A stretch of DNA of 64,000 nt, from assembly GCF_010548465.1 (NCBI RefSeq), contig NZ_JAAGMD010000725.1, positions 1 through 64,000 on the forward strand, read 5' to 3'. The translations under genes and the position numbers were made by a program. The DNA comes from Streptomyces sp. SID14436. GTDB taxonomy: Bacteria > Actinomycetota > Actinomycetes > Streptomycetales > Streptomycetaceae. Shown in pieces: positions 1-64,000 of this stretch. How positions within the stretch are numbered: position 1 is the stretch's first letter; each line of letters opens with the position of its first letter. The notes under the pieces are model-generated. The model made no database searches, had not been told where the DNA came from, and saw only the letters and a program-made list of their open reading frames with translations.

Positions 1-3
1 AGG

Positions 4-297
4 AGCGGGGCCTGGCGGCCCCGCTGTCGCATGCTCAGGTGTCATGCCTGGCGGCATGACGGTGGGGTGTCGGGTGGGTTCGGGTTCCCTGCCCTGCCGG
101 GCAGGTTCGGGGGCAGTGCGTCTCGGCGCCTACGGCGCCGTGATGTCGTAAGGGTTTTTTAGACAGTTATCCGGTTCCTCTCCCCCACTGTCGTACCTGG
201 GTAGATGCACTTTGGCCCTGACAGGCCAACAGAACGGGGCCGCGAGGCATGCCTGCCGGCATGTGCGGTTTCTTGCAGCCCCCGCTGCCGCGGGGGC
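4..297. repeat. cluster of short perfect hairpins with TGGC/TGCC loops
   Basis: Six perfect inverted repeats lie in about 300 bases: 4-25 (9-bp stem, loop TGGC), 41-60 (8 bp, TGGC), 88-105 (7 bp, TGCC), 124-140 (7 bp, TAC), 248-263 (6 bp, TGCC) and 278-297 (8 bp, TGCC). Five of the six share a TGSC tetraloop. I see no convincing gene here. The cluster could be part of a transposon end, a terminator array or a small palindromic repeat family. What it does is not evident from the sequence. Confidence 0.6.
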
Positions 298-414
298 ACG
301 TCTTCATCGGTTTTGGAGTGCGTTGTCAGACCCGGCCTGTATGTTCCGGAAGTTGTTGGCCCGTCTGGAATGAGCCCCGAATACCACTGGTGGGGCGTGG
401 AGGGGTAATGAGCT

Positions 415-816
415 GTGCCTGTCAGCCAACATGTTGCCGCTCGGAGGATCATTACCGCTGCTCTGCGGGCTGGTGCGGCGTGGATCAACCGGGTTTTCGG
501 CGAGCTGGCCTGGGACCACGAGGCCCGCAAGCTGCCCGGAGCCACCGAGGCCGAGATCGCCGACGCCGACGCCGCCCTGCTGACCCGGGCCCACGCCGGC
601 CCCGACCGGCCAAGGACGGGCAAGGCAGCGAAGGACCGCCGGGTAGCGGCCCGCACCAAGGCCGCCCGCCCGTCCACGCCTCTGCCCCCAGCGGCTCCTA
701 AGCCGAAGCCTGCGGACAAGGCCGCTCCCGAGGGGCCAGCCGAGTCGGAGGAGCTGGCCGAGGTGATCCCGCTCAGCCTGTTCGACCCGCTGGAGAACCC
801 CTGGAGGCGTTCATGA
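415..816 (+). CDS. small charged protein upstream of tniB; possible remnant of a TniA-type transposase C terminus
   Basis: This 133-residue ORF starts at GTG 415 with AGGGG 8-9 bases upstream; an in-frame stop at 409-411 prevents a longer reading in this frame. The protein is rich in Ala, Lys and Pro after residue 60 and ends in a short hydrophobic PLxxFDPLxNPW segment. Its TGA overlaps the ATG of the TniB gene (ATGA at 813-816), so the two are translationally coupled. In Tni-type elements the DDE transposase TniA precedes tniB, so this may be the surviving 3' end of such a gene or a small accessory protein. No catalytic residues are visible and I do not recognise the family. Confidence 0.45.
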   Translation: MPVSQHVAARRIITAALRAGAAWINRVFGELAWDHEARKLPGATEAEIADADAALLTRAHAGPDRPRTGKAAKDRRVAARTKAARPSTPLPPAAPKPKPADKAAPEGPAESEELAEVIPLSLFDPLENPWRRS

Positions 817-1781
817 CGATGCCGGACACCGTGGACGCGGACGCCGCCCGGCATCTGACCACCAGGGAGGGCTGGCGCGCGTTCGCCTCGCAGCGGCCGT
901 CGGTGCCCGCGCTGCTGAGCGAGGACGAGTACGCGGCCCTGTCCGGCCTGGATCATCACGCCCGTCTACTGGTGGTGGCGACCTCGACGGTCCGGCGCAC
1001 GGTGACCAGCGGCCGTCGGCTCATTCTGCTGAACCGGCACGCGGTCAGCGCCCGCCGCGGCCTGATCGTCTCCGGTCCGGCCGGGACCGGGAAGACCATC
1101 GCGATCACCCAGCTCGGCCTCGCCTACGAACTCCAGGACCGGGCAAGGCACCCAGGCGTCGACGACCGCATCCCCGTCGTCTATGTCACCGTCCCGCCGG
1201 CTGCGACTCCTCGCATGATCGCGGCGGAGTTCGCCCGTTTCCTGGGCCTGCCCACGACCCGCCGGTTCAACATCACCAACATCATCGACTCGGTCGTCGG
1301 AGTCTGCACCAAGGCCCGCACCGGGCTCGTCTTGGTCGACGAGCTGCACAACATCTCGCTGACCACCCGCCACGGCGCCGAAGTCGCCGACACCCTAAAG
1401 TACTTCTCCGAAGGCATCGCCGCCACGTTCATCTACGTCGGCATCGGCATCGAGCACAGCAGCCTGCTCTCCGGCACCCGCGGTGCCCAGATCGCCGGAC
1501 GCTTCACCCTGATCCCGACCCACCCCTTCCCCTACGGCCAGGAGTGGAAAGGGCTGGTCAGCACTATGGAAAGGACGCTGCTGCTGCACCGCTACGCTCC
1601 CGGCACACTGGTCAAGCTCGATCGCCTCCTGCACAAACGGACCGACGGCATGATCGGCGCACTCTCCCACCAGATCCGCGGAGCCGCGATCGACGCGGTC
1701 CTCACCGGCACCGAGCAGATCACCCAGGACAGTCTGGAGGCCGTTCCGCTCGACGTCGCCGCAGAGTCCCCCGGCTGCTGA
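813..1781 (+). CDS. tniB: TniB-like transposition AAA+ ATPase
   Basis: A 322-residue AAA+ protein. Walker A is GPAGTGKT at residues 88-95 and Walker B is LVLVDELH at about 172-179. The length and layout fit the TniB/TnsC family of ATPases that choose target DNA and activate the DDE transposase. The start overlaps the upstream gene by ATGA, and the next gene begins 16 bases after its stop, so the three form one operon. The following gene is TniQ-like, which supports the assignment, because tniB and tniQ travel together in Tn5053/Tn7-like elements. The reading frame is intact, although neighbouring transposition genes are broken or missing. A general phage-type AAA ATPase is the alternative. 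Confidence 0.75.
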   Translation: MTMPDTVDADAARHLTTREGWRAFASQRPSVPALLSEDEYAALSGLDHHARLLVVATSTVRRTVTSGRRLILLNRHAVSARRGLIVSGPAGTGKTIAITQLGLAYELQDRARHPGVDDRIPVVYVTVPPAATPRMIAAEFARFLGLPTTRRFNITNIIDSVVGVCTKARTGLVLVDELHNISLTTRHGAEVADTLKYFSEGIAATFIYVGIGIEHSSLLSGTRGAQIAGRFTLIPTHPFPYGQEWKGLVSTMERTLLLHRYAPGTLVKLDRLLHKRTDGMIGALSHQIRGAAIDAVLTGTEQITQDSLEAVPLDVAAESPGC

Positions 1782-1797
1782 CCGACGCGAGGGACAA

Positions 1798-2688
1798 GTG
1801 GTGACCAGGACGCCCCACGGCACCACCCCGATCAGGCAACTTCCCTTCCAACCCCGACCTCGAACAGGCGAGGGACGCACCGCGTTCATCGAGCGTCTGG
1901 CCCCCGCGAACATCCTGAAGCCCAGCTACCTGCGCGCCTACCTGCGAGACCCCAACTCCCCGAAGACGGTCCCGTCCTGGGAGCGCCTGGCCGCAGTCAC
2001 TGGCCGCGACGCAGTCCTCCTGCAAGAAGTCCTCGAACGGAAGCAGTGCGTCGAGTGCGGCAGACCCCTACCGATCGGGGACTACCTCACTGCACGTCGG
2101 CGATGCTCACAAGCCTGCCGCCAGAAGAGCTACCGCAAGCGCCATCCCAAGCCGCTGAAGTCCATACGGATCACCAACTGTCAGGAGTGCGGCAAGGGGC
2201 TCTCCTACCATCGGCAACCGCGTCAGTACTGTTCACCGGCATGCCGGCAAGCCGCCTACCGCAGGCGGATGAACACAGCGTTCCCGCCGCAGATCCGGGC
2301 CAAGAACTGCCGAGCCTGCGAGGCCCCCTCATCTCCGGCCCCACCACCAAGATCTACTGCTCGAAGCACTGCGCCCGCTGGGCCTACATGACGCGACGCA
2401 TCGATCGCGGACTCCCACCCCTGCCCCAGCCCGGCCGCCGACATTCCTCGGGGCATCCAACCGGACTGCTGCGTCGTCTGCGGAACGCCACTCACTTTGG
2501 GCGCCACCGGACAGGTCCGGCTGACCTGCTCAGGCTCCTGTCGAGCAAAGCGCTCCTACTGGCGCAAGAAAGAGAAGCTCGCTACTACCAAGGGACGCCC
2601 GGGCGGCGAAGCCATCGCCGAGGTGCCCTACAACATGAGCAGTGCCATGGCCTCGATGTACTTGCCGAGGCAGCCTCGGGCCATCTGA
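1798..2688 (+). pseudogene. tniQ: TniQ-like protein with four CxxC zinc fingers, two compensating frameshifts
   Basis: The N terminus (FIERLAPANILKPSYLRAYL) resembles TniQ, the transposition protein that works with TniB. Four tandem zinc-binding units follow, each a CxxC, about 15 residues, CxxxC and a basic tail. Fingers 1 and 2 are in the starting frame. The first half of finger 3 (CRACEAP) is in that frame, but its second half (IYCSKHC) is one frame back, consistent with loss of a base in the C run at 2324-2328. Finger 4 (CVVCGTP...CSGSC) is in the original frame again, so a second shift lies near 2415-2450. As read, translation stops at 2389-2391 after 197 residues. GTG 1798 is the annotated start; GTG 1801 is also possible. 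Sequencing error cannot be excluded. Confidence 0.6.
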
Positions 2689-2705
2689 CTAGCGCACCTG
2701 AGTGA

Positions 2706-3087
2706 GCGCCTGGGTGATCGAGGCGCCAGAGCTGACAGCGGGCTGCCGAGCTGGAGTACGTCAATGCTGGAAGGCGTCCACCATCACGGCCGTAATGCGC
2801 AAGATCTGAGTCCCGACGTGAGCTCGTGAGCACAGAGCGAGCTCCGGCATGGCTCTGGGAGACCCGCGCCGCGGTCGAGCGAGCCAGTAGCGCACCTGCT
2901 CGGCACGCGTGACATCCGGCCACGAACGAGCAGTCCTCAGCCTCGCCGCCGCCCGCATCGACGGAGCCACCACCTGGCGCACCTTCCGCTCGGTGGTCCT
3001 CGCGATGAGCCACAACGCCCTGGTCACCGTCTCGCTTCTCAGCTTCGGCTTCACGACTGCGGGCGCAGGGCTTCTTGTCATGGCTCC
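2706..3087. other. no gene seen
   Basis: About 380 bases between the tniQ-like remnant and the membrane-protein gene. Open frames on both strands here have no family features. The stretch presumably contains the promoter of the downstream gene, but I see no clear -10/-35 pair. Confidence 0.4.
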
Positions 3088-3870
3088 GTGCCGTGGTGGA
3101 GGATCAGCGTGGTCGGTCGGGCCCCCAGAGGGGGAGGACAAGAGGGGGCGGCTATCTACGCGCTGGTCGTCAATGTGCTCGTCGGGCTGGTGACCAGCCT
3201 TATCGGCGGTGCGCTCGTGTGGCTGTGGGAACGGGGCAAGCGCAGGCGCACGCTGTGGCGCACTGCACGGTTCTTTGGCATGGTGCCGGGCGAGAGCTGT
3301 CTGATCATCATCGGCAACAAGCACCATGTGCCAGGGGTCGCGACGCACAAGGAGATCCGTGCCCTGATCGAGGTGGCGACCTTGGCGAGCCATGTCGGCT
3401 GCGATGTCGTTACCGAGTCCAGCGACAACTTCCGCGGAAGCAACGACACCAAGACCGAGTTCTGCATCGGCGGCCCCATGGGCGATGCCAATGTGCGCAC
3501 CGGCGGGCATCTGAGGGCCCACGTGCCGGGTGTCACCATTCTCCCGTACGGCACCGGCCCGGATTCCGTGGCGTTCGTCGTCGGCGGCCAGCGTTACGGT
3601 TTCGACCGCGGCAACGTGGAGTACGCCGTGGTGGCCAAGTTCAGGCCGCCGGAATCCACGCGGCCCGTCTTTCTGGTGTGCGGCCACACGTCCTTGACGA
3701 ATCAGGCGGCGATCCACTTCCTCAAACGCAACCATCGTGAGGTCGCCGCATCGCTCGGCACGGTCGATCGCTTCTGCGTCGTGATCAAGGTTTCCGACAT
3801 CGCGACGTACGGATTTCAGCGAGCGTCGTTTGAGCGGGACGTGACCGCGGAGGCTTTCGCGGCGCACTGA
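3088..3870 (+). CDS. membrane-anchored protein of unknown function, convergent with the caspase gene
   Basis: A protein of up to 260 residues. One hydrophobic segment at about residues 22-46 (AIYALVVNVLVGLVTSLIGG onward, then WERGKRRR) suggests a single N-terminal membrane anchor with a cytoplasmic C-terminal domain of about 200 residues. That domain alternates beta-like and helical stretches and carries several Gly/His-rich turns (IIIGNKHH, GGPMGDAN, VCGHTS). I do not recognise the family. The start is uncertain: GTG 3088 is used, but an in-frame GTG near 3174 would give a shorter protein. The gene ends 30 bases from the 3' end of the caspase-STAND-GT4 gene. Convergent rather than operonic placement argues for separate regulation, but a functional link is plausible. 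Confidence 0.6.
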   Translation: MPWWRISVVGRAPRGGGQEGAAIYALVVNVLVGLVTSLIGGALVWLWERGKRRRTLWRTARFFGMVPGESCLIIIGNKHHVPGVATHKEIRALIEVATLASHVGCDVVTESSDNFRGSNDTKTEFCIGGPMGDANVRTGGHLRAHVPGVTILPYGTGPDSVAFVVGGQRYGFDRGNVEYAVVAKFRPPESTRPVFLVCGHTSLTNQAAIHFLKRNHREVAASLGTVDRFCVVIKVSDIATYGFQRASFERDVTAEAFAAH

Positions 3871-3900
3871 TCGCCGGGGCGGGCCGGCCGGCGAGGGGCG

Positions 3901-6900
3901 TTACCGCACTTCCCCGAGCACGATCTTCGCCGCCGCGTCCCAGGTGACGCGCGCGGCGAGGTGGCTGCGGACGGCCGCCATACGAGCGAAAGTCGACTCT
4001 CTGTAGTTCAGGCACTTCTCGATCCGCGCGGCCCACTCCGCGGCGTCGTCGGCGTCCTGTTTGGTGACTGGGACGATCAATTCTTCGGCCAGTTCCGAGA
4101 GTTCGCCGTTCAATGTGTCGCGCAGCAGGTTCGCCAATCCGCTGTTCGCACTCACGAGGAGCGGCACGCCCCGGATGATGGCCTCCACCCCGGTCAGCCC
4201 GAACCCCTCCGAACGCGACGGCATGATGACGAGGCTGGCCCGGGTCAGGTCCGCCTCCAGTAGGCGCCGCTCCCTGGCGTACGCACGCACGACCACCTCG
4301 AGACCTGGTGTCTGTGACCATCTGAGGATCTCTTCGCGCTGGCTGTCGGCCGTCTCCGGCGGAGCCCCGCGGACGACCAACTCGATCGGTTCGGTCGACG
4401 CCTTGGCGTGGACCAGCCCACAGGCGCGTGCCGCCAGGTCGACTCCCTTGAGACGGGCGTCCTCCGTGCGGCCGACCAACAGCACCTTGAGCGGACTGCC
4501 GCGAGGGGGCGTGCGCGCCGCGGAAGCCCCGTGAGGCACGTCGAAGCCGGGGTCGATCTGCAAGGGTTCAAGCCCGCAGCTGTCGCCCACTTCCGTGAGG
4601 AAGCGGTTCCACAGACGGGGGCCCACCGCCAGAAGCCGGTGGGCCGTGGCCCCCAACTCTCTTTCGATCTCTGTACGTTCTTCCGCCCGGGCCGCACGGT
4701 CGGTCGTATCGTCGAGCTTGTGCCATTCGATCTCGTCCGGCGCCATGTGGACGATGTGCAGCCGACGCGCCCCCGGGAAGAAGTCCTCCTGCAGGTGCAT
4801 CGCGGCCGGACCGGTGATGCGTGCGTGACCGATGATGAGGTCCGGGACCACTCCCGGCGGCAGGCTCGGACGGCGGGTGAGCCTGCCGTACTCGGGTGCT
4901 CCCGGGGCGCCCGTGTGACAGAGCAGTGTCACGTCCTTCGCCGCCGCGTCGGCGATCTCGGACTCGTCCGCCTCGACGACGATGCAGAAGACTCTCGCGC
5001 CTGCCGCGGCGAGCGCCACACACAGATGGCGATTGAAGGTGCTCAGCCCTCCGTGGGCCGACGACCACTCGGTCGCGACAACCAGAACGGTGTCGTGGTC
5101 GGACAGGATCCGGGAGACGATCTGCTCCGCCGACCGTGTCCCTTCGGAGTGCTCGGGGGCAGGCCCTGGCCTCGTGTCAGGTGCTCGCCCGGGGCCGATG
5201 GCGCCGGTCTGCGCCAGAGCCCGCAGCAGGGGGCCAGGCGTGGCGTGCCCGAGGAATCCTTCATCCCGCAGCAGTTCGTCGAGTATGTGACCCGCCGCCG
5301 CATGGGTGGCGACGTGGGCACGGATGTAGGGGTCCGCCGCGGCCCAGTCCCGGTCACCGGAGGCGGCGACGGGCACGAGTTGCGCCAGGCACCGTGCCAT
5401 GGCGCGGTGCCTGCCGGTGCCGTCGTGGTCGTCGTGGAGCAGGTATTCCACCAGGGTCTGGTGGTAGAGGCGGTACACCGTGCCCTCGGGCCCCTGAGCC
5501 TGGCTGATGAGGACTTTGCCCTGTTCGAGGATCCACCGGACGTCGTCGTCCCCGAACGGCTCCTGCGCCAGCGCCTTGGCGAGCGGGGCCCACAGCCAGC
5601 GTGGGAGTCCGGGTCCCTGCGCGTAGGCGAGCGGAAGCAGAAGGCGAAGCGCTCGGTCCTTGTTCGGGCCGAGCCGGTCCAGGTACATGGCGAACAGCTC
5701 GTACGCGGTGCGAGGCAGCGACTGAAGGCCGCCGGGCGGGAGAGGGGCCTGGAGCAAGGCGCGTACCGTCAACTGCGCGACGAGAAAGGAGTGCCCTGCT
5801 TGACGCGCCACATCTGCTGCAAAGGCCTCGGCCGGGACGAGGTCCGGTAGGGCGGCCAGCGTGTTCTCGTCGTCGGCCAGCAATCTCATGACGTAGAGTC
5901 GGAGGTCGTGTTCGTCCTGATACGGCGCTGCGTCCAGGTCGATGATCTGTACGTCTTCTCCGAGCGCCGCGAGCAGCATCCGCCGTGTCCCGACCAGGAG
6001 GCGGACCTTCGGCAGGGCGCCGAGCGGGAGGACGACGTCGGTGATGATGCCGCGGCTTTCGATCGCCTCGTCGAGCGCGTCGAGCACGACCACGAGCGGC
6101 TCGGTGCGATCGCGGAGCGCGCCGAACAGGATCTGAGGATCGGACCCGCGCAGGCCCAGGGCAGCGGACAGGTCCGCGACGACATCCGCGGCGGTGGCCC
6201 CTCGGCAGCTCATCGGAATCCCGACCAGGCCCGTCGGCGGCAGGACGTCGGGCGGGACGTTCAACCGGGCCGAGCTGTCCGGGTCTAGGAGAGCCAGGAC
6301 CCGGCCGAGGAGAGCGGATTTTCCGGAACCGGGGTCGCCGGTGACGACGAGTGGGGAAGGGGCACGGCTCTCGCCCCGCAACCAGGCGGCCACCGTGGTC
6401 AACGCCGCGGTACGGCCCACAAAGTGGTCGCCCTGGTCCGAGCCGTGGGGCACGCCCCGGCTGCGCGGCATGAAGTGGTCGTCCAGGTCCTGGCGGAGCC
6501 GAACGACGTTCCTGATGTCCACGTGCGTAGTCGGCGCGTCTCTGGGCGTGTAGAGGGGGTTGGGGAAGAACGGTCCGGCACCCTCACGTCCCACGCCCAC
6601 GGCACGCACCCGCTGGCCCGAACCGCGCATCTCGAAAGAGGCATTGACCTGCTCGGTCACCTCCCGCACTCCCAAGTACCGCTGGTGCGCGGGGGCGTAA
6701 GGGTGGGTCAGCACCTCTTCCAGGACATCCACGAAGGCTCCGGCCCGGTCATGAGAGCCGTCCTGAGCCGAGGTCAGCACCCAGCTGCCCGGTCTCCGCG
6801 TCACCGCGTGACGCGTCTGCGCAGCTTGTAGGGCCGTGTTCCGGCCGGCTGTCCCCGACCAACAGGCGTCGAGGACGACGAGCGTGTGACCAGCCAGACT

Positions 6901-7281
6901 GTCGGTCACCCCGGTGACCAAGTCCTCGCTCGGGATGGCCGTGTGCAGGAAGCCGGGCCTGCTGTCGGAGCAGAGAAGGTAGTGCTGGTCGTCGTCCACG
7001 AAGCCGTGGCCGACGAAGTAGGCGAGGGCCACGTCGTCCGGACCGAGCTGGGCGCGTTCGCTCCACTCCCCCATCTGGGCCCGCAACTGGGCAGACGTCG
7101 GGTCCGCGGACACCAGCACCTCGTACCCCATAGCGGTGAGCAGCTCGGCGAGCCGCCGTGCGCTGTGCGCCGCGTCCGGCAGGTCGGGAAGCTCTGCGTG
7201 GGCGTAGTGGGAAACACCCACGACGACCGCGTGACTGCGCACGGGAGTATTGCCGCTCCCCGACACGCCCGATGGGCTCAC
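3901..7281 (-). CDS. caspase-like protease / STAND ATPase / GT4 glycosyltransferase fusion
   Basis: A three-part protein of 1126 residues. Residues about 15-240 form a peptidase C14 (caspase-like) domain with the catalytic His in VGHG (about 92) and Cys in LDACWSG (about 140). Residues about 285-640 form a STAND/NACHT-type ATPase with Walker A GDPGSGKS (about 315-322) and Walker B LVVVLDALDEA (about 397-406). Residues about 732-1126 are a GT-B (GT4) glycosyltransferase domain, with GGLSTFNR near its start and EGFGLTGVEA near 1025-1034. The GTG at 7279-7281 is preferred because GGGAGGGG lies just upstream; a GTG at 7299 would add 6 residues. Caspase-STAND fusions are known conflict or cell-suicide proteins. 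Here STAND would be the ligand-triggered switch and caspase an effector. The role of the GT4 part is unknown. Confidence 0.85.
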   Translation of the reverse strand: MSPSGVSGSGNTPVRSHAVVVGVSHYAHAELPDLPDAAHSARRLAELLTAMGYEVLVSADPTSAQLRAQMGEWSERAQLGPDDVALAYFVGHGFVDDDQHYLLCSDSRPGFLHTAIPSEDLVTGVTDSLAGHTLVVLDACWSGTAGRNTALQAAQTRHAVTRRPGSWVLTSAQDGSHDRAGAFVDVLEEVLTHPYAPAHQRYLGVREVTEQVNASFEMRGSGQRVRAVGVGREGAGPFFPNPLYTPRDAPTTHVDIRNVVRLRQDLDDHFMPRSRGVPHGSDQGDHFVGRTAALTTVAAWLRGESRAPSPLVVTGDPGSGKSALLGRVLALLDPDSSARLNVPPDVLPPTGLVGIPMSCRGATAADVVADLSAALGLRGSDPQILFGALRDRTEPLVVVLDALDEAIESRGIITDVVLPLGALPKVRLLVGTRRMLLAALGEDVQIIDLDAAPYQDEHDLRLYVMRLLADDENTLAALPDLVPAEAFAADVARQAGHSFLVAQLTVRALLQAPLPPGGLQSLPRTAYELFAMYLDRLGPNKDRALRLLLPLAYAQGPGLPRWLWAPLAKALAQEPFGDDDVRWILEQGKVLISQAQGPEGTVYRLYHQTLVEYLLHDDHDGTGRHRAMARCLAQLVPVAASGDRDWAAADPYIRAHVATHAAAGHILDELLRDEGFLGHATPGPLLRALAQTGAIGPGRAPDTRPGPAPEHSEGTRSAEQIVSRILSDHDTVLVVATEWSSAHGGLSTFNRHLCVALAAAGARVFCIVVEADESEIADAAAKDVTLLCHTGAPGAPEYGRLTRRPSLPPGVVPDLIIGHARITGPAAMHLQEDFFPGARRLHIVHMAPDEIEWHKLDDTTDRAARAEERTEIERELGATAHRLLAVGPRLWNRFLTEVGDSCGLEPLQIDPGFDVPHGASAARTPPRGSPLKVLLVGRTEDARLKGVDLAARACGLVHAKASTEPIELVVRGAPPETADSQREEILRWSQTPGLEVVVRAYARERRLLEADLTRASLVIMPSRSEGFGLTGVEAIIRGVPLLVSANSGLANLLRDTLNGELSELAEELIVPVTKQDADDAAEWAARIEKCLNYRESTFARMAAVRSHLAARVTWDAAAKIVLGEVR

Positions 7282-7481
7282 GATGCCCCTCCCTCGCACA
7301 ACGCTGCATCCTGCGCAAACTTACTGGGTCTTGCGGGGGCTGTCGGAGTGGTTGTCCGGATCGAACTCGTGCGGATGGACGGGGGTGAGATGGGTGGGCG
7401 CCCTGGTCGGGCAGCCGCTCATCACGGTGCGGAAGTCGCACACGTCACCCTGCCGTAGAGGGCCTGCGCCTGCTCGCCTTG

Positions 7482-7585
7482 GAGCTTACGGACAGGTCCG
7501 GCTGACTTGCTCAGGCTCCTGCCGAGTAAAGCGCTCCTACTGGCGCAAGAGGGAGCGTCTCGCCGCATGCGACGAGACGCGGTAG
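7482..7585 (+). pseudogene. diverged copy of the tniQ-like 3' end (last zinc finger)
   Basis: The stretch encodes GQVRLTCSGSCRVKRSYWRK followed by a short tail and TAG at 7583-7585. It matches about 70 bases at 2511-2583 (the fourth zinc finger of the tniQ-like gene) with roughly eight substitutions. The first CxxC half of the finger and everything upstream are missing. It is a remnant of a related but not identical transposition gene. The membrane-protein and caspase genes lie exactly between the two copies. Confidence 0.65.
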
Positions 7586-7828
7586 TTGGAATCCGGACGG
7601 TTGGTGACCTGGCGATTCGAGCAATGACGGAGTTGCTGTGTCGCTATAAACACCACACCCCCGAGTCATGCTCTCGTCGAAGCAGGTTGGCAGAAGGTTC
7701 GCCCGGAACTGATCGCGAGCTCGTTGCCGACCGCGCGCATCCGCAGGCCCGCCCTGCGGCCGCCGATCCCGCCGGTGAGCGCGATGCCGATTAGGGAGGC
7801 GTCGTCGACCGGCGGTGAGCTCGCCTGC

Positions 7829-10084
7829 TTACAGGCCGAGTTCGGCCAGGGCTGCTTGCCTGTGCGGACTGAGGCTGAAGCGGCGGCGGCGCAGGTTGCT
7901 CAGCCACTGGCCCAGGCGCACGGGGTCGCCGTCGATCTCCTCGATGTGGCGCTGGGGGACGTTGAGATGGCCTTCCCTCGCGCGGAATGCCCGTGCGGCG
8001 GCCAGCCCGCGCTGGAAGGCACGCTCGCGCGCCGGCAGGTGGCTCTCTCCCGCCGGGAAGGCGGACGTGCCGGGCAGGTCGACGAGTCCCAGCTCCTTCA
8101 GCAGGCACTTCTGTTCAGGGTGAAGGCGGTCGGAGCGGGCGCGCTGGGCCTCGAGCCACTTCTCTGCCTGGGAGGCCGTCCCGTTGTGTTCCAGGCTCTG
8201 GCGGGCGGCGTGGTAGGTCCGCTGCCAGGTGATCGGCCAGGGCGGGTTCCACCACCGGTCCAGGGCAGTGAGGGCAGCGGCGCGCTGCTCGGTGAGGGTC
8301 TCGGCCCGGGTGCGCTGAGTGGCCAGCCAGCGGCCCAGGGGGAAGCCGTCATGGACTTCCTCGACGGGTGCGGCAAGGTGGCCGTGGCGGGCAGCATAGG
8401 CGGCGGCGTGAGCGAGTGCCCGTTCGAAGGCCTGCTGGCGGGGGTCCCAGATGATGCCGAGGCGCTCGAGGGCGTGGACGCGCACGGTGTCGAGGGTGCC
8501 CTTGGTGTGTAGGTGGCGCTGCCAGGTGAGCCAGCGGCCCAGGGGGTAGCCGGTGGGGTCCTCGTAGGCCTGGGGGACGTCGAGGTGGTGGTGGGAGTGG
8601 CGGAAGCGGCGGGCTGCGGCGAGGCCGCGGCGCCATTCGGCGCTCTTGGGGGCAAGGACACGCAGGGAGAGGGCGAGGGCGACTTCTTCGGCCTGGGTGG
8701 GACGGTCGAAGCGCAGCCAGGCTTCGGGATCCTCGCCGGGCATGGTGGGGCGGTGGGTGCGGGGGTCCGACAGGCGGGCGTCGAGGCGGTCGTCGTGGGC
8801 GCGCAGGGCCTGGATGGTGCGCCACAGCGGGGTGTAGGCGTCGGCGCCGAGGAGGTCGTCGGGGTCTTCGTCGGGGGTGAGGTAGACGGGGACGACGAGG
8901 GTGGCTTTCTTGCCGGCGCCGGGCCTTTGGCGCAGGGCGCGGCCGACGGCCTGGACCGTGTCGACGGGGCTGTTCTTGGGGTCGGCGAAAACGACTGCGT
9001 CGATGGCGGGCACATCGATGCCCTCCCCCAGCACGCGGGCGTTCGACAGGACGGCCGGCGTGTCGGGGGTGGTGTGAGAGGCGAACTCGAGCAGGAGGCG
9101 GCGGCGGACCTGAGGGGCGTGGCTGCCGCTGATCCAGTCCGCCCACAGCCCCTCGGGCCGCAGCTCGGCGGGAAGCGTGGCGGCGGTGTCCGCCAGGGTG
9201 GTGGCGAAGGCCCGGGCGTCGGCGACACGGTGGTGGAAGGTGAGGATGCGGCGCAGCCGGTGGTCGTGGATGGCGCGCAGGGCAGCGACCTGGCGGCCGG
9301 CCAGGCGCAGTCCGTCGACGCCGGCGCCGGGGCCGGTGGCGAGCCAGTCGCGCAGGTCTTGGTCGGTGACGACGGGGACGAGGATCTGGTAGTCGGCGAG
9401 CAGGCCGAGGTCGATGGCGTCGGAGAGGTTGAGGTGGTAGGCGACGGGGCCGAACAGGTTCTCGTCGTCCATCGAGGCCACCGCTTCCGTCCCGTCGGTG
9501 TCCGAGGCGTCGTCGGGGTCCCAGATACGGGGAGTTGCCGACAGGTAGAGACGACGGGCGGCGGGGACCTGGTCGTCGTGGTGGACAGCGGCCCAGGCCT
9601 TGCCGAGACGGCCGGCGGTGCGGTGGGCCTCGTCGACGACCACCAGGTCCCAGGCGGGAAGGCGGTGGTCGCGGTGGGCGGCGATGACGGCGGACAGGGA
9701 GGCGTAGGTGGCGTAGGCGGTGACCGGGCCGGAGCGGGGTGGGGTGGCGAGGGCGGTCAGCTCGCCGGAGTCGGTGGTCAGGGGGACGTCAGCGCCGAGC
9801 GGCTCATGGTCGAGGGCCTGGCGTGCCGAGCACACCGCGATGGTCGTGCCTTTGCGTCCGGCGGTGCGCCAGGAGCGGATCGTCTGCGACAGCAGGTCCA
9901 GCGTCGGCAGGAGTACCAGGACGCGGCCGCGGGGGGCGATGCGGGCGGTGGTGCGGGCGGCGATCAAGGTCTTGCCGGTGCCACAGGCGGCGATCACACT
10001 CGCGCGGGAGCGCTGACCGAGCGTGCGGGTGGCCGCAGCGACGGCGTCCTTTTGGTGGGGCCGCAGCTCGATGTCGGAAGCCAT
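7829..10084 (-). CDS. SF2 DEAH-box helicase with C-terminal helicase-associated repeats
   Basis: A 751-residue SF2 helicase. It shows a Q-motif-like RPHQ at the N terminus, Walker A ACGTGKT (33-39), DEAH (151-154), SAT (182-184) and motif VI QAVGRALR in the second RecA-like domain. From about residue 470 onward several helicase-associated domain units follow, marked by recurrent patterns such as GHLxxP...DGxPLGRWLxxQR. This domain plan is common in Streptomyces and is thought to act on DNA; the biological role of the family is largely unknown. It is transcribed in the same direction as the upstream sbcDC pair but is separated from it by a strong terminator-like hairpin. A truncated second copy of its 5' end lies at 24411-24500 behind jetD. 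Confidence 0.85.
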   Translation of the reverse strand: MASDIELRPHQKDAVAAATRTLGQRSRASVIAACGTGKTLIAARTTARIAPRGRVLVLLPTLDLLSQTIRSWRTAGRKGTTIAVCSARQALDHEPLGADVPLTTDSGELTALATPPRSGPVTAYATYASLSAVIAAHRDHRLPAWDLVVVDEAHRTAGRLGKAWAAVHHDDQVPAARRLYLSATPRIWDPDDASDTDGTEAVASMDDENLFGPVAYHLNLSDAIDLGLLADYQILVPVVTDQDLRDWLATGPGAGVDGLRLAGRQVAALRAIHDHRLRRILTFHHRVADARAFATTLADTAATLPAELRPEGLWADWISGSHAPQVRRRLLLEFASHTTPDTPAVLSNARVLGEGIDVPAIDAVVFADPKNSPVDTVQAVGRALRQRPGAGKKATLVVPVYLTPDEDPDDLLGADAYTPLWRTIQALRAHDDRLDARLSDPRTHRPTMPGEDPEAWLRFDRPTQAEEVALALSLRVLAPKSAEWRRGLAAARRFRHSHHHLDVPQAYEDPTGYPLGRWLTWQRHLHTKGTLDTVRVHALERLGIIWDPRQQAFERALAHAAAYAARHGHLAAPVEEVHDGFPLGRWLATQRTRAETLTEQRAAALTALDRWWNPPWPITWQRTYHAARQSLEHNGTASQAEKWLEAQRARSDRLHPEQKCLLKELGLVDLPGTSAFPAGESHLPARERAFQRGLAAARAFRAREGHLNVPQRHIEEIDGDPVRLGQWLSNLRRRRFSLSPHRQAALAELGL

Positions 10085-10122
10085 GAGGGTGTGCTGCTCC
10101 GTGGGGGTCGGTTGAGAGCTGT

Positions 10123-10150
10123 GCAGGGGGCGGGAGTCCCCGCCCCCTGC
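10123..10150 (-). terminator. 12-bp stem hairpin after sbcC copy 1
   Basis: Perfect inverted repeat GCAGGGGGCGGG / CCCGCCCCCTGC with loop AGTC, 10 bases after the sbcC stop codon at 10161. It has no long T run, as is usual for actinomycete terminators. It should limit read-through into the helicase gene, which starts about 40 bases further on. Confidence 0.7.
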
Positions 10151-10160
10151 AGGGTGCAGG

Positions 10161-13100
10161 TTATTCGGCTGCTTCGGTCAGGTGGGCGAGGGTGGAGCCG
10201 GTGGGGTCTTTGCGCACGTGCAGGCGGTGGGTGATGCGGCGGCGCAGTTCGGGGACGTGGCTGATGACGCCGACGGTGCGGTCGTGGGCGCGCAGGGAGT
10301 CCAGGACGTCGAGGACCTTGTGGAGGGTGTCTTCGTCGAGGGTGCCGAAGCCTTCGTCGATGAAGAGGGTGTCCAGGGGGTTGCCGCCGGCTTCGTGGGT
10401 GACGACGTCGGCCAGTCCCAGGGCGAGGGAGAGGGAGGCGAAGAAGGATTCGCCGCCGGAGAGGGTGTCGGTCTTGCGGGGGCGGCCGGTCCAGGAGTCG
10501 GTGATCTGCAGGCCGAGGCCGGAGCGGGCGCCGCGGGCGGCTTGGTGGTCGGAGTGGGAGAGGGTGTAGCGGCCTTCGGACATGACGTGCAGGCGGGTGT
10601 TGGCGGCGGTGACGACTTCTTCGAGGCGGGCGGCCAGGACGTATGCCTCCAGTTGCATGCGTACCCGGGCGCTGGGTGAGTTGCCGGTGACGAGTTCGGT
10701 CAGGTGGCGGGCGGTGCTGTGGGCCTGTTCGAGCGGTTGAAGGCGTTGGATGGCGGTCTCGAGGTCGGCGGCGAGGGCAGTGAGGTCCTGGTTGCGTGTG
10801 TGGGCGGCGCTCGCGGCGGTGGCCGCTTCGGCGTGCTGGTCGTCTGCGGCGGCCCGTTGGGCCGTGGCGGCGTCGAGGTCGGCGGGGGGCTGTGCGGCGG
10901 CCTGTTGCAGTGCTGGGTTCTCCAGGACTGTGGTGTGGGCGGCGCGGGTCTCGCGCCACTGGGTGATCTCTTCCTCGATGGTGTGCAGGTCTTCGTCGCT
11001 GAGCAGGGCTTGCTGGGCGAGGGCCAGGGTGTCGAAGCCCTGGTCTTTGGCGGCGTGGGTGGCCTGGGTGGTGCGGTGGGTGAGGGTCTGGGTGGCTGTG
11101 GTGAGGTGGTGGGAGGCTTCGGCGGCTTCTTTGAGGCGGTTGGCGGTGCGGGTGAGTTTGTCGGCGTGTGCGGCGACGGTGGGGTGGGGGCCGCGGGCTG
11201 CGGCGAGCTTGTCGGTCAGCTCGGTGAGTTGCTGGGTGAGGGTGTCGTAGCTGGCGTTGCGGGCGGACAGGCCGGCCGTGGCGGTGCTGTGCTGCTGGGT
11301 CATGGCCGTGTGCTCGCCATCGAGCGCGAGGAGTTCTTCTTGGACGGTGCCCTGGTCGGCAGCACGGGCCAGGAAGTCGGTCAACTCAGCGGTGAGTGCC
11401 TTGTGTTGGGTTTTGAGGTCGGCCAGTGGGGTGTCGCCGGCCTCGCCGGTAGCGGTGGCGGCCTGTTCGCGGAGCTTGTGCAGCGCAGCCGTGGCGGCGT
11501 CCTGTGCGGTCTTGGCCTGCTCGTGGAGGGCTTCTGCGTCCTGTTCGTCCTGGCGTGTGGGCTGCCCGTCCTGGGGGGCAGCCGGGGCCGGGTGGGTGCA
11601 GGACCCGCAGACCGGGCAGGGGGCGCCGTCGGTGAGGGTGGCGGCGAGTTCGGCGGCCATGCCTTCGGTGCGCCGGCGGCGGATGGTGAGGTAGGCCTGG
11701 CCGGTCTGGCCGGTGTCTGCCTGTGCGTCGGCCAGGTGCTGTTCGGCCTGGGTGATCTTGGTGAGGTGTGCGTCGCGGCGCCTGGCGGCTTCGAGGCGGA
11801 CCTTGAGGATGTCCAGGGCGGCCTGGTGGCGGCGGCCTTCTTCTTCGGCCTTGCGGGCGGCTTCTCGCCGGGCTTCGAGGGTGCGGCGCCGGGCGGGTTC
11901 CTCTTCCAGCCAGTCCTGAGCTGTGCGTTGCTGGTCGGCGAAGTCCTGTCGTTCGGCGTCGGTGCGCTTCAGATCGGCGGTCAGCTGGCGGACGGTGTCT
12001 TCTTCCGGGATGAGGGCGGTCAGGACGGCGGCCTGAGCGCGGGCACTCTGCTCGGCGGTTTCCAGCTGGCCGGCGTCCAGGTCTGCGTGGGCGGGCTGCA
12101 GGTGCTCACGGGCAGTGCGCTCGGTGTTCTGGGCCCGGATGTGGTCGTCTGCGGCGGTGTCCGCGGCGTGCAGCTGGGGCGCCACCTGCTGGGCCCGGCG
12201 GGCCTGGTCGCGGCGCTGGACGAGCGCGTCGTGGTGCGGGGCCTGTTCCTGGAGAAGGTCGAGCTGCTGCTGGGCGCGGGCGTGAGTGGCTTGCTGCTGG
12301 TGGAGTTCGCGGGCTGCGGCCTCGAGTGACTGCTGTCTGCCCAGGTTCTCTTTGGCCGTGTTGGCTGCTTGGAGTGCCTTGTCATGGTCGGCCTGGCTGG
12401 CGCGGATGAGGTCGCGGGCCCAGGCGCGGGCCGGTTCGGTGAGGGTGTGCGGGTCGTCGGGAGTGGGAGCGGTGTACTCGGTTGTCAGGTCGCCTTTGGC
12501 GGCCTGGTGGATGCGTTCGACCAGGCGCAGCACGTCGGCGCGGGCGGCGTCGCGGTTCTTCTCGGTGGTGCGGCTGTGGTCGTTGAGCCAGCGTTCGATG
12601 AAGGAGAAGCGGCCGGTGCGGAAGAGTTTGCCGAGGAGTTCTCGCCGACCGTGGGCGTCGGCGTGAAGGAATTTGGTGAATTCGTTCTGCGGCAGGAGAA
12701 CGACCTGGCAGAACTGGTCCCGGCTCATGCCCAGCAGGTCGGTGATCTCGGTGGCGGCTTCCTGATGGGACTTGCTGGAGGGCTCCCAGCGGCCCTGGCC
12801 GTCGGCGTCGACTGCCCACTCGCTGAGGCGGGTCTCGGGTTTCTGGTCGGTTTCGCCTTGGCCGGATCGCTTGGGGCGCTTCTGGGCGGGGATCCGGTGG
12901 ATGCGCAGGCGGCGGCCTGCGAGGGTGGCCTCCAGGGTGACTTCGGTCAGGAGGCCCGCAGGGGCGTGGTGGCTGCGCAGCAGCAGGTCGCGGTCGCCCG
13001 GGGGTTTGCCGTAGAGGGCGAAACAGATGGCGGCGAAGACGGTGCTCTTCCCGGCCCCGGTGTCGCCGTGCAGGAGGAACAGTCCGTCGGCGGACAGGGC

Positions 13101-13169
13101 GTCGAAGTCGACGGTGTGGGTGCCGGCGAAGGGTCCGAAGGCCTGCAGGCGCAGGGTGTGCAGGCGCAT
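10161..13169 (-). CDS. sbcC: SbcC/Rad50-like exonuclease subunit, copy 1
   Basis: A 1002-residue SMC-family ATPase. Walker A GDTGAGKST lies near residue 35; a long coiled coil rich in Gln, Ala and Glu is split by a zinc hook (CPVCGSC, about residue 515); the C-terminal head has the ABC signature LSGGESFFASL and Walker B LFIDEGFGTLD. With SbcD it forms the SbcCD (Mre11-Rad50-type) nuclease, which cuts hairpins and protein-blocked DNA ends in the cytoplasm. It starts one base after the sbcD stop codon, so the pair is one operon. A second, clearly different sbcC is present at 32670-35864. Confidence 0.92.
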   Translation of the reverse strand: MRLHTLRLQAFGPFAGTHTVDFDALSADGLFLLHGDTGAGKSTVFAAICFALYGKPPGDRDLLLRSHHAPAGLLTEVTLEATLAGRRLRIHRIPAQKRPKRSGQGETDQKPETRLSEWAVDADGQGRWEPSSKSHQEAATEITDLLGMSRDQFCQVVLLPQNEFTKFLHADAHGRRELLGKLFRTGRFSFIERWLNDHSRTTEKNRDAARADVLRLVERIHQAAKGDLTTEYTAPTPDDPHTLTEPARAWARDLIRASQADHDKALQAANTAKENLGRQQSLEAAARELHQQQATHARAQQQLDLLQEQAPHHDALVQRRDQARRAQQVAPQLHAADTAADDHIRAQNTERTAREHLQPAHADLDAGQLETAEQSARAQAAVLTALIPEEDTVRQLTADLKRTDAERQDFADQQRTAQDWLEEEPARRRTLEARREAARKAEEEGRRHQAALDILKVRLEAARRRDAHLTKITQAEQHLADAQADTGQTGQAYLTIRRRRTEGMAAELAATLTDGAPCPVCGSCTHPAPAAPQDGQPTRQDEQDAEALHEQAKTAQDAATAALHKLREQAATATGEAGDTPLADLKTQHKALTAELTDFLARAADQGTVQEELLALDGEHTAMTQQHSTATAGLSARNASYDTLTQQLTELTDKLAAARGPHPTVAAHADKLTRTANRLKEAAEASHHLTTATQTLTHRTTQATHAAKDQGFDTLALAQQALLSDEDLHTIEEEITQWRETRAAHTTVLENPALQQAAAQPPADLDAATAQRAAADDQHAEAATAASAAHTRNQDLTALAADLETAIQRLQPLEQAHSTARHLTELVTGNSPSARVRMQLEAYVLAARLEEVVTAANTRLHVMSEGRYTLSHSDHQAARGARSGLGLQITDSWTGRPRKTDTLSGGESFFASLSLALGLADVVTHEAGGNPLDTLFIDEGFGTLDEDTLHKVLDVLDSLRAHDRTVGVISHVPELRRRITHRLHVRKDPTGSTLAHLTEAAE

Positions 13170-13170
13170 G

Positions 13171-14370
13171 TCAGACGGTTTCCTTCTGCTGCTCGTTCAG
13201 GCGGGAGGCTTCGACGGCTTGCTGGAGCAGGGCGTGTTCGTCCGGGGTGGGATCGGTGCCGCGCATGCTGTTGATGAAGTCGCTGGTGATGTCGAGGTCG
13301 CTGCGGCCGCGGATGCGTTCGCTGTAGGTGGGGGTGTTTGTGGCCTGGGCGGGGATGAGGACGGGTCGGTGCTTGAGGCTGGCGGTGTGGGGAAAGCGGC
13401 GGCGCAGGCGGGCCATGGCTTCGAAGGGCAGGGCGGTGTCGGTCAGGGTGACCTCGAGCCAGGCGTCCTTCAGATGCTCATAAGCGGGGCTGGTCAGGAG
13501 GTCGTCCATGAAGCCGGTGACGCGTTCCAGACGGAGGGGCACGGGGCAGGGCCGTCGGGTGACGGTGGGGGCGGCGTTCGGGGTGAGGTCGACCAGGGTG
13601 ATCGACTTGGTGTGGCGGGCTTCGGAGAAGGAGTAGGCCAGCGGTGAGCCGCTGTAGTGGATGCGGTCGGTGACGCGCTGGGGGCCGTGGAGGTGGCCCA
13701 GAGCCACGTAGTCGATCCCGTCGAAGACGTCGGCGCCCACGTGGGCGACACCGCCCACGGCGATGTCGCGTTCGCTGGTGGACTCCTCCCGTTCGTCGCG
13801 TTCGGCGGGCTGTCCGGTGCCGGAGGTGACGAAGGCGTGGGCGAGGACCACGGAGCGGGTGTCGGCCGGCTGGTTGTTGGTGAGGTCGGCGTGGATGCGG
13901 TCCAGGGCTGCGGTGAGCACTGCGCGGTGGGAGGCGGCTTCCGCTTCCAGGCGGTCGCGGACCATCGACGGCTCGAGGTAGGGGATGCCGTATACGGCGA
14001 CCGGGCCGTCGGCGTCCTCGAGGAGGACGGGGATGTCGCAGGTGGCCGGGTCGGTCCGCAAGTGGATCCCGGCGCGGGCCAGGAGGCCGGATCCGACGCC
14101 GAGGCGGTGGGCAGAGTCGTGGTTGCCGCTGATCATGATGATCGGCACGCCAAGGTCGGCGAGCTGGTGCAGGGCTCGGTTGAACAGGCGCACGGCGTCT
14201 AGGTTGGGGATGGCCCGGTCGTAGATGTCGCCTGCCACGAGGACCGCGTCGACGCGTTCGCTTCGGGCGGTGTCGACCAGGTGATCGAGGAAGGCGCGCT
14301 GGGCGGGGATCAGGTCTTCTGTGTGGAACCGGCGGCCCAGGTGCCAGTCCGAAGTGTGCAGAAACCGCAT
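13171..14370 (-). CDS. sbcD: SbcD/Mre11-like nuclease subunit, copy 1
   Basis: A calcineurin-fold metallophosphoesterase of about 399 residues. The metal-binding motifs appear in order: HTSDWHLGR at the N terminus, AGDIYDRA, SGNHDS and ALGHLHGPQ. The ATG at 14368-14370 is chosen because SbcD proteins normally begin M-R-F-L-H-T-S-D; an upstream TTG would add nine residues and has no better ribosome site. It is the catalytic nuclease subunit of SbcCD, and sbcC follows one base later. Confidence 0.92.
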   Translation of the reverse strand: MRFLHTSDWHLGRRFHTEDLIPAQRAFLDHLVDTARSERVDAVLVAGDIYDRAIPNLDAVRLFNRALHQLADLGVPIIMISGNHDSAHRLGVGSGLLARAGIHLRTDPATCDIPVLLEDADGPVAVYGIPYLEPSMVRDRLEAEAASHRAVLTAALDRIHADLTNNQPADTRSVVLAHAFVTSGTGQPAERDEREESTSERDIAVGGVAHVGADVFDGIDYVALGHLHGPQRVTDRIHYSGSPLAYSFSEARHTKSITLVDLTPNAAPTVTRRPCPVPLRLERVTGFMDDLLTSPAYEHLKDAWLEVTLTDTALPFEAMARLRRRFPHTASLKHRPVLIPAQATNTPTYSERIRGRSDLDITSDFINSMRGTDPTPDEHALLQQAVEASRLNEQQKETV

Positions 14371-14889
14371 GAGTGCAGACCGTAACCCTTGGGGCAATAG
14401 CTACGTGCGAGTTTCCCGATAAGCAGCCTCTTTTCAGGGGTCTTCGGGACCTGGGGGGAACCCCGTCGAGCGCTGTCTGAGCTCCCTGCTCGTCTGACTA
14501 CACCTGCGGCGGGGGCAGACGGCCCGGTCATACAGCCGGCGGTCCGGGCCGGGCCTTCTGTCAGCCTGGATTGCAGGGCGGGCCACGGTCGACAGGAATG
14601 CGTCGGCGGCTCGGGGGCGGCGTGGACGCATGTCGCTTGCTTGCGACGACGGGCTCCGCCGATCCAACACGCCCGGCTGCGGGTGGAGGACCGGCGGGTA
14701 ATCAGCGGTGTGGTCCCTGGAGTTTTGGACTGGAACCTCCCAGCGTGATCTGCTCGCCCATGAAGGACCGGGGAAGGCTCGTCGCACCGCTCCAGCCCAC
14801 CGGCTTCCGGCTGCCGTGTGCTGCCGCTGAGTGCGGGCGAGGGAGTAAACCGGGCCGCGCCGGATCCGGGGCACCAGGCCGTCCTGTGG
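14371..14889. other. no gene seen
   Basis: About 520 bases between the sbcD 5' end and the 3' end of the HEPN pseudogene. Open frames here give low-complexity Arg/Pro/Gly-rich translations without family features. It must hold the sbcDC promoter, which I could not place. Confidence 0.4.
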
Positions 14890-16394
14890 TCATCGGCCGC
14901 AGTGGGAGCATGCCTTGGCCCTGGACTGTGTGCGGGTGTCGCCGATCAGGTCACGCATCGGTTGGGTCGTCGTCGGGTCCAACGACGCACTGCGGCGAGC
15001 TAGTTCGACGACACACAGGGCAAAGCAGTGGCGTGCTGTTGTCAAGTCGATGCCGACGGGAACGTTCCCGGCGTGGACGACCTCGTTGCGGTGCTTGTAG
15101 AGGTCGTGGACGACCTCGGAGTATCTCCTCACGCCGGACCGCCCGCGCAGGAGAAGCCTGACCCTGCGCTGGAGTTTCGTGGCAATGGGACCGGTGTTGG
15201 AACCGTCCGTCAGCATCATCTCGAAGGCCACAGCCAGGCTCACGATCTGCGACCAGCCCTGGTCCGAAGTATGGAAGGACCGGCGGAAGTAGATCAGGGA
15301 GTCGTGCAGCTTGGTATACGCCTGGCTCCGGGCATCGGGGCGTGCGGAGGGCCCGCGCAGCCACGCGTGCCGCATGTAGCCGTCGTAAATGCGGTCGACT
15401 GCGTCCCGGGCGGCTTGCGCGAAGCGGCCAGCGGTCCTGTGGTGGCTCCCCCAGTAGCGGGGATCGATTTCGATGTTGAGTTCGCTGATCTCTGCCAGTT
15501 CGGCCTTGCGCAGGCCGATGGGGACGCAGTCGCCGCCGAGGGCGCGACGGTCTGCTGGGGAGTCGAAGAGGTTGAGGTAGTGATGGATGTTGAGGGTTTC
15601 CCAGTTGTTGACACGTGCCGAGCTGAGTAGGGAGGCGCCCGGCACCTCGTTGCGCGGCTGGACTGCGGCAAGGAGACACACCAGGGCGCTGGCGGCACGC
15701 AGCCTGCCCATCACCAGCGGCTCGGTGTCGTAGTAGCTGCCGGGAGCCGTGGACACGGCGACGGCCATGATCGGATTTTTCTTGAGCCACCCCACGGGGC
15801 GACTGCGGCACCAGTGCTCCAGCAGCTCCAGGGGGAGCTGCTTGCGCACGCCCAGCTTGCCGCGCGCCTCGTCGAGGGTTTCGAGCGTTCGGCTCCACCG
15901 GTTCGTCTGGGGAAACAGGGCGATCCGGGAGTCGGGCGGGGAGAAGATCCAAGGTCGTCTGTGGGTGAACGACAGAAGGCCGCCAGCCAGGAGACCGAAG
16001 GAATGGACGGGAAAGACGACCATCCCTGCCCGGGCCAACTGACGGTCCCGCACAATCCCCAGGCACCTGAGACCGGATCTTCGGCTCGGTCGACAGCCAC
16101 CGCCCGGAACAGGAGACGATCGAGCGTTTCCGGCCCCAGGAAGACGCGCCGCGACCACAGTTCCCGGGCCAGCTCGGCCCGGATCGACGTGAAGTGGAAG
16201 ATCGCGGACCTGGCCAGCTCGTCACCATCGAGTTCCGCTGCGACCAGGTCCTCCACTGAACCATGCTGCGCGAGCTGGCCCGCCTTGCTGTGCAGGTAGT
16301 CCGCGGACTTGCGGACCGAGTTTTTTCCCTGCGTGCGGACCCGGTTGATGTCCGCAGCGAGCTTTCTGACGCTCGGAAGCCGCTCGTGTGCCAC
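14890..16394 (-). pseudogene. HEPN (Apea-like) domain gene with a frameshift
   Basis: Two overlapping frames make one product of about 500 residues. The first frame starts at 16394 (MAHERLPSVRKLAADINRVR) and runs well to about residue 108 (DRAEDPV). The sensible continuation (IVRDRQLARAGMVVFPVHSF) lies in another frame that is open to 14890. The shift maps to about 16050-16085. The C-terminal part has a long helical region ending in LYKHRNEVVHAG, matching the R-x4-H signature of HEPN domains, here closest to the Apea-like type. HEPN proteins are often RNases or their inactive partners in defence and toxin systems. The gene is inactive unless the shift is a sequencing error. Confidence 0.6.
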
Positions 16395-16870
16395 CCTGCC
16401 CCCTTACCCCGAACGTGTCCCGGCCGCAGCACAGTTCACGCTCCAGCGTGTGCTTCGTCTCCCCCTGCGTGGCGGGAGAATTCTCCCCGGCGGAGTCTGC
16501 GGGTCTCAGCGGCCCTACTCAAGCGCTTTCGCCGCAAACACGACCTGCTTGGCGGGCGGGGGCGTAGGGCGGGGCGTGCGGCGGCGCCCCGCCGTGCGCT
16601 CATCCCTTCCTACTCGACGCCTGCATCACTCGCGTCTTCGGCATCAGCTACGACGTCGAGTAAAGACCAGATCCAAAACGCAGCCTGAGGGTCGCGGTGA
16701 CATGCCCCGTTCCCGTGCGTGCATGTGCTGCGTGTGCCCATCGCCCGGCTGAGGTGATGGAGTGATCGGCATTCCCGGGGCAGGACCAAGCTGACACCGC
16801 AGGTGCCAGGACATCGCGGTTGTGACACCTCCTGGGGTACCGTCGGTGGTGGCCTAGGCCTTGATGCGAG

Positions 16871-16904
16871 TCCGCCCCCGTCGGTGCCAGCCGACGGGGG
16901 CGGA
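16871..16904. terminator. 14-bp perfect inverted repeat
   Basis: TCCGCCCCCGTCGG and its exact complement flank a 6-base loop (TGCCAG). Being symmetrical, it can stop transcription from either side. It lies downstream of the small minus-strand gene at 16950-17117. Confidence 0.65.
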
Positions 16905-16916
16905 GCGAGACGCTAA

Positions 16917-16949
16917 CCGAACGGCCCTACCTGGCTTGGGGCCGTTCGG
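16917..16949 (-). terminator. 10-bp inverted repeat directly after the small gene
   Basis: CCGAACGGCC at 16917-16926 pairs perfectly with GGCCGTTCGG at 16940-16949. It abuts the stop codon (16950-16952) of the 55-residue gene and, with the stronger hairpin 13 bases further on, makes a tandem terminator. Confidence 0.6.
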
Positions 16950-17117
16950 CTACTCGCAGTCGGAGCTGTCCTCCTGCGTAACCCAGTCGAGGGCGTCTTC
17001 CGCCGCCTCCCGGGCCACCGCAGTGATCAGTACAGCACCGATCACCTGGACAGTCCGCCTCGCCATCTGACGGGGCTTGCTCCACCGCGGGTCGTGCGTC
17101 TCCGAGCCGTTGTCCAT
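16950..17117 (-). CDS. small protein with one hydrophobic segment
   Basis: A protein of about 55 residues starting at ATG 17115-17117. The start is well supported by AAAGGAG ending 7-8 bases upstream. The sequence has a charged N terminus (ETHDPRWSKPRQMARR), a short hydrophobic stretch (VQVIGAVLITAVA) and an acidic end. It could be a small membrane-associated protein. No family is recognised. It is isolated between decayed regions but has its own ribosome site and terminators, which argues that it is real. Confidence 0.6.
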   Translation of the reverse strand: MDNGSETHDPRWSKPRQMARRTVQVIGAVLITAVAREAAEDALDWVTQEDSSDCE

Positions 17118-17749
17118 CGCCTTCTCCTTTAGCTGGGCTGTGAACTCCCCAGGACGGGTCCCGGGAGCTCCTCGGCCCGTACGGGAGTCGAGCCCGGATC
17201 GGGTGATGGCATGCCGCTCGGTTCTTGACTCTAGCTGCTCAACTAGCCCCAACGGAAGCTCTGTTATGCCTCTGACCTGCGGAAACTCATCGCAGAAAGC
17301 TGCGATTTTTTCACAGGTCTGCAGGTCGCAGCGGCTCCAGGAGGTTCTGCCGCGCCGTCGGGTGGCCGCAAATGCGCCAGCAGCTCTGGGAACTTGGCCT
17401 GTTTCTGCACCGAAGGTTCACGGAAGAGGCGGGTCGTTTGGCGACCGCCGGCCACCCGGTCACGAACCGGGCGGAATGGCGGTCACCAAGTGCGGTGAGA
17501 TGCCAGACCACAGCACGCTGCCCTCTGGCATCCGTTGCACTCCTCAGTCCTTTACGCCCTCAGGACGCCGCGCGGTCGCTGGTTGAAACGACAGCGACAG
17601 CTGTGTGTCCAGTCGACTGGATCCTGGTAGGGGCGCCACCGCCCCTTCCGCGGTGAGCTTGTCGTCCTTCGTTCGCTACAAGCGTTCATCGGCCGACGGC
17701 TGTTGCTGCGGGATGGTGGCCTCGTCAGCTGGCCGAAGCCTCCGAGTAG
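17118..17749. other. no gene seen
   Basis: About 630 bases upstream of the small gene. No frame on either strand shows family features. The sequence around 17250-17330 is locally richer in A/T and may hold the promoter of the small gene. Confidence 0.35.
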
Positions 17750-18280
17750 AGCGGGTGCGAGCGGTGTTGTGCGGCCCGCCGGTTCTCGAGCCGCAGGACC
17801 AGCACGACAGGGTGAGGCGGGCTGGACCGTGCTCGCCGGGCGCAACGGCTCTAACAAGTCCAGCTTTCTGCAGGTGGATCGACCACTTCCAGCCCTTGGC
17901 CGTGGCACCGCTGCGCGTGTTCGTATGGGACAACCAGCAGCAACGCCAAGCGGGATGAGTATCCCGTAGACCCTGACGGCATCTGCCTCCTCGTCGACCC
18001 GACCACCGGGGATCCCGCCGGCCATCTGTTCCTGATGCTGCGCAGCGGCGCGTACGGCCACCACAACGACAAGGGAAAAACACACCATCCGCGTCTTCGA
18101 CCTCAAGCGCCCCGACCTCGTCATGGGCCGCAAGGGCGTCTTCTTTCTCGCCTGCTCGGTCCTCCGGGACTGGCACGGGCTGCGACAGTAGGGCCACCTC
18201 CTGGAAGCCGACCGGGTGGCGCAGGCGCTGCTCGACTCCCCCTTCGTTGACGTCGTGTACGCCATAACCCGGCTCTCCTG
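17750..18280 (+). pseudogene. decayed gene remnants, including a Walker A-like fragment
   Basis: Several plus-strand pieces in different frames look like protein, none longer than about 60 residues. One (near 17821-17874) reads WTVLAGRNGSNKSSFLQ, close to the Walker A region of AAA ATPases, with the Gly before Lys changed to Asn. Others are FVWDNQQQ, a stretch from 17954 (DEYPVDPDGICLLVDPTT) and one from about 18085 (IRVFDLKRPDLVMGRKGVFF). They stop or shift frame repeatedly. This is best read as one or two dead genes; the original function is unclear. Confidence 0.4.
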
Positions 18281-18502
18281 AGCAACTGTGCCTCGCTGCT
18301 CCCCGCCCCGAGGAACGGGCTGGAGCCAGTGATGCGGCGTGCCCCGAGCAGGCAGCAGGCGGGAGGGCATCGGCAGTCGGGCTGGCAAGTCGGGCAGATC
18401 GGCAGTGCGTTGGTGTGCGGGCTGCGACAATGAACAGCTGCTGTTGCGAGGCGGGGGCGGCTGGCGCAGAAGTGATCTGCCCATCTCGGGAAGGCGGGGT
18501 GT

Positions 18503-19099
18503 GTGAGGGCGTGGTTTGAGCGCATGGCGTCGATTCCCGGGATGACGTTCGGCGGGAGTCCCGGCGTCGTGCGTGGCAGGCTGCCCGAAGCGGGGGTGCG
18601 CCCGGATGAGTCGTTCGGCAGTGCGATGTGGCCCATTCCTGAGGGACACACGTCTGCCACGCCGGCTAGTCGGCACGTAGCGCACGACGTACACGGCCAG
18701 GAGCTGATCGCTCGAGTATGGGAAGCCCTTGAGCTTCCGGGTTCGGCGATGGACTACCACTTCGTCTTGCAGAACGCAGTCGAGAGGCTGTGCAGCACAC
18801 GCCGTGCGCACCCTGCGGCACTGGAACTGCTCGAAGTGTTCGCCCTCTTGAATCTCGAGCTGATGGAGGCTGCGCCCGAGGCCGTGTCGTTCGAGGACAT
18901 GGAGGCGGGAAAGTTTGTGCGGGTGACGTCCGTGCCCCGGCTGCTCGGCCTGCTGGAGCGCGAGGGCGCATTCGTCGAGGCGCTCGCGGTGGCGAGGCGA
19001 CTGGTCCGCTTCGGTCAGGGCGAAGACGCAGTGGCCCGGCTGTCGGAGAAGACCGGTGCACTGGCGGCCGAGGCTGCGATAGCGGACGGGGCACGGTGA
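18503..19099 (+). CDS. unknown protein, first gene of the nuclease-helicase/TerD operon
   Basis: A mostly helical protein of 198 residues with no recognised family. It starts at GTG 18503; ATG 18524 is an alternative start. The C-terminal half (from about residue 75) has a regular helical pattern rich in Leu, Glu and Ala. Its stop codon overlaps the GTG of the next gene (GTGA at 19096-19099), which implies translational coupling with the nuclease-helicase and a shared role, perhaps as an adaptor or sensor. Confidence 0.7.
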   Translation: MRAWFERMASIPGMTFGGSPGVVRGRLPEAGVRPDESFGSAMWPIPEGHTSATPASRHVAHDVHGQELIARVWEALELPGSAMDYHFVLQNAVERLCSTRRAHPAALELLEVFALLNLELMEAAPEAVSFEDMEAGKFVRVTSVPRLLGLLEREGAFVEALAVARRLVRFGQGEDAVARLSEKTGALAAEAAIADGAR

Positions 19100-21174
19100 G
19101 CGTCGGGCTGGAGCGGCTCGTGCCTGCCGCTTCCTACCTGGAGGAGGCATTCTTGCGGTGGGTTCTCACCCCTGCCGCGGATGCGGCCATCGTGCAGCGG
19201 GTGCACAGCCAGTACCCGGTCACCGTGCAGGAGCGCACCTACCGGCTGGACTACCTGATCGTGGGCCAGACGCTGCAGCTGGCCGTCGAGCTGGACGGCT
19301 TCGCGTTCCACAGCGACCGGGCGGCATTCACCTACGACCGGCTGCGGCAGAACGACCTGGCCGCCACTGGCCTGACGGTGCTGCGGTTCTCCTACGATGC
19401 GGTGCGCACGGACACGGCGCGCTGCGTGGCCCAGCTGCAGGCGATGCTGCGGCGCGATCCGGTGCTCGCTGCGCTGGTGACAGCTGTGCCGCTTGTCGAG
19501 GTTCCGGACATGGCCGGGGACCCGATGCGGGCCGCCGGCCCGCCCCGCGGTACGGGGCCCGTCGGGCCGGCACCGGAGAGCGCCTACTTCGACGAGGTGC
19601 GGGACCGGGTCGACCGGGGGCCACTGCGGTCCTGCCAGGATGAGGCGCTGGCCGCGCTGGCGAACTACTACGCCGGTGGCGGCCGGCATGCGGCCACAGT
19701 GATGGCGGTCGGGGCTGGCAAGACAGCCCTCGGCGTCGTGGCGGCGCTGTCGTTCACCAGGCGGCGGGCGCTGGTGGTGACTCCGGGGTCGGTGATCCGC
19801 GGCACCTTCGCGTCGGCACTTGATGCGGGGGCGCCGGGCAATGTGCTGTACGGGCTGGCGGGCGGGCCGATGCTGCCCGGCGCCCGCCCGCCAGCAACGC
19901 TGGTGCTGGATGCGGACGAGGAGCAGATCAGCCGGGTCAGCCGCGAGCGGCTGCTGGCCGCGGACATCGTGGTCACGAACTTCCACGCACTGGGCACTGG
20001 GGACAAGAGGGGGGACCTGCTGGCGAAGCTGGAACCGGAGGACGTCGACTTCATCGTGGTCGACGAGGCGCACATCGCGGCCAGCGATTCCTACCAGCGG
20101 CTGTTCGCACATTTCCCGCAGGCGCGCACGCTGTTGATGTCGGCATGCTTCACACGACTGGACGGCAGACCGATCGACGCAGACGTCGTCTATCGCTACC
20201 GGCTGGTGGACTCCGTCGCGGACGGCTCGGCAAAGAACCTGCGGGTGCACCGGTTCGCGCCCGAGACGGCGTCGACGGTGTATGAGGCGGTGTGGCCTGA
20301 CGGGCGGCGCGAGCAGGTCGTGGGCCGTGATGCCCTGCTGCGTGTGCTGGGGGACGAGCGGAAGCTGGCGCGGATCACCGCGCAGTCCGAGGCGCCGATC
20401 CGGCAGGTGATGGCGGTGACGCGGGCGTGTCTGGATACGCAGGCCAAACTGCTGGCCCCGGTCAGGCCGCGGGTGCTGTTCGCGGCGATGGGCCAGGCCC
20501 ACGCCGAGCAGATCGCGCGGATCGCTGAGGAGCACGGCATCGCCTGCGCCACGCTGCACCACAGCATGCCGGCATCGGCGATCGCCGCGACACGACGCCG
20601 GTTCGAGTCGGAGGCGGGGGATCTTGAGGGCATCGTGCAATTGCGGATGCTCGGCCAAGGCTACGACTTCCCTCCCATCACCGTCGTCGTGCCGTTGCGG
20701 CCGTACGGCAGCTTCGGCGAGTTCTACCAGTTCGTCGGCCGCGGCGTCCGCGTCCTGCGCCACCCTCATCTCGCCCCTGACCAGCAGTACCTGGACATGG
20801 TCTGCCATACAGAGCTCGGCCTGGAGGAGCCTTTGGAGGCTCTGTGTGCGGACAACGACATGGACCCCGCGGTCCTGCTCGAGGCTCCGCTGATCGACGC
20901 CGGCATGCTGGAGAGCGTTCTCGACGGCCGTGACGGTGCCCCGGAGGGGACCGGCCCGGCGGGTGAGGGCGGGATGGACGCGTTCGTGCTGTACGAGCGG
21001 GGCCGGGTCGAGGAGCGTGTGATCCACGGCGTGGACCGGGTGGAGGCACGGCGGGCGGAGCGGGAGCGGCAGCTGCTGGCCCAGCGCTACGCCGTCTACG
21101 CACAGAGCACCCCCTCCCCGGTCCCGTTCGAGCAGTTCGTCGACTACATGCGGAGGCTGACCGGTGGCACGTGA
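19096..21174 (+). CDS. DUF559/Vsr-like nuclease fused to an SF2 helicase
   Basis: A 692-residue fusion. Residues about 1-130 look like a DUF559 (Vsr-like, PD-(D/E)XK-fold) endonuclease: RLDYLIV, VELDGFAFHSDR and LRFSYDAV mark the Asp, Glu and following strands. From about residue 175 comes an SF2 helicase: QDEALAAL, Walker A MAVGAGKT (about 201-208), DEAH (about 322-325), MSACFTR in place of SAT, and a motif VI-like FVGRGVR. GTG 19096 is chosen because it overlaps the upstream stop; an upstream in-frame extension would lie inside the first gene. It probably opens and cuts DNA. It overlaps the next gene by 11 bases. Confidence 0.85.
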   Translation: MSVGLERLVPAASYLEEAFLRWVLTPAADAAIVQRVHSQYPVTVQERTYRLDYLIVGQTLQLAVELDGFAFHSDRAAFTYDRLRQNDLAATGLTVLRFSYDAVRTDTARCVAQLQAMLRRDPVLAALVTAVPLVEVPDMAGDPMRAAGPPRGTGPVGPAPESAYFDEVRDRVDRGPLRSCQDEALAALANYYAGGGRHAATVMAVGAGKTALGVVAALSFTRRRALVVTPGSVIRGTFASALDAGAPGNVLYGLAGGPMLPGARPPATLVLDADEEQISRVSRERLLAADIVVTNFHALGTGDKRGDLLAKLEPEDVDFIVVDEAHIAASDSYQRLFAHFPQARTLLMSACFTRLDGRPIDADVVYRYRLVDSVADGSAKNLRVHRFAPETASTVYEAVWPDGRREQVVGRDALLRVLGDERKLARITAQSEAPIRQVMAVTRACLDTQAKLLAPVRPRVLFAAMGQAHAEQIARIAEEHGIACATLHHSMPASAIAATRRRFESEAGDLEGIVQLRMLGQGYDFPPITVVVPLRPYGSFGEFYQFVGRGVRVLRHPHLAPDQQYLDMVCHTELGLEEPLEALCADNDMDPAVLLEAPLIDAGMLESVLDGRDGAPEGTGPAGEGGMDAFVLYERGRVEERVIHGVDRVEARRAERERQLLAQRYAVYAQSTPSPVPFEQFVDYMRRLTGGT

Positions 21175-23884
21175 CTCGTCGTACTGGTGGCATCCGGCCA
21201 CCCAGGCCGACCCCGGAGAAGCCCTCCGTCTGGAGGCGGCGGCCGGACAGCATCAACGGTTCGCTGAGCTCGACGCACTGGCGGCCAGACTGCTTGGCGC
21301 TGCCCTGGCCGGACAGCCGGTGGCCACCATCACCCCCGGCCGAGGACGCCACACCCCTGACACCGCCGAGGTGACGGCCCTCACCCAAGCAGAAGCAGTC
21401 CTGTGTGCCAGCTTCTTCAGCGTCCAGGAGCAGCAGAAGCGCGGCGCGTGGTACCTGCCGACGAAGCTGTCCGTGAAGGCGGGGGCGGTCAACCTGCCGT
21501 ATCTGCTGCGTGAGCACCCCGGCCATGCTCTGACACTGGCCGCCGAGGAGACCGCCCGGCTCACCGCCGTGAAGGGCGCGGACACCATCCTGCTGTGGGC
21601 GCTGCTGGTGCCGTTGTTCGAGACACTGCTTCAGCCCGTCCGGCTACGAGCGGCGGGAGACATCTTCCCGCCCACGCATCAGCAGCGGTTCTGGACGGTG
21701 ATCGAAGAGCGCTACCGGCTCCTGGGCATCAAGGACGGTGCACTGGAGGCTTTCCGCTTCGGCGGCGGCTGGCACACGCTGGACCGTGCGGGACAGCAGC
21801 AGGCCCGGCTGGAGCTGCTGGATATCCTCGCCGCTGCCGACCTCGCGGAGCTTGTCGCTCGTCACCGCATCCAGCGGCTCCAGGCCTTGATGGCCGGCTT
21901 CGCCAAGAAGGCCAAGGCCGGCACGGCCCTGGCGCGCCGGGTGCTCACCAAAGAACTGCAGCCGGTCGTCTCCGCGTACTTCGGGGGCGACTGGCTGGCC
22001 GCTTTGGACTATCTCCAGGTTCCCGCCCACCCGGATGAGGAGATCATCACTGCTCTTCCCGGGCCCCGTCTGTATGTGGGCACGTCCGCCCAGGCAGCCG
22101 GCGTGGCTGCCGAGGCGGGCATCGCGGAAACCGAGGTGCAGGCCATGCTGGCCGCCTTCCTCGGCGGGGGCAGTTCGGTGTCCCCGGTGGAGGAGCGGAC
22201 TGCTGCACTGCGTAGCTGGTGGTCGGGTTTCGACCAGGCGCATGCGGTCCAGTCGCCGGGGATGACGTCCTTGTGGGGCCTGATCGACGAGGAACTGATG
22301 AGCCTGTCGCGGACCGAGCAGGGTTTCACCCCTCAGCTGTACCAGCAGTGTCTGCCCGCCGACGTCCTCGAGGAGGTCGGACGGCTGTGGGCGACAGTGA
22401 CGCTGCAGCGGTATCCCGGCCGTATCGTCAGCAATCCGCGGCCGCACCAGATCATGGCCGATACGCTGGGCCCGGCGGGCGAGTTCTGGCACGGCGTGGG
22501 CCTGACCGCCTGGTTCGTGTGCGAAGGACCGTACTCCCGCACCACCCTGGGCCGCGCCGACCGCTACTACAGCAAGTCTCTGGCAGCCCTGCGCGCGGCG
22601 GGCTGCCCCGTCGACACGTCCTTCTTCCGCGAGCTGGATGCTGCGGAACAGATGCTGGGTCCGGAGGAGGACATCACCGACAGCACAGGCAGCGCGGTCG
22701 AGACTCCGTACGGTCAGGTGATCTTCACCTCCGGCATGGGCCGCCGCACGCGCCGCAAGGGCTTCGAAGGGGTGCGGGACCTCATCACCCGGTACCGGCG
22801 TGCCTGGGCCGAACAGCACCTCGAGACCTACCTGCAGCACCGGTGGCGCTCCGAGCTGGAGAACGTCGCGCACCAGCTCCACCGGCACGTCGCTGCCAAG
22901 GGGAAGCCGCCCACACTCATCCAGTTCTCCCGGTTCGCCACGGAAGCCGCCAACCGCTGGACCGGCGGCGACCTGGGGGCGCTGTACACGGCCATCGGCG
23001 AGCCGGCACCGTCCGAGCAGGAGCGGCCTGCTCGTCTGGTGGCAGGTGACGGCTATGACGTGGCCCGGTGGGTGTATCAGGCGCTGGGGGGTAAGCCTGT
23101 CGACCACAACACGTGGTTGAACAGGCCGGAGGAGACCCAGCGGCAGTGGCAGCTTGGCCGCCTGGCCACCGAAAGCCTGCGCTACCTGCAACTGCAGGAA
23201 GCCCTCGGACAGCCCCCGACGGCCAAGCAGTTCGGGACCCAGCGTCTACCCTGGCCCTGGCCCGGCGGGGAAGCAGAAGGCTGGCCTCATCTCCAGCAGG
23301 CTCTCGCTGCGCTCACCGGCATCAGCCCTCCACCGGGCCGGAGCCCCTCCCCCGCTGTCAGCTCGACCGCGATGGTCCGCCCTCGGGACGGCGGACAGCA
23401 GATGCTGGCCAAGGGAGCCAATGCGCCCCTGGCAACCGAAGAGGCCACCATCCGCATCACTGCCTCCGGCGTGCCCGTGGACGTGTCCGCGGTACTCCTC
23501 ACCAGCAGCGGCAGAGTTCGCAGTGATGACGACCTGGTCTTCTACAACCACCCCTTCCAGGATGGGGTCCGCGTCAACGGCGGCGCCGCCACTGCCGAGC
23601 TGAGCATCATCCCGGAGAGCGTCGGCAGCATCGCCATCGTCGATTCCGAGGGCCCGCCCGGCGCAGTCTTCGGCCAGGACACCGTGTGGGAAGCACAAAT
23701 CACCCAGCCTTCCGGCACCCGGCTGTCCTTCGTGCCGCCCGCGTTCACCGGGCGGGAGACGGTGGCCGTCGCGGTGGAGCTCTACCGCCGTACGGGCGGT
23801 TGGAGGGCCCGCGCGGTCGGACAGGGTTACGACAGCGGGCTGGCGGGTCTGGCCACCGACTACGGGATCAACGTGGAGGCCTGA
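21164..23884 (+). CDS. large protein with a C-terminal TerD domain
   Basis: A 906-residue protein. The first about 750 residues are not recognised; they are soluble and largely helical, with Trp-rich segments around 350-550. Residues about 760-906 are a TerD (tellurium-resistance/stress) domain: VPVDVSAVLL, VRSDDDLVFYNHP with the Asp cluster typical of calcium-binding TerD proteins, and the closing WRARAVGQGYDSGLAGLA. TerD proteins are usually about 190 residues and stand alone, so this is an unusual fusion. It starts with GTG inside the end of the nuclease-helicase gene. The three-gene operon may be an uncharacterised defence module in which this protein controls or recruits the nuclease-helicase. 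Confidence 0.8.
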   Translation: MARDSSYWWHPATQADPGEALRLEAAAGQHQRFAELDALAARLLGAALAGQPVATITPGRGRHTPDTAEVTALTQAEAVLCASFFSVQEQQKRGAWYLPTKLSVKAGAVNLPYLLREHPGHALTLAAEETARLTAVKGADTILLWALLVPLFETLLQPVRLRAAGDIFPPTHQQRFWTVIEERYRLLGIKDGALEAFRFGGGWHTLDRAGQQQARLELLDILAAADLAELVARHRIQRLQALMAGFAKKAKAGTALARRVLTKELQPVVSAYFGGDWLAALDYLQVPAHPDEEIITALPGPRLYVGTSAQAAGVAAEAGIAETEVQAMLAAFLGGGSSVSPVEERTAALRSWWSGFDQAHAVQSPGMTSLWGLIDEELMSLSRTEQGFTPQLYQQCLPADVLEEVGRLWATVTLQRYPGRIVSNPRPHQIMADTLGPAGEFWHGVGLTAWFVCEGPYSRTTLGRADRYYSKSLAALRAAGCPVDTSFFRELDAAEQMLGPEEDITDSTGSAVETPYGQVIFTSGMGRRTRRKGFEGVRDLITRYRRAWAEQHLETYLQHRWRSELENVAHQLHRHVAAKGKPPTLIQFSRFATEAANRWTGGDLGALYTAIGEPAPSEQERPARLVAGDGYDVARWVYQALGGKPVDHNTWLNRPEETQRQWQLGRLATESLRYLQLQEALGQPPTAKQFGTQRLPWPWPGGEAEGWPHLQQALAALTGISPPPGRSPSPAVSSTAMVRPRDGGQQMLAKGANAPLATEEATIRITASGVPVDVSAVLLTSSGRVRSDDDLVFYNHPFQDGVRVNGGAATAELSIIPESVGSIAIVDSEGPPGAVFGQDTVWEAQITQPSGTRLSFVPPAFTGRETVAVAVELYRRTGGWRARAVGQGYDSGLAGLATDYGINVEA

Positions 23885-24124
23885 CGCACAGCCGATGGCA
23901 TACCGCTTCCTCGCCGGGATGATGGCGCGCCGCAGAAAGGCCGAGGCAGGACGCATGCACCTCGCCGCAGCCTTCGGAGAAGGGGCCGCGCTTTCGAAGC
24001 GGATCAGCTGGTCGCGACGCAGACCGGGTGGCGGGCACGGACGGGCGTGCCCGGTGACTCTCGAACCACGACCCCGAGTGCATTGGGTGTTTCGAAGGGA
24101 CCCTAGCGGTCTGACGTCTACGAA

Positions 24125-24410
24125 CCAGAGGAAATGCCTCGGCTCTTCCTTCGTTATTGAAGGAGCGTTCGACGACGTTGCGTCGGCGGTAGATGTGCCG
24201 GTGGCCGGCCTCCGTTGCGGCCACGGTTGTGGCGGTGTCGCTGGGTCATTCTTCTTGGGATGGTGCACGTGATGCCGCGTCGTCGCAGGTGGGCGCGAGA
24301 ACTGTGGGCTTTGTCGGCAACCACCTGGTCGGGTCTGGAGCGGGGCGGCCGAGGCCGGTGCGCGGGACCCGGATCCGTTCCAGGAGGGGGCGTGCGCAGA
24401 TGCTGTCGAT
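24125..24410 (-). mobile_element. IS5-family transposase fragment
   Basis: The minus strand encodes, in more than one frame, pieces typical of the C-terminal part of IS5-type DDE transposases: RIRVPRTGLGRP, then DQVVADKAHSSRAHLRRRGI, then NGGRPPA and YRRRNVVERSF with the catalytic-Glu context. Frames shift and both ends are missing. Its upstream edge joins directly to the truncated helicase gene at 24411-24500, so this insertion probably destroyed that helicase copy. Confidence 0.6.
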
Positions 24411-24500
24411 GCTGGCCCGCGGGTGCGTTTGCAGGGTGCGGGTGGCTGCTGTGACGGCGGCCTTTTGATGCGGGCGCAGCTCGAGCTCGGCGGAGGACAT
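24411..24500 (-). pseudogene. 5' fragment of a second HA-type helicase gene
   Basis: Starting at ATG 24498-24500 the translation MSSAELELRPHQKAAVTAAT, followed by RTLQTHPRAS, matches the first 30 or so residues of the helicase at 7829-10084. Similarity stops just before Walker A, where IS5-type sequence begins. It lies 167 bases downstream of jetD on the same strand, mirroring the position of the intact helicase behind sbcC copy 1. Confidence 0.65.
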
Positions 24501-24667
24501 GGGTGCAGTCGCATCCCCTTTAGGTGGCAGTGCTGTCGGTGAGATGCGGTGGGGCGAGTTGTGTGGCGTGGGGAGTGTAAGCAGGTCGGCGGTGCGTCTT
24601 GCGGATGGCCGGTTTGATGCCCGGTCACCGGGGGGCTTGGCTGTGTGCGCGGGTGGCCGCTGTTCTA

Positions 24668-25753
24668 TTACAGGTCGTCGCGCCATGAGCGGTCCTGCTG
24701 GAGGAGTGTTGTTCCTGTGGCTTCTTGGGCGAGCCGGTTCCCGGTGGTGAGGATGTTGGCCGCTGGGTGGCGGAGGGGTTCGGGCAGCCAGGAGACGCGC
24801 CGTTGGGCGGCAAGGGGGTCGACTCGTTTCGGGGCCGGTCCTTGGATATTTTGCTTGAGAAGGAGCTGGTAGAGGCCGAGGGCGGGTCGGATGGGCGGGA
24901 GTCCTGATGCTGTGCCTGATGCGTTGGCTCGCTGGGGGATGGTGAGGCCGTCATCGTCGAGATCACCGTAGTAGGCGATGTCCGTCACGCCTTTGAGGTT
25001 CGCGATGCGGGTGACGGAAGCCTCGAAGGCGTGGCCGCCGCCGAAGGCCACGTAGCCGACGCGGGCGGGGTCTTGGGCGAGCAGGGTGCTGACGGTTGCG
25101 AAGGTGTCGCTGTTCTCGATCACCAGGACGGTGCCGCCGTCCCCGAGGTGTTCATAGGCCAGGGGTGGTGGGATCCGCTCGGTGAACAGGGTGGCCAGGG
25201 TGAGGCGTCCGGGTGCGAACAGCGTGCTGGTGGTGAGTGCGTCAAGACGCTTTTCGTCGCCGAAGATTTCCAGGGAGCGTTCACGCATGGGGATCACGGC
25301 CCTCCGGTGGGTGTCCCCGTCGGTGTCGCGCAGCCAGCGGTTGATCGTCTTGAGGGTCTCGGTCTGGGCGGTGGTCAGTTTGAGGGTGCTTGCCCAGGAG
25401 AGCTCCCGGCGCCACATGAGGGGTGCCGTGCGTGTTGGTCTGGGTTCTGTGGCCTTGGGTGGAGCGGGGAGACGGAGCCAGCGTGGCAGTGGTGGCTGTG
25501 TGTTGTCCCATCCGTCATGTGTGCGCGGCAGTTCGATCAGGTGGTGGTCGGCGAGTTCGTCGAGCAGGGCAGACAGGACGGGGCGGCTTTGGGTGGTGCC
25601 GGCTGTCTCGGGGCAGGCCTGGGTGAAGGCGTCGAGGATCGTGGCCTGTTCGACGCGGTGTTCCGTCCTCGAGGTCAGGGTGGTTGCCAGGCAGGCTGCT
25701 GAGGGGGTCAGCGGTTGCTGTTCGGGCTTCGTGTCGTCTCGGTTGGTGGTCAC
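24668..25753 (-). CDS. jetD: Wadjet nuclease subunit JetD
   Basis: A 361-residue protein. GTG 25751-25753 overlaps the jetC stop (GTGA). The N-terminal half has the RERSLEIFGDEKRLD segment seen before the Toprim domain of JetD proteins. The Toprim-type residues are visible: Glu in LVIENSDTF (about 213) and the acidic cluster YYGDLDDDGL (about 262). JetD is the topoisomerase VI-A-like nuclease that cleaves circular plasmid DNA once the JetABC SMC motor has extruded it. It is the last gene of jetABCD, in the canonical order. Which Wadjet subtype it belongs to cannot be settled by eye. Confidence 0.85.
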   Translation of the reverse strand: MTTNRDDTKPEQQPLTPSAACLATTLTSRTEHRVEQATILDAFTQACPETAGTTQSRPVLSALLDELADHHLIELPRTHDGWDNTQPPLPRWLRLPAPPKATEPRPTRTAPLMWRRELSWASTLKLTTAQTETLKTINRWLRDTDGDTHRRAVIPMRERSLEIFGDEKRLDALTTSTLFAPGRLTLATLFTERIPPPLAYEHLGDGGTVLVIENSDTFATVSTLLAQDPARVGYVAFGGGHAFEASVTRIANLKGVTDIAYYGDLDDDGLTIPQRANASGTASGLPPIRPALGLYQLLLKQNIQGPAPKRVDPLAAQRRVSWLPEPLRHPAANILTTGNRLAQEATGTTLLQQDRSWRDDL

Positions 25754-28700
25754 TGGTCGGTGGCCATCTGGTCGTGGTGGTTTTCCTGCCATGCGTCGCT
25801 GTTTTCGAGCGGGGCATGGGAGGCGCGTGGTTTCACCAGCAGTCGTGCGGCGTGGACTTGGCCGGTGGCGCCGTCTTCGTCCGGCGTTGTTTCGTGTGCG
25901 ATGTGGTCGGTGACGTGCAGATGGCGTGTCCCGGTGCGTTGGTCGGTGTCGTTGCGCAGCCGGATACACAGGGGGAACGTGGCCAGCACGCGGTCTTCCA
26001 TGTTCCCGGTGGTGTAGATCAGTTGGACGCCGAGTGCGGAGGCCATGTTCATTTGCAGGCTCAGCAGGTAGTCGGCGTTCGCTTTGCCGATTGGGTTGTC
26101 CAGGACCAGCATTCCGCCCAGGCGGTTGGTGGCGCGGGCTCCGGTCCGTGTGCTGGCGCGGAGTGCGGCAAGGGTGCAGTACAGCATGATCGCGCCGGTG
26201 AGTTCCTGGCCGCCGGAGAACACTTTGCTCATGTCGCTGATGGATGCGTATTCGGCGCGGCCGGCGGCGTCGGGCTTGAGGATCTCCACCTTGAAGTCGC
26301 GTGGGACCGCGGCGCCGACGCACCGCAGTACCAGGTCGCGGCCGGGCAGGTGGGGCTGGGTGCGGGCGTTCTCGTCGAGGGTCTCGGCGATCCGTACGGC
26401 AAGGATCTGCGGTTCCGGCGTGCTGAAGCCGATCTTCAGGATTCTCTGTTTGGCCCATGCCCCGGCGCCTTCAGGCAGGCGGGAGAGCCGCTCGGCCTTT
26501 TCGAGCAGGGCCAGGGCCTGGTTGGTGTGGTGTTTGAGCTGGTCGATCAGCAGGTTGCGGTGGCGTTCGGAGTCTTCCAGGTCGGTGGTCAAGCTTGCGG
26601 CCCGGCCTGTGAGTTGAATCGTCCACTGGCCGGCGCGCTCGATCAGCGACGTGGTGTCGATCTCCGTGAGTTGTTGGTAGATCGGCGCCTTGAGATTGGC
26701 GAATCGGTTCTGGTTGGCCGCTTCGCGGAACTGCGCGACGGCTTCGTTGACGGCCTGGTCTGCTTCGTGCAGTTGCTCGGTTGTGGTGCTGTGGGTCTGT
26801 ATTGCCTCGTCGGCGGTCTGCTGTGCTTCGTCGGCGGTTCCGGTGAACGGGGCGGCGCTGGGTGGTAGTTCCAGCCTGCGGGTGGCGGTGGTGAGGCTGC
26901 GGTGGACGACGGTCATCTCGCGTGCCGCGGCTTCGCTGGTGCGGAGTTTGCGTTCGGTGGCCCGTTGCGTCTCCGCGGCTGTCTTGAGCAGGGCTTCTGC
27001 GTCCTGCAGCGCGGAGGCTGCCCGTTCGGTGAGCTGCGCTCCTTCGGCAGGGTTTGAGGGGGTCCAGTCGGCATCGAGACTGCTCCAGGGCTTCCCGCTG
27101 GGCTGACCGGCGCGTGTTGCGTCTGCTTCCAGTTGGCCGCTGTGCTTGCTCAGATTGCGGTACTGAACCTCCAGGCTGCGCACGGTGCGGCCAAGCCGCC
27201 GTTTCGTGGCCTCGATGGTTTCGGCGCTGCCGGCTTCTGCGGATGCTGCCAGTGCTTTGGCCCGGGTCACGATCTCGGCCGGTTCACTGCGTAGTTCGGC
27301 ATCCCGGTCGGTTGTTTCCTTCTGTGCCTCCTCTACGCGCTGGCGTAGGTCCTCGCCGACTTCCACGGCACGGAAGCCCTCCGCCGCTTGGTGGTAGGCG
27401 ATCTCCAGTGCGGCCACATCGTGTTGCCCGGGATTGAGGGTGAGGGGCTGGTCTCCGTAGACGACCTTGTCCAGCCGGGCGGCGTAGGCGGCGGCGTCAC
27501 GGCGGAGCGACTCGGCTTGCACCGCGTATTCGGTGGCCTGGTCGCGCAGTCGGTCGGCTGCCTCGCTCAGTTCCTGGGCTGCGGTGTGATGTGCTGCGGC
27601 CTCGGTTTGAAGTGTCTCGATCTCCGCGCGGTTTGTGTCGGCGTCGGCGGCCTCTTGGGCGAGCAGTTGGAAGGAGTCGGCGGTGCGGGCGGTCTCCAGG
27701 GCGGCTTGTTCGGCGTCCTGGACGGTGGTGGTGTGCGCGGCCAGGATGTTGGCGGCTTGCAGGCAGGCGTCGCGGGCGGAGTCAAGGGCGGCCTTGGCGT
27801 CGGTGGCCGCGGCTGATTGGGTGTTCGCGAAGGAGCGTAGTTGCTCGATGTGTCCCGCCGGGTGGTCGCGCAACCAGTGGGTGAGCTGTACTTCCAACTG
27901 GAAGGCTGCTGCCTGGCGTTCGGCACATTCGTTCAGGGCTCGGCGGCGTTCTTCGATCCGTGCTGCGGCCTGTTCGCGCAGCTGGCCGGCGGCCTGGGAG
28001 TCGTGTAGGGCGGGGGTCGGCTCCACGACGAATCCGTTGCTCGGCTGGGGCGGTTCTGCTTCCAGTGGTTCGCGCGTGGAGACGAGCACGGCCGCGGCCG
28101 GCAGTTGCGGCATCTGTGTGAGCAGGGTCCGCGCCCGCTGCAGGGTTTCCTGGTCGGGCACCACGATGCCGTCGACCAGTGCAGGGTGGGCTTGGATGGA
28201 TGCGGCGTGCAGGCGGGGGTTTACCAGCTGTTCCAGAGCCCTCCAGCCCGCGGTCGCAGTTATCCGGTGCTCGGCCAGCAGCTCGAGCAGGTCCTCGACG
28301 GCCTGGCGCGGCGGCATGAGGGCCTCGTCCTCAACGGTGAGGGCTTCGATCAACCGCTGGTCCGCCCGGTCGTCGGCTCGCAGCGCGTCCAGCTGCTGGC
28401 CGGCCGATGCTTGCGCCGCGGCGGCCAGGTTGCGCAGCCAGGACGCGTTGTCTTCCAGCCACTGCGCGGGGTCGCCGCCGGGTACGTCCTCGTCATTGTC
28501 GAGTTCGGCGAGTTCACGCAACAGCTTCTGGGCGGCAAGTTCTGCCGCGGCACGCTGGGTGTCCTCGACCGCCCGTATCGCGGTCTCCCTCGCCTGCCGG
28601 GCCTTGACCTCGGGCTCGATCAGCTGATTCGCGACCTCGTCGAGCCGGCGGGTTTCTTGCTCGAGCCTCCGGTACTCCTCGCGTTCACGCGTCGCCTGGA

Positions 28701-30246
28701 TCTTGCTGTCGGTAGCCCGGGCACGCAGGCGGGCGTCGGCCTCGGCCACGGATTCGTCTTCGGCGATCAGACCAGCCTGCCGGGCCTGAGCAAGACGAGA
28801 GTCCACGCGCTCTACGTGCTGGCCGAGGAGTTCGGCTCGGACGGTGCGTGCGGTGGCCTGCTCCTCCCCCTCGGCCGCGCCGCGTTGCGCGTCGGCTGCC
28901 TCTGTCTTGCTGTGGGCGCTCTTGCGATCCAGGCGGTCGGCCTTCTCCGCGCACTGCTGCCTGCTGTGGTGCAGGGCCCCGGCGAACCGGGCACCGGCCT
29001 GGTCGCGGCGGAGCCGGGCAGCTCCCGCGGCCAGTTCGGCATCGTCCAGCAGCTCGCTGGCGACTCGATACTTCTCGTGTGCGGTGGCGGCTTTCAACAC
29101 CGTGGGGACGACGGCCCAGGCGGCCAGTTCGCTGCGTTCCTTGGCCAGTTGTCCTTCTGCCTGGACGGCCTGGGAGTGGGCCGCGTCGCGACGCAACACC
29201 AGGGCCTGACGTCGCACCTCTTTGTGGAGCAGGTCGGCCTTGTCGCGGGTCTGCTGCTGTTGTGCGGCGTTCTCCTTCGCCATAGCGGAGTCTTCACGCA
29301 GTGCGCGCAGTGCCTCGTCCGCCTGCTCGACGGATGTGCCCACCTGCGCCGCGAGTTGTGCCAGCGCCTTCGCGGCTAGGTGGGCCTGTTCGGCTGCCGT
29401 CCTCTGCTCGATACGCCGGCGGGCCAGGTGTTCGGCGGCTGTGGCCGTGGCGGTGGAGAAGTCGCGGTCCAGCAGGAGTTGCTCGCGTCGACCGATGTTT
29501 TTGGCATAGGCGCCGAAGGCGTCACCCAGTTCGGTGAAGTCCTCAGCGTCCACCGCCTTGCTCAGCAGCCACTGCGTGAACTGTCGCCCGGTGGTCGTCT
29601 TGAACGCCTCGGCCGCGTCTCCCTCATCGACGTTCATCGCCTGCTGGACTGCGAACAGGTCCGGTTCCAAGCCGAGCCGCCGCAGGTGTTTCTCCCACTC
29701 CCCCTGCCGTTTCTCGATCTCCAGGCGGAGTGTTTTGTCACCGGAGTCCAGCCGTCTGAGCGCGTCCTGGTAGGCGTTCATCCGCAACCGGCGCCCGCTC
29801 TCGGCGAAGGGCAGCGTGGCCAGGGTCGTCTCGGCGTTGGGGCTGAGCGAATAGAACGTCCGCTCCACGGTGCCGTCCGTGGCCGGGGTCAGTACCTGTC
29901 CGGTCACCAGCGTTTCACCGGTGCGGGCATGAACCCATTCCAGGACCACGTGGGAAGGGGCTGCCGCGGACACCACGTACGCGCGCAGTGCCTCACGGCC
30001 TTTACGGGACTGCCGCTCGGGTAGCACCGTGGACAACAGCATCCGGATCAGCACGGACTTCCCACCGCCGTTCTCCAGCACGAGCAGTGTCGCCGGTGCG
30101 GGGCGCCGGAACAGCTGGCCGGCCGCTGGGATGAGAGTGCTGACGGGGATCGGTGAGCCGCCCTCGGACAGGTCCAGCAGGACGTCGCCGTAACGGGCCC
30201 CGGTCGGGCCGATGTTGTACAGGCGGATGCGGTTCAGCTCGTACAT
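25750..30246 (-). CDS. jetC: Wadjet SMC-like ATPase JetC
   Basis: A 1498-residue SMC protein. Walker A is LENGGGKS (about 57-64); the middle about 1000 residues are coiled coil; the C-terminal head has the ABC signature FSGGQELTGA (about 1347) and a Walker B-like MLVLDNPIGKA in which Asp is followed by Asn. The loop-extruding motor of Wadjet, it works with kleisin JetA and KITE protein JetB. It starts 7 bases after jetB and overlaps jetD. The protein seems long for a JetC; the coiled-coil arms are the extended part. Confidence 0.88.
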   Translation of the reverse strand: MYELNRIRLYNIGPTGARYGDVLLDLSEGGSPIPVSTLIPAAGQLFRRPAPATLLVLENGGGKSVLIRMLLSTVLPERQSRKGREALRAYVVSAAAPSHVVLEWVHARTGETLVTGQVLTPATDGTVERTFYSLSPNAETTLATLPFAESGRRLRMNAYQDALRRLDSGDKTLRLEIEKRQGEWEKHLRRLGLEPDLFAVQQAMNVDEGDAAEAFKTTTGRQFTQWLLSKAVDAEDFTELGDAFGAYAKNIGRREQLLLDRDFSTATATAAEHLARRRIEQRTAAEQAHLAAKALAQLAAQVGTSVEQADEALRALREDSAMAKENAAQQQQTRDKADLLHKEVRRQALVLRRDAAHSQAVQAEGQLAKERSELAAWAVVPTVLKAATAHEKYRVASELLDDAELAAGAARLRRDQAGARFAGALHHSRQQCAEKADRLDRKSAHSKTEAADAQRGAAEGEEQATARTVRAELLGQHVERVDSRLAQARQAGLIAEDESVAEADARLRARATDSKIQATREREEYRRLEQETRRLDEVANQLIEPEVKARQARETAIRAVEDTQRAAAELAAQKLLRELAELDNDEDVPGGDPAQWLEDNASWLRNLAAAAQASAGQQLDALRADDRADQRLIEALTVEDEALMPPRQAVEDLLELLAEHRITATAGWRALEQLVNPRLHAASIQAHPALVDGIVVPDQETLQRARTLLTQMPQLPAAAVLVSTREPLEAEPPQPSNGFVVEPTPALHDSQAAGQLREQAAARIEERRRALNECAERQAAAFQLEVQLTHWLRDHPAGHIEQLRSFANTQSAAATDAKAALDSARDACLQAANILAAHTTTVQDAEQAALETARTADSFQLLAQEAADADTNRAEIETLQTEAAAHHTAAQELSEAADRLRDQATEYAVQAESLRRDAAAYAARLDKVVYGDQPLTLNPGQHDVAALEIAYHQAAEGFRAVEVGEDLRQRVEEAQKETTDRDAELRSEPAEIVTRAKALAASAEAGSAETIEATKRRLGRTVRSLEVQYRNLSKHSGQLEADATRAGQPSGKPWSSLDADWTPSNPAEGAQLTERAASALQDAEALLKTAAETQRATERKLRTSEAAAREMTVVHRSLTTATRRLELPPSAAPFTGTADEAQQTADEAIQTHSTTTEQLHEADQAVNEAVAQFREAANQNRFANLKAPIYQQLTEIDTTSLIERAGQWTIQLTGRAASLTTDLEDSERHRNLLIDQLKHHTNQALALLEKAERLSRLPEGAGAWAKQRILKIGFSTPEPQILAVRIAETLDENARTQPHLPGRDLVLRCVGAAVPRDFKVEILKPDAAGRAEYASISDMSKVFSGGQELTGAIMLYCTLAALRASTRTGARATNRLGGMLVLDNPIGKANADYLLSLQMNMASALGVQLIYTTGNMEDRVLATFPLCIRLRNDTDQRTGTRHLHVTDHIAHETTPDEDGATGQVHAARLLVKPRASHAPLENSDAWQENHHDQMATDQ

Positions 30247-30253
30247 GGCCGGA

Positions 30254-31060
30254 TCAGTCTCCTGGCTCGGCTGCGGTCAGGGGCGTTGCGGGGGCGGCGT
30301 CGGGCTGTGGGCTGCTGAAGGCGGGTCGGCCGTCTGGTCCCACGGTGATCCCGAGCTCGGCCAGCTGGCCGAGCATCTGCTGTCCGGCCAGCTCCCGTAC
30401 CTGGATCTGGTAGCGGGCTGTGGTGGTGTAGGTTCCGCCGTTCTCCTTGCCCGCGCGCCGCAGCATTCCGTTGTCGGCGAGGTATTCGGCGACCCGCTTG
30501 ATGAGGGCGTGCCTGCTTTTGGAGTGGGCGCGGTCATCCCCGGTGGAGGAGACAGGATTGCGTCGCTGGTAGTAGCGCCACAGTTGGATCAGGTCCGGAT
30601 GGTCGGCGGGAACTCCGTCGTCGGTGTCGGCTTCAGCGGCTTGGCGTTCCAGTTCCTTGGTGGCCTGCTCGACCATCACGTCGACGTGGCGGACGGTGAT
30701 GCGGCCGACGTGGGCTGGGTCGTCCAGGTCTTCGGGGCGGTAGTAGGCGAGCGCGGCGATGGCCAAGTGGGCCAGTGCCGCGATCGGACGGTCGGCGGGT
30801 TTGCTGATGTGGTCGGTGACGCTGACCGCGAACTGGGTTTCGGCGGTCGCCCCGAGCACCAGTCCGGCCCGTGAGTCGACGGCGATCACTGTCAGGTCGA
30901 AGCCGCTTGCGGCGGCGTGCAGGAGTTGGGCAAACTCCTGGTCGGTGCGGCAGCGACCTACCAGCGCGGCGTACTCGGCGTTGCGGCGGGGTGTCAGTCC
31001 GGGTTGGAAGCCGAAGGCGAGCAGCCGGTTGACGGCGGCCGTGTCGTTGACGTTGTTCAC
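30254..31060 (-). CDS. jetB: Wadjet KITE-like subunit JetB
   Basis: A 268-residue protein that starts inside the jetA stop (ATGA-type overlap at 31057-31060) and ends 7 bases before jetC. Winged-helix-like segments are visible (LIKRVAEYLADNGMLRRAG), as expected for a KITE-type subunit that binds the kleisin JetA. The last about 25 residues are a Pro/Ala-rich tail. The assignment depends mainly on position between jetA and jetC and on size. Confidence 0.75.
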   Translation of the reverse strand: MNNVNDTAAVNRLLAFGFQPGLTPRRNAEYAALVGRCRTDQEFAQLLHAAASGFDLTVIAVDSRAGLVLGATAETQFAVSVTDHISKPADRPIAALAHLAIAALAYYRPEDLDDPAHVGRITVRHVDVMVEQATKELERQAAEADTDDGVPADHPDLIQLWRYYQRRNPVSSTGDDRAHSKSRHALIKRVAEYLADNGMLRRAGKENGGTYTTTARYQIQVRELAGQQMLGQLAELGITVGPDGRPAFSSPQPDAAPATPLTAAEPGD

Positions 31061-32547
31061 GCCGCGCCCTCCTCGAGGCCGTTGTCGGTCGGCAGGGCAG
31101 AGGCTGCCGGGCTGTGGACGACCAGGAGGTCGTGACCGGCGAACCGGTCGTCATCCAGTTCGCGGTCGTCGGCCAGGGCTGCCAGCGCTGTGCCGCGCTC
31201 GGGGTCGTGGCGCGGGGCACCGAACAGGCCCAGTACGTGCAGGGCCAGCAGATGGTCGAGGTTGTCTCGTCCGGCCGATATGCCGTGCCGGCGTGCTGCG
31301 TTCAAAAGCTCGGACAGGCGGATGCCGTCGGTGTCGGTGCGTTTCAGCAGTGAGGCGACGGCCGTGTACTGCTCGTCGGAGAAGGTGGCGGTGTCTTCTG
31401 CGTCGCCGAATTCGGGTTCGATGATCAGACTGTCGTCGCCGTCGGGTTCGGCCGGCGGCGTCATCAGTCCGGTGATCAGGTCCGGGAGGTAGATGATCGC
31501 CGGGCGGTGCGGCGGGGTCGCCGCCGTCGCGAACGTGCCGAGCAGCGGAAGCGCCTGCCGTACCGGCAGTTGCAGGGCCGGTTCGAGCAGCTGGCGTTCG
31601 AGGTCGACGTGGGTCCGGCTGGGGGGCGGCACGAAACTCTGGCGCTCTTGTTCGGCGCGGAACCGTTCGCCTACTTCCTGGAGGTTCGCCTGCAGGGATG
31701 CGTGTCTGCGCAGGCACTCCTCGAGGATTGCGATCAGCTCGGCGGCCTGGGCCGGGGTGGTGTCTTCGGTGCTGTTTTCCATCATCCGGACCAGGTTGTC
31801 CTTGATGGTGTTTTCGGCGTTGATGCGGTCCTCGATGTGTTCCAGCGCTTCGGTCTGCATGCGCTGCACGTCACGGACCCAGTCCACCGAGCGGATGTCC
31901 CGGCGCATGCCTTCCAGCCGGGTGCGGATGTGCTCGGTGTATTGCACGGTGCGGCGCAGCGCCATCTCCGCGGCGCGGTGGGCGTCAGTCAGCCGTCCTC
32001 GTCGCACCAAGGCTTCGAGCTTGGCGTCGGCGGCGACCTGTTCGGAGGCGATGTCGAGGTCCACCGCGCCGACGAGCACCGCGATCGCTTCGTTGGAGGC
32101 GCGCAGGCGTGGCCGTCCGTCGGGTCCTGGAACTTCGCGCAGCAGCTTGAAGGAGAAGGTCTGCGCGGTGTAGGTGCTGTGGGAGACGATGCCGTAGAGG
32201 TGGCTGAAGTCGCGGTCGACGGTGCCGACGTTCAGCAGGCTGTCGAGGACCCAGCGGGCTACGGCGGTATGTTCGTCGCGGTCGCGCTGCGGCATCTGAA
32301 GCCCTGCGACGCGTGCCACGGCGGCCACGATGTCCTCGTGTCGTGCACCGTCGTCGAAGTCCATCTTCAGTGTGACGGTGTCGATGGCGGTGAGCGCCAG
32401 TTCCTCCATTTGGTAGCCGGTCCACTCGCGTGAGGCGAGCAGGGGCTTGCGGCGTTCCAGGTCTAGGACGGGGTCGGCGACCGCGAGTGCCTTCACACGA
32501 GTTGCCAGTCCCAGCGTGTCGCGGCCGTGAAGTCCCGCTTCAGACAT
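31057..32547 (-). CDS. jetA: Wadjet kleisin-like subunit JetA
   Basis: A 496-residue, mostly helical protein, the first gene of jetABCD. It has an N-terminal winged-helix-like region, a charged helical middle (residues about 160-300, possible coiled coil) and a C-terminal DNA- or SMC-binding-like region (SLLKRTDTDGIRLSELLNAA). A strong GGGAGG site precedes the ATG at 32545-32547. JetA is the kleisin that links the JetC heads. The gene begins 122 bases after the sbcC copy 2 stop on the same strand, so read-through from sbcDC is possible. Confidence 0.78.
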   Translation of the reverse strand: MSEAGLHGRDTLGLATRVKALAVADPVLDLERRKPLLASREWTGYQMEELALTAIDTVTLKMDFDDGARHEDIVAAVARVAGLQMPQRDRDEHTAVARWVLDSLLNVGTVDRDFSHLYGIVSHSTYTAQTFSFKLLREVPGPDGRPRLRASNEAIAVLVGAVDLDIASEQVAADAKLEALVRRGRLTDAHRAAEMALRRTVQYTEHIRTRLEGMRRDIRSVDWVRDVQRMQTEALEHIEDRINAENTIKDNLVRMMENSTEDTTPAQAAELIAILEECLRRHASLQANLQEVGERFRAEQERQSFVPPPSRTHVDLERQLLEPALQLPVRQALPLLGTFATAATPPHRPAIIYLPDLITGLMTPPAEPDGDDSLIIEPEFGDAEDTATFSDEQYTAVASLLKRTDTDGIRLSELLNAARRHGISAGRDNLDHLLALHVLGLFGAPRHDPERGTALAALADDRELDDDRFAGHDLLVVHSPAASALPTDNGLEEGAA

Positions 32548-32669
32548 CCAGTTTCCTCCCCGCCCTATGAACTGCCGTCACGTGATCAAGACGAGGGTGG
32601 CCCCTCGGAGTGCTAGCGGACCAGGGGGCCTTGCGCCGTTCCCGGATCCGCCCCGGCCCGTCGGCACCA

Positions 32670-35600
32670 CTACTGCGCCAGTGTCTGCAGGCCGCTGGCC
32701 AGGTCGGCTTGCACGAGGTCGTCGCGTTCGTCCGGGGTCAGCCAGCGTGTTCTGGACCCGGTGGCGCCCCGCTCCACCCACAGCACCTCATCGACGGCCT
32801 CGGCAACGGCGTGCAGATGGCTGATCACCATGACGAGGCGGTCGCCGCCGGCTCGCGCGCGCAGTACCTCCAGGGCCGCATCCAGTGCAGCCGCATCGAG
32901 TGCTGCGAAACCTTCGTCGAGGAACAGGGAGCCCAGGCTCGAGCCGCTACGGGAATGCAGTTCGGCCAGTGCCAGCGCCAGAGCGAGTGAGGCCTGGAAC
33001 TTCTCCCCGCCGGACAGCCGGTTCGGGGGGTGGATGACCCCGGAGGTGCGGCTGACGATGTCGAAGCTGTCGGCGAAGCCGAATCGGCCGTCGGTCATCT
33101 GGCCGAGCAGTTCGCTGGCGACGTCGCGCAGCGCGCGGGTGCGCAGCATCGTGAGGTGGCCCAGGAACTTGGCGTCGACCAGTTCACGGCGCAGCACGTC
33201 CAGCGCCTCGGACCGGGCGCGGCCGGCGGTGATGGCGAAGTCCAGGTCGGCGGCCGGCTTGATCATGTCCTGTGCGCTCTGTTGCTTCTGACGCTGTTCC
33301 TTGGCCTCCAGGTCCGCCTGTGCTGTGGCCATGACGAGGGGGTGCAGGGCGTCTGCTGCCGTCAAATCGGCGGCGGGGTCGAACCCGTCAACGTCGGCGA
33401 GCTTGGCCGTCTGGCCCCGCAGACTCTCCGTCGCGGCCGCTGCTCGCTGGGCGGACGCGTCGGCGCGCTCGGCAAGCCGGCCGCCCAACGCCGCTGTGGC
33501 TGTGGCCAGTTCGGCGGCGAACCGGCGGGTGGCGCAGATCCCGGGCGCGGCGGGGGCCTGGGGTACGGGGCACACGTCGGCTGCGTCGAGGTGCGTGACC
33601 GCGTCGGTGACGGCTTGTGCCCAGGCATCCAGGTTGCCGCGCAGCTCATTCAGCGGGCGGTCCACACGGGTGCGGTCCTCCTCGTCGAGGGCGTGCTGCC
33701 GGCTGAGCACGGCAGACTTCTTCTGCCGTGCTGTTTCCCGCTGGTCGGACAGGCTTTGGAGTGCGGCCTGCCGGGCGGTCACGGCGGCGAGTGCGGTCGA
33801 CGCTGCGTCGTCGGTCACCTCGATCGCATCGCTGGGCAGCGTGGCCCGGATCCGCGGGGGCAGCGCGGTCAGGGCGCGGCTGATCTTGCCGATGGCGCGG
33901 GTGTGTGCCGTGAGGGCGGTCTGCTGGTCGTCGACGGCGCGTTGGTAGGAGTTCTTGCGTTCTGTGAGCGTCGCACGGTCCGTGTCGATCAGGGCGGTGC
34001 GGCGGTGCACGTCGGTCTGCAGGTGCTCGGCATGATCTTCGGCTGCCTGTTCGCATGCGGTGATCGCTTCAGTGATCGGTGCGGCGTCCCGCTCGAGGAG
34101 CTCCTCGCGGTGGTCGGCTCCGTCGTCGGGGGTGGTCTGGGCGGCGGTGATGGCGATCAGCGTCGCCGATGCCGTCTCGCTGTCGAAGTCGTGACCTGCG
34201 GTGGCCGTGGTCGTGAGATCGCTGAAGGCGCGCTCCGCCTTGGCCGTGGCTTCGCGCGCGGCCTGCTGTGCCGTGCGATGGTCCGTGTCTCGGTCGCGGA
34301 TGGCTGTTTCGGCCGCTGTCACGGCGGCGCGGGCCTGGGCGAGCTGGTCGGCGGCGGCCCTCTGTGTCCTGGTCGCCTGGGTGAGTTGGGTTCTTGCCTC
34401 GGCCAGCTCGGCGGAATCGGTCCCGGATGCCGGTTCGAAGCCGTCCGGGAGTTGTTGGCGGCAGACGGGGCAGTCGTCGCCGTCGTGCAGTTCAGCGGCG
34501 ATCGCGGCGGCCTGGTCGCGTTGTTGCAGCGTGTCCACGCGCCTCTGGGCGGCAGCGAGGTCCTTTTCTGCTGCGACGTGTGCCTCTTGCTTTTCAGCGC
34601 AGGTGTCTTGAGCGGCTTGGTGCCGACTCGCCGCGGTGGTCTGGCCGCGGACGGCGCCGGCGAGGCGGCTGGCTGCTGCGAGGGCCGCGGTCAGTTGGGT
34701 GCGGGCATGGGCGGCCTTCTGGCGCACGCGCTTGGCCGTTTGGGCGGCGGCACGCGCCTGCTGCGCCAACGGGTCTATCCGGGCGGTGCGTTCGGCGAGT
34801 TCAGCTTCGGCGCGGGTGATGGCCTCGCCTTCGCCTGCGAGTTGTTCGCTCTGCCGGGCGAGCCGGTCGCGTTCGCCTCGGAGCTCTGCGGCGTCCGCTG
34901 CGAGGGTTTCGAGAACCACTGCGGCTTTACTGAGGGCGTCTTGGCCTTCGCCTTCCGCGTCCGCTGCGGCGATCGCGTCCGTCAGGCTGCTTTCCTGTTC
35001 TGCGGCACTTGTGGCCTCAAAGTTCAGGGCCTCGCGTCGTGCGGCGATGTCGGCGGCGACCGGTTCGAGGGCCTCGAGGGTGGGGCCCGCGTCGGCCACG
35101 GTGCGCGTGGAGAGCGTGTGCGCGGCGGCGGTGGCCCCCTCAGCGGCAGCCTGGGCCGTGGCTACTTCCTTCTGCAGTTGGGTGATGCGGCCGATGGCCT
35201 CCTTCAGGCGTTCGGCGCGGGCTTCAGCCTGCTCGGCGGCCGCGCCGGCTTCCTCGGCGGTCTGCTCGGGGGCGTCCGGCATGGACGCACGCTTGGCCTC
35301 GGCGCCCGCCAGAAGGCCCTTGAGCGTCTCACGCTGGCGGGCCGCCACCCGCTGGATGGACTCCAGCGACTCGGCACCGAACAGTTCCCGCAGCAGCTTG
35401 CCGCGTTCTTTGGGGGCCGCGATGAGGAGCTGGTCGAACTTGCCCTGCGGAAGCAGCCCCACGCGCAGGAACGTCTCGTAGCTCATCTGCAGCACCGCTT
35501 TGAGGCGGGCGTCGACGGCGCCAGCGTTGTCTGTCTCCTCGCCGGTGTCGAGGTTCTTCAGATGGTGCCGGCCGGCGTTCGCGTTGGTGGCATGCATGGT

Positions 35601-35864
35601 GCGGTGGACGTGCCAGCGCTGTCCCTCGTGCAGGAAGGTGAGGTCGACGCTCATGGCCTTTGCGCCGTCGGCGATGAGCTGCCCCGGGCTGTTGGCGTTC
35701 CAGGAACTTTTGCGGAACAGGGCATAGGTGATGCCGTCGAGGAGGCTGCTTTTGCCGGCTCCGGTGTCGCCGAGGACGCCGACCAGGCCGCGGCCAGTGA
35801 AGTCGACGGTGACCTGGCTGGGGTAGCTGCGGAATCCGTTGAGGGTGAGCGTCAGGGGCTTCAT
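32670..35864 (-). CDS. sbcC: SbcC/Rad50-like subunit, copy 2
   Basis: A 1064-residue SMC ATPase. Walker A is GDTGAGKSS near residue 38, the zinc hook CPVCRQQL is at about 465, the signature is LSGGEKFQASLALA and Walker B LFLDEGFAALD. The ATG at 35862-35864 overlaps the sbcD stop (ATGA). It differs strongly from copy 1 in length, hook sequence and coiled coil, so the two pairs are not a recent duplication. It is directly upstream of jetABCD. Confidence 0.92.
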   Translation of the reverse strand: MKPLTLTLNGFRSYPSQVTVDFTGRGLVGVLGDTGAGKSSLLDGITYALFRKSSWNANSPGQLIADGAKAMSVDLTFLHEGQRWHVHRTMHATNANAGRHHLKNLDTGEETDNAGAVDARLKAVLQMSYETFLRVGLLPQGKFDQLLIAAPKERGKLLRELFGAESLESIQRVAARQRETLKGLLAGAEAKRASMPDAPEQTAEEAGAAAEQAEARAERLKEAIGRITQLQKEVATAQAAAEGATAAAHTLSTRTVADAGPTLEALEPVAADIAARREALNFEATSAAEQESSLTDAIAAADAEGEGQDALSKAAVVLETLAADAAELRGERDRLARQSEQLAGEGEAITRAEAELAERTARIDPLAQQARAAAQTAKRVRQKAAHARTQLTAALAAASRLAGAVRGQTTAASRHQAAQDTCAEKQEAHVAAEKDLAAAQRRVDTLQQRDQAAAIAAELHDGDDCPVCRQQLPDGFEPASGTDSAELAEARTQLTQATRTQRAAADQLAQARAAVTAAETAIRDRDTDHRTAQQAAREATAKAERAFSDLTTTATAGHDFDSETASATLIAITAAQTTPDDGADHREELLERDAAPITEAITACEQAAEDHAEHLQTDVHRRTALIDTDRATLTERKNSYQRAVDDQQTALTAHTRAIGKISRALTALPPRIRATLPSDAIEVTDDAASTALAAVTARQAALQSLSDQRETARQKKSAVLSRQHALDEEDRTRVDRPLNELRGNLDAWAQAVTDAVTHLDAADVCPVPQAPAAPGICATRRFAAELATATAALGGRLAERADASAQRAAAATESLRGQTAKLADVDGFDPAADLTAADALHPLVMATAQADLEAKEQRQKQQSAQDMIKPAADLDFAITAGRARSEALDVLRRELVDAKFLGHLTMLRTRALRDVASELLGQMTDGRFGFADSFDIVSRTSGVIHPPNRLSGGEKFQASLALALALAELHSRSGSSLGSLFLDEGFAALDAAALDAALEVLRARAGGDRLVMVISHLHAVAEAVDEVLWVERGATGSRTRWLTPDERDDLVQADLASGLQTLAQ

Positions 35865-37183
35865 CGCGTCGTCTCCGCTGCAGTGGTGTCGGTCCCGGAC
35901 AGCAGGCCTGAGCGGTCGAGGCCGTCGAGGGGGCGGCCGTCGAGGGCCGCGGTCAGCAGGGTCTCCTCGCAGCACGGTGCCGGGTCGTCCAGGTCGGGTT
36001 CGGCTTGCAGATGTGCGAGGGCGGTCATGGCGCGGTCCAGGGCCAGGCCGGTGGTTCCGCGGCCGGGCAGGTAGTCGCGCAGCAGCTCTTCGATGCCGGG
36101 CAGGTCGGTGGAGGTCTGCCGCTGCTCCGGCACGGTCTCGATGGCCGTGGCGCGGCGTTCGTCGACGGCGACGAGTGTTGCCCGCGGCAGCATCTTGGCC
36201 AGGGTGTCCGGCAGGAACGGGTCGGGGACCTCGACGTTCACCACCGCCTTCACCCAGGCGTCGTTGACCCGGCCGGCGCGTTGCGCGATTTCTTCCAGGG
36301 TGCCCTCCAGGCGGACCAGGCGGCGGCCGGAGGTCAGGGGAACGAGTTCGATGCGGGGCGTGCCGGTCGGGCCGACCTCGGCCAGGACCACGCTTTTGGT
36401 GTCGCCGCTCTCGCCGAAGTCCATCTGCAGGGGGCTGCCGGCGTAGTGGGCCGGGTATCCGGCGCGCTGGACGCGCTGCGGTTTGTGGATGTGGCCGAGG
36501 GCGCCGTAGGCGACGTCGGGCAGGTCGGCGGCAGCTGTCGCGTAGTCGTCGGCGATGGAGATCTTCCGCTCCGAGTAGGAGGGAAGGGCCCCTTCGACGA
36601 ACAGGTGGGCGGCGAAGACCAGGACATCCCGGGCGCCGCGCCCTGCGGCGAGGCGGCGGTAGACGTCGGCCTGGACGGTGCGCAGCCGCTCGGCGTAGGT
36701 CGCGGTCGTCAGGGCGGGGTCGGCGAAGTCGTAGGCGAACCGGTTGGGGTGCAGGTACGGCAGTGCGCCGATGCGCAGTGTCAATTCCCCGTCCTGGGCG
36801 GGGTAGTCGGCCACCAGCAGCCCGTCGGGGCGGGCGTCGGTGGCGAAGCGGACCCGGGCCTGTCCGGCTTCGCCGACGTCCATGCCGTTCAGGATGAACT
36901 CCAGGAAGGCCAGGACGTTGCGGGTGTCGTGGTTGCCGGCGACGACGACCACGGGGGCGATCGCGCCGAGGCGGTGCAGCGCCTGCGCCGCGCGGCGCAG
37001 GTCGTCCAGGCCGGGCCGGGAGGTGTCGAACAGGTCGCCGCTGTGCACGATCAGGTCGGGGGCGAAGCCGGCGGCGATGTCGATGATTTCGTCCAGGACG
37101 GCGTCTACTTCTGTGTCGCGTCGGTGGCGGCCGAGCTGGCGGCCCAGGTGCCAGTCGGAGGTGTGGAAGATGCGTCCCGTCAC
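35861..37183 (-). CDS. sbcD: SbcD/Mre11-like subunit, copy 2
   Basis: A 440-residue metallophosphoesterase with the motifs HTSDWHLGR, VHSGDLFDTS, VAGNHDT and GHIHKPQRV. GTG 37181-37183 is chosen because GGAG lies six bases upstream and the protein then begins V-T-G-R-I-F-H-T-S-D, in line with family N termini; an in-frame upstream start at 37237 would overlap the promoter region. It is co-translated with sbcC copy 2 and divergent from the nuclease-helicase operon. Confidence 0.9.
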   Translation of the reverse strand: MTGRIFHTSDWHLGRQLGRHRRDTEVDAVLDEIIDIAAGFAPDLIVHSGDLFDTSRPGLDDLRRAAQALHRLGAIAPVVVVAGNHDTRNVLAFLEFILNGMDVGEAGQARVRFATDARPDGLLVADYPAQDGELTLRIGALPYLHPNRFAYDFADPALTTATYAERLRTVQADVYRRLAAGRGARDVLVFAAHLFVEGALPSYSERKISIADDYATAAADLPDVAYGALGHIHKPQRVQRAGYPAHYAGSPLQMDFGESGDTKSVVLAEVGPTGTPRIELVPLTSGRRLVRLEGTLEEIAQRAGRVNDAWVKAVVNVEVPDPFLPDTLAKMLPRATLVAVDERRATAIETVPEQRQTSTDLPGIEELLRDYLPGRGTTGLALDRAMTALAHLQAEPDLDDPAPCCEETLLTAALDGRPLDGLDRSGLLSGTDTTAAETTR

Positions 37184-37281
37184 GGGTGTCTCCAGGAGGG
37201 CCGGGGGTTCGATGGCGCCGACTGTACACGGAATCACAGGAAGAAGTCTGGAAAATCTGGAACTCTGGTAACGTCGGGGTC
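37184..37281. promoter_or_regulatory. divergent promoter region with TCTGGAA-type repeats
   Basis: This 98-base gap separates sbcD copy 2 from the plus-strand nuclease-helicase operon and must serve both. About 37247-37270 contains three near-direct repeats, TCTGGAA, TCTGGAA and TCTGGTA, spaced 9 and 8 bases, ending about 12 bases before the ATG at 37282. They could be an operator, or part of the promoter. No Shine-Dalgarno stronger than GGGG is seen before that ATG. Confidence 0.45.
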
Positions 37282-38124
37282 ATGAGTGATCCTCTGGACG
37301 CCTTGGAGAAGAGCATCAGCACCCTGCGCCGCGCAATCCGCGACGCTTCCGCCGCAGGCGACAGCGAGCGCGCCGGCGAGCTGCGGGCGCAGCTCCGCCG
37401 CGCCGAGCGCGCCTGGGACGCCCTGATCGACACCGGCGAACCAGCCCCCGCGCCGCTGCCCCGCACCGTGCCGACCACACCACCGGCTGCCTTCGGCTCG
37501 CAGCTTCCGGCACGCGAACACGTCCACCGCGCGCTGATGCTGCTCGGCACACCGGCCGCCCCCAAGCTGATCGTGGGGGTGCACGAGGCGTTCTTCCCCG
37601 GCGAGTTGTCCGCGTCCAAGCTGTCCAGCCTGCGCCGGGACGAGGCGCGGTCCTATCAGTCCAGCCCCGGAGCCCGGCCCTACTATCTCTGCTCGGCACT
37701 GGCCCACGACCTGCTGACTCCGGTACGGGCGCTGCTCACCATCAGCACCTGGCCGCTGGAACAGCGCATCATCGGCCCGCTGTCCCCACGCGTCGACTTC
37801 CTCACCGGAGCCATCCGCATCGCCGAGGCTGTTCACGCCGCCGAGTCGTCAGCCGGAGGCGAACCCAGCGCTGCGGCCCTGCGGCTGCTGTGGCGCTTCG
37901 CCGCGAACATCCCCGACGCGATGCCCTCGAGTGCCCCGGGACGAGAGAGCGCACTGGATACGCAGCAAGTGATCGACGCCGCCCGGACCGAGCTGGCCGT
38001 GCACCTCGACGCCGACCGCGCAGTCCGCTCCGAAGCCTCACGGCGGGCCCGCACGCTGCACGAAGCCCAGCAACTGTTCGGCGCACCCCCGCAGAACGTC
38101 ACGCCTCTGCGGGCCCGGGCCTGA
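37282..38124 (+). CDS. unknown helical protein, first gene of the nuclease-helicase operon
   Basis: A 280-residue protein. The first about 50 residues are strongly charged and coiled-coil-like (LEKSISTLRRAIRDASAAGD), then a Pro-rich linker, then a region from about residue 75 with aromatic motifs (EAFFPGELSASKLSSLRRDE) that may be a winged helix. ATG 37282 is preferred over an upstream in-frame ATG, since the latter would overlap sbcD. No family recognised. It begins an operon with a nuclease and a helicase, so a DNA-binding or regulatory role is a guess. Confidence 0.7.
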   Translation: MSDPLDALEKSISTLRRAIRDASAAGDSERAGELRAQLRRAERAWDALIDTGEPAPAPLPRTVPTTPPAAFGSQLPAREHVHRALMLLGTPAAPKLIVGVHEAFFPGELSASKLSSLRRDEARSYQSSPGARPYYLCSALAHDLLTPVRALLTISTWPLEQRIIGPLSPRVDFLTGAIRIAEAVHAAESSAGGEPSAAALRLLWRFAANIPDAMPSSAPGRESALDTQQVIDAARTELAVHLDADRAVRSEASRRARTLHEAQQLFGAPPQNVTPLRARA

Positions 38125-38159
38125 CCCCCGTCCCCTCCCCCGCAAGGATCTCCACCACC

Positions 38160-39317
38160 GTGAAACCACCCGTCGACGGCCGCCTGGACGCACTGCGCGG
38201 ATCTTCACCACGGCTGTCCTACAACGCCCGGTCGCTGGCCGCCCTGGAGAACAACCCGCGCTGCACGCTGCGGGCCCTGCTGGACGCCTCCGGATCCGAC
38301 AAGGCCACGATCGCCGCGCACATCGGCTACCCGTCCCCCTTCGGCCAGTCCGCCTTCGCCTTCGCCCGCGGCAACGCCTTCGAGGCGATGGTGAAGGACA
38401 ATGGATGCGCCGAACTCCTGCGCGTCCTGCGCGAGACCCTCAAGCTGACGCTGCCCGAGGTGGCCTACCTGGACCTGAACGAGGTCGGCGGCGCCGGCGA
38501 CAACGACGCCCGCCACAATCGCACCACCGAAGTCCTGCTGCAGGCGGCCCGGGGAACCGGCGAGGGCACCCTGTTCGATCACCCGCTGCTGCACCTACAG
38601 GTCGGCGGCGAGGGTGCGTTCCTGGAACCGGACCTGGTCGCCTTCCGCATCGACGGCCGCTTCTACATCGTTGAGATCAAGAGCTTCCCGATCATCGACG
38701 GGCAGGCCGACCCGGCACAGGTGCGGGCGGCCACGACCCAGGCATGCGCCTACATCATCGCGTTGCGCGCCCTCCTCGCGCAGCACGGGATCAGCACGGA
38801 GGCCGTGTCCGACACCATCGTGCTGGTCGCACCGAAGGACTTCACCAACCGGCCGACCGCGGCGTTCGTGGACGCCCGCAAGCAGGTTGCCGCCCTGACC
38901 CGCCAGCTGTCCCGCATCGAGCGCATCAGCGACCTCGTGGACCTGCTGCCCGACGGGCTGACCTTCGACCTCGACCTCGACCTCACCCTCCCCAAGAAGA
39001 AGCAACGGCCCCGCCGCCCGGCCGAAGAACTGGCCGCGGCCGTGGAGCAGGTGCCCGCGACGTACCGCCCGGACTGCCTCAACCATTGCGAGATGGCCTT
39101 CCACTGCCGCGCCCACGCCCGGTCGGAGGCCTCGCTGGACGTGCTCGGCCCCGCGGTGCGCGAGCAACTCGGCGGCATCGACACCGCCACCATGGCCCTG
39201 GGACTGGCCCGCGGCCATCTGACACCGACAGAAGATCAGAGCGACATAGCAGCCGCGCTGCGGCACGCCGCCCGGCTGCGCGACGAGTTGACCAGGGCCT
39301 ACGGGGGTGCTGCATGA
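38160..39317 (+). CDS. PD-(D/E)XK nuclease with probable Fe-S cysteines (Cas4/RecB-like)
   Basis: A 385-residue protein starting at GTG 38160. The nuclease core is visible as EPDLVAF (about 156) and YIVEIKSF (about 168-175), the D...ExK pattern of the PD-(D/E)XK fold. A Cys at 35 and a C-terminal group C306, C310, C316 resemble the one-plus-three cysteines that hold a 4Fe-4S cluster in Cas4 and AddB-type nucleases, although the spacing is slightly different. It would degrade or nick DNA. Its stop overlaps the next start (ATGA). Confidence 0.78.
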   Translation: MKPPVDGRLDALRGSSPRLSYNARSLAALENNPRCTLRALLDASGSDKATIAAHIGYPSPFGQSAFAFARGNAFEAMVKDNGCAELLRVLRETLKLTLPEVAYLDLNEVGGAGDNDARHNRTTEVLLQAARGTGEGTLFDHPLLHLQVGGEGAFLEPDLVAFRIDGRFYIVEIKSFPIIDGQADPAQVRAATTQACAYIIALRALLAQHGISTEAVSDTIVLVAPKDFTNRPTAAFVDARKQVAALTRQLSRIERISDLVDLLPDGLTFDLDLDLTLPKKKQRPRRPAEELAAAVEQVPATYRPDCLNHCEMAFHCRAHARSEASLDVLGPAVREQLGGIDTATMALGLARGHLTPTEDQSDIAAALRHAARLRDELTRAYGGAA

Positions 39318-40822
39318 GCATGCTGTCGGCGCTGGCGCACGCGGAGGCGATGGAAACCATGACGGCCATCCCCCAGACCGCGTTCCGCCACCACCGCCTG
39401 TCGGACCGCCCACTGGTCGTCATTCCACTGACGATGGCCGGCGAAGCCGGGGCCCCGCTGGCAGCCATGGTCGGCACCACCAAGAGGGACATGACCCTGC
39501 TGGTCGTGCCGCAGCCCCGCAACCGTGACCAGCGGTTCGCCTTCGCCGCCGACTTGGGCCGGCGCGTGATGGACTACATCGACTCCCACCGCCAGGACCG
39601 CCGCGGCGAAGGCGAACGCTCCCGGTACACCGACGTGCCGCAGATCCTCGTCCCCAATCCGGGCGGCATCAAGGCGCTGGCCGACCTCGGCCGCATGTGC
39701 CGCTTCCGCTCGACCTCCGGCCCCTACGCCGTGCCGGACGTCGTTCCCGAGTTCGGCATGTGGCTGACCTTCCTGGTCGAGACCGCCGAGATGGCCGGCA
39801 CCTCCATGCTGCGCCCCCTGACCACGCTGCTCACCGAACACTGGGCCACCGGCCAAAGCGCGCTGGAGGACCAGAACCTGGCCTCGCTCATGGCCTGGAT
39901 CGCTCCCCCGCCCGGGGTGAGCGTCCAGCAGGCCCTGGAGGAGGCGGAGAACCCGGACGTCTGCCCGCCGGCCGGCCCGGCGACGTCCCCGGAGTTCGAC
40001 AACCGCGATCTGGCACCAGCCATCAAACGGTTCGACGCTGCTCACATACTCGGCGACCCGCAGGCGTTGGCCGCCGCCCAGAGGGAGCTGTCCGATCTGA
40101 TCGCTGACCAGATCAAGCCCACCTGGCGCTTGATGTGGACGGCCATCTCGCTGCTGCGGTCCGTCCCCGAGGCACCACAGACCACCCGGCGCCTCGACCG
40201 CGACTGCCGGCTCTTCACCGGCTACTCCGACTACCGGGACGCCGGCGGCCTCCCCCAACGCGCGCGGGACAACGCGATCGGCGCGGCACGGCGCCTGAGT
40301 CAACTCGAGCGGGCCCTGGCCGACTTCGAGGCCGCCATGGCCTTCGACGACCCATTCGTGCTGGCCGACTGGCGCAGCGGCGGAGAGGCATTCGCCGGAA
40401 CGGTTGTGGAGGCCGAGGCCGACCGGATCGTCACCACGGCCAAGAACAGGCGGGTGCCGCGCCCGCGCGCCACCGTCCGCACCCAGGACCCTCTGCGCCT
40501 GGCCCCCGGCACCAAGCTGGTCAGCCCGTCCATGCCGGCCGGCCACAAGGCCGTCATCGTCTCCGTTCTCCCCGACGGCGAGGCGACACTCGTCACGGTG
40601 GAGGTCACCGCCGGAATGGGCCGAGCCCGCACTCCGAAGGCGGGCACCGTTCCAGTCCTGGACCAGGACATCGCCTACCTTCCCGACCCGGGGTGGCGCC
40701 CGACACCGAACTTCCCGGACTCCGATCGCACCCCGTGGACGCACAGCGTCACCGCCGATGGTCCGGACGACGCAGGCGTGCCCGAGGACGCCGCCGCAGA
40801 GGAGTGGGGACATGAAAACTGA
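39314..40822 (+). CDS. unknown protein between nuclease and helicase genes
   Basis: A 502-residue protein without a recognised family. The first about 180 residues contain beta-type stretches (PLVVIPLTM, DMTLLVVPQP), the middle is helical, and the last about 130 residues look like a small beta-rich domain (PGTKLVSPSMPAGHKAVIVS). ATG 39314 overlaps the nuclease stop, and the gene overlaps the helicase start by 11 bases. Tight coupling on both sides indicates that it is a core component of the same system. Confidence 0.75.
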   Translation: MSMLSALAHAEAMETMTAIPQTAFRHHRLSDRPLVVIPLTMAGEAGAPLAAMVGTTKRDMTLLVVPQPRNRDQRFAFAADLGRRVMDYIDSHRQDRRGEGERSRYTDVPQILVPNPGGIKALADLGRMCRFRSTSGPYAVPDVVPEFGMWLTFLVETAEMAGTSMLRPLTTLLTEHWATGQSALEDQNLASLMAWIAPPPGVSVQQALEEAENPDVCPPAGPATSPEFDNRDLAPAIKRFDAAHILGDPQALAAAQRELSDLIADQIKPTWRLMWTAISLLRSVPEAPQTTRRLDRDCRLFTGYSDYRDAGGLPQRARDNAIGAARRLSQLERALADFEAAMAFDDPFVLADWRSGGEAFAGTVVEAEADRIVTTAKNRRVPRPRATVRTQDPLRLAPGTKLVSPSMPAGHKAVIVSVLPDGEATLVTVEVTAGMGRARTPKAGTVPVLDQDIAYLPDPGWRPTPNFPDSDRTPWTHSVTADGPDDAGVPEDAAAEEWGHEN

Positions 40823-42140
40823 CAGCACCGCCGCCGCGAGCGCCGCCACAACGGCGATCCTGTCCGATCTGGCCGACGCCCGCCACCAGGCCGTCGTCGT
40901 CGACTCTCCGCCCGGCGCCGGCAAGAGCACCCTCGTGGTCCGCGCTGCCCAGGAACTCGCCGCGGGCGGCGAACGGCCAATCATCATCGCTCAGACAAAC
41001 AATCAGGTCGACGACCTGATCAAGAAGCTCGCCGGCAGCCACCCTGGCATCGCCCTCGGCCGCCTGAGTGCCAGTGACTACAGCCCGCCGCCAGCACTGG
41101 ACGGGCTGACGAACACCATCATCGGCCGCACCCTGACCGATCTGTCCGGCTGTCAGATCATCGTCGGCACCTCCGCCAAGTGGGCCACCGTGCGCGATGG
41201 CACATTCGGCTGGGCGATCCTGGACGAGGCCTACCAAATGCGCTCGGACATGCTGCTGCAGCTCGTCGAACGCTTCGAGAGGGGCCTGTTCGTCGGCGAC
41301 CCCGGCCAGCTGGACCCGTTCACGATCGTCGACACCGAGCGCTGGATCGGGCTGCCGCACGACCCAACGCAAAACGGCGTCAGCGTGATGCTAGAGCACA
41401 ACCCACACATCCCCGTGCACCGGCTGCCGGTGTCCTGGCGCCTGCCCTCCTCCGCCGCCCCCACCATCTCCCAGGCCTTCTACCCGTTCACCGACTTCGC
41501 CGCCGGAACCAACAACGGCACCCGCGCACTGGAGTTCCGCACACCCGGACTCCGCAAAACCTGCCTGGACGAGACCCTTGCGATGGCCTTCACCACCGGC
41601 TGGGCCCTGCACGAGCTGCCCCGCCGTCACGTTCCGCGCACCGACACCGAAACCATCCAGTCAGCCGCGCACCTCGCCGAACGGCTCTTGACCCGCGGAG
41701 CAGTCGCCACCTGCGAAAACAACCCCGCCGGCCGCGACCTGGGCGCCGCCGACATCGCCATCGGCGTCGCCCACCGAGACCAGGCCGACCTGGTCCGCGC
41801 TGCCCTCACCAGGACCGGGCACCCGGACGCACCAAGGGTGGCGGTCGACACCGCGAACCGGCTGCAGGGCCGCGAGTTCGAAGTCGTCATCGTCGTACAC
41901 CCGCTGTCCGGCCGACGCGACGCCACCGCCTTCCACCTCGAAGCCGGACGGCTGTGCGTCCTCGCCTCCCGCCACCGGCAGGCATGCATCGTCGTCGCTC
42001 GCGAGGGCATCGCCGACCTTCTGGACAGCCACCCCTCGACCGACCCCGTGCACCTGTCCGTGCGGGCCAAATTCCCCGATGGCTGGGAAGCCAACCACGT
42101 CATGCTGGCCAAGCTCGCCCAGCACCGCGTCGCCGCATAA
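40812..42140 (+). CDS. SF1 (UvrD/Upf1-type) helicase
   Basis: A compact 442-residue SF1 helicase. Walker A is SPPGAGKST (32-40), motif II is ILDEAYQM (about 136-143), motif III GDPGQLDP (about 163), motif V QGREFEVVIV and motif VI ASRHRQACIVV. It lacks large insertions and accessory domains and is short compared with RecB or UvrD. ATG 40812 lies in the 3' end of the preceding gene. With the PD-(D/E)XK protein it would form a helicase-nuclease pair. Confidence 0.85.
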   Translation: MKTDSTAAASAATTAILSDLADARHQAVVVDSPPGAGKSTLVVRAAQELAAGGERPIIIAQTNNQVDDLIKKLAGSHPGIALGRLSASDYSPPPALDGLTNTIIGRTLTDLSGCQIIVGTSAKWATVRDGTFGWAILDEAYQMRSDMLLQLVERFERGLFVGDPGQLDPFTIVDTERWIGLPHDPTQNGVSVMLEHNPHIPVHRLPVSWRLPSSAAPTISQAFYPFTDFAAGTNNGTRALEFRTPGLRKTCLDETLAMAFTTGWALHELPRRHVPRTDTETIQSAAHLAERLLTRGAVATCENNPAGRDLGAADIAIGVAHRDQADLVRAALTRTGHPDAPRVAVDTANRLQGREFEVVIVVHPLSGRRDATAFHLEAGRLCVLASRHRQACIVVAREGIADLLDSHPSTDPVHLSVRAKFPDGWEANHVMLAKLAQHRVAA

Positions 42141-42822
42141 CCCTGCACAGCCGCTTGCGCCCGACCTCGCATAAGCCCGCGTTCCCTCGCCTATCCCAAA
42201 CAGAGTTGGTAGCCCATCATCCCGAACGGGCGTGCTGCACAGGCAGTCTGGAGTCGGGGATGGCGGGGGTTACTGTCAGTCGATCGGCTCCTGTGGTCTG
42301 CCGGACCTGTCGCACATCCGCCGGCCCCACATCGACAAGCCCTACCCGTGCCATCACACCCGCTGGTGCTGAACAGGCCCGGACAGCAACAGGCGGGTTC
42401 TGCGGGAGAACTGGCCGCACCCCCGCAGGACGTCCGTTTTCGGCCGAGAAGACAGAGCACGCTGAGGCGACCGGAACAGACGGCGGCGCCGAAAACCTTC
42501 GCGGCTCGGTCGCGTGTGGCCCAAGAGCGAAGCCCACGGTCATCGACCTCCTCAAGAAGACGCATGGGGTGCGCACGCTGGGAAGCAGCCTCGTACTCCG
42601 CGAAGTACCGCTGTGTCCTGACGGGTTGGGGCTACAACCTTCACCGAAGGCGCGGAAGGCGTAGCAACCCTGCCGATGATGCGGACAGCGGTTGGCCCGC
42701 AGGCGAGCCACGGATCACTTGTGCGTCGCTGGAGGGCGGCCAGGGCGGTCCGCTACAGCACCTGTCTACGACAAGGGAGTTCGGTAAGAGGTCATCCCAT
42801 TTGGCTGGGTAGGCTGTCGGGC
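42141..42822. other. no gene seen
   Basis: About 680 bases after the helicase gene. Frames are open by chance on both strands but show no family features and no good ribosome sites. The last about 40 bases (GGTCATCCCATTTGGCTGGG near 42791) may be the left end of the adjacent IS fragment. Confidence 0.4.
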
Positions 42823-43090
42823 GTGGCAGGGATCGTTGAGCGGCTGGTGCCGGACGAGTTGTGGGAGCTGTTCCAGCGCGTGGTGCCGGAGGCACCGACG
42901 CGACCCCAGGGCGGCGGCCGGCGTCGGCACGGCGACCGCGAGGTGCTGGCCGCGATCGTGTTCGTGGCCACCTCCGGCTGCACGTGGCAGCAGCTGCCCG
43001 CCTCCTCATTCGGGCCGTCCGGCGCCACGGCGCACCGCCGGTTCACCGAGTGGACCAAAGCCCGGGTGTGGGCCAGGCTGCACCGCCAGG
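42823..43090 (+). mobile_element. IS5-family transposase N-terminal fragment
   Basis: From GTG 42823 the translation (IVERLVPDELWELFQRVVPE, then REVLAAIVFVATSGCTWQQL and HRRFTEWTKARVWARLH) is the DUF4096-type N-terminal domain of IS5-family transposases. It ends abruptly near 43090, where the neighbouring membrane-protein gene begins its 3' end. The rest of the transposase and its DDE residues are missing. It belongs to a different IS5 subgroup from the fragment at 24125-24410. Confidence 0.75.
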
Positions 43091-44374
43091 TCACTCCGGC
43101 TGATGCTCGCTCCCGCCGAAGTCTGGGCTGGTGTAGTCCGGACTCGTATGTCTCGGGTGAGGGCCGGATGCGTGCTCGTCCGAACTGGTGAAACCCGGAC
43201 GCGCGTATCCCAGTTGGGGGACGCAAGGGGCGGACGAGGGCTGCCCCCTGGCCGCGGCGCCGCTGGGATCGGCCAGCGCCTCCCGCAGGAAGGGCACAAG
43301 GCCACGCTCAAGCAACGCCTGCTTCCACGCTTCCCGAGCCCGGGCCACCTCCGTATCCGGCTCACTCCCGGAGCTGTCGCTGGGCGGTGCCCCGGTGCGC
43401 AGAGCACTGCGGATCAGTACTACCGCTGCGATCAGGACGCAGGCACCGGTCACGGCACCGAAGACCCACCCGGCGGTCAGGAACGCCCGGGTGAAGCCCG
43501 GATCGGGGTCGAGCGTCCTGAGGAGGTAGCCCACGAGCAGAAAGAGGATGGCAAGTCCTCCGGACAGGACGGGTGCCAGGACTGCGACAACAGCGCCCAT
43601 CCCCGCCCCCGGCGGCCCTGCGGGAGCGGCACCCAGGGTGATGGCCGTCCCGGCGAGCTCGCTCCTGGAAGATTCCGGCTCGGCAGCGTCACGCCGGCCC
43701 TGGGACGGCTTCAAGCCGTGCAGTTCCTGGCGGATCTTCACGTAGTGCTGGTACTCGGCCGCTGCTGCCGCTGTGATGCGCCCGGTGGCATTGAGCGCCA
43801 TCGTGCGCAGCTGCTCACTGCTGAGGCGCTCGCCGACCGCGGCCAGTTCCGGTCGGCGCAGCGCCTCGTCGAGGATCTTTTCGTACGCCTGTCGGTCCTC
43901 GCTCAGCAGATGCTGCGGCACGGCGTCTCGGCTGCTCCCACGACGGGGCGGCAGGCCGCGCGTGAGGGTGTGCCGGTCAACCGGCTCGGCAGTGAGGCTG
44001 GACGGACCGGTTTCGGACGGTGCGGCCTCGTGTTGCGGATGGTGTGTGGCCATAGTGCGCTCAGCCGTCCTGTCCCCCTCCGCGGGCAGCCGTACGTGCG
44101 CTTCGGCCTGGGCCTTCGACTGTGCTTTCGCCGGAGCCTGTGCATCCGCCTCGAGCTCGGTGTCCGTGCGGGGCTGCGTCTGTACCGCCGGTGGCGGCGC
44201 CGCGTGAGCGGTGGGGGCCGGCGGGCGGACGCGGATGCCGAGCAGCGAGGCGAGGAGGCGGCGTGGCAGCCCAAGACGGCGTTGCTGTTCGGCCGTGGGC
44301 GGCCTGCGTCGTGTACGGTCCGCGCCGAGGACGCTCGCGGCGAGGCGTCGGTGCACAGGCTGTTTCCGTGTCAT
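43091..44374 (-). CDS. membrane protein with a long disordered N terminus
   Basis: A 427-residue protein. Residues about 1-150 are Pro/Ala/Arg-rich and probably disordered; a helical region follows (DRQAYEKILDEALRRPEL); then two membrane segments at about 255-280 (VVAVLAPVLSGGLAILFLLV) and 295-320. The C-terminal tail is charged and repetitive (SPDYTSPDF) and ends exactly where IS-derived sequence starts, so the natural C terminus may have been changed by the insertion. It is coupled to the upstream gene by an ATGA overlap. No family recognised; genes like this occur in actinomycete mobile elements. Confidence 0.6.
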   Translation of the reverse strand: MTRKQPVHRRLAASVLGADRTRRRPPTAEQQRRLGLPRRLLASLLGIRVRPPAPTAHAAPPPAVQTQPRTDTELEADAQAPAKAQSKAQAEAHVRLPAEGDRTAERTMATHHPQHEAAPSETGPSSLTAEPVDRHTLTRGLPPRRGSSRDAVPQHLLSEDRQAYEKILDEALRRPELAAVGERLSSEQLRTMALNATGRITAAAAAEYQHYVKIRQELHGLKPSQGRRDAAEPESSRSELAGTAITLGAAPAGPPGAGMGAVVAVLAPVLSGGLAILFLLVGYLLRTLDPDPGFTRAFLTAGWVFGAVTGACVLIAAVVLIRSALRTGAPPSDSSGSEPDTEVARAREAWKQALLERGLVPFLREALADPSGAAARGQPSSAPCVPQLGYARPGFTSSDEHASGPHPRHTSPDYTSPDFGGSEHQPE

Positions 44375-45081
44375 CCTGTGCTCTCCTCTCCGGCGACCGG
44401 CTGCTGCCGCAGAAACGGCAACTCGCGGTTGTCTGGGTCCCGGCCGTGCCCGGCTGCCGCATCCGGCGGGTGCCCGTTCGCCTGCGTCGGCAGCACCGGT
44501 TCAGTCCGATGGCCGGCCCCTGTGGCCCCGGCCTGGGGCCCGCTGCCGGGGTTCGTGTTCCCGCCCATGCTCAGCGCGGAGAGTCCGGGAGCCTGTGCCG
44601 CAGGGGAAAGTGGAGCGGCCGGTTGCTCTGGCGCCGCCGCACCCTGTGCCTCTTCGGCGGGCGGCAGGGTCAGCGGTGCGGCTTGCGTGGCGGGTTCCTG
44701 CGATGCGCCTGGAGCGCCTGCCGGCTCGGGCGCTCCTGCAGCCAGGGCGGCGTGGACGGACTGCACCCGACCGAGCTGGGTGAGCAGCACCGGCGCGGAG
44801 AGTCCGACGACGACCGCCGCGTAGGCGCCGCTGATCTGCCCCGTGGTACCGAACAGCACGGCCGCGCCCGCGCCCATCACGGTGTGCAGCACCGCCGCGA
44901 CGGGATCGGCGACCGGGTCGAAGTAGTCCCGGAACTGCGGCAGCTCACCTGCCTGAGGCAGGGGCGAGAGGCGGCAAGCACGCCGGTCCGTCTGCCAGTC
45001 GAGGAAACGGATGTGGAGGTCCAAGAGCCCGCGCATGGCGCCTCCCGCTCCTCCCAGCAGGATGAGCGTCGGCACATTCAC
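44371..45081 (-). CDS. membrane protein with a Pro/Ala-rich tail
   Basis: A 236-residue protein. Hydrophobic segments are visible at residues 1-17 (MNVPTLILLGGAGGAMRGLL) and about 60-105 (AAVLHTVMGAGAAVLFG, AAVVVGLSAPVLLTQLG). After residue about 115 the chain is low-complexity Ala/Pro/Gly. It is the first gene of a two-gene operon with 43091-44374. No family is recognised; a small integral membrane partner is likely. Confidence 0.6.
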   Translation of the reverse strand: MNVPTLILLGGAGGAMRGLLDLHIRFLDWQTDRRACRLSPLPQAGELPQFRDYFDPVADPVAAVLHTVMGAGAAVLFGTTGQISGAYAAVVVGLSAPVLLTQLGRVQSVHAALAAGAPEPAGAPGASQEPATQAAPLTLPPAEEAQGAAAPEQPAAPLSPAAQAPGLSALSMGGNTNPGSGPQAGATGAGHRTEPVLPTQANGHPPDAAAGHGRDPDNRELPFLRQQPVAGEESTG

Positions 45082-45243
45082 GGTTTCCCCCGGTGACGCC
45101 CGAGCGCCGGCTTTCGGCGCCCGTCACGTCGAGGTTAGAGCCGGAGGGAAGCCGCCCGAAAGGGCAGGACACGTGCAATGTCTGTTCCAGAGAGTGGGAA
45201 GAGAGTGTTTCCGAAAACGGTGCCGTCCGCCCACCGCTGGACC

Positions 45244-46128
45244 TCAGGCGACAGTGCCGCCGGCGTTCTGCTCCATATCGCCCAGGTAGGTGCCCAAGGG
45301 GGTGAGGGCGGCCCAGAGCTGGTCGAAGTAGGCGGCGAAGTAGGTCATGAAGGTGGGGTCCTCGATACTGAGGCCGTTGAGTTTTTGGCGCGGTCCTCCG
45401 GAGAACGCCAGGAAGACGACGCTGTCGTCGATCAGCGCCATGTTCAGGCCGTCGGCCGCCGCCGTCCAACGCAGCACGCTGGCCTCGTAGGTGAGGATGT
45501 GCCGGGTGTCGTCGTAGTGCTGGCGCGCCCAGGCGAACATGTCCGCGTCGGGCCGGCCGTCGCGTTCGGGGACGCCGATGATGCGGCGCACGCTGCGTTC
45601 GTCGTCGCTGTCCTCGCCGGCCCAGTCCAGGATGGCCTTGAAGTAGGCGGCGGAGGCCGGCGTCGTGTACTGGGTGGGCGGGTAGCGGCGCGTGTAGGTG
45701 ACCCGGATCTCCGAGCGTGCCTGCCGAGCCCGTTCACCGGCGGCTTCGTAGAACTCCCTGTTGTTGCGGTACCAGTGGGCGGCGAGGATGGCGTCGCCGG
45801 CCTGCGGATCGCTGATGAGCGGCAGTGGGGTGCGCGGGGCGGGTGACCCTTTGGCGGTTTCCTCGATCTGCCTGCTCGCTCCCACCCACTGCACACGCAG
45901 CTTCTCCGGGTCCGTGTCCACGGCGCGGGCGAAGGCGGCGGTGTGTTCCCAGGAGGGGAAGCGGCGGCCGTTGAGCATCGCCGAGACGCTGCTGCGGCCG
46001 CAGCAGGCCATCTTCCGGGCGATCGCCTCCTCGGTCGGTTTCCCGGCGGCCCGCCTCAGTTCGCGCAGCACCGCCGCGAAGGCGAGCTGCGCGGGATGCG
46101 GTTGCGCGGAAGTGCCCCGAGCAGGCAT
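45244..46128 (-). CDS. XRE-family (helix-turn-helix) regulator with a C-terminal sensing domain
   Basis: A 294-residue protein. Residues about 15-75 form an XRE-type helix-turn-helix (AFAAVLRELRRAAGKPTEEA, then SSVSAMLNGRRFPS for the recognition helix). Residues about 105-290 look like the C-terminal domain common in Streptomyces XRE proteins, possibly phospholipase D-like or ligand-binding, with FLAFSGGPRQKLNG near 255. It is divergent from the small operon at 46486 and may control it. Confidence 0.7.
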   Translation of the reverse strand: MPARGTSAQPHPAQLAFAAVLRELRRAAGKPTEEAIARKMACCGRSSVSAMLNGRRFPSWEHTAAFARAVDTDPEKLRVQWVGASRQIEETAKGSPAPRTPLPLISDPQAGDAILAAHWYRNNREFYEAAGERARQARSEIRVTYTRRYPPTQYTTPASAAYFKAILDWAGEDSDDERSVRRIIGVPERDGRPDADMFAWARQHYDDTRHILTYEASVLRWTAAADGLNMALIDDSVVFLAFSGGPRQKLNGLSIEDPTFMTYFAAYFDQLWAALTPLGTYLGDMEQNAGGTVA

Positions 46129-46408
46129 GTCTTCCCCTCCCCGGGTGGAACGACACAGAACGATGCGGTTGGTTCGTCATTGTCTGTCATTGCTACAGCG
46201 TGTCGCCAGTGTTCGGCGGTGTTCTCCTTCGTCCGGGGAGTTCTACGCGCGTCTGTCAGCCGTTGGCCAGGCAGTTCACCGGCCGCAGACTCGAGGGACC
46301 GGTTGCCGCCGGCGTCCGGTGTCCGCGACAGGAAGGAGCCGTGCCGTGTGACCTAGCCCAACTGCCACATTGCAGGCCCGGAACGTGAGGGCTGAGGAAG
46401 AAAAAGCA
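46129..46408. other. intergenic, no gene seen
   Basis: Upstream region shared by the XRE regulator and the small plus-strand operon. It probably holds their promoters; no motif was convincing. The first 70 bases (46140-46200) are relatively A/T-rich. Confidence 0.35.
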
Positions 46409-46453
46409 AAGGCCACCCCCCGGAGCTTCTGGGCGGAAGCGAGGGGCGGCCTT
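46409..46453. promoter_or_regulatory. nested hairpin in the leader of the small operon
   Basis: An outer stem AAGGCC/GGCCTT continues, after one mismatch, as CCCC/GGGG, and encloses an inner perfect hairpin GCTTC-TGGGCG-GAAGC. It ends 32 bases before GTG 46486. It could be a transcription attenuator for that operon, or a terminator for transcripts from either side. Confidence 0.45.
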
Positions 46454-46485
46454 ACCTGCTCAACACCACACAAGGAAGGAACCCC

Positions 46486-46671
46486 GTGCGAGTCGACTTC
46501 AGGATAGACCTTCCCTGTCTCAGCGCGGCCTTCGTGGCCGCGCTGGTACTGGGCATCGTGCTGATCATGTCCCCCACGGCCCAGGCGGCCGTCCTCGAGG
46601 AGGGATGGCTGCTGCCGGCGGCCGCCTGCCTGCTGGCCGTCCGGCAGCCCGGTAAGAGGAAACGGCGATGA
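46486..46671 (+). CDS. small membrane protein
   Basis: A 61-residue protein beginning at GTG 46486, with AAGGAAGGA 5-6 bases upstream. It has a signal-like hydrophobic segment at 12-33 (LSAAFVAALVLGIVLIMS) and a second at about 42-53, and ends in a basic tail KRKRR, which would stay inside the cell. Its stop overlaps the next start by ATGA. No known family. Confidence 0.65.
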   Translation: MRVDFRIDLPCLSAAFVAALVLGIVLIMSPTAQAAVLEEGWLLPAAACLLAVRQPGKRKRR

Positions 46672-46862
46672 CCCCGCACAGCCCCAGCACCCGATGCCCC
46701 GGGTGCGGCAACGACGTCCTGCACCGTACCTACACCGAACTCGTCCCCACCTGCGGAGTGGACTGGAAGCTCGCCGAGTGGTCCGAGTGCGGCCACTGCC
46801 ACCGGTGGCTCGCCTTCCACCTGCGCGGGCACCAGCAGCAGGACCGGGCCGGGCGTAGGTGA
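46668..46862 (+). CDS. small zinc-ribbon protein
   Basis: A 64-residue protein with two CxxC pairs (CPGC at 10-13 and CGHC at about 41-44), forming a likely zinc ribbon. It is translationally coupled to the small membrane protein upstream (ATGA). Such tiny zinc-ribbon proteins are common on actinomycete plasmids and integrative elements; function unknown. Confidence 0.65.
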   Translation: MTPHSPSTRCPGCGNDVLHRTYTELVPTCGVDWKLAEWSECGHCHRWLAFHLRGHQQQDRAGRR

Positions 46863-46893
46863 GCGGGGGCAGGGCTGCTCGTGCGAGCACCTG

Positions 46894-47580
46894 TCACTCT
46901 GACCCGCCTGCTCGCCGGCCGACAGCAAGGCGAAGCGCATGGGCCAGGGCCTCGGCCGGTCCATGGCCCGGAACACCATCCGGCTGCCCGTGCCACCGGC
47001 TGTACCGGCCGGTGGTGCGGGCATCTTTGTGGTCAGCCCACGCCTGCACGCGTTCGATCCGGGCATGGGACCTGTCCAAGGCATGCGTGATGACGCTGGT
47101 CTTCAGGGCACGCAGATGGATCGTCTCGGCTTACGACAGCCCAGCCCGGCGCGCGAGGGAACGCAACAGCCCCCACACGGCGGGTTCGTCGAGGCGGCTG
47201 CCGGAGGCGGTTGTGAACAGCATCCCGGCCGTGCGCCCTTCGGCATCCAGGGCGGCGAGCAGGGCGCGCACGGCCCGCACCGGGCAGGTGGCGGGGTGGG
47301 AGCCACAGGAAACGGCCACCTCGTCGTGCCGCTTGAGCTTGCGCCGGTAGACGCTCACCAGCAGCCCGTCCTCGGTCTCCACGGCGTCGTCCCGGTCGAG
47401 CGCGGCGAGCTCGGAGACGCGGGCGGCGCAGGCGTAGCCAAGCAACAGCAGCGCGGCGTCCCGCTTTTCGGCGAGGGTGTCGCGGTCGAGGGTGGCGAGC
47501 ATCCCACGCAGCGTGTCCGGGGTGGCAGGCGCTGCCTCCACGCGAACCGCCGAATCCGGATCCTGGGCGCGACCGCGCAT
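46894..47580 (-). pseudogene. tyrosine recombinase (integrase) with an internal stop
   Basis: The frame shows the catalytic domain of a phage-type integrase: RDAALLLLGYACAARVSEL with the first catalytic Arg, then, after an in-frame TAA at 47131-47133, LKTSVITHALDRSHARIERV and DARTTGRYSRW with the catalytic Tyr. The region before and after the stop is in one frame, so a single nonsense mutation is enough to explain the break. The N-terminal arm- and core-binding domains are absent. It is probably a relic of the element that brought in the island. Confidence 0.65.
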
Positions 47581-47589
47581 CCGACCGCG

Positions 47590-47990
47590 TCCCGGGTGGT
47601 CCAGGCGGCGAGGAATCTCGTCATGGACCTCGAGGACGCCGGCTGTCGGGCGCGCTGTTCGACGCCGTCCTCAAGGACGCGGGGATCGAGGTGGTGCTCA
47701 GCGGCGTCCGGATACCGAGAATGAACTCGATCATGGAGCGGTGGGTGCAGACCTGCAGGCGAGAACTGCTGGACCGCATGGTGATCTGGGACCAGTGCCC
47801 TCTCCGGTAGGTCCTGCGCGAGTTCGAGACGTCCTGCAACGAGCACAGGCCGCACCAGGGCCTTGCGAACGCCCGCCCCCTCCACCCGCTGCCCGCTCCG
47901 ATCGAGGACCCGGACCGGATCGCCCGTCTGGACACACGACGGCGAGCGCGGCTCGGCGGCCCCCTCCACGAGTACCAGCATGCGCCCTGA
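47590..47990 (+). pseudogene. rve-type (DDE) transposase remnant
   Basis: The plus strand reads ARNLVMDLEDAG, then in another frame FDAVLKDAGIEVVLSGVRIP with RMNSIMERWVQTCRRELLDR, then after TAG at 47818-47820 FETSCNEHRPHQGL. This is the integrase core of an IS481/IS3-like transposase with a deletion, a frameshift and a nonsense codon. The Glu of MERW is the expected third catalytic residue. It overlaps no intact gene. Confidence 0.65.
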
Positions 47991-48568
47991 CCAGCACGGA
48001 TGAGATATTTGCAAGCGCAACGCCAAGCTGACCCCCGACGGACTCCAGCGGCTCGCCGGCCTCGGAGCGGTTCATGATCGATCAAATCGTGACTTGAAAT
48101 GACGCCTATCCAGCCGTCGTGACCAGAACGGCTGTAGTCACCAACGAGCCTGGCTCCTATGGTGGGTTTGGCACTTTGAGGGGTACAGGAGGGCGCGGTG
48201 ACCAATTGTGCTCAATGGGTTTGGATGGCGCTGGCTGCAGCCGACACCTCCCACACCGATGGCAACGTCTCCCACTCTCGACAATCCACAAGATGATGCA
48301 TCAACTAGTGGACGTACAAGGCAATTACGGCCCAGAGAGGTGCTGGTTAACGGCATCTTCGGCGCAGCCGGGAGCTGCTGTGGTGCAGTCGCCCACTCCG
48401 ACTCGGAACGGATCGCGGAACCCGAAGCGGACCTAGCCCGCCAGCCGAATACACGCATCGTCGATGCTCAGCGGCCTTCGAGCGTCGGCCAATTTCTCCG
48501 GAACCCGGACAAGAAGGAGAGTGTCATCCTTGGAGCCGACGCCCGGTTCTCCACGAGGTGTTGGGGAA
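47991..48568. promoter_or_regulatory. gene-poor, A/T-richer region before the cluster regulator
   Basis: About 580 bases with no convincing gene. Base composition is visibly less G/C-rich than the surroundings, notably around 48080-48340, as expected for a promoter region. It separates mobile-element debris from the natural-product cluster and should include the promoter of the LuxR-type gene. Confidence 0.4.
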
Positions 48569-49219
48569 ATGATCCGCGTCCGCCTGCACATCCAGAATGC
48601 TTTGGCAAGAAGAGGACTGCGGTCCGTCCTGGCCACATGTGACGACGTATCGGTCAGGGATGGGGAAGGTGCGCGACAGCTCGTTACCAGTCGCGTCGGA
48701 GAACAAGCCGAAAGCACCGTGACCGTGATCGACTCGGCATCATTGAAATCGCTTCCGGTCAAAGCGAGCAAGGAGTTTTGCGTTTTGGTGGTCTCCGATT
48801 CGCCGGACGACATCGTACTGAACGCCGTCAAGCAGGGAGTTCGCCGGGTCGTGGCAGAGTCAGTGGTGGAGGAAGATCTTGTACGCGCAGTGCGGGCCAC
48901 CGCTAAGAAAACGGCTTTCCTCTCCGAGAGCATAACCCCGTACCTGCTGGACTGTCTCGCGAGCCGTCTCCCAGAACACACCAGCGGAACCCGCAAAGCG
49001 TTGGACCGTCTCAGTCACCGGGAGCATCAGGTACTTCGCCTGCTCGGCAAGGCTTGGACCAACTCCGAGATCGCGTCGACACTGAGGATCTCCGAAGCTA
49101 CTGTACGATCGCACATCTATCATATTGTGACCAAGCTGGACCTGAAGACCCGTACAGAAGCGGTCCTGTTCGGCCATCACTTCACGCTCGCTACACTGGG
49201 GCAGGCGCGCTTCACATGA
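48569..49219 (+). CDS. LuxR/NarL-family regulator with a degenerate receiver domain
   Basis: A 216-residue protein. Residues about 1-130 resemble a response-regulator receiver, but the Asp phosphorylation site is not apparent, so it is probably controlled by ligand or abundance instead of a kinase. Residues about 145-210 are a LuxR-type helix-turn-helix (LSHREHQVLRLLGKAWTNSE, then ATVRSHIYHIVTKL). ATG 48569 is preferred (GAGG about 10 bases upstream); an in-frame start at 48464 would add 35 non-conserved residues. It is convergent with the SDR gene, the ends overlapping by 8 bases. A probable pathway-specific regulator. Confidence 0.8.
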   Translation: MIRVRLHIQNALARRGLRSVLATCDDVSVRDGEGARQLVTSRVGEQAESTVTVIDSASLKSLPVKASKEFCVLVVSDSPDDIVLNAVKQGVRRVVAESVVEEDLVRAVRATAKKTAFLSESITPYLLDCLASRLPEHTSGTRKALDRLSHREHQVLRLLGKAWTNSEIASTLRISEATVRSHIYHIVTKLDLKTRTEAVLFGHHFTLATLGQARFT

Positions 49220-49979
49220 CTACTCCACCGTTCGGACTGAGCACCCACCCGACGTAGTAGGACGCATCGCTCGAGACCAGGAACGCAATGGTGGCGGCGA
49301 TCTCCTCCGGGCGGCCCCATCGTCGCGCCGGTATCGCCGCCTTGGTCGGTTCGTTGTACGTGGTGGGGTTGGCCTTAAGCATCGGAGTTTCAGTCATTCC
49401 CGGTGCGACAGCATTGACGTTGATGCCGTGCTCGATGAGTTCATGAGCAAGGGCCCTGGTCAGGCCGAGCACACCGGATTTCGCGGCGCAGTAGTGGGTA
49501 AGCAAGCGCTCCCCGGTCAAAGCCAAATCTGAGGCGATGTTGACGATGCGCCCATGTCCGCGCTCGATCATGTCGGGCGCGAATATCTTGCAGCACAGAA
49601 ACGTGCCGCGCAGGTTGGTGTCCACAACCCGGTCCCACTCCTCCAGCGACATCGCCACGCAGGGTGAACGCGAGATGACACCAGCGTTGTTGACCACAAC
49701 CGTGACCGGACCGAATGTCCGATGCACGCGGTCCCGAAGATCCATCAGAGAGGCATGGTCCCGGACGTCGGCCGAAACGGCGACGGCGTCGCCGCCGGCA
49801 GCGCGGATGTCGGCCACCACTGCCTCAGCATTGCCGGAGTCCTTCAGGTGGTTGATCACCACACGCGCACCCTCCCGGGCGAGCCTCCTGGCAGTTGCCG
49901 CGCCGATCCCCGTGGCGCCACCGGTGATCAACGCTATTTCGTTGCCGAAGCGGCCCCTTTGCGGTGGTGCCGTGGTCAC
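49212..49979 (-). CDS. short-chain dehydrogenase/reductase
   Basis: A 255-residue classical SDR. The cofactor motif is TGGATGIG near residue 19-26, then NNAG, catalytic Ser around IASD and YxxxK as HYCAAKSG. The family interconverts alcohols and ketones with NAD(P)H. Its GTG start overlaps the Rieske stop (GTGA). It could oxidise a hydroxyl placed by the Rieske or P450 enzymes of the same operon. Confidence 0.88.
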   Translation of the reverse strand: MTTAPPQRGRFGNEIALITGGATGIGAATARRLAREGARVVINHLKDSGNAEAVVADIRAAGGDAVAVSADVRDHASLMDLRDRVHRTFGPVTVVVNNAGVISRSPCVAMSLEEWDRVVDTNLRGTFLCCKIFAPDMIERGHGRIVNIASDLALTGERLLTHYCAAKSGVLGLTRALAHELIEHGINVNAVAPGMTETPMLKANPTTYNEPTKAAIPARRWGRPEEIAATIAFLVSSDASYYVGWVLSPNGGVVM

Positions 49980-51010
49980 ATCAGGCCTTTGTTGTCGTGG
50001 TCGTCGGCGAATTGCTCGAGCATGTCGACGTAAGCGCGCCGGTATGCGAGCGAGTATCGGTCCGCTCGGGTGTGGGCCTGGGTGTTGCCGGTGAGTGGGG
50101 CTTCCTTGGGGTGCTGGTTCTCGACGATGTGGAAGTCCTCTTCAAATATCAGCCGTTCGTATTCCCACATCTCCGGCAGCGATACGCCGTGGGTGGCGTC
50201 CTTCTCCACTCCGACGACCCAGAATTGGCGGACGGTGAGTCCGTCAGTGGCTATCGGTACGGCGAACTGAGCCACCAGGCGGCGAGATCCGTCCGGGAAC
50301 ACCGTTAGCGCTGATGCGGTCATCGGCATGGCCAGCGAGTAGGTAATCGTCTGGTCGTTGGCCAAGTCGCCGTGCCCGTCCAGTGCCGTGCCACCGAGGT
50401 CTGTGGTGAGACTCCATGAGAGCTGCCAGTCCCGGCGCTCGACCTCGTAAGGTGGCACCACGCGCTGGACATCGGGCCCCATGGACTTCTGGTGCACGAA
50501 CGGGAAGTGCGCCGTGTCGCGGAAGTTCTCGGTGAGCTGGCGCATGCCGCAGGACAGGTCTGCCGGATTACCGCAGGCCAGGTCCCAGGTCTCCGGACTG
50601 TAGCCGTTGATCTCGGGCGGCGGCAGGTACGGTTCATCAAGCGAGGTCCACACGTGGCCGTACAACTCGAGCGCGGGGTGTGTACGCAGGCTTACGGCAG
50701 GCAGCCGGGTTCGAGGCGGCAGAGACGGAATGAGCGTGCAATGCCCGGTCTCTGGTGCGAAGAGCCAGCCGTGGTAAGGGCATTCAAGTGCGCCGTCTTC
50801 AACTCGGCCTTCCCACAGCGCAGCCCCTCGATGCGGGCACGCCGCGTCGGCGACCGTGATGACACCGTCGACACCGTAGACGACCAGCTCCGTGTCGAGA
50901 ATCCGGGCCCGTACGACACCTTCCCGGCGCACGTCTTCAACGCGCGCTACGGGAACCCAGAGGTGACGCAGGAACGCGCGCTCGACGGCGAGCAGGTCGG
51001 AGGTCTCCAC
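49976..51010 (-). CDS. Rieske non-haem iron oxygenase
   Basis: A 344-residue enzyme. The Rieske [2Fe-2S] ligands are C58-P-H60 and C77-P-Y-H80; the mononuclear iron site is in N162-x2-D165-x2-H168-x4-H173. This fits single-component-type Rieske monooxygenases that hydroxylate, desaturate or N-oxygenate. It would need electrons from a reductase, possibly with the cluster ferredoxin. It is followed by an SDR with overlapping start, and preceded by a P450 gene 30 bases upstream. Confidence 0.9.
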   Translation of the reverse strand: METSDLLAVERAFLRHLWVPVARVEDVRREGVVRARILDTELVVYGVDGVITVADAACPHRGAALWEGRVEDGALECPYHGWLFAPETGHCTLIPSLPPRTRLPAVSLRTHPALELYGHVWTSLDEPYLPPPEINGYSPETWDLACGNPADLSCGMRQLTENFRDTAHFPFVHQKSMGPDVQRVVPPYEVERRDWQLSWSLTTDLGGTALDGHGDLANDQTITYSLAMPMTASALTVFPDGSRRLVAQFAVPIATDGLTVRQFWVVGVEKDATHGVSLPEMWEYERLIFEEDFHIVENQHPKEAPLTGNTQAHTRADRYSLAYRRAYVDMLEQFADDHDNKGLM

Positions 51011-51040
51011 AGTCTCTCCAGTCTTTCTCTGGGCGGTGGT

Positions 51041-52306
51041 TTACAGATCATCACGGGTTCGTTCGGCACCAGGCGTTGGGTAGAAGATCACTGGCAGACT
51101 GGTGATGCCATTGATGAAGTTCGAGCACAGATGTTTTACCTCGCCTGCCAGCTCGAACCCCTCGAGGCACGCGAGCATCTCCTCGATGAACACGGCGAGT
51201 GCAACCTGGGCGGCAGGCCCGCCGATGCAGCGGTGGGCTCCTATACCGAAGCCCAGGTGCGGATTGGGGTCGCGGGCCGGGTCGAAGACGTAGGGGTCGG
51301 CGAATACTGAGGGGTCACGATTCGCCGATGCCACCCACGCGCACACCAGTTCGCCCTCGTCCAGGTTGGTCTCTCCGATTCGAACTGGGGCGAGTGTGCG
51401 GCGGAGCAGGTGATTGGTGGGAGAGGCCCAGCGCAATGCCTCCTCGACAGCGGTCGGCACCAGCGCCGGGTTCGCCCGTAGCGTCTGCCAAGCCGTCGGG
51501 TTCTCGATCAGGGCGAGCAGCAGGTGCGACGCTACGTGGGGCGTTGTGGTGATCGCCCCCATGGCGAAGCTGTAGCAGTTAAGGACGAGTTCGTTGTCGT
51601 TGAGGTGCCGGCCGCCGAAGTCGAGGTCGAGCAGGACCGAGATCACGTCGTCACGGCGGCGCTGTCGGCGTTGCTGGATGAGCTCGGTGAAGGTGGAGAA
51701 CAGTTCGTAGTGCGCGCTGCTGAGGGTCGCGGCCTCGCTGGTGGTGGCATAGCCGGGGTCCCCTGGTGCCACCCCAGCCATGGCCCAGCGCGGAAGGTCG
51801 GGCCAGATTTCCTGTGGCACACCAAGGATTTCCCCGATGGCCGCCATGGGCAGTTGCAGCATGAGCTGGGCGACGTCGATCTTTACACCACCGGTGAAAG
51901 TGTCGCCGATCAGCCGGCGGACGTGGCCGCGCACAATCTCCTTGCGCTCGCGGACCACGCGGGTGGACATGGTGCGCATAGTGGGGAGTCGCACACGGGC
52001 GTGGTCAGGCTGGTCCATCAGATTGATGGTCTTGCCACCGGCGCTGTCGCCTGCGGCGACGGCGAGGATCGTGCCATGCTCGGAACTGTAGTTCCGGTCA
52101 TCGGTCAGCACCGTGACCACGTCCCGATAGTTGGTCACCGACCAGAAGCGGTCTCCAGCGGGGGTGTGCTGCGGCCATGGGGTGCCGGCCTGTCGCAGCG
52201 CAGCCCAGGCGGGGTGTTGTGAGGTAGACCGGTAGCGCTCGGGATCGTAGAGGTCAATCGAGTCCAGCGGCGGGAGTACGCCAGCCTCCGGCGCTGTCAT
52301 GCGCAT
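51041..52306 (-). CDS. cytochrome P450, first of three
   Basis: A P450 of about 420 residues. EALR (ExxR) and the haem-binding loop FGIGAHRCIGG are intact. The I-helix reads NCYSFAMGAITTTPH, with no acidic residue before the Thr. This resembles P450 2 (NCYSFVLGAHSTTPH) so the two are probably related by duplication. In many pathways such P450s hydroxylate an amino acid tethered to a carrier protein; a nearby adenylation-carrier protein makes that likely. Two alternative start Met residues (MRM) are three codons apart or less. Confidence 0.88.
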   Translation of the reverse strand: MRMTAPEAGVLPPLDSIDLYDPERYRSTSQHPAWAALRQAGTPWPQHTPAGDRFWSVTNYRDVVTVLTDDRNYSSEHGTILAVAAGDSAGGKTINLMDQPDHARVRLPTMRTMSTRVVRERKEIVRGHVRRLIGDTFTGGVKIDVAQLMLQLPMAAIGEILGVPQEIWPDLPRWAMAGVAPGDPGYATTSEAATLSSAHYELFSTFTELIQQRRQRRRDDVISVLLDLDFGGRHLNDNELVLNCYSFAMGAITTTPHVASHLLLALIENPTAWQTLRANPALVPTAVEEALRWASPTNHLLRRTLAPVRIGETNLDEGELVCAWVASANRDPSVFADPYVFDPARDPNPHLGFGIGAHRCIGGPAAQVALAVFIEEMLACLEGFELAGEVKHLCSNFINGITSLPVIFYPTPGAERTRDDL

Positions 52307-52364
52307 CGGGTGGGCCCTTTCGTCTGCGCGGCCACGACCGGCAACCGCGGGCTGGTCAGCGCGG

Positions 52365-53603
52365 TCATCGGCGTTTGGCGGTGATCGGCAAGGACACTAT
52401 TCCGTTGATCCAGTTGGACAATAAGTGCACCGGATCGCCAGCGGGTTCGACCCGATCGAGCCGACTGGTCAGCTCCTCGAACAGCATCACCAGCGCCATG
52501 CGGGCCAAGGGTGCGCCAATGCAGTAGTGCGGACCACCGCCGAACCCAATGTGATGGTTGGGCGCACGGTCCACGTCGAAGACGTACGGCTGGGTGAACA
52601 CCGTCTCGTCTCGGTTGGCCGAGGCCACCCACGCGACCACCCAGCTGCCCGCAGCGACAGGAGTGTCACCAATTCGGGTGTCGCTCACTACCTTCCGGGC
52701 CAGGTGGTGGGTGGGTGAGCTCCACCGGACCCCTTCCTCAACTACCGCCGGTACCAGTGAGGGATCGACCGCGGCCCGATCCCATATTCGTGGACGGTCC
52801 ATGAGCGCCATCAGGGTGTGGGCGGCAACGTGCGGGGTCGTCGAATGGGCGCCGAGCACGAAGCTGTAGCAGTTCAACGCGATCGTGGTGTCATCGGCTG
52901 GCCGGTCGCCGTCACGCCAGTCGATGAGCAGCGACACCAGGTCCGTGCCGGGGCGCCGGCGGCGTGCACGGATGACGTCGGTGAAACGGTCGAACAGCTC
53001 GTGGTGGGCCATCGCCAGCGTCTCGGCCACGGTCGCCCCCGTGGCGTAGGCCGGGTCCTCGGGCGCAAGGCTGGTGTTGATCCACAGCGAGATGTCAGCC
53101 CACATCTCGGATGGGAGTCCAAGCAACTCGCCCGAGGCAATCATGGGAAGCAGGGCGACTGCACGCGCGAAGTCAGCCTCACTGCTGTCGGGCAGCGAGT
53201 CGACCAAGTCACGGATGCGACCACGGATCGTCCCGGACTTGGCGCGGACGACGGTGTGGCTAAACGTCTTCATTGAGCGGGTGCGCAAGCCGGTGTGGCG
53301 CGGAGGGTCCATCAGGGAGATGGTCCGTCCGCCGGCGGGGTCGGGATGGTCGACGGAGGCGATGATTGAACCCGCCTCGGAGGAGAACGTTTGGTGGTCC
53401 TTAAGTACGCGCTCGCAGTCCGCGTACCGGGTGACGCACCAGAAGCCCGTACCGCCCTGGCGTGGCTGGTGCCACCACACGGGTGCGTGAGTCCGCAGGT
53501 GCCGCCACACTCGGTGCTGGTCGCCGGAGCGGAACGCCTCAGGACCAACCAGGTCCACACTGGAAAGATCGACAGGCTCGTCGCTGGGTCCGCTGATCAG
53601 CAC
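52365..53603 (-). CDS. cytochrome P450, second of three
   Basis: A 412-residue P450 with EGVR (ExxR), haem loop FGGGPHYCIGAP and I-helix NCYSFVLGAHSTTPH. It lies 4 bases after the adenylation-carrier gene, which is strong evidence that it acts on the amino acid loaded by that protein, as in the NikP1-NikQ or NovH-NovI arrangement. The exact position hydroxylated cannot be predicted. Confidence 0.88.
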   Translation of the reverse strand: MLISGPSDEPVDLSSVDLVGPEAFRSGDQHRVWRHLRTHAPVWWHQPRQGGTGFWCVTRYADCERVLKDHQTFSSEAGSIIASVDHPDPAGGRTISLMDPPRHTGLRTRSMKTFSHTVVRAKSGTIRGRIRDLVDSLPDSSEADFARAVALLPMIASGELLGLPSEMWADISLWINTSLAPEDPAYATGATVAETLAMAHHELFDRFTDVIRARRRRPGTDLVSLLIDWRDGDRPADDTTIALNCYSFVLGAHSTTPHVAAHTLMALMDRPRIWDRAAVDPSLVPAVVEEGVRWSSPTHHLARKVVSDTRIGDTPVAAGSWVVAWVASANRDETVFTQPYVFDVDRAPNHHIGFGGGPHYCIGAPLARMALVMLFEELTSRLDRVEPAGDPVHLLSNWINGIVSLPITAKRR

Positions 53604-53607
53604 GGCG

Positions 53608-55383
53608 TCAGCTCCTCACGACGATTCCGCGCCCGGCCACCGCGGCCAGTGCTGAAACAGTGCGGGCCTGGAAGAACTGGGCGGCAGTGAGGGCGATGCC
53701 CGAGCGGCTGAGTCGCTCGAGGAGTTGCACGCTGCGCAGTGAGTCGCCGCCGAGTTCGAAGAACCCGTCTTCGATACCGACCTCGTCGAGATCGAGTGCC
53801 TCCGCCCAGGCGGAGGCGATGACACGCTCCAGTTCAGTGCGCGGTGCAACGAAAGAGGGCAGCCCTTGCATGGCTGCTCGGCTCGTCCACGGGTCGGGCA
53901 GGCGTGCCGTGTCGGTCTTCCCGTTGGGGTCGAGTGGGAACGCGTCCATGACGACGAACGTGGCGGGAATCGCGTAAGCGGGCATCCGGTCGGCCAGCCA
54001 AGTCCGCAGCGCAGGTACTTGAAGTCCGCGTTCGGAGGCCGAGAGCAGGTATGCCGCCAGACGTTTGTCGTTGTCGACCGTCGGCCTCGCAGTGACTACG
54101 GCGTTGTCCACATCGGAGTGTGCGCGCAGCACGGCCTCGATCTCTTCCGGCTCGACTCGAAAGCCGCGCACCTTCACCTGCCGGTCCACCCGCCCGTGGA
54201 ATTCGACGTTGCCGTCCGAGTTGACGCTGCCCCGGTCGCCGGTGCGATACATGCGGGCCCCGGGTTCCGCGGAGAACGGATCGGGCAGGTACCGCTGCGC
54301 GGACAGCGCGGGTCGCTGGTGGTAGCTGCGTGCCACCCCAGCACCGCCGAGGTAGATCTCCCCAACCGATCCGTCGGGTACCGGGCGCAGGTCGGTATCC
54401 AATATGTAGACCCGTCCGCCTCGCAGCGCCTGCCCCAGTGGAGCCCGGGTCAGCGGCGTGGCTAGCACCGGGTACAGGGTGGCGAACACGGTGCTCTCGG
54501 TGGGCCCGTAGGCCGCGTACAGTCTGCGCGGTCCGGACTCGGCCGCGGTACGCAGGTGCGCAGGTGCGAGGACGTCTCCGCCGGTGATGAGGCAGTCGAC
54601 GGATTTGAGTACGTCGACGTTGTGGGCGACTATGAGGTGGAACAGGCCGGTAGTCAGGAAGAGCCAGTCAGGCTGCCATTGCCGGAGCTGGGCGCCGATC
54701 TCATCGACGGACAGCCGTTGGCCGCTCAACAGTGCGACCTGGCCGCCCGCGCACAGTGCGGCCCAGATTTCGAAGACCGAGGCGTCGAAGGCGGTTGGGG
54801 CGAACTGGGCAACGACATCGCCTGGCGCGACTGCCAACTGTGGATCATCAAGCAGATCGAGAACACTACGGTGCTCGATCACCACGCCCTTGGGCGTGCC
54901 GGTGGTCCCGGAGGTGTAGATGACGTAGGCGGCGTTGCTGCCGCCCGACGCGTCTTCCAGTGCGGGTGAGGGCTCCTCGGTCCGGTCAGCCGGGTCGAGA
55001 ACCAGGGCCTCACGGCCCTCGAAAGCAGCCTTGTCGTCGGCCGTGGTGATCACCAGTGCGGACTGGGAGTCTTCAAGAATGAACTGTTGGCGTTCAAGCG
55101 GGTAGTCCGGGTCCACGGGGACGTACGCCGCGCCGGCCTTGAGCACCCCGAGCAGCGCGACGATGAGATCCGGCGTCCTGGGTAGTGCGACTGCCACGCG
55201 GGTCTCTATGCCGACGCCACGGGCTCGGAGCCGGTGCGCAAGGTGGGTGGCCCGGGCGTCGAGTTCGGCATAGGAGACGGCCTCGTCTGCATCGGCCACG
55301 GCCGGTGCGTCAGGCGTAAGCGCGGCGCGGGCGGCGACCCGCGCATGGATGGTATCGGTGTCCGAGGCTGTCCGCGACGCCAC
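53608..55383 (-). CDS. NRPS adenylation-peptidyl carrier didomain protein
   Basis: A 591-residue protein with an A domain (YTSGTTGTPKG near 155; AYGPTE; YRTGD; A10 Lys in DPNGKTD) and a C-terminal carrier domain (FFELGGDSLRS, phosphopantetheine Ser near 551). No condensation domain. My reading of the specificity residues is D-A-F-F-I-G-A-V-F-K, which resembles codes for branched aliphatic amino acids such as Ile or Val; this is by-eye and uncertain. It would load an amino acid for on-carrier modification. Starts at GTG 55383 with GGTGGGAG upstream. Confidence 0.88.
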   Translation of the reverse strand: MASRTASDTDTIHARVAARAALTPDAPAVADADEAVSYAELDARATHLAHRLRARGVGIETRVAVALPRTPDLIVALLGVLKAGAAYVPVDPDYPLERQQFILEDSQSALVITTADDKAAFEGREALVLDPADRTEEPSPALEDASGGSNAAYVIYTSGTTGTPKGVVIEHRSVLDLLDDPQLAVAPGDVVAQFAPTAFDASVFEIWAALCAGGQVALLSGQRLSVDEIGAQLRQWQPDWLFLTTGLFHLIVAHNVDVLKSVDCLITGGDVLAPAHLRTAAESGPRRLYAAYGPTESTVFATLYPVLATPLTRAPLGQALRGGRVYILDTDLRPVPDGSVGEIYLGGAGVARSYHQRPALSAQRYLPDPFSAEPGARMYRTGDRGSVNSDGNVEFHGRVDRQVKVRGFRVEPEEIEAVLRAHSDVDNAVVTARPTVDNDKRLAAYLLSASERGLQVPALRTWLADRMPAYAIPATFVVMDAFPLDPNGKTDTARLPDPWTSRAAMQGLPSFVAPRTELERVIASAWAEALDLDEVGIEDGFFELGGDSLRSVQLLERLSRSGIALTAAQFFQARTVSALAAVAGRGIVVRS

Positions 55384-55567
55384 TGGCTCCCACCCCTTCC
55401 GGTCGTCGGACTAGAGCGCGACCCCACGGTAGGTGCCGCCCGCAGGCCGCTTCATCAACGTGGGAGCCAGGTGGGCATAGACGAATTGTTGATGACAGCG
55501 GCCACAAGGCGGTGGAAATGATGACTGAGCAGACGGCCACCTGGGTCTGCCGACGGGGAGGGTAGTC
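55384..55567. promoter_or_regulatory. divergent intergenic region in the biosynthetic cluster
   Basis: This 184-base gap separates the minus-strand operon headed by the adenylation-carrier gene from the plus-strand dehydrogenase. It should contain two promoters. No operator was recognised. Confidence 0.45.
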
Positions 55568-56497
55568 GTGAGCGAGCGATTGCGTGTACTGGGCAGACTG
55601 CCCGATCACGCCGCGGAGCGGATCACCAAGGCGTGGCCCGAGGCGTTTGTGTCCCGCAGCGGGCCGCTGCGGGACGGGGACGCCGTACTGGCGTGGGACT
55701 ACGCCCCGGAGCCTTTGCTGGATCTGCTGGCCGGCGTTGCGCGAGTGCGTTGGGTGCACACACGGGCGACTGGTGTCGATCCACGCGTGCTTGCTGAGGT
55801 CCAACGGTGTGGTGCCGTGTTCACGTGTGGCCGGGGTGGTCACGGGCAGGCAGTGGCCGAGCATGTCGTCGCGCTGGTGCTCGCCCATCTCCGGCGCATA
55901 CCGGAGCTGATCGGCCGGCAGACCCGGCGTGAGTGGGACGATTCGTTCGGGGTGGACACGCTGCACGGCCGTCTTGTGGGTGTCCTGGGCGCCGGTGACC
56001 TCGGTGGCACGACGGCCGTACTGATGGAGGCGTTTGGCGCGCAGTTGCGCATACTGCGGCGCAGCGGAGTCCGCGCGGATCGGATGTACGGCCCTGAGGA
56101 GCTCGACCAGTTCCTCTCCGGGCTGGAAGTGCTCGTGGTCGCACTGCCGTTGACGCGTGAGACGGCGGGCATGCTCTCGGCGGACCGGCTGGCTCGTGTG
56201 GCCAGCGGGTGTCTGCTGGTCAACGTCGGGCGTGGGGCCGTGGTCGACCAGGACGCGATGATTTCGGCGCTGCGTTCCGGGCAACTCGGCGGAGCGGCGC
56301 TGGACGTGTTCGTTGAGGAACCCTTACCGACGTCGTCGCCGCTCTGGTCGCTGCCCGGCGTGATCGTCTCGCCGCATTGTGCCGATGCCACTCCTACCGC
56401 TGATGCAAGAATGCTGGATGTGTACCTGGCACAGCTCGCCAGGTTCCGGACGGGTTTGCCGCTGTCGAATGTCGTCAGTCCTGAACTCGGCTACTGA
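55568..56497 (+). CDS. D-isomer specific 2-hydroxyacid dehydrogenase
   Basis: A 309-residue NAD-dependent enzyme. Nucleotide-binding GAGDLG is near 142-147; catalytic Arg is in VNVGRGAVVD, Glu in FVEEP and His in SPHCA. It reduces a 2-keto acid to a D-2-hydroxy acid, or the reverse. It is the only plus-strand enzyme gene in this part of the cluster, and its stop codon is directly next to the stop of the converging thioesterase gene (56497/56498). It may supply or turn over an alpha-keto or alpha-hydroxy precursor. Confidence 0.88.
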   Translation: MSERLRVLGRLPDHAAERITKAWPEAFVSRSGPLRDGDAVLAWDYAPEPLLDLLAGVARVRWVHTRATGVDPRVLAEVQRCGAVFTCGRGGHGQAVAEHVVALVLAHLRRIPELIGRQTRREWDDSFGVDTLHGRLVGVLGAGDLGGTTAVLMEAFGAQLRILRRSGVRADRMYGPEELDQFLSGLEVLVVALPLTRETAGMLSADRLARVASGCLLVNVGRGAVVDQDAMISALRSGQLGGAALDVFVEEPLPTSSPLWSLPGVIVSPHCADATPTADARMLDVYLAQLARFRTGLPLSNVVSPELGY

Positions 56498-57235
56498 TCA
56501 TCGAGCGGCTGGTGCCTCAAGTCCCGCCAAGATGGTGTCGCGCAGCGGGTCGGGGCAGTCCAGGAACGCGAAGTGCTCACCGGGGATCCGGACGTGCTCG
56601 GCATCGGCGCACTCCTGCCAGTGCGGGTGCACGAGGTCCGGTTGGACGACGTCATCCTCGCTCCAGGAGATGACCGTTACCGGGCACGGCACCCGGGTCG
56701 CCGCGTCGTACAGCCACGGCCGATGCGCTTCCAGGTCGGCGCGTAGTACGTCAGCCGCGATCTCCACAAAGTCGTCGCGTACTGAGATACCCGCTTTTTC
56801 ATACATGTCCGCGACCTCGCTGGCCAGGTCCGTCGTGGCCAGGTCCACGAAGTTCAGCGGCCCGTAGAGGCTGCGGTGCGGTGCGCCCCACGAGGAAGCG
56901 AACAGCTGCTGTGGCAACATCACTCCGCGCTCGGCCAGAGCCACCAGTGTCGAGAGCGCGAATGGCACCCCTCCGCAGTGACCGAAGAATGCGTATGGGC
57001 GATCGACGTGGTCCTTGAGGAACTCGGCCAGGTCCGCCGCGAACGCCTGGTGGCTACGGTGCGCGGGTTCGTAGAGCCGGTTCTCCCGGCCCGGCGGCTG
57101 CACCGGGCACACGGCGGCGTCACCGATGGTGGCGGGCCACGCCCGGTAGGTTCCGGCGCCGCCTCCGGCGTACGGGAAAGCGAACAGCAGGGTCCGGGCG
57201 TCCTCGGGCGGACGTCGTAGAAGCCAACTTCCCAT
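56498..57235 (-). CDS. type II thioesterase with Cys nucleophile
   Basis: A 245-residue alpha/beta-hydrolase of the TEII family (FPYAGGGAGTYRAW near the N terminus). The nucleophile motif reads GHCGG, Cys at about 87, instead of the usual GHSMG. The catalytic His is in GEHFAF. Some Cys-type NRPS thioesterases (for instance those that make beta-lactone or beta-lactam rings) close rings rather than hydrolyse; whether that holds here is open. It is the last gene of the operon starting around 62910 upward. Confidence 0.85.
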   Translation of the reverse strand: MGSWLLRRPPEDARTLLFAFPYAGGGAGTYRAWPATIGDAAVCPVQPPGRENRLYEPAHRSHQAFAADLAEFLKDHVDRPYAFFGHCGGVPFALSTLVALAERGVMLPQQLFASSWGAPHRSLYGPLNFVDLATTDLASEVADMYEKAGISVRDDFVEIAADVLRADLEAHRPWLYDAATRVPCPVTVISWSEDDVVQPDLVHPHWQECADAEHVRIPGEHFAFLDCPDPLRDTILAGLEAPAAR

Positions 57236-57256
57236 GGTCAGGGTCCTCCTTCCGTC

Positions 57257-58030
57257 TCAGCCGACCAGGTCCGATACGACATGCTCCACGATCGCGTCCC
57301 GCTCAGAGTTGACGAAGAAATGGTCTCCGCGCAGCATCCGCTTGGTGAACGTGTCAGTGGTGAATTCGCTCCACGCCTCGATGTCGGCCTCGGTCAGAGT
57401 GGTGTCGTCGACGCCGCCGAAGGCGCTGATCGGGCATTCCAGTCGGGACTGGGACGTGAGGCGGTAGGTCTCGGCAACCTTGAAGTCCGCCAGCATCGCT
57501 GGCATCACCAGATCGATGAGTCCGTCTTCGGCCAGCACCTCGGGTGGGATGCCGCCTAGGCTGACCACGCGGGCCAGGAACTCCCGGGTCTCAAGCGCAT
57601 GCAACGGATCCGGGTCTGGTGAGGACGGCGCGCGTCGCCCCGAGGCGAACAGCCTGCATGGTGGCGGCAGCGCGCGTGCCCTCATCTGCTGAGCCAGTTC
57701 GAAGCAGACCACCGCGCCCATGCTGTGGCCGAACAGCGCGTAGGGCTCACCCGTGCGCACCAACGGGGTGATCGCGTCGGCGAGTGCGGAAGCCAGTGGG
57801 CCGGCATGTTCGTAGGGAGGCTCGTCGATGCGGGACTCCCGGCCTGGTGGTCGCACCGCGTGCACCGCGACGCGTCCCTCGGCATGCCGTGCCCATTCAC
57901 GGTACACCGAGGCACCGCCGCCTGCGTAGGGCACGCAGAACAGCCGTGGTAGCCGCGCGGCTTGAGCGGTCACGGGCACGAGCCATGGGGTTCGCAGTAC
58001 GTCTGGTGCGTGAGGCCTTGAGGTGGTCAC
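57257..58030 (-). CDS. type II thioesterase with standard Ser nucleophile
   Basis: A 257-residue TEII with FCVPYAGGGASVYREW, GHSMG (Ser about 103) and His in GDHFF. Such enzymes remove misloaded groups from carrier domains or release a modified amino acid. GTG 58028-58030 overlaps the PLP-enzyme stop. It serves as a control for the two Cys-type paralogues in the same cluster. Confidence 0.88.
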   Translation of the reverse strand: MTTSRPHAPDVLRTPWLVPVTAQAARLPRLFCVPYAGGGASVYREWARHAEGRVAVHAVRPPGRESRIDEPPYEHAGPLASALADAITPLVRTGEPYALFGHSMGAVVCFELAQQMRARALPPPCRLFASGRRAPSSPDPDPLHALETREFLARVVSLGGIPPEVLAEDGLIDLVMPAMLADFKVAETYRLTSQSRLECPISAFGGVDDTTLTEADIEAWSEFTTDTFTKRMLRGDHFFVNSERDAIVEHVVSDLVG

Positions 58031-59142
58031 GGGTTTTCCGTCCTGAGTGCTCGGTCGAGTCGGGACAGCCCTTCGGTGAAGTCGTCGCCGGGGCCGCCGA
58101 AGCCGAGCCGGACGTGGTCAGGGTGTCCGAAGCACTCACCGGGCACGAGCAGGACGTCTTCCTGGTCCAACAGACGCTGGCAGAAGGCGGTGACGTCCGG
58201 TACAGGCAAGGTCGGGAAGGTGGTGACACCGCCTGCTGCAGGCAGTCCATCGATCTGCCCGTCCCAGGTCCTGATCCAGTCGGCAAGAGTGGCTCGGTTG
58301 TGCCTGGCCTGAGTCAGTCGTTCTGTGAGCAGCCGGTCGGCGTCGGTGATGACGGCGGTGGCAAGCCGTTCAACCATCGGCGACAGCGCGAGCGTCATAC
58401 GGTCGCGCATCGGCAGCAGGGATTCCAGGATGGTGGGTGCCGCCTGGCACCAGCCGAACCTCAGGCCCGGCAGGCCGTACGCCTTCGAGAGCGTGCCGAA
58501 AGACACGCACTTGTCATAGAGGGCAGCTGGGTCCGGCAATCGGCCGGCGGGGTCGTAGACGAGATCGGCGAACGCCCCGTCCCACAGCAGGAAGGCGTCG
58601 TGTTCGGCGCAGAGTTCGACGAGCTCGGTCTGCTGCGCTCGGCTCAGCGTGACGCCGGTCGGGTTGTGCGGGAAGTTCACGATGACCATGCGGGTGGTGC
58701 TGCTGAGCAGGCCGCGCAGGGTGTCCAGGTCGGGCCGGAAGTGCTCGTCCGGCTCCAGGCGCCAGCGCACGAGCTTGCAGCCGACCGCGTCGGCCACGGA
58801 GTCCAGTGCGTGGTAGGCAGGGTCGGTGACGACCACCTCGTCGCCCGCGTTGAGCAGGCCTGCGGTGACGAGAAAAATGGCTTCGGAGGATCCGTGGGTC
58901 ACCATCACGCGATCCGGGTCACCGTCGCCCCATCGCCTGGCCACCGCGGCACGGGTGGGCGCCGCCCCGAAGGAAGGGTTGTCGTCGAAGACGAGGTCGT
59001 CGAAGAACTTCGGGGACAGTCCGAGCAGTTCGTCCAGCTCGTGGTAGGTCCAACTGTTGACGCCACTGCATCCAAGGTCGTAGCGCGCGGTGAAGTAGGA
59101 GTGGCGTAGCCAGTCCTCCAATCGCGCGGGGGCGAACCTCAT
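58027..59142 (-). CDS. PLP-dependent class I/II aminotransferase-fold enzyme, capreomycidine-synthase-like
   Basis: A 371-residue fold-type I PLP enzyme. The cofactor Lys is in SFGTLSKAYGLPGLR (about 221), substrate-binding motifs are THGSSEA and VNFPHNPTG, and LLWDGAF is near the Asp that contacts the PLP ring. The N-terminal segment LEDWLRHSYF and the motif order strongly recall VioD, the capreomycidine synthase of viomycin, which cyclises 3-hydroxyarginine. That name is from memory of the family and should be tested. ATG 59140-59142 overlaps the ferredoxin stop (ATGA). With beta-hydroxylating P450s upstream, an elimination/cyclisation role is plausible. Confidence 0.8.
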   Translation of the reverse strand: MRFAPARLEDWLRHSYFTARYDLGCSGVNSWTYHELDELLGLSPKFFDDLVFDDNPSFGAAPTRAAVARRWGDGDPDRVMVTHGSSEAIFLVTAGLLNAGDEVVVTDPAYHALDSVADAVGCKLVRWRLEPDEHFRPDLDTLRGLLSSTTRMVIVNFPHNPTGVTLSRAQQTELVELCAEHDAFLLWDGAFADLVYDPAGRLPDPAALYDKCVSFGTLSKAYGLPGLRFGWCQAAPTILESLLPMRDRMTLALSPMVERLATAVITDADRLLTERLTQARHNRATLADWIRTWDGQIDGLPAAGGVTTFPTLPVPDVTAFCQRLLDQEDVLLVPGECFGHPDHVRLGFGGPGDDFTEGLSRLDRALRTENP

Positions 59143-59372
59143 CGGTCGCTTCCGTCCGTGGCCACTGCGCTCTCGGCGGCTGAGAGTACGGTGATGGCTG
59201 CCGTGGGGCACATGTCGATGGCAGTGTGCACGTCCGTTTCCTCCGATACGGTTTCTGACACCGGCTGCGAGCGGTCCTCGTCGTCGAACTGGAACAGGTT
59301 GGGGGCGATGGCCATGCAGGTGCCGGAGCCGACGCATCGCTCCGTGTCAACAATGATGGTCACTGTGCTCAC
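59139..59372 (-). CDS. small ferredoxin (probably 3Fe-4S)
   Basis: A 77-residue P450-type ferredoxin with CVGSGTC (Cx5C) and a distal CP. GTG 59370-59372 overlaps the thioesterase stop, and its stop overlaps the next ATG. It most likely delivers electrons to one or more of the three P450s, perhaps to the Rieske enzyme too. Confidence 0.88.
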   Translation of the reverse strand: MSTVTIIVDTERCVGSGTCMAIAPNLFQFDDEDRSQPVSETVSEETDVHTAIDMCPTAAITVLSAAESAVATDGSDR

Positions 59373-60163
59373 GGTGTTCTCCTGTCCGTTGTGGATGTGC
59401 CGGCGAGATGGTCGTCTCGGGACAAGTCCGGCTCGGTGACCGTCCAGTCCAACAGACGCACGAGTTCGGCAGGCGCGTGCAGGAATTGGTAGTGCCCACC
59501 TGGAAGCGTGTGGAACGTGGTCTGTCCACAGCGGTCCCAGCCGGTCATCATTGCCGGGGTGATGGAGGGGTCCTCCGACCAGCCGATGGCTGCGATGCGG
59601 CACGGCAGTCGCGGTGGCTGGTCCAGGTGGTAGACGGCATTGGCGGCCATGTCGGTGCGCATGAGTTCCAGCGTCAGGTCGATCATGTCCGGCGGTGGTT
59701 CGCTGCCCATGCTGCGGCCCAGTGCGCGCAATTCTTCGGCCAGTTGCGCATCGCTCATGCCGAAAAATGTTCCGAATGGGCCGTCGTGCGGTGCTACTTG
59801 GGATGAAATGAAGACGATCTCGGGCACTGGGCCACCTCGAGCGGCGAGCTGCGCTGCCGTCTCGTATGCCGCGAGAGCGGATCCGCAGTGTCCGAAGAAG
59901 CCGAACGGGCGGTCCAAGTACTCGGCGATGCCTTCGATCAGGTCGGCCGCAAGCGCCGGGTAGGTGTCGTGTGGCTTCTCACGCATCCGGTTCTCCCTGC
60001 CCGGGAGCTGGACGGCGCAGACTTCGGTGTCGCCGATGTGGCGTGGCCAGTTGCGGTACATGCTGGCGCCGCCGCCTGAGTAGGGCAGGCAGAAGATCCT
60101 GCGTGCGGATTCGGGGTCCGGGGGGCGCAGCAGCCAGCGTGAGCGGCGCGGTCTATCCGACAC
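59369..60163 (-). CDS. type II thioesterase with Cys nucleophile, second copy
   Basis: A 264-residue TEII (FCLPYSGGGASMYRNW). The motif is FFGHCGS with Cys about 93; the catalytic His is in GGHYQF. GTG 60161-60163 is chosen over an upstream in-frame ATG, because it has a normal TEII N terminus (SDRPRRSRWLLRPP). It overlaps the P450 gene by 11 bases. With 56498-57235 this makes two Cys-type thioesterases in one cluster. Confidence 0.85.
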   Translation of the reverse strand: MSDRPRRSRWLLRPPDPESARRIFCLPYSGGGASMYRNWPRHIGDTEVCAVQLPGRENRMREKPHDTYPALAADLIEGIAEYLDRPFGFFGHCGSALAAYETAAQLAARGGPVPEIVFISSQVAPHDGPFGTFFGMSDAQLAEELRALGRSMGSEPPPDMIDLTLELMRTDMAANAVYHLDQPPRLPCRIAAIGWSEDPSITPAMMTGWDRCGQTTFHTLPGGHYQFLHAPAELVRLLDWTVTEPDLSRDDHLAGTSTTDRRTP

Positions 60164-61418
60164 GGTCGCCCTCCAGCCTGGCCGAGCGTGCCCGGACGCC
60201 GACGACCGGCGCACTGGTCATGCCCGCAACGAGGTTGGACCGCACGTGCACCGGATCACCCGCGGCCTCGAATGACTCGAAGTGTGTGAACAGCTCCTCG
60301 AACACGACGCGCAAAGTCGAGCGTGTCACACCGAAACCGACGCAGAAGTGCGGACCGCTGCCGAAGGTCAGATGACGGTTGGGAGTGCGGTCGATGCGGA
60401 AGTCGTACGGTTGCTCGAAGGCCTCCTTGTCACGGTTGGCCGATCCCAGCCAGGACACCACTGGGTCGCCTGCGCGGATCAGTGCGCCGCCCAGATCCAC
60501 GTCGCGGGTGGCGTGTCGCATGACGTGGCTGGCCGGCGTCGCCCAGCGCAGGGCCTCTTCGATGCCGCTGTCCAGCAGGTCGGGGCGTGTGCGCCACCGC
60601 TCGTACTGGTCCGACCGGATCAGCTCCAGGACGGCGGCCGGCGGCACATGGGCCAGTGACACCGTGGCGCCGATGAGGAGTAGGTAGCAGTTCGCCATAA
60701 CCGTGGGCACATCGAGCGGTTCGCCATCGGTCTCAATGGCCATGAGCAGACTGAGCAGGTCCTCGCCATTGCTGTTGCGGCGAGTGCGGGTCAGGTCGTG
60801 GAAGTAGGCGTAGATCTCACGGTGCGCGCGGTTCATCGTGGCGGTGGCGCCCTGCGGTAGCCGGTAGGCGTCCTCGTCGGGTGCTACCGCCATGCGGGCC
60901 AGGCGGGCCAGGTCCGGCCAGTCCTCCTTGGGCAGTCCCATCTGGGTCCCGAACACCGCGATCGGCAGCTCGGCTGTGGCCTTGGCCAAGTCGAACGGCT
61001 CTCCGTCGATCCCGGGGGCAATCAGCTCGCGGACCCGAAACCGGATGTCGGGGATGTACTGCTCCACGGGCCTGGATCCGAGTGCCTGCTGCAGCGGGAC
61101 ACGCAGAGCGGCGTGCCATGGCGGGTCAATCAGGGAGAGTTGGCGGCCCCCGGCTGGATCGTCCTCGCCAAGCGAATGCAGCAGCGTTCCGCGTTCAGAG
61201 GTGAACGTGGCGTGTTCACGCAGTACGAATGCCACATCGGCATGGCGGGTCACCGACCAGAATCCGCTGCTCCGCCAGGATTGCCACATCACCGGCGCTT
61301 GTTCACGCATCACATGCCAGACGGCGTGCGGATCACCGTCGCTGTACAGCGTGGCGTCCGCCAAGTCGACCGCGTGCAGGTCGATGGGTTCCCGGCCGGT
61401 CGGGCGGGTCAGCCTCAT
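60153..61418 (-). CDS. cytochrome P450, third of three
   Basis: A 421-residue P450 with EALR (ExxR), haem loop FGSGPHFCVGFG and I-helix MANCYLLLIGATVSLAH. The usual acid/Thr pair of the I-helix is absent. It is coupled to the free carrier protein upstream (ATGA overlap at 61415-61418), suggesting that it oxidises a substrate bound to that carrier protein. Confidence 0.88.
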   Translation of the reverse strand: MRLTRPTGREPIDLHAVDLADATLYSDGDPHAVWHVMREQAPVMWQSWRSSGFWSVTRHADVAFVLREHATFTSERGTLLHSLGEDDPAGGRQLSLIDPPWHAALRVPLQQALGSRPVEQYIPDIRFRVRELIAPGIDGEPFDLAKATAELPIAVFGTQMGLPKEDWPDLARLARMAVAPDEDAYRLPQGATATMNRAHREIYAYFHDLTRTRRNSNGEDLLSLLMAIETDGEPLDVPTVMANCYLLLIGATVSLAHVPPAAVLELIRSDQYERWRTRPDLLDSGIEEALRWATPASHVMRHATRDVDLGGALIRAGDPVVSWLGSANRDKEAFEQPYDFRIDRTPNRHLTFGSGPHFCVGFGVTRSTLRVVFEELFTHFESFEAAGDPVHVRSNLVAGMTSAPVVGVRARSARLEGDRVG

Positions 61419-61765
61419 GGAGCGGACTCCTGACGTGAGTGGGCTTGGGCACCCTCGATCGCCTGGGCGAGCTCAGCCACGGTGGGCGCTAGGAACAGCG
61501 TGCGTGCGGGGATCGCGGTGCCATAGAGGTGTTCCACGTCCACCAGAATCTGCGTGGCGAGTATGGAGTGTCCGCCCAGCTCGAAGAAGTCGTCGTGCAC
61601 GCCCACGAGTGAGACGTTGAGCCGGTCGCTCCACATGTCGGCCAGTGCGGCTTCCAGTTCGGTGCGCGGAGGGGTGTAGTCGGCGGCGGGTTCCTTCTCT
61701 GCACGCGAAACTGGTTCTTTGGGGCCCAGCTGAGCGTCCTTGGGTCCCGTCGCGTCGGTGGTCAT
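61415..61765 (-). CDS. free-standing peptidyl carrier protein
   Basis: A 116-residue protein. The first about 30 residues are a charged linker; the carrier domain follows with FFELGGHSILATQ, whose Ser would carry phosphopantetheine. Coupled with the class V aminotransferase upstream (overlap) and the P450 downstream. It probably holds an amino-acid intermediate during oxidation. Confidence 0.88.
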   Translation of the reverse strand: MTTDATGPKDAQLGPKEPVSRAEKEPAADYTPPRTELEAALADMWSDRLNVSLVGVHDDFFELGGHSILATQILVDVEHLYGTAIPARTLFLAPTVAELAQAIEGAQAHSRQESAP

Positions 61766-62910
61766 CGCGCGCCCTCCAGAGCCGCCAGTGCGCGCTGTGC
61801 GGCTGAGACCCCGGTGCCCGGCTGGACCTGGTGGCCGGCGGCGGTGATGGCGAGTTCGACCGCGCTGATGGCTGTGATCACGTCATAGGCATCCACCTCA
61901 CCGCAGTGGCCAAGCCTGATAACCCGTCCGGCCAGCCTGCCGACCCCGCCTGTGATCTGCACGCCATGTTCGTCGAGCAGGGTCCGGACGAGTTTGTCCG
62001 CATCGACGCCGGGTGGCGTCCGGGCAGCCGTCACCACTGACCCCGTGCCCGCGGGGATCAGCATGTCGAATCCCAGCGCTGCCAGGCCTGCCCGCGCAAC
62101 CGTGCAGGCTGTGGCATGGCGTTGGCAGACCTCGTCCAGCCCTTCGGTGAGAATGCGGTCCAACGCCACGTCGAGCTGGCCGATCAGCGTGGTCGCCGGA
62201 GTAAATGGGGTAGCCCCGCGCTCGGCAAGTGCGGTCTTGATCTGGGTCCAGTCGAAATAGAACCGCGGCATTGTGGCAGCCTGGTGGGCTTGCCAGGCCC
62301 GCTCGCTGATAGCGACGAAGGACAGGCCGGCGGGCGTCATCAGCGCTTTCTGGCACCCGCTAACTACGACATCCAGACCGCGATCGGCGCAGCGCAGCGG
62401 GAGGGCACCAAGGCTCGAGGCGGCATCGACGACGCTGACCACGTCGCGAGTCGCTTCTGCGAAGGCGTCCATGTCACTGACTGCTCCGGTCGAGGTTTCG
62501 CAGTGGACGCACACAGCCCCGGTGATGGAGGGGTCGGCGGCCAGTGTGTCCGCCACACGTGCGGCGTCGACTGACTCGCCCCATTCGAAAGCGAGCTCGA
62601 CGACGTCGAGCCCGAATGCGCGGCACATCGCCGCCCATCGCTCGGCGAAGAAGCCGTTGTTCGCCACCAGGACCCGTTCACCGGGCGAGAAGAGATTCTG
62701 GATCGTCGACTCGCACGCTCCGGTAGTGCTGGACATCAGCATCAGCACATCTGAGTCGGTCTCGAATATGGCACGCAGATTGCCAGTTACGCGATCGAAC
62801 TGGCTCGCGAAGCGTGGAATGCGCTCGTCGATCGCCGGGAGCGCACCCGCTGCGGTCACCTCCGGTGGTGCTGCCGTTGGGCCGGGAACCATGAGCCGGT
62901 ACTTCTTCAT
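61762..62910 (-). CDS. class V aminotransferase (alanine-glyoxylate/serine-pyruvate type)
   Basis: A 382-residue fold-type I PLP enzyme. MVPGPTAAPPEV at the N terminus and SGCQKALMTPAGL with the PLP Lys (about 188) are typical of the alanine-glyoxylate/serine-pyruvate aminotransferase group. SSTTGACEST binds the cofactor phosphate. It probably transaminates a pathway keto acid or amino acid. Coupled to the carrier gene downstream. Confidence 0.88.
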   Translation of the reverse strand: MKKYRLMVPGPTAAPPEVTAAGALPAIDERIPRFASQFDRVTGNLRAIFETDSDVLMLMSSTTGACESTIQNLFSPGERVLVANNGFFAERWAAMCRAFGLDVVELAFEWGESVDAARVADTLAADPSITGAVCVHCETSTGAVSDMDAFAEATRDVVSVVDAASSLGALPLRCADRGLDVVVSGCQKALMTPAGLSFVAISERAWQAHQAATMPRFYFDWTQIKTALAERGATPFTPATTLIGQLDVALDRILTEGLDEVCQRHATACTVARAGLAALGFDMLIPAGTGSVVTAARTPPGVDADKLVRTLLDEHGVQITGGVGRLAGRVIRLGHCGEVDAYDVITAISAVELAITAAGHQVQPGTGVSAAQRALAALEGAR

Positions 62911-62941
62911 CGCCGGTCGTCTCCTCCACGCCTCGCCGCGG

Positions 62942-64000
62942 TCAGCTGTTGTCTTCTGCGGAATCGAGCTTGCGCTGTAGCTCCTCGCTGCTCAGCCCGA
63001 GTACCGCCACGGCGTCAGCGGCGGCCTGGTGGGCGTTGTCCGCACCGATGGCGGATTCGATCTCCACTGCGAGCTCGGCAGCGGTGGGAGCCTCAAAAAC
63101 TGTGCGCAGCGACAGGTCGGCGTCGAAGACCTCACTGATCTGAGCAAGGAGCTTGACGATGAGGATCGAGTGGCCGCCGAGGTCGAAGATGTTGTCACCA
63201 ACGCCGATTCCCTGGGTGTCGAGCAAGTCACGCAGCAGCGCCACGACCACCTGTTCGAGGTCGGTGCGCGGTTCGATGTGCCCGGCCGGCTCCAGGGATC
63301 CGGCCAGTTCCACCTCTGCGGCGCGCAACGTTGCTTGGTCGACTCGCCCATCCGCGAGCAGCGGCAGGACCCGGTGCTCCAGTACAGCGGTGGGCAGCAT
63401 GTACCGGGCTAGGCGTTCCCCGAGGTGGGCCTGCACCTCGCGCAGCGGCAACGGTTCAGTCCGCCCTGGTGCGAGGACGATATGTGCCACCACTCCGTGT
63501 CCACCGGTGAGTACCACGGCATCGTCGATAGCCGGGTGGGTGGCGAGCAGTTGCTCGACGAGAGCAGGGTCGATCCGGGGGTTGGTCAGGTGTGGCTCTC
63601 GCACCAGGAATTCCAAAGCACCGTCCGGACGGACCCTGCCGATGTCGCCGGTGCGTACCATTCGGGCGCCGGGCCGGTCTGTGAACGGGTCGGGCAGCCA
63701 CGTCGCTGCCGTGGCCGCTGCAGCGTTGAGGTAGCCGCGTGCCAGCGTGGCGCCGCTGACGTGAATGTGGCCGTAGCTGCCAGGCGGGACGGGACACAAG
63801 CGATCATCGAGTATGTACACCGTGCAGTGGTCCGCTGGGTGGTATCCGGTGCCAGTGCCGGTAAAGGCGACGTAGCTCGCTGTTTCGGCCGTTCCGTATC
63901 CGCGTGGCGTGCTTGCCGAACTGGTCCGGTCGCGTTCCATACCCGTCAGGGCGCGCAGGCCTGGCCGTATCCCGTCCAGTAGGCGCAGCCGTCGAGGGGT
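62942..64000 (-). CDS. NRPS adenylation-carrier protein, partial and with a degenerate A domain
   Basis: The frame is open to the window edge, so the N terminus is missing. About 353 residues are seen: the A5-like GYGTAETASYV, A7-like MVRTGDIGR, then a poorly conserved A8 region (FLVREPHLTNPRIDPALVEQ) and LADGRVDQ where the catalytic A10 Lys of NGKVD is replaced by Arg. The carrier domain at the C terminus looks intact (IFDLGGHSILIVK), with an extra 30-residue tail. The A domain may be inactive or have changed chemistry; the carrier part may still be loaded in trans. Confidence 0.8.
   Translation of the reverse strand, partial: TPRRLRLLDGIRPGLRALTGMERDRTSSASTPRGYGTAETASYVAFTGTGTGYHPADHCTVYILDDRLCPVPPGSYGHIHVSGATLARGYLNAAAATAATWLPDPFTDRPGARMVRTGDIGRVRPDGALEFLVREPHLTNPRIDPALVEQLLATHPAIDDAVVLTGGHGVVAHIVLAPGRTEPLPLREVQAHLGERLARYMLPTAVLEHRVLPLLADGRVDQATLRAAEVELAGSLEPAGHIEPRTDLEQVVVALLRDLLDTQGIGVGDNIFDLGGHSILIVKLLAQISEVFDADLSLRTVFEAPTAAELAVEIESAIGADNAHQAAADAVAVLGLSSEELQRKLDSAEDNS

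Follow-up and report, generated by a model that had tools for sequence, protein, structure and literature searches.

A recurrent three-gene operon encoding a nuclease-helicase and a TerD-tailed protein is a candidate defence system of Streptomyces

The DNA analysed here (the window) is a stretch of 64,000 nucleotides from Streptomyces sp. SID14436, whose draft genome amounts to 6.84 Mb and is split into 908 contigs. Three codirectional genes, here termed A, B, and C, lie on its forward (+) strand, as do all features given below, with an overlap of 4 bases between A and B and of 11 bases between B and C; the coordinates and both overlaps agree with those read from the sequence in a first-pass annotation. 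Gene A (18503..19099; 198 amino acids) begins with a GTG codon that is the homologous start across every Streptomyces relative and encodes a helical protein that is TPR-like and belongs to no named family. The long open reading frame of gene B opens at 18790, and the gene start was placed at the GTG at 19096, which creates the 4-base overlap with A and is conserved among relatives; the gene (19096..21174) encodes 692 amino acids that combine a DUF559/Vsr-like nuclease with a helicase of superfamily 2 (SF2). Gene C (21164..23884) encodes 906 amino acids with a TerD domain at the C-terminus. The reading frames of all three genes are preserved across tens of relatives, and dN/dS is low, indicating purifying selection (approximately 0.13–0.15 for B, 0.27–0.28 for C, and 0.22–0.46 for A), so the arrangement is not a product of chance and the three-gene operon is real.

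The domain content of B bears out the earlier reading of the middle gene as a nuclease-helicase. The Vsr/DUF559-like PD-(D/E)XK nuclease domain (residues 43–118; 19222..19449) was recognized by Pfam as MTES_1575 (PF18741, E = 7.9e-9) and DUF559 (PF04480, E = 4.2e-7), and the SF2 helicase core (residues 176–553; 19621..20754) as ResIII/DEAD at residues 176–353 (PF04851, E = 1.5e-12) and Helicase_C at residues 459–553 (PF00271, E = 1.4e-6), with an additional match to the PHROGs helicase family phrog_16 (E = 3.9e-25). Both sets of motifs are intact, as in nuclease-helicase defence operons generally: the nuclease residues E16, D52, E65, D67, and H72, the Walker A residues G208 K209 T210, the DEAH box D323–H326, and the QxxGRGxR motif VI at Q545–R552 do not vary among 17 homologues with identities as low as 60%. 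Solved relatives detectable by sequence, namely a putative helicase, a type I R subunit, and RadD, matched with low scores and in the helicase part only.

For gene A, no match was found in Pfam, PADLOC, NCBIfam, or PHROGs. Its AlphaFold2 model (pLDDT 82.9) is all-helical with TPR-like hairpins, and TPR_14 was hit in a distant A homologue (E = 0.021); the assignment of A to the TPR fold itself was dropped, as the best Foldseek matches are TPR proteins at a non-significant E of 0.14. The core region of C (residues 1–717; 21164..23314) likewise forms a family without a named relative. It holds 81 invariant positions across 21 sequences and is conserved in all 29 fetched loci (27 distinct), and neither Pfam nor the PDB gave a sequence match to it; Foldseek returned no match outside TerD for the AlphaFold2 model, which is of moderate quality (pTM 0.52). 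A relationship of the C core to TerB_N was considered and rejected, the hhalign probability between a TerB_N protein and the C profile being 0.2%.

Profile-profile comparison within C revealed three repeat copies. The segment at residues 576–617 (22889..23014; to about residue 620 in the comparison) matches both the copy at residues 263–291 (21950..22036), through residues 589–617 (P = 3.5e-5), and the copy at residues 680–707 (23201..23284; P = 9.1e-6), the best unrelated, non-repeat window reaching P = 0.0078. The two outer copies gave no direct match to each other, which indicates a single module whose second half is shared with one copy and whose first half is shared with the other. The middle copy weakly resembles the homing-endonuclease associated repeat PF18780, to which several C homologues have sub-threshold matches (E = 0.002–0.08), and no library match to PF18780 was obtained in 11 nearby genomes. 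The resemblance is a hint, and no more, that C may bind DNA.

The C-terminal TerD domain of C (residues 766–900; 23459..23863), noticed already in the first-pass annotation, is the only Pfam domain in the protein (PF02342, E = 2.4e-15, 56.9 bits against a cut-off of 25.3), and the corresponding part of the model matches the solved TerD structures 2kxt and 3ibz in Foldseek. Two properties that the same annotation had attached to this domain fared less well. It had described TerD as normally a calcium-binding stress protein, and in the C domain the long acidic loop found in canonical TerD (GDNLTGEGEGDDE region) is missing, which makes calcium binding doubtful and not to be assumed. It had also given TerD weight in the composition of the system; the domain is present in every Streptomyces C protein examined in full and missing from the C proteins of the five distant relatives, i.e., a myxobacterial metagenome-assembled genome (Polyangiaceae; L068), Blastococcus (L069), another genus of the Streptomycetaceae (L100), another actinomycete family (L101), and locus L102, which places TerD outside the core. 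In three of these, the protein closes with a linker followed by a basic-amphipathic tail of short length (L100, ...RRRGLLDRLLGRN; L069, ...RRRGFLGRLFSRG; L068, ...RRSWMQRLMDRMR), and the proteins of L101 and L102 have neither TerD nor such a tail. A membrane-directed role of the RRRG(L/F)xxRL(L/F) tails was considered and set aside as a weak suggestion, given hydrophobic moments of 0.32–0.44 and a strongly negative mean hydrophobicity. With this distribution, the domain looks like a late add-on acquired within the Streptomyces lineage, and its probable role lies in localisation or oligomerisation, not in catalysis. Its nearest relatives are the TerD domains of ordinary TerD-vWA and TerD-TerD proteins of Streptomyces.

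To describe the distribution of the operon, about 2,000 genomes were sampled with A and the C core, and a scan of genome contigs added 21 further loci. Of 199 Streptomyces genomes sampled, 5, the present one included, have full-length C (core plus TerD), and its frequency in an order-wide sample is about 3%. Overall, about 2.5–3% of Streptomyces genomes have the operon, and it is rare elsewhere. The co-occurrence survey proposed in the first-pass annotation gave a strict linkage: of 29 loci fetched, 27 were distinct and had usable flanks (two shared a contig with another locus), and every one of these 27 has A directly upstream of C, B standing between the two in 25 of them. In separate phylum-wide samples, one searched only with A and the other only with C, the same second genome (G1111) was retrieved; one further genome (G1028) gave a weak A-like match over 58 residues without an adjoining C. 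A class-wide search of 297 genomes at E ≤ 1e-60 returned no B-like fusion outside the operon. The close relatives of the window are all Streptomyces, and gene order and overlaps are kept in this genus, in L100, in L101, and in the Polyangiaceae genome, where identity is 41% for A, 60% for B, and 34% for C. Within Streptomyces, the pairwise distances computed for A, for B, and for C correlate (0.72–0.86), and remnants of the operon in three genomes (G040, G139, and G349) suggest both gain and loss.

A and C are thus the invariant core of the operon, and B is not universal. The two distant loci that lack B (Blastococcus and L102) retain A and C, which means that the operon can do without a nuclease-helicase or that a different effector takes its place; in L102, C is followed on its own strand by genes for an SbcD-like phosphoesterase and an SbcC-like ATPase, and no effector is visible in the Blastococcus locus. 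A viral origin was rejected, as no C homologue was found in IMG/VR or GenBank phages, where B matched generic helicases only.

The neighbourhood of the operon is rich in defence genes. The window copy adjoins a Wadjet type III system (JetA3 635 bits, JetC3 2047 bits, JetD3 396 bits) and stands beside a caspase/GT4-conflict protein and an SMC-like protein. Elsewhere, the adjoining genes encode Wadjet II (JetC2 1611 bits; Blastococcus), Gabija (GajA/GajB; L057), an LmuA-like protein (L056), or, in L040, a Mokosh-like caspase fusion and a cytosine methyltransferase, and DUF262 also occurs among the neighbours. Large STAND/NACHT proteins stand beside about ten loci, approximately one-third, and genes of STAND, helicase, and transposon type recur as neighbours from locus to locus. 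Flanks otherwise differ between loci, which marks A-B-C as the unit. The operon is also carried by mobilizable linear megaplasmids, and a defence-island location is found together with a patchy distribution and mobile replicons. On five of seven complete chromosomes it lies within about 1.2% of an end, in two genomes (G129 and G151) with terminal repeats and a copy at both ends, and in G193 and G264 it lies 12–14% inside; the test for this placement (p = 2e-7) uses a cut-off chosen post hoc and seven non-independent genomes and is to be read as a trend only. Wadjet and Lamassu are also enriched at chromosome ends in Streptomyces (PMC10482375). Streptomyces chromosome ends gather many kinds of accessory genes, which makes guilt by association imperfect there.

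As the first-pass annotation had maintained, the set of three proteins corresponds to no named system in PADLOC v2.0.0 (2023), Pfam, NCBIfam, PHROGs, or open-access text; individually, A, B, and C received no name in PADLOC, NCBIfam, or PHROGs beyond generic helicase matches to B. No Shango-named model was among the PADLOC matches to the three proteins at E ≤ 1, and we take PADLOC v2.0.0 to include the Shango models. Shango, which consists of a TerB-like protein, an ATPase, and a DEAD/DEAH helicase, is the closest named system in outline, sharing three genes, a Ter-type domain, a helicase, and a defence-island setting (PMC10250203); it differs in that its domain is TerB, which is its core, whereas C carries TerD, and a DUF559 nuclease is not described for it. 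TerD-dependent neighbourhoods with McrBC-like restriction-modification, proposed to be anti-phage by Anantharaman et al. 2012 as cited in PMC3710099, similarly link TerD with nuclease and NTPase machinery; compared through this citing paper, they differ from the present operon, which has neither McrBC nor a stand-alone TerD gene and bears TerD as a fused, dispensable tail. Vsr-nuclease/helicase proteins that lack a modification gene have been proposed to recognise the invading DNA directly (PMC3710099), and B resembles the MTES_1575-type proteins in its fusion of a Vsr-like nuclease to a helicase and in the absence of a modification enzyme. Those are giant SF1 helicase-HEPN-transglutaminase proteins, in contrast to the compact SF2 protein B with its N-terminal nuclease and its partners A and C.

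An SF2 helicase paired with a Vsr-type nuclease is also known, within defence islands, from ARMADA and Druantia, whose YprA helicases occur with Vsr nucleases (PMC12458937), and DISARM belongs to the same circle, in which a YprA helicase is accompanied by a Vsr or PLD nuclease. Unlike in these systems, the nuclease of B is N-terminal, the YprA-type DUF1998/MZB zinc domain was not found in B (Pfam reported only ResIII/DEAD/Helicase_C and MTES_1575/DUF559), and the operon has no DrmB-, PglX-, or BrxHII-like gene. Wadjet and Lamassu share with it their islands and the enrichment at Streptomyces chromosome ends and are distinguished by an SMC ATPase, a kleisin, and JetD or LmuA, which the operon lacks. 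For type I or III restriction-modification, neither a methyltransferase nor a specificity domain was found in A or C with Pfam, PADLOC, NCBIfam, or PHROGs, and no methyltransferase is conserved beside the operon across the loci compared. A-B-C is therefore a recurrent candidate defence operon that is undescribed as a set in the libraries and open-access text covered. The first-pass reading of a candidate system without a name stands, backed by strict co-occurrence and a strong defence context, and neither of the outcomes named there as refuting it, a match of the whole set to a named system or a lack of co-occurrence, was observed. Its emphasis on TerD does not hold, and B is not universal.

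Genomic context gives good support to a candidate role in defence, a reading that draws on co-occurrence, the patchy and mobile distribution, the defence neighbours, the chromosome-end trend, and the invariant motifs of B. We regard it as reasonably probable that A-B-C is a mobile, self-contained defence operon against invading DNA in which A and C recognise and B translocates and cuts; what we infer is that the proteins form a complex, that C recognises DNA, that DNA is cleaved, and that the outcome is anti-phage or anti-plasmid. In such a scheme, the small helical adaptor A and the large protein C, with its helical and possibly DNA-binding repeats, would bind each other as a recognition core that detects invading DNA or its structure. 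B would be recruited or licensed by A and C, move on DNA by its SF2 motor, and cut by its DUF559/Vsr-like nuclease, and self DNA might be spared without a modification gene by analogy with other Vsr-nuclease/helicase proteins (PMC3710099). The TerD tail of the Streptomyces proteins would probably place or multimerise the complex, and the SbcCD-like pair could stand in for B in L102. A bolder and tentative extension is that A-C constitutes a new modular DNA-recognition core with both effector and localiser exchangeable, C being the founding member of a DNA-sensing family.

Other roles would account for parts of the same evidence. If the operon acted against plasmids or conjugation rather than phages, through DNA topology or structure like Wadjet and Lamassu, then the shared preference for chromosome ends, the Wadjet systems directly adjoining in the window and in Blastococcus, and the absence of the C core from the phage genomes searched would be expected. 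The operon is itself carried by mobilizable linear plasmids, however, and lacks an SMC-type loop extruder of its own, and we consider this version rather unlikely. Somewhat less probable still is a module for DNA repair or the processing of replication ends, with the nuclease-helicase acting on DNA ends, even though it would suit the terminal place on linear chromosomes and plasmids, the weak likeness of the B helicase core to RadD/XPB-type repair helicases, and the SbcCD-like pair after A-C in L102. Presence in only a few per cent of Streptomyces argues against a telomere function, which we reject as the main role given this patchiness together with the internal copies in G193 and G264 and the occurrence in a Polyangiaceae genome and Blastococcus, and the neighbours are defence systems.

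The remaining alternative makes TerD the functional heart of a component of the tellurite or metal stress (Ter) pathway. A genuine TerD domain at the C-terminus, stably retained throughout the Streptomyces lineage, speaks for it, but the domain is missing from all five distant C homologues and not conserved family-wide, it has no intact acidic calcium-binding loop, and at least 15 further TerD matches are present in the genome. The partner genes TerB, TerC, TerZ, and TerY were absent among the scanned window neighbours, the cross-locus neighbours, and the plasmid annotation, TerB, TerC, and TerY not being seen beside the operon at the loci inspected. We hold a Ter-pathway role to be very improbable, and mobile defence against invading DNA remains the preferred reading.

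The candidate system sits in the main antibiotic-producing genus as a single 5.4-kb unit, and A and the C core represent two protein families described by none of the libraries used. If the defence reading is true, a domain of the Ter family, long suspected in phage resistance, would be a plug-in on a DNA-targeting machine, and the operon would add one more system to the puzzle of defences at the ends of linear chromosomes.

The candidate defence operon (A, the nuclease-helicase B, and C, which joins a core to a TerD domain) is adjoined by a Wadjet type III locus on the reverse strand (24668-32547), comprising JetA3 (31057-32547), a 268-aa gene in the place of JetB that no model matched (30254-31060), JetC3 (25750-30246), and JetD3 within an ORF at 24668-26458. 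As the JetD3 match begins only at residue 254 of this ORF, the true start of the gene lies downstream of the ORF's opening. Further reverse-strand genes encode a 1649-aa protein (32670-37619), of which the C-terminal two thirds contain an LmuB/mad3-like SMC/SbcC-type ATPase and the N-terminal ~590 residues are uncharacterised, and a 1132-aa fusion of a caspase-like domain, an AAA ATPase, and a GT4-conflict glycosyltransferase (3901-7299) that is probably a conflict-system effector. A helicase with Helicase-associated (HA) repeats is also found on this strand (7829-10084), and several loci of subtelomeric position (L046, L052, L066, and L067) have a similar helicase close to the operon. At the left of the island, a TniB-type transposition ATPase (813-1781, forward strand) suggests a transposon edge. 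The whole genome (G000) contains 16 TerD-domain matches, including TerD fusions that differ greatly in length.

In other genomes, a GajA/GajB (Gabija) pair is encoded ~3 kb downstream of A-B-C at one locus (L057:15878-19941, forward strand), and at the distant locus L102 an A-C pair without B lies directly upstream of genes for an SbcD-like phosphoesterase and an SbcC-like ATPase (2883-6786, reverse strand). At L043 (genome G040), L044 (G139), and L079 (G349), C survives only as a truncated remnant and both A and B are missing, which are signs of recent loss. Relatives of an 1800-aa NACHT/STAND-type ATPase (L039:12629-18028, forward strand) adjoin the operon in ~10 loci, and those of its 391-aa partner from an unnamed family (L039:18028-19200, forward strand) in ~7; PADLOC gave no match for this L039 pair, which possibly constitutes another undescribed system.

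Follow-up and report, generated by a model that had tools for sequence, protein, structure and literature searches.

The window analyzed here is the whole stretch of 64,000 nt at positions 1 to 64,000 of contig NZ_JAAGMD010000725.1 from Streptomyces sp. SID14436 (GCF_010548465.1). Its forward strand carries four consecutive genes, namely P1 (37282..38124, 280 aa), P2 (38160..39317, 385 aa, GTG start), P3 (39314..40822, 502 aa), and P4 (40812..42140, 442 aa), with a gap of 35 bases between P1 and P2 and overlaps of 4 (P2/P3) and 11 bases (P3/P4). SbcD2 (Mre11-like, 35861..37183, 440 aa) and SbcC2 (Rad50-like, 32670..35864, 1064 aa) are encoded divergently on the reverse strand, the 98 bases between the SbcD2 start (37183) and the P1 start (37282) forming a divergent control region (37184..37281). 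The jetABCD genes of a Wadjet system (24668..32547) follow sbcC2 on its own strand after a gap of 123 bp and were assigned to type III with the PADLOC models JetA3 (2.7e−191), JetC3 (0), and JetD3 (1.1e−119), jetB being recognized by position only. An ORF check reproduced the four reading frames, their lengths, both overlaps, and the 98-base gap exactly as an earlier note on this DNA had given them.

The surroundings have the character of a defense-like island. One 1132-aa protein (3901-7299) combines a Caspase/CHAT-like domain with a P-loop ATPase and a GT4-conflict glycosyltransferase, and a 906-aa protein in the same island (21164-23884) ends in a C-terminal TerD domain. Positions 7829-14397 hold a second SbcCD and, after it, a DEAD helicase that carries three HA domains; a related helicase lies after P4 in locus L134 and beside SbcC in L018. 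An IS4/5-type transposase fragment just after P4 (42676-43191) and a phage-integrase fragment (47131-47580) are marks of mobility. A phage or viral carrier of the genes was rejected, as viral contigs and phage records gave no match.

A scan with P3 in one genome per species recovered 35 loci in Streptomyces, Kitasatospora, Streptacidiphilus, Catenulispora, Actinomadura, Nocardia, Nonomuraea, and other genera, and in all of them except L017 and L034 SbcD was divergent from P1-P4 in the same order. This arrangement, SbcD(C) divergent from P1-P2-P3-P4, is referred to as form A and was counted in 40 non-redundant loci; its synteny spans several orders of Actinomycetes, from Streptomyces to Nocardia. 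The P2/P3 overlap is exactly 4 bases in 39 of the 40 loci, the P3/P4 overlap 11 bases in 23, and the SbcD/SbcC overlap 4 bases in 35, with a spacing between SbcD and P1 of mostly 132-137 bp. Because the same overlaps recur over 40 related loci, the arrangement of P1-P4 and SbcCD is not due to chance. The earlier note had proposed a linked module of four genes: its homologues are indeed strictly linked rather than scattered, but the kept order, divergence, and overlaps show that SbcC2-SbcD2 and P1-P4 together constitute one conserved divergent unit of six genes, not four.

The control region of this unit is conserved as well. Alignment of the form A intergenic regions and a weight-matrix scan defined a 27-bp element (AGTCTGGAAAACTCTGGAACTCTGGTA), a triple TCTGG repeat situated at ~37244-37270 in the window and ending ~12 bp before P1, which has many invariant positions and at least 19 matches out of 27 in 33 of the 38 intergenic regions compared. 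In the window, the spacing between repeats 1 and 2 is one base less. An operator common to the module and Wadjet was rejected, as the whole window contains a single copy of the element and the jet genes of the scanned loci showed none. Scans for sigma-70 promoters and intrinsic terminators gave nothing.

SbcD2 matches TIGR00619 with 125.8 bits (cut-off 77.65) and retains the catalytic motifs DxH/GD/GNHD/GHxH, and SbcC2 shows AAA_23, SMC_N, and SbcC_Walker_B together with a CPVC zinc hook, TIGR00618 remaining below its cut-off. The genome encodes two SbcD-like genes besides SbcD2. SbcCD is absent or shortened in L012 and L017 and apparently fragmented in L110; because P2-P4 and Wadjet persist in these three loci, SbcCD may be dispensable.

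P1 and P3, which the earlier note had described as unknown proteins, had no significant family match in Pfam, NCBIfam, and PADLOC-DB 2.0.0, and those of P2 in Pfam, PADLOC, and NCBIfam were at noise level (13 bits for the best one in PADLOC-DB 2.0.0). No relatives turned up when profiles of P1, P2, and P3 were run against the PDB, and Pfam searches with 22 P3 and P2 homologues gave weak matches only (TOBE_2, 0.017; PDDEXK_1, 0.0095). P1 consists of an N-terminal helical/coiled-coil-like segment and a conserved remainder, and the protein is shared by forms A and B (form B is described below).

The reading of P2 as a PD-(D/E)XK nuclease with Cas4-like cysteines was borne out by a PD..ExK motif, by the nuclease residues E75, D140, D158, E172, K174, Q194, and Y198, and by C35, C306, C310, and C316. 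In a residue census, all nuclease residues were retained in 39 of the 40 form A proteins, the one from L143 lacking D140 only. The AF2 model of P2 (mean pLDDT 65, core at ~120-220 well predicted) matched human EXO5 in the PDB (Foldseek E 1e−4, Z 8.9), along with Cas4, MGME1, AddB, AdnA, RecB, and Dna2 (Z about 6). By sequence and predicted fold, P2 thus has an intact nuclease site of the RecB/Cas4/EXO5 type, and the four conserved cysteines suggest that it likely carries a 4Fe-4S cluster. Among the neighbors recognized around P2 in form A there were no cas genes; only in L034 (7900-15806) do P1-P4 lie at a CRISPR locus, directly upstream of cas3 of a type I-E-like system.

P4, noted earlier as a compact SF1 helicase, exceeds the Pfam cut-offs of AAA_11 (38.7 bits) and AAA_12 (35.9 bits) and contains the conserved motifs GAGKS, DE, GDPGQ, SWR, QGxE, and SRHR. 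Its PDB profile search returned IGHMBP2 (6e−11) and then DNA2 (5e−10), by which P4 is classified as an SF1B motor closest to IGHMBP2/DNA2. In PADLOC-DB 2.0.0 it showed similarity in the helicase motor only, with no near-full-length system protein. For P3, the AF2 model (mean pLDDT 65) contains a C-terminal beta-barrel (350-460, mostly pLDDT > 80) preceded by stalk helices (312-346) below 50. The barrel assignment rests on VIA-align against the PDB, where the top five rows were Ighmbp2 (Z 8.5, P3 313-464 on Ighmbp2 5-144), Senataxin/Setx (7.5), and Sen1 (about 7). These Z values are middling, and unrelated barrels reached 5.5-6.8; Foldseek with the P3 model alone found nothing below E 0.001. 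In Ighmbp2, Setx, and Sen1 the matched residues form the part before the first RecA domain, a part that is absent from P4. The structural comparison thus points to an Ighmbp2/Setx/Sen1-like barrel, probably the missing piece of the P4 helicase. Since the stalk helices are predicted with low confidence, its likeness to the stalk/1B barrel of Upf1-like SF1B helicases has good grounds as a hypothesis but falls short of proof. The gene order P2-P3-P4 follows the domain order of Dna2 (nuclease, barrel, motor), so that on these models the three proteins resemble a Dna2 split over three overlapping genes. The models support a single three-subunit Dna2-like nuclease-helicase in which P3 would provide the barrel that P4 lacks.

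Of 293 genomes from the order, 281 had a relative of P3; the corresponding figures were 70 of 394 for the class and 11 of 296 for the phylum. These relatives include two further forms. Form C is a copy of P2-P3-P4 (~41-57% identity) present in nearly all Streptomyces, with no detectable P1 and without SbcCD or Wadjet, whose neighbors encode a histidine phosphatase, a protein of 138 aa, and one resembling Prim-Pol; the genome of the window has one itself (G000:C443:91-1674), and others are L067, L068, L071, and L132. Because this copy is core in Streptomyces, the P2-P3-P4 enzyme is not specific to defense as such. Form B, in 9 loci (L072, L074, L076, L136-L141), has genes for a PDDEXK_1 nuclease and a pPIWI_RE_Y/REase protein on the far side of the divergent region from P1-P4. 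All four cysteines of P2 are kept in form B, and the catalytic residues are replaced in 9 of 9 proteins (K174 is always R, combined with H for E75 and L for E172 in some proteins and with Q for D158 and S for Y198 in the others), for which reason P2 appears to be a dead nuclease where P1-P4 faces other nucleases.

A Wadjet system adjoins 36 of the 40 form A loci, with types confirmed by PADLOC models as I (14), II (13), and III (9); in L033 it is a remnant only, and in L025, L027, L029, and L134 none was present in the available stretch. Its placement varies between after P4 on the same strand (in annotated plasmids, a DUF3375/DUF4194/SMC/JetD operon directly follows P4), after SbcC, and convergent on the module, with a median gap of 153 bp. 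Of the 41 relatives that lack SbcCD (forms B and C as well as others), not one had a Wadjet beside it, a difference from form A with a Fisher p of 7e−19 that is only indicative, since the compared loci are related to each other. The link with SbcCD2 and Wadjet suggested earlier is strongly supported by this co-occurrence. On the P3+P4 tree the Wadjet changes its type, side, or strand at least 16 times; well-supported sister loci such as L006 and L015 have type I vs. type II at the same position. The divergent form A members L131, L133, and L143 (P3 ~34-41% identical) also have Wadjets, of types I, III, and II. As the link was kept through these changes, the coupling was rebuilt repeatedly, and nothing else speaks as strongly for a functional partnership between the module and Wadjet. 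The converse does not hold, with only 3 of 7 close JetC3 homologues in form A loci (197 genomes) and many Wadjets lacking the module. Of these 197 genomes of Streptomycetales, 183 have a JetC3-like gene, in most cases a distant copy that lies away from P1-P4 (e.g., G001:C1:1682470-1687098).

SbcCD acts on DNA ends, and Dna2-like helicase-nucleases degrade DNA from ends. Wadjet cleaves small DNA circles and leaves linear DNA intact (PMC10586767). The simplest chain would be cutting, end capture, unwinding, and degradation. Wadjet would extrude and cut small circular plasmids, SbcCD would seize the ends and trim or open them, and P2-P3-P4 would then unwind and degrade the DNA, blocking re-joining or repair of the plasmid; P1 could perhaps be a DNA-binding or adaptor subunit. 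We lean, by a modest degree, towards the six genes being a DNA-end-processing accessory of Wadjet that most likely degrades the DNA it has linearized. Counted against this accessory role are the four form A loci without Wadjet, the losses of SbcCD, the core Streptomyces copy, the weak P3 model, and the Wadjets without the module. More tentatively, and with somewhat less than even confidence, we propose a two-stage elimination in which an SMC cutter of any Wadjet type hands over to a resection complex of Mre11-Rad50 and a three-way-split Dna2, together with an uncharacterized split-Dna2 enzyme that is core in nearly all Streptomyces.

The main rival is a parallel arm of defense, where SbcCD and P1-P4 would sense unprotected linear ends (phage genomes, linear plasmids) invisible to Wadjet. 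The two would then be neighbors because they jointly cover circular and linear invaders, and not because either acts on what the other produces. It could draw on the escape of linear DNA from Wadjet (PMC10586767), on the attack of E. coli SbcCD on hairpin-ended linear replicons, which phage TelN counters (PMC12624138), and on the occurrence of form A near Streptomyces replicon ends (L025), where self ends carry a protein cap, yet alone it leaves the near-exclusive choice of Wadjet as neighbor over other anti-plasmid or anti-phage systems unexplained, and we judge it unlikely. In several Streptomyces replicons (L025, L131, and annotated plasmids) the distance of form A from the end is a few kb to ~15 kb; the finished replicons L025, H2, and L131 carry it near their ends, and an enrichment of Wadjet at the ends of Streptomyces chromosomes is known (PMC10482375). 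Both observations would suit a mere co-location in subtelomeric defense islands with no functional link; against the direct adjacency (median 153 bp), the three Wadjet types, the link kept through at least 16 rearrangements and present also in Nocardia and Nonomuraea, and the 0 of 41 SbcCD-less relatives with a Wadjet, such co-location is disfavored and highly improbable. A third possibility is a repair or genome-protection module limiting the damage by Wadjet to its host by repairing breaks in the chromosome or in plasmids worth keeping. SbcCD and Dna2-type proteins are resection enzymes and the core P2-P3-P4 copy of Streptomyces is housekeeping-like, but many Wadjets do without the module and the form B relatives of P1-P4 sit with restriction-type nucleases in apparent defense loci, which makes a protective role quite improbable.

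A Wadjet accessory remains our preferred interpretation, and a module that follows Wadjet through its changes of type is a strong candidate for the step after cutting. Reviews cover how Wadjet recognizes and cuts plasmids; the papers examined here say little on what becomes of the DNA afterwards. A search of the open literature, with subscription papers and preprints largely outside its scope, did not find Wadjet linked with SbcCD and a P1-P4-like module. Besides, nearly every Streptomyces genome would encode an unannotated helicase-nuclease, in hosts whose chromosomes are linear.

As to known systems, no assignment of all four genes emerged from Pfam, PADLOC, NCBIfam, or the literature, in line with the earlier note, and a known defense system was rejected, there being nothing for P1-P3 in PADLOC, Pfam, and NCBIfam. 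Gabija (GajAB) is likewise a defense pair of nuclease and SF1 helicase with DNA-end sensing, but it has an OLD/Toprim nuclease and a UvrD-like helicase and is homologous to the module in the motor only. AdnAB, AddAB, and RecBCD appear to share a nuclease of the same superfamily and an SF1 motor acting on DNA ends, whereas P4 is SF1B (Upf1/IGHMBP2/DNA2 type) and not UvrD-like SF1A, and nuclease and motor are on separate chains. The three-gene pPIWI-RE system, described as a triad of an REase, followed by DinG and pPIWI (PMC3702460), is touched by form B, where the genes facing P1 include its Y/REase protein, but the Y-REase was not found beside P1-P4 in the window. Wadjet types I, II, and III are direct neighbors in 36 of 40 loci and probably belong to the same pathway, although the module lies outside any described Wadjet and has its own nuclease, helicase, and SbcCD. 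Eukaryotic Dna2 is also close in design: from N- to C-terminus it has a RecB-type nuclease with an Fe-S cluster (likely in P2), a beta-barrel (suggested for P3 by its model), and an SF1B motor, in the order of the genes P2-P3-P4, and the pairing of the module with SbcCD parallels that of Mre11-Rad50 with Dna2 in end resection. The module differs in being bacterial, Wadjet-coupled, equipped with an extra P1, and divided into three separate proteins in 40 of 40 form A loci. P2-P3-P4 are not classed as Dna2 family because the domains are not on one polypeptide, but they may work like Dna2, and if so, we know of no earlier counterpart in bacteria to the pairing of Mre11-Rad50 with Dna2.
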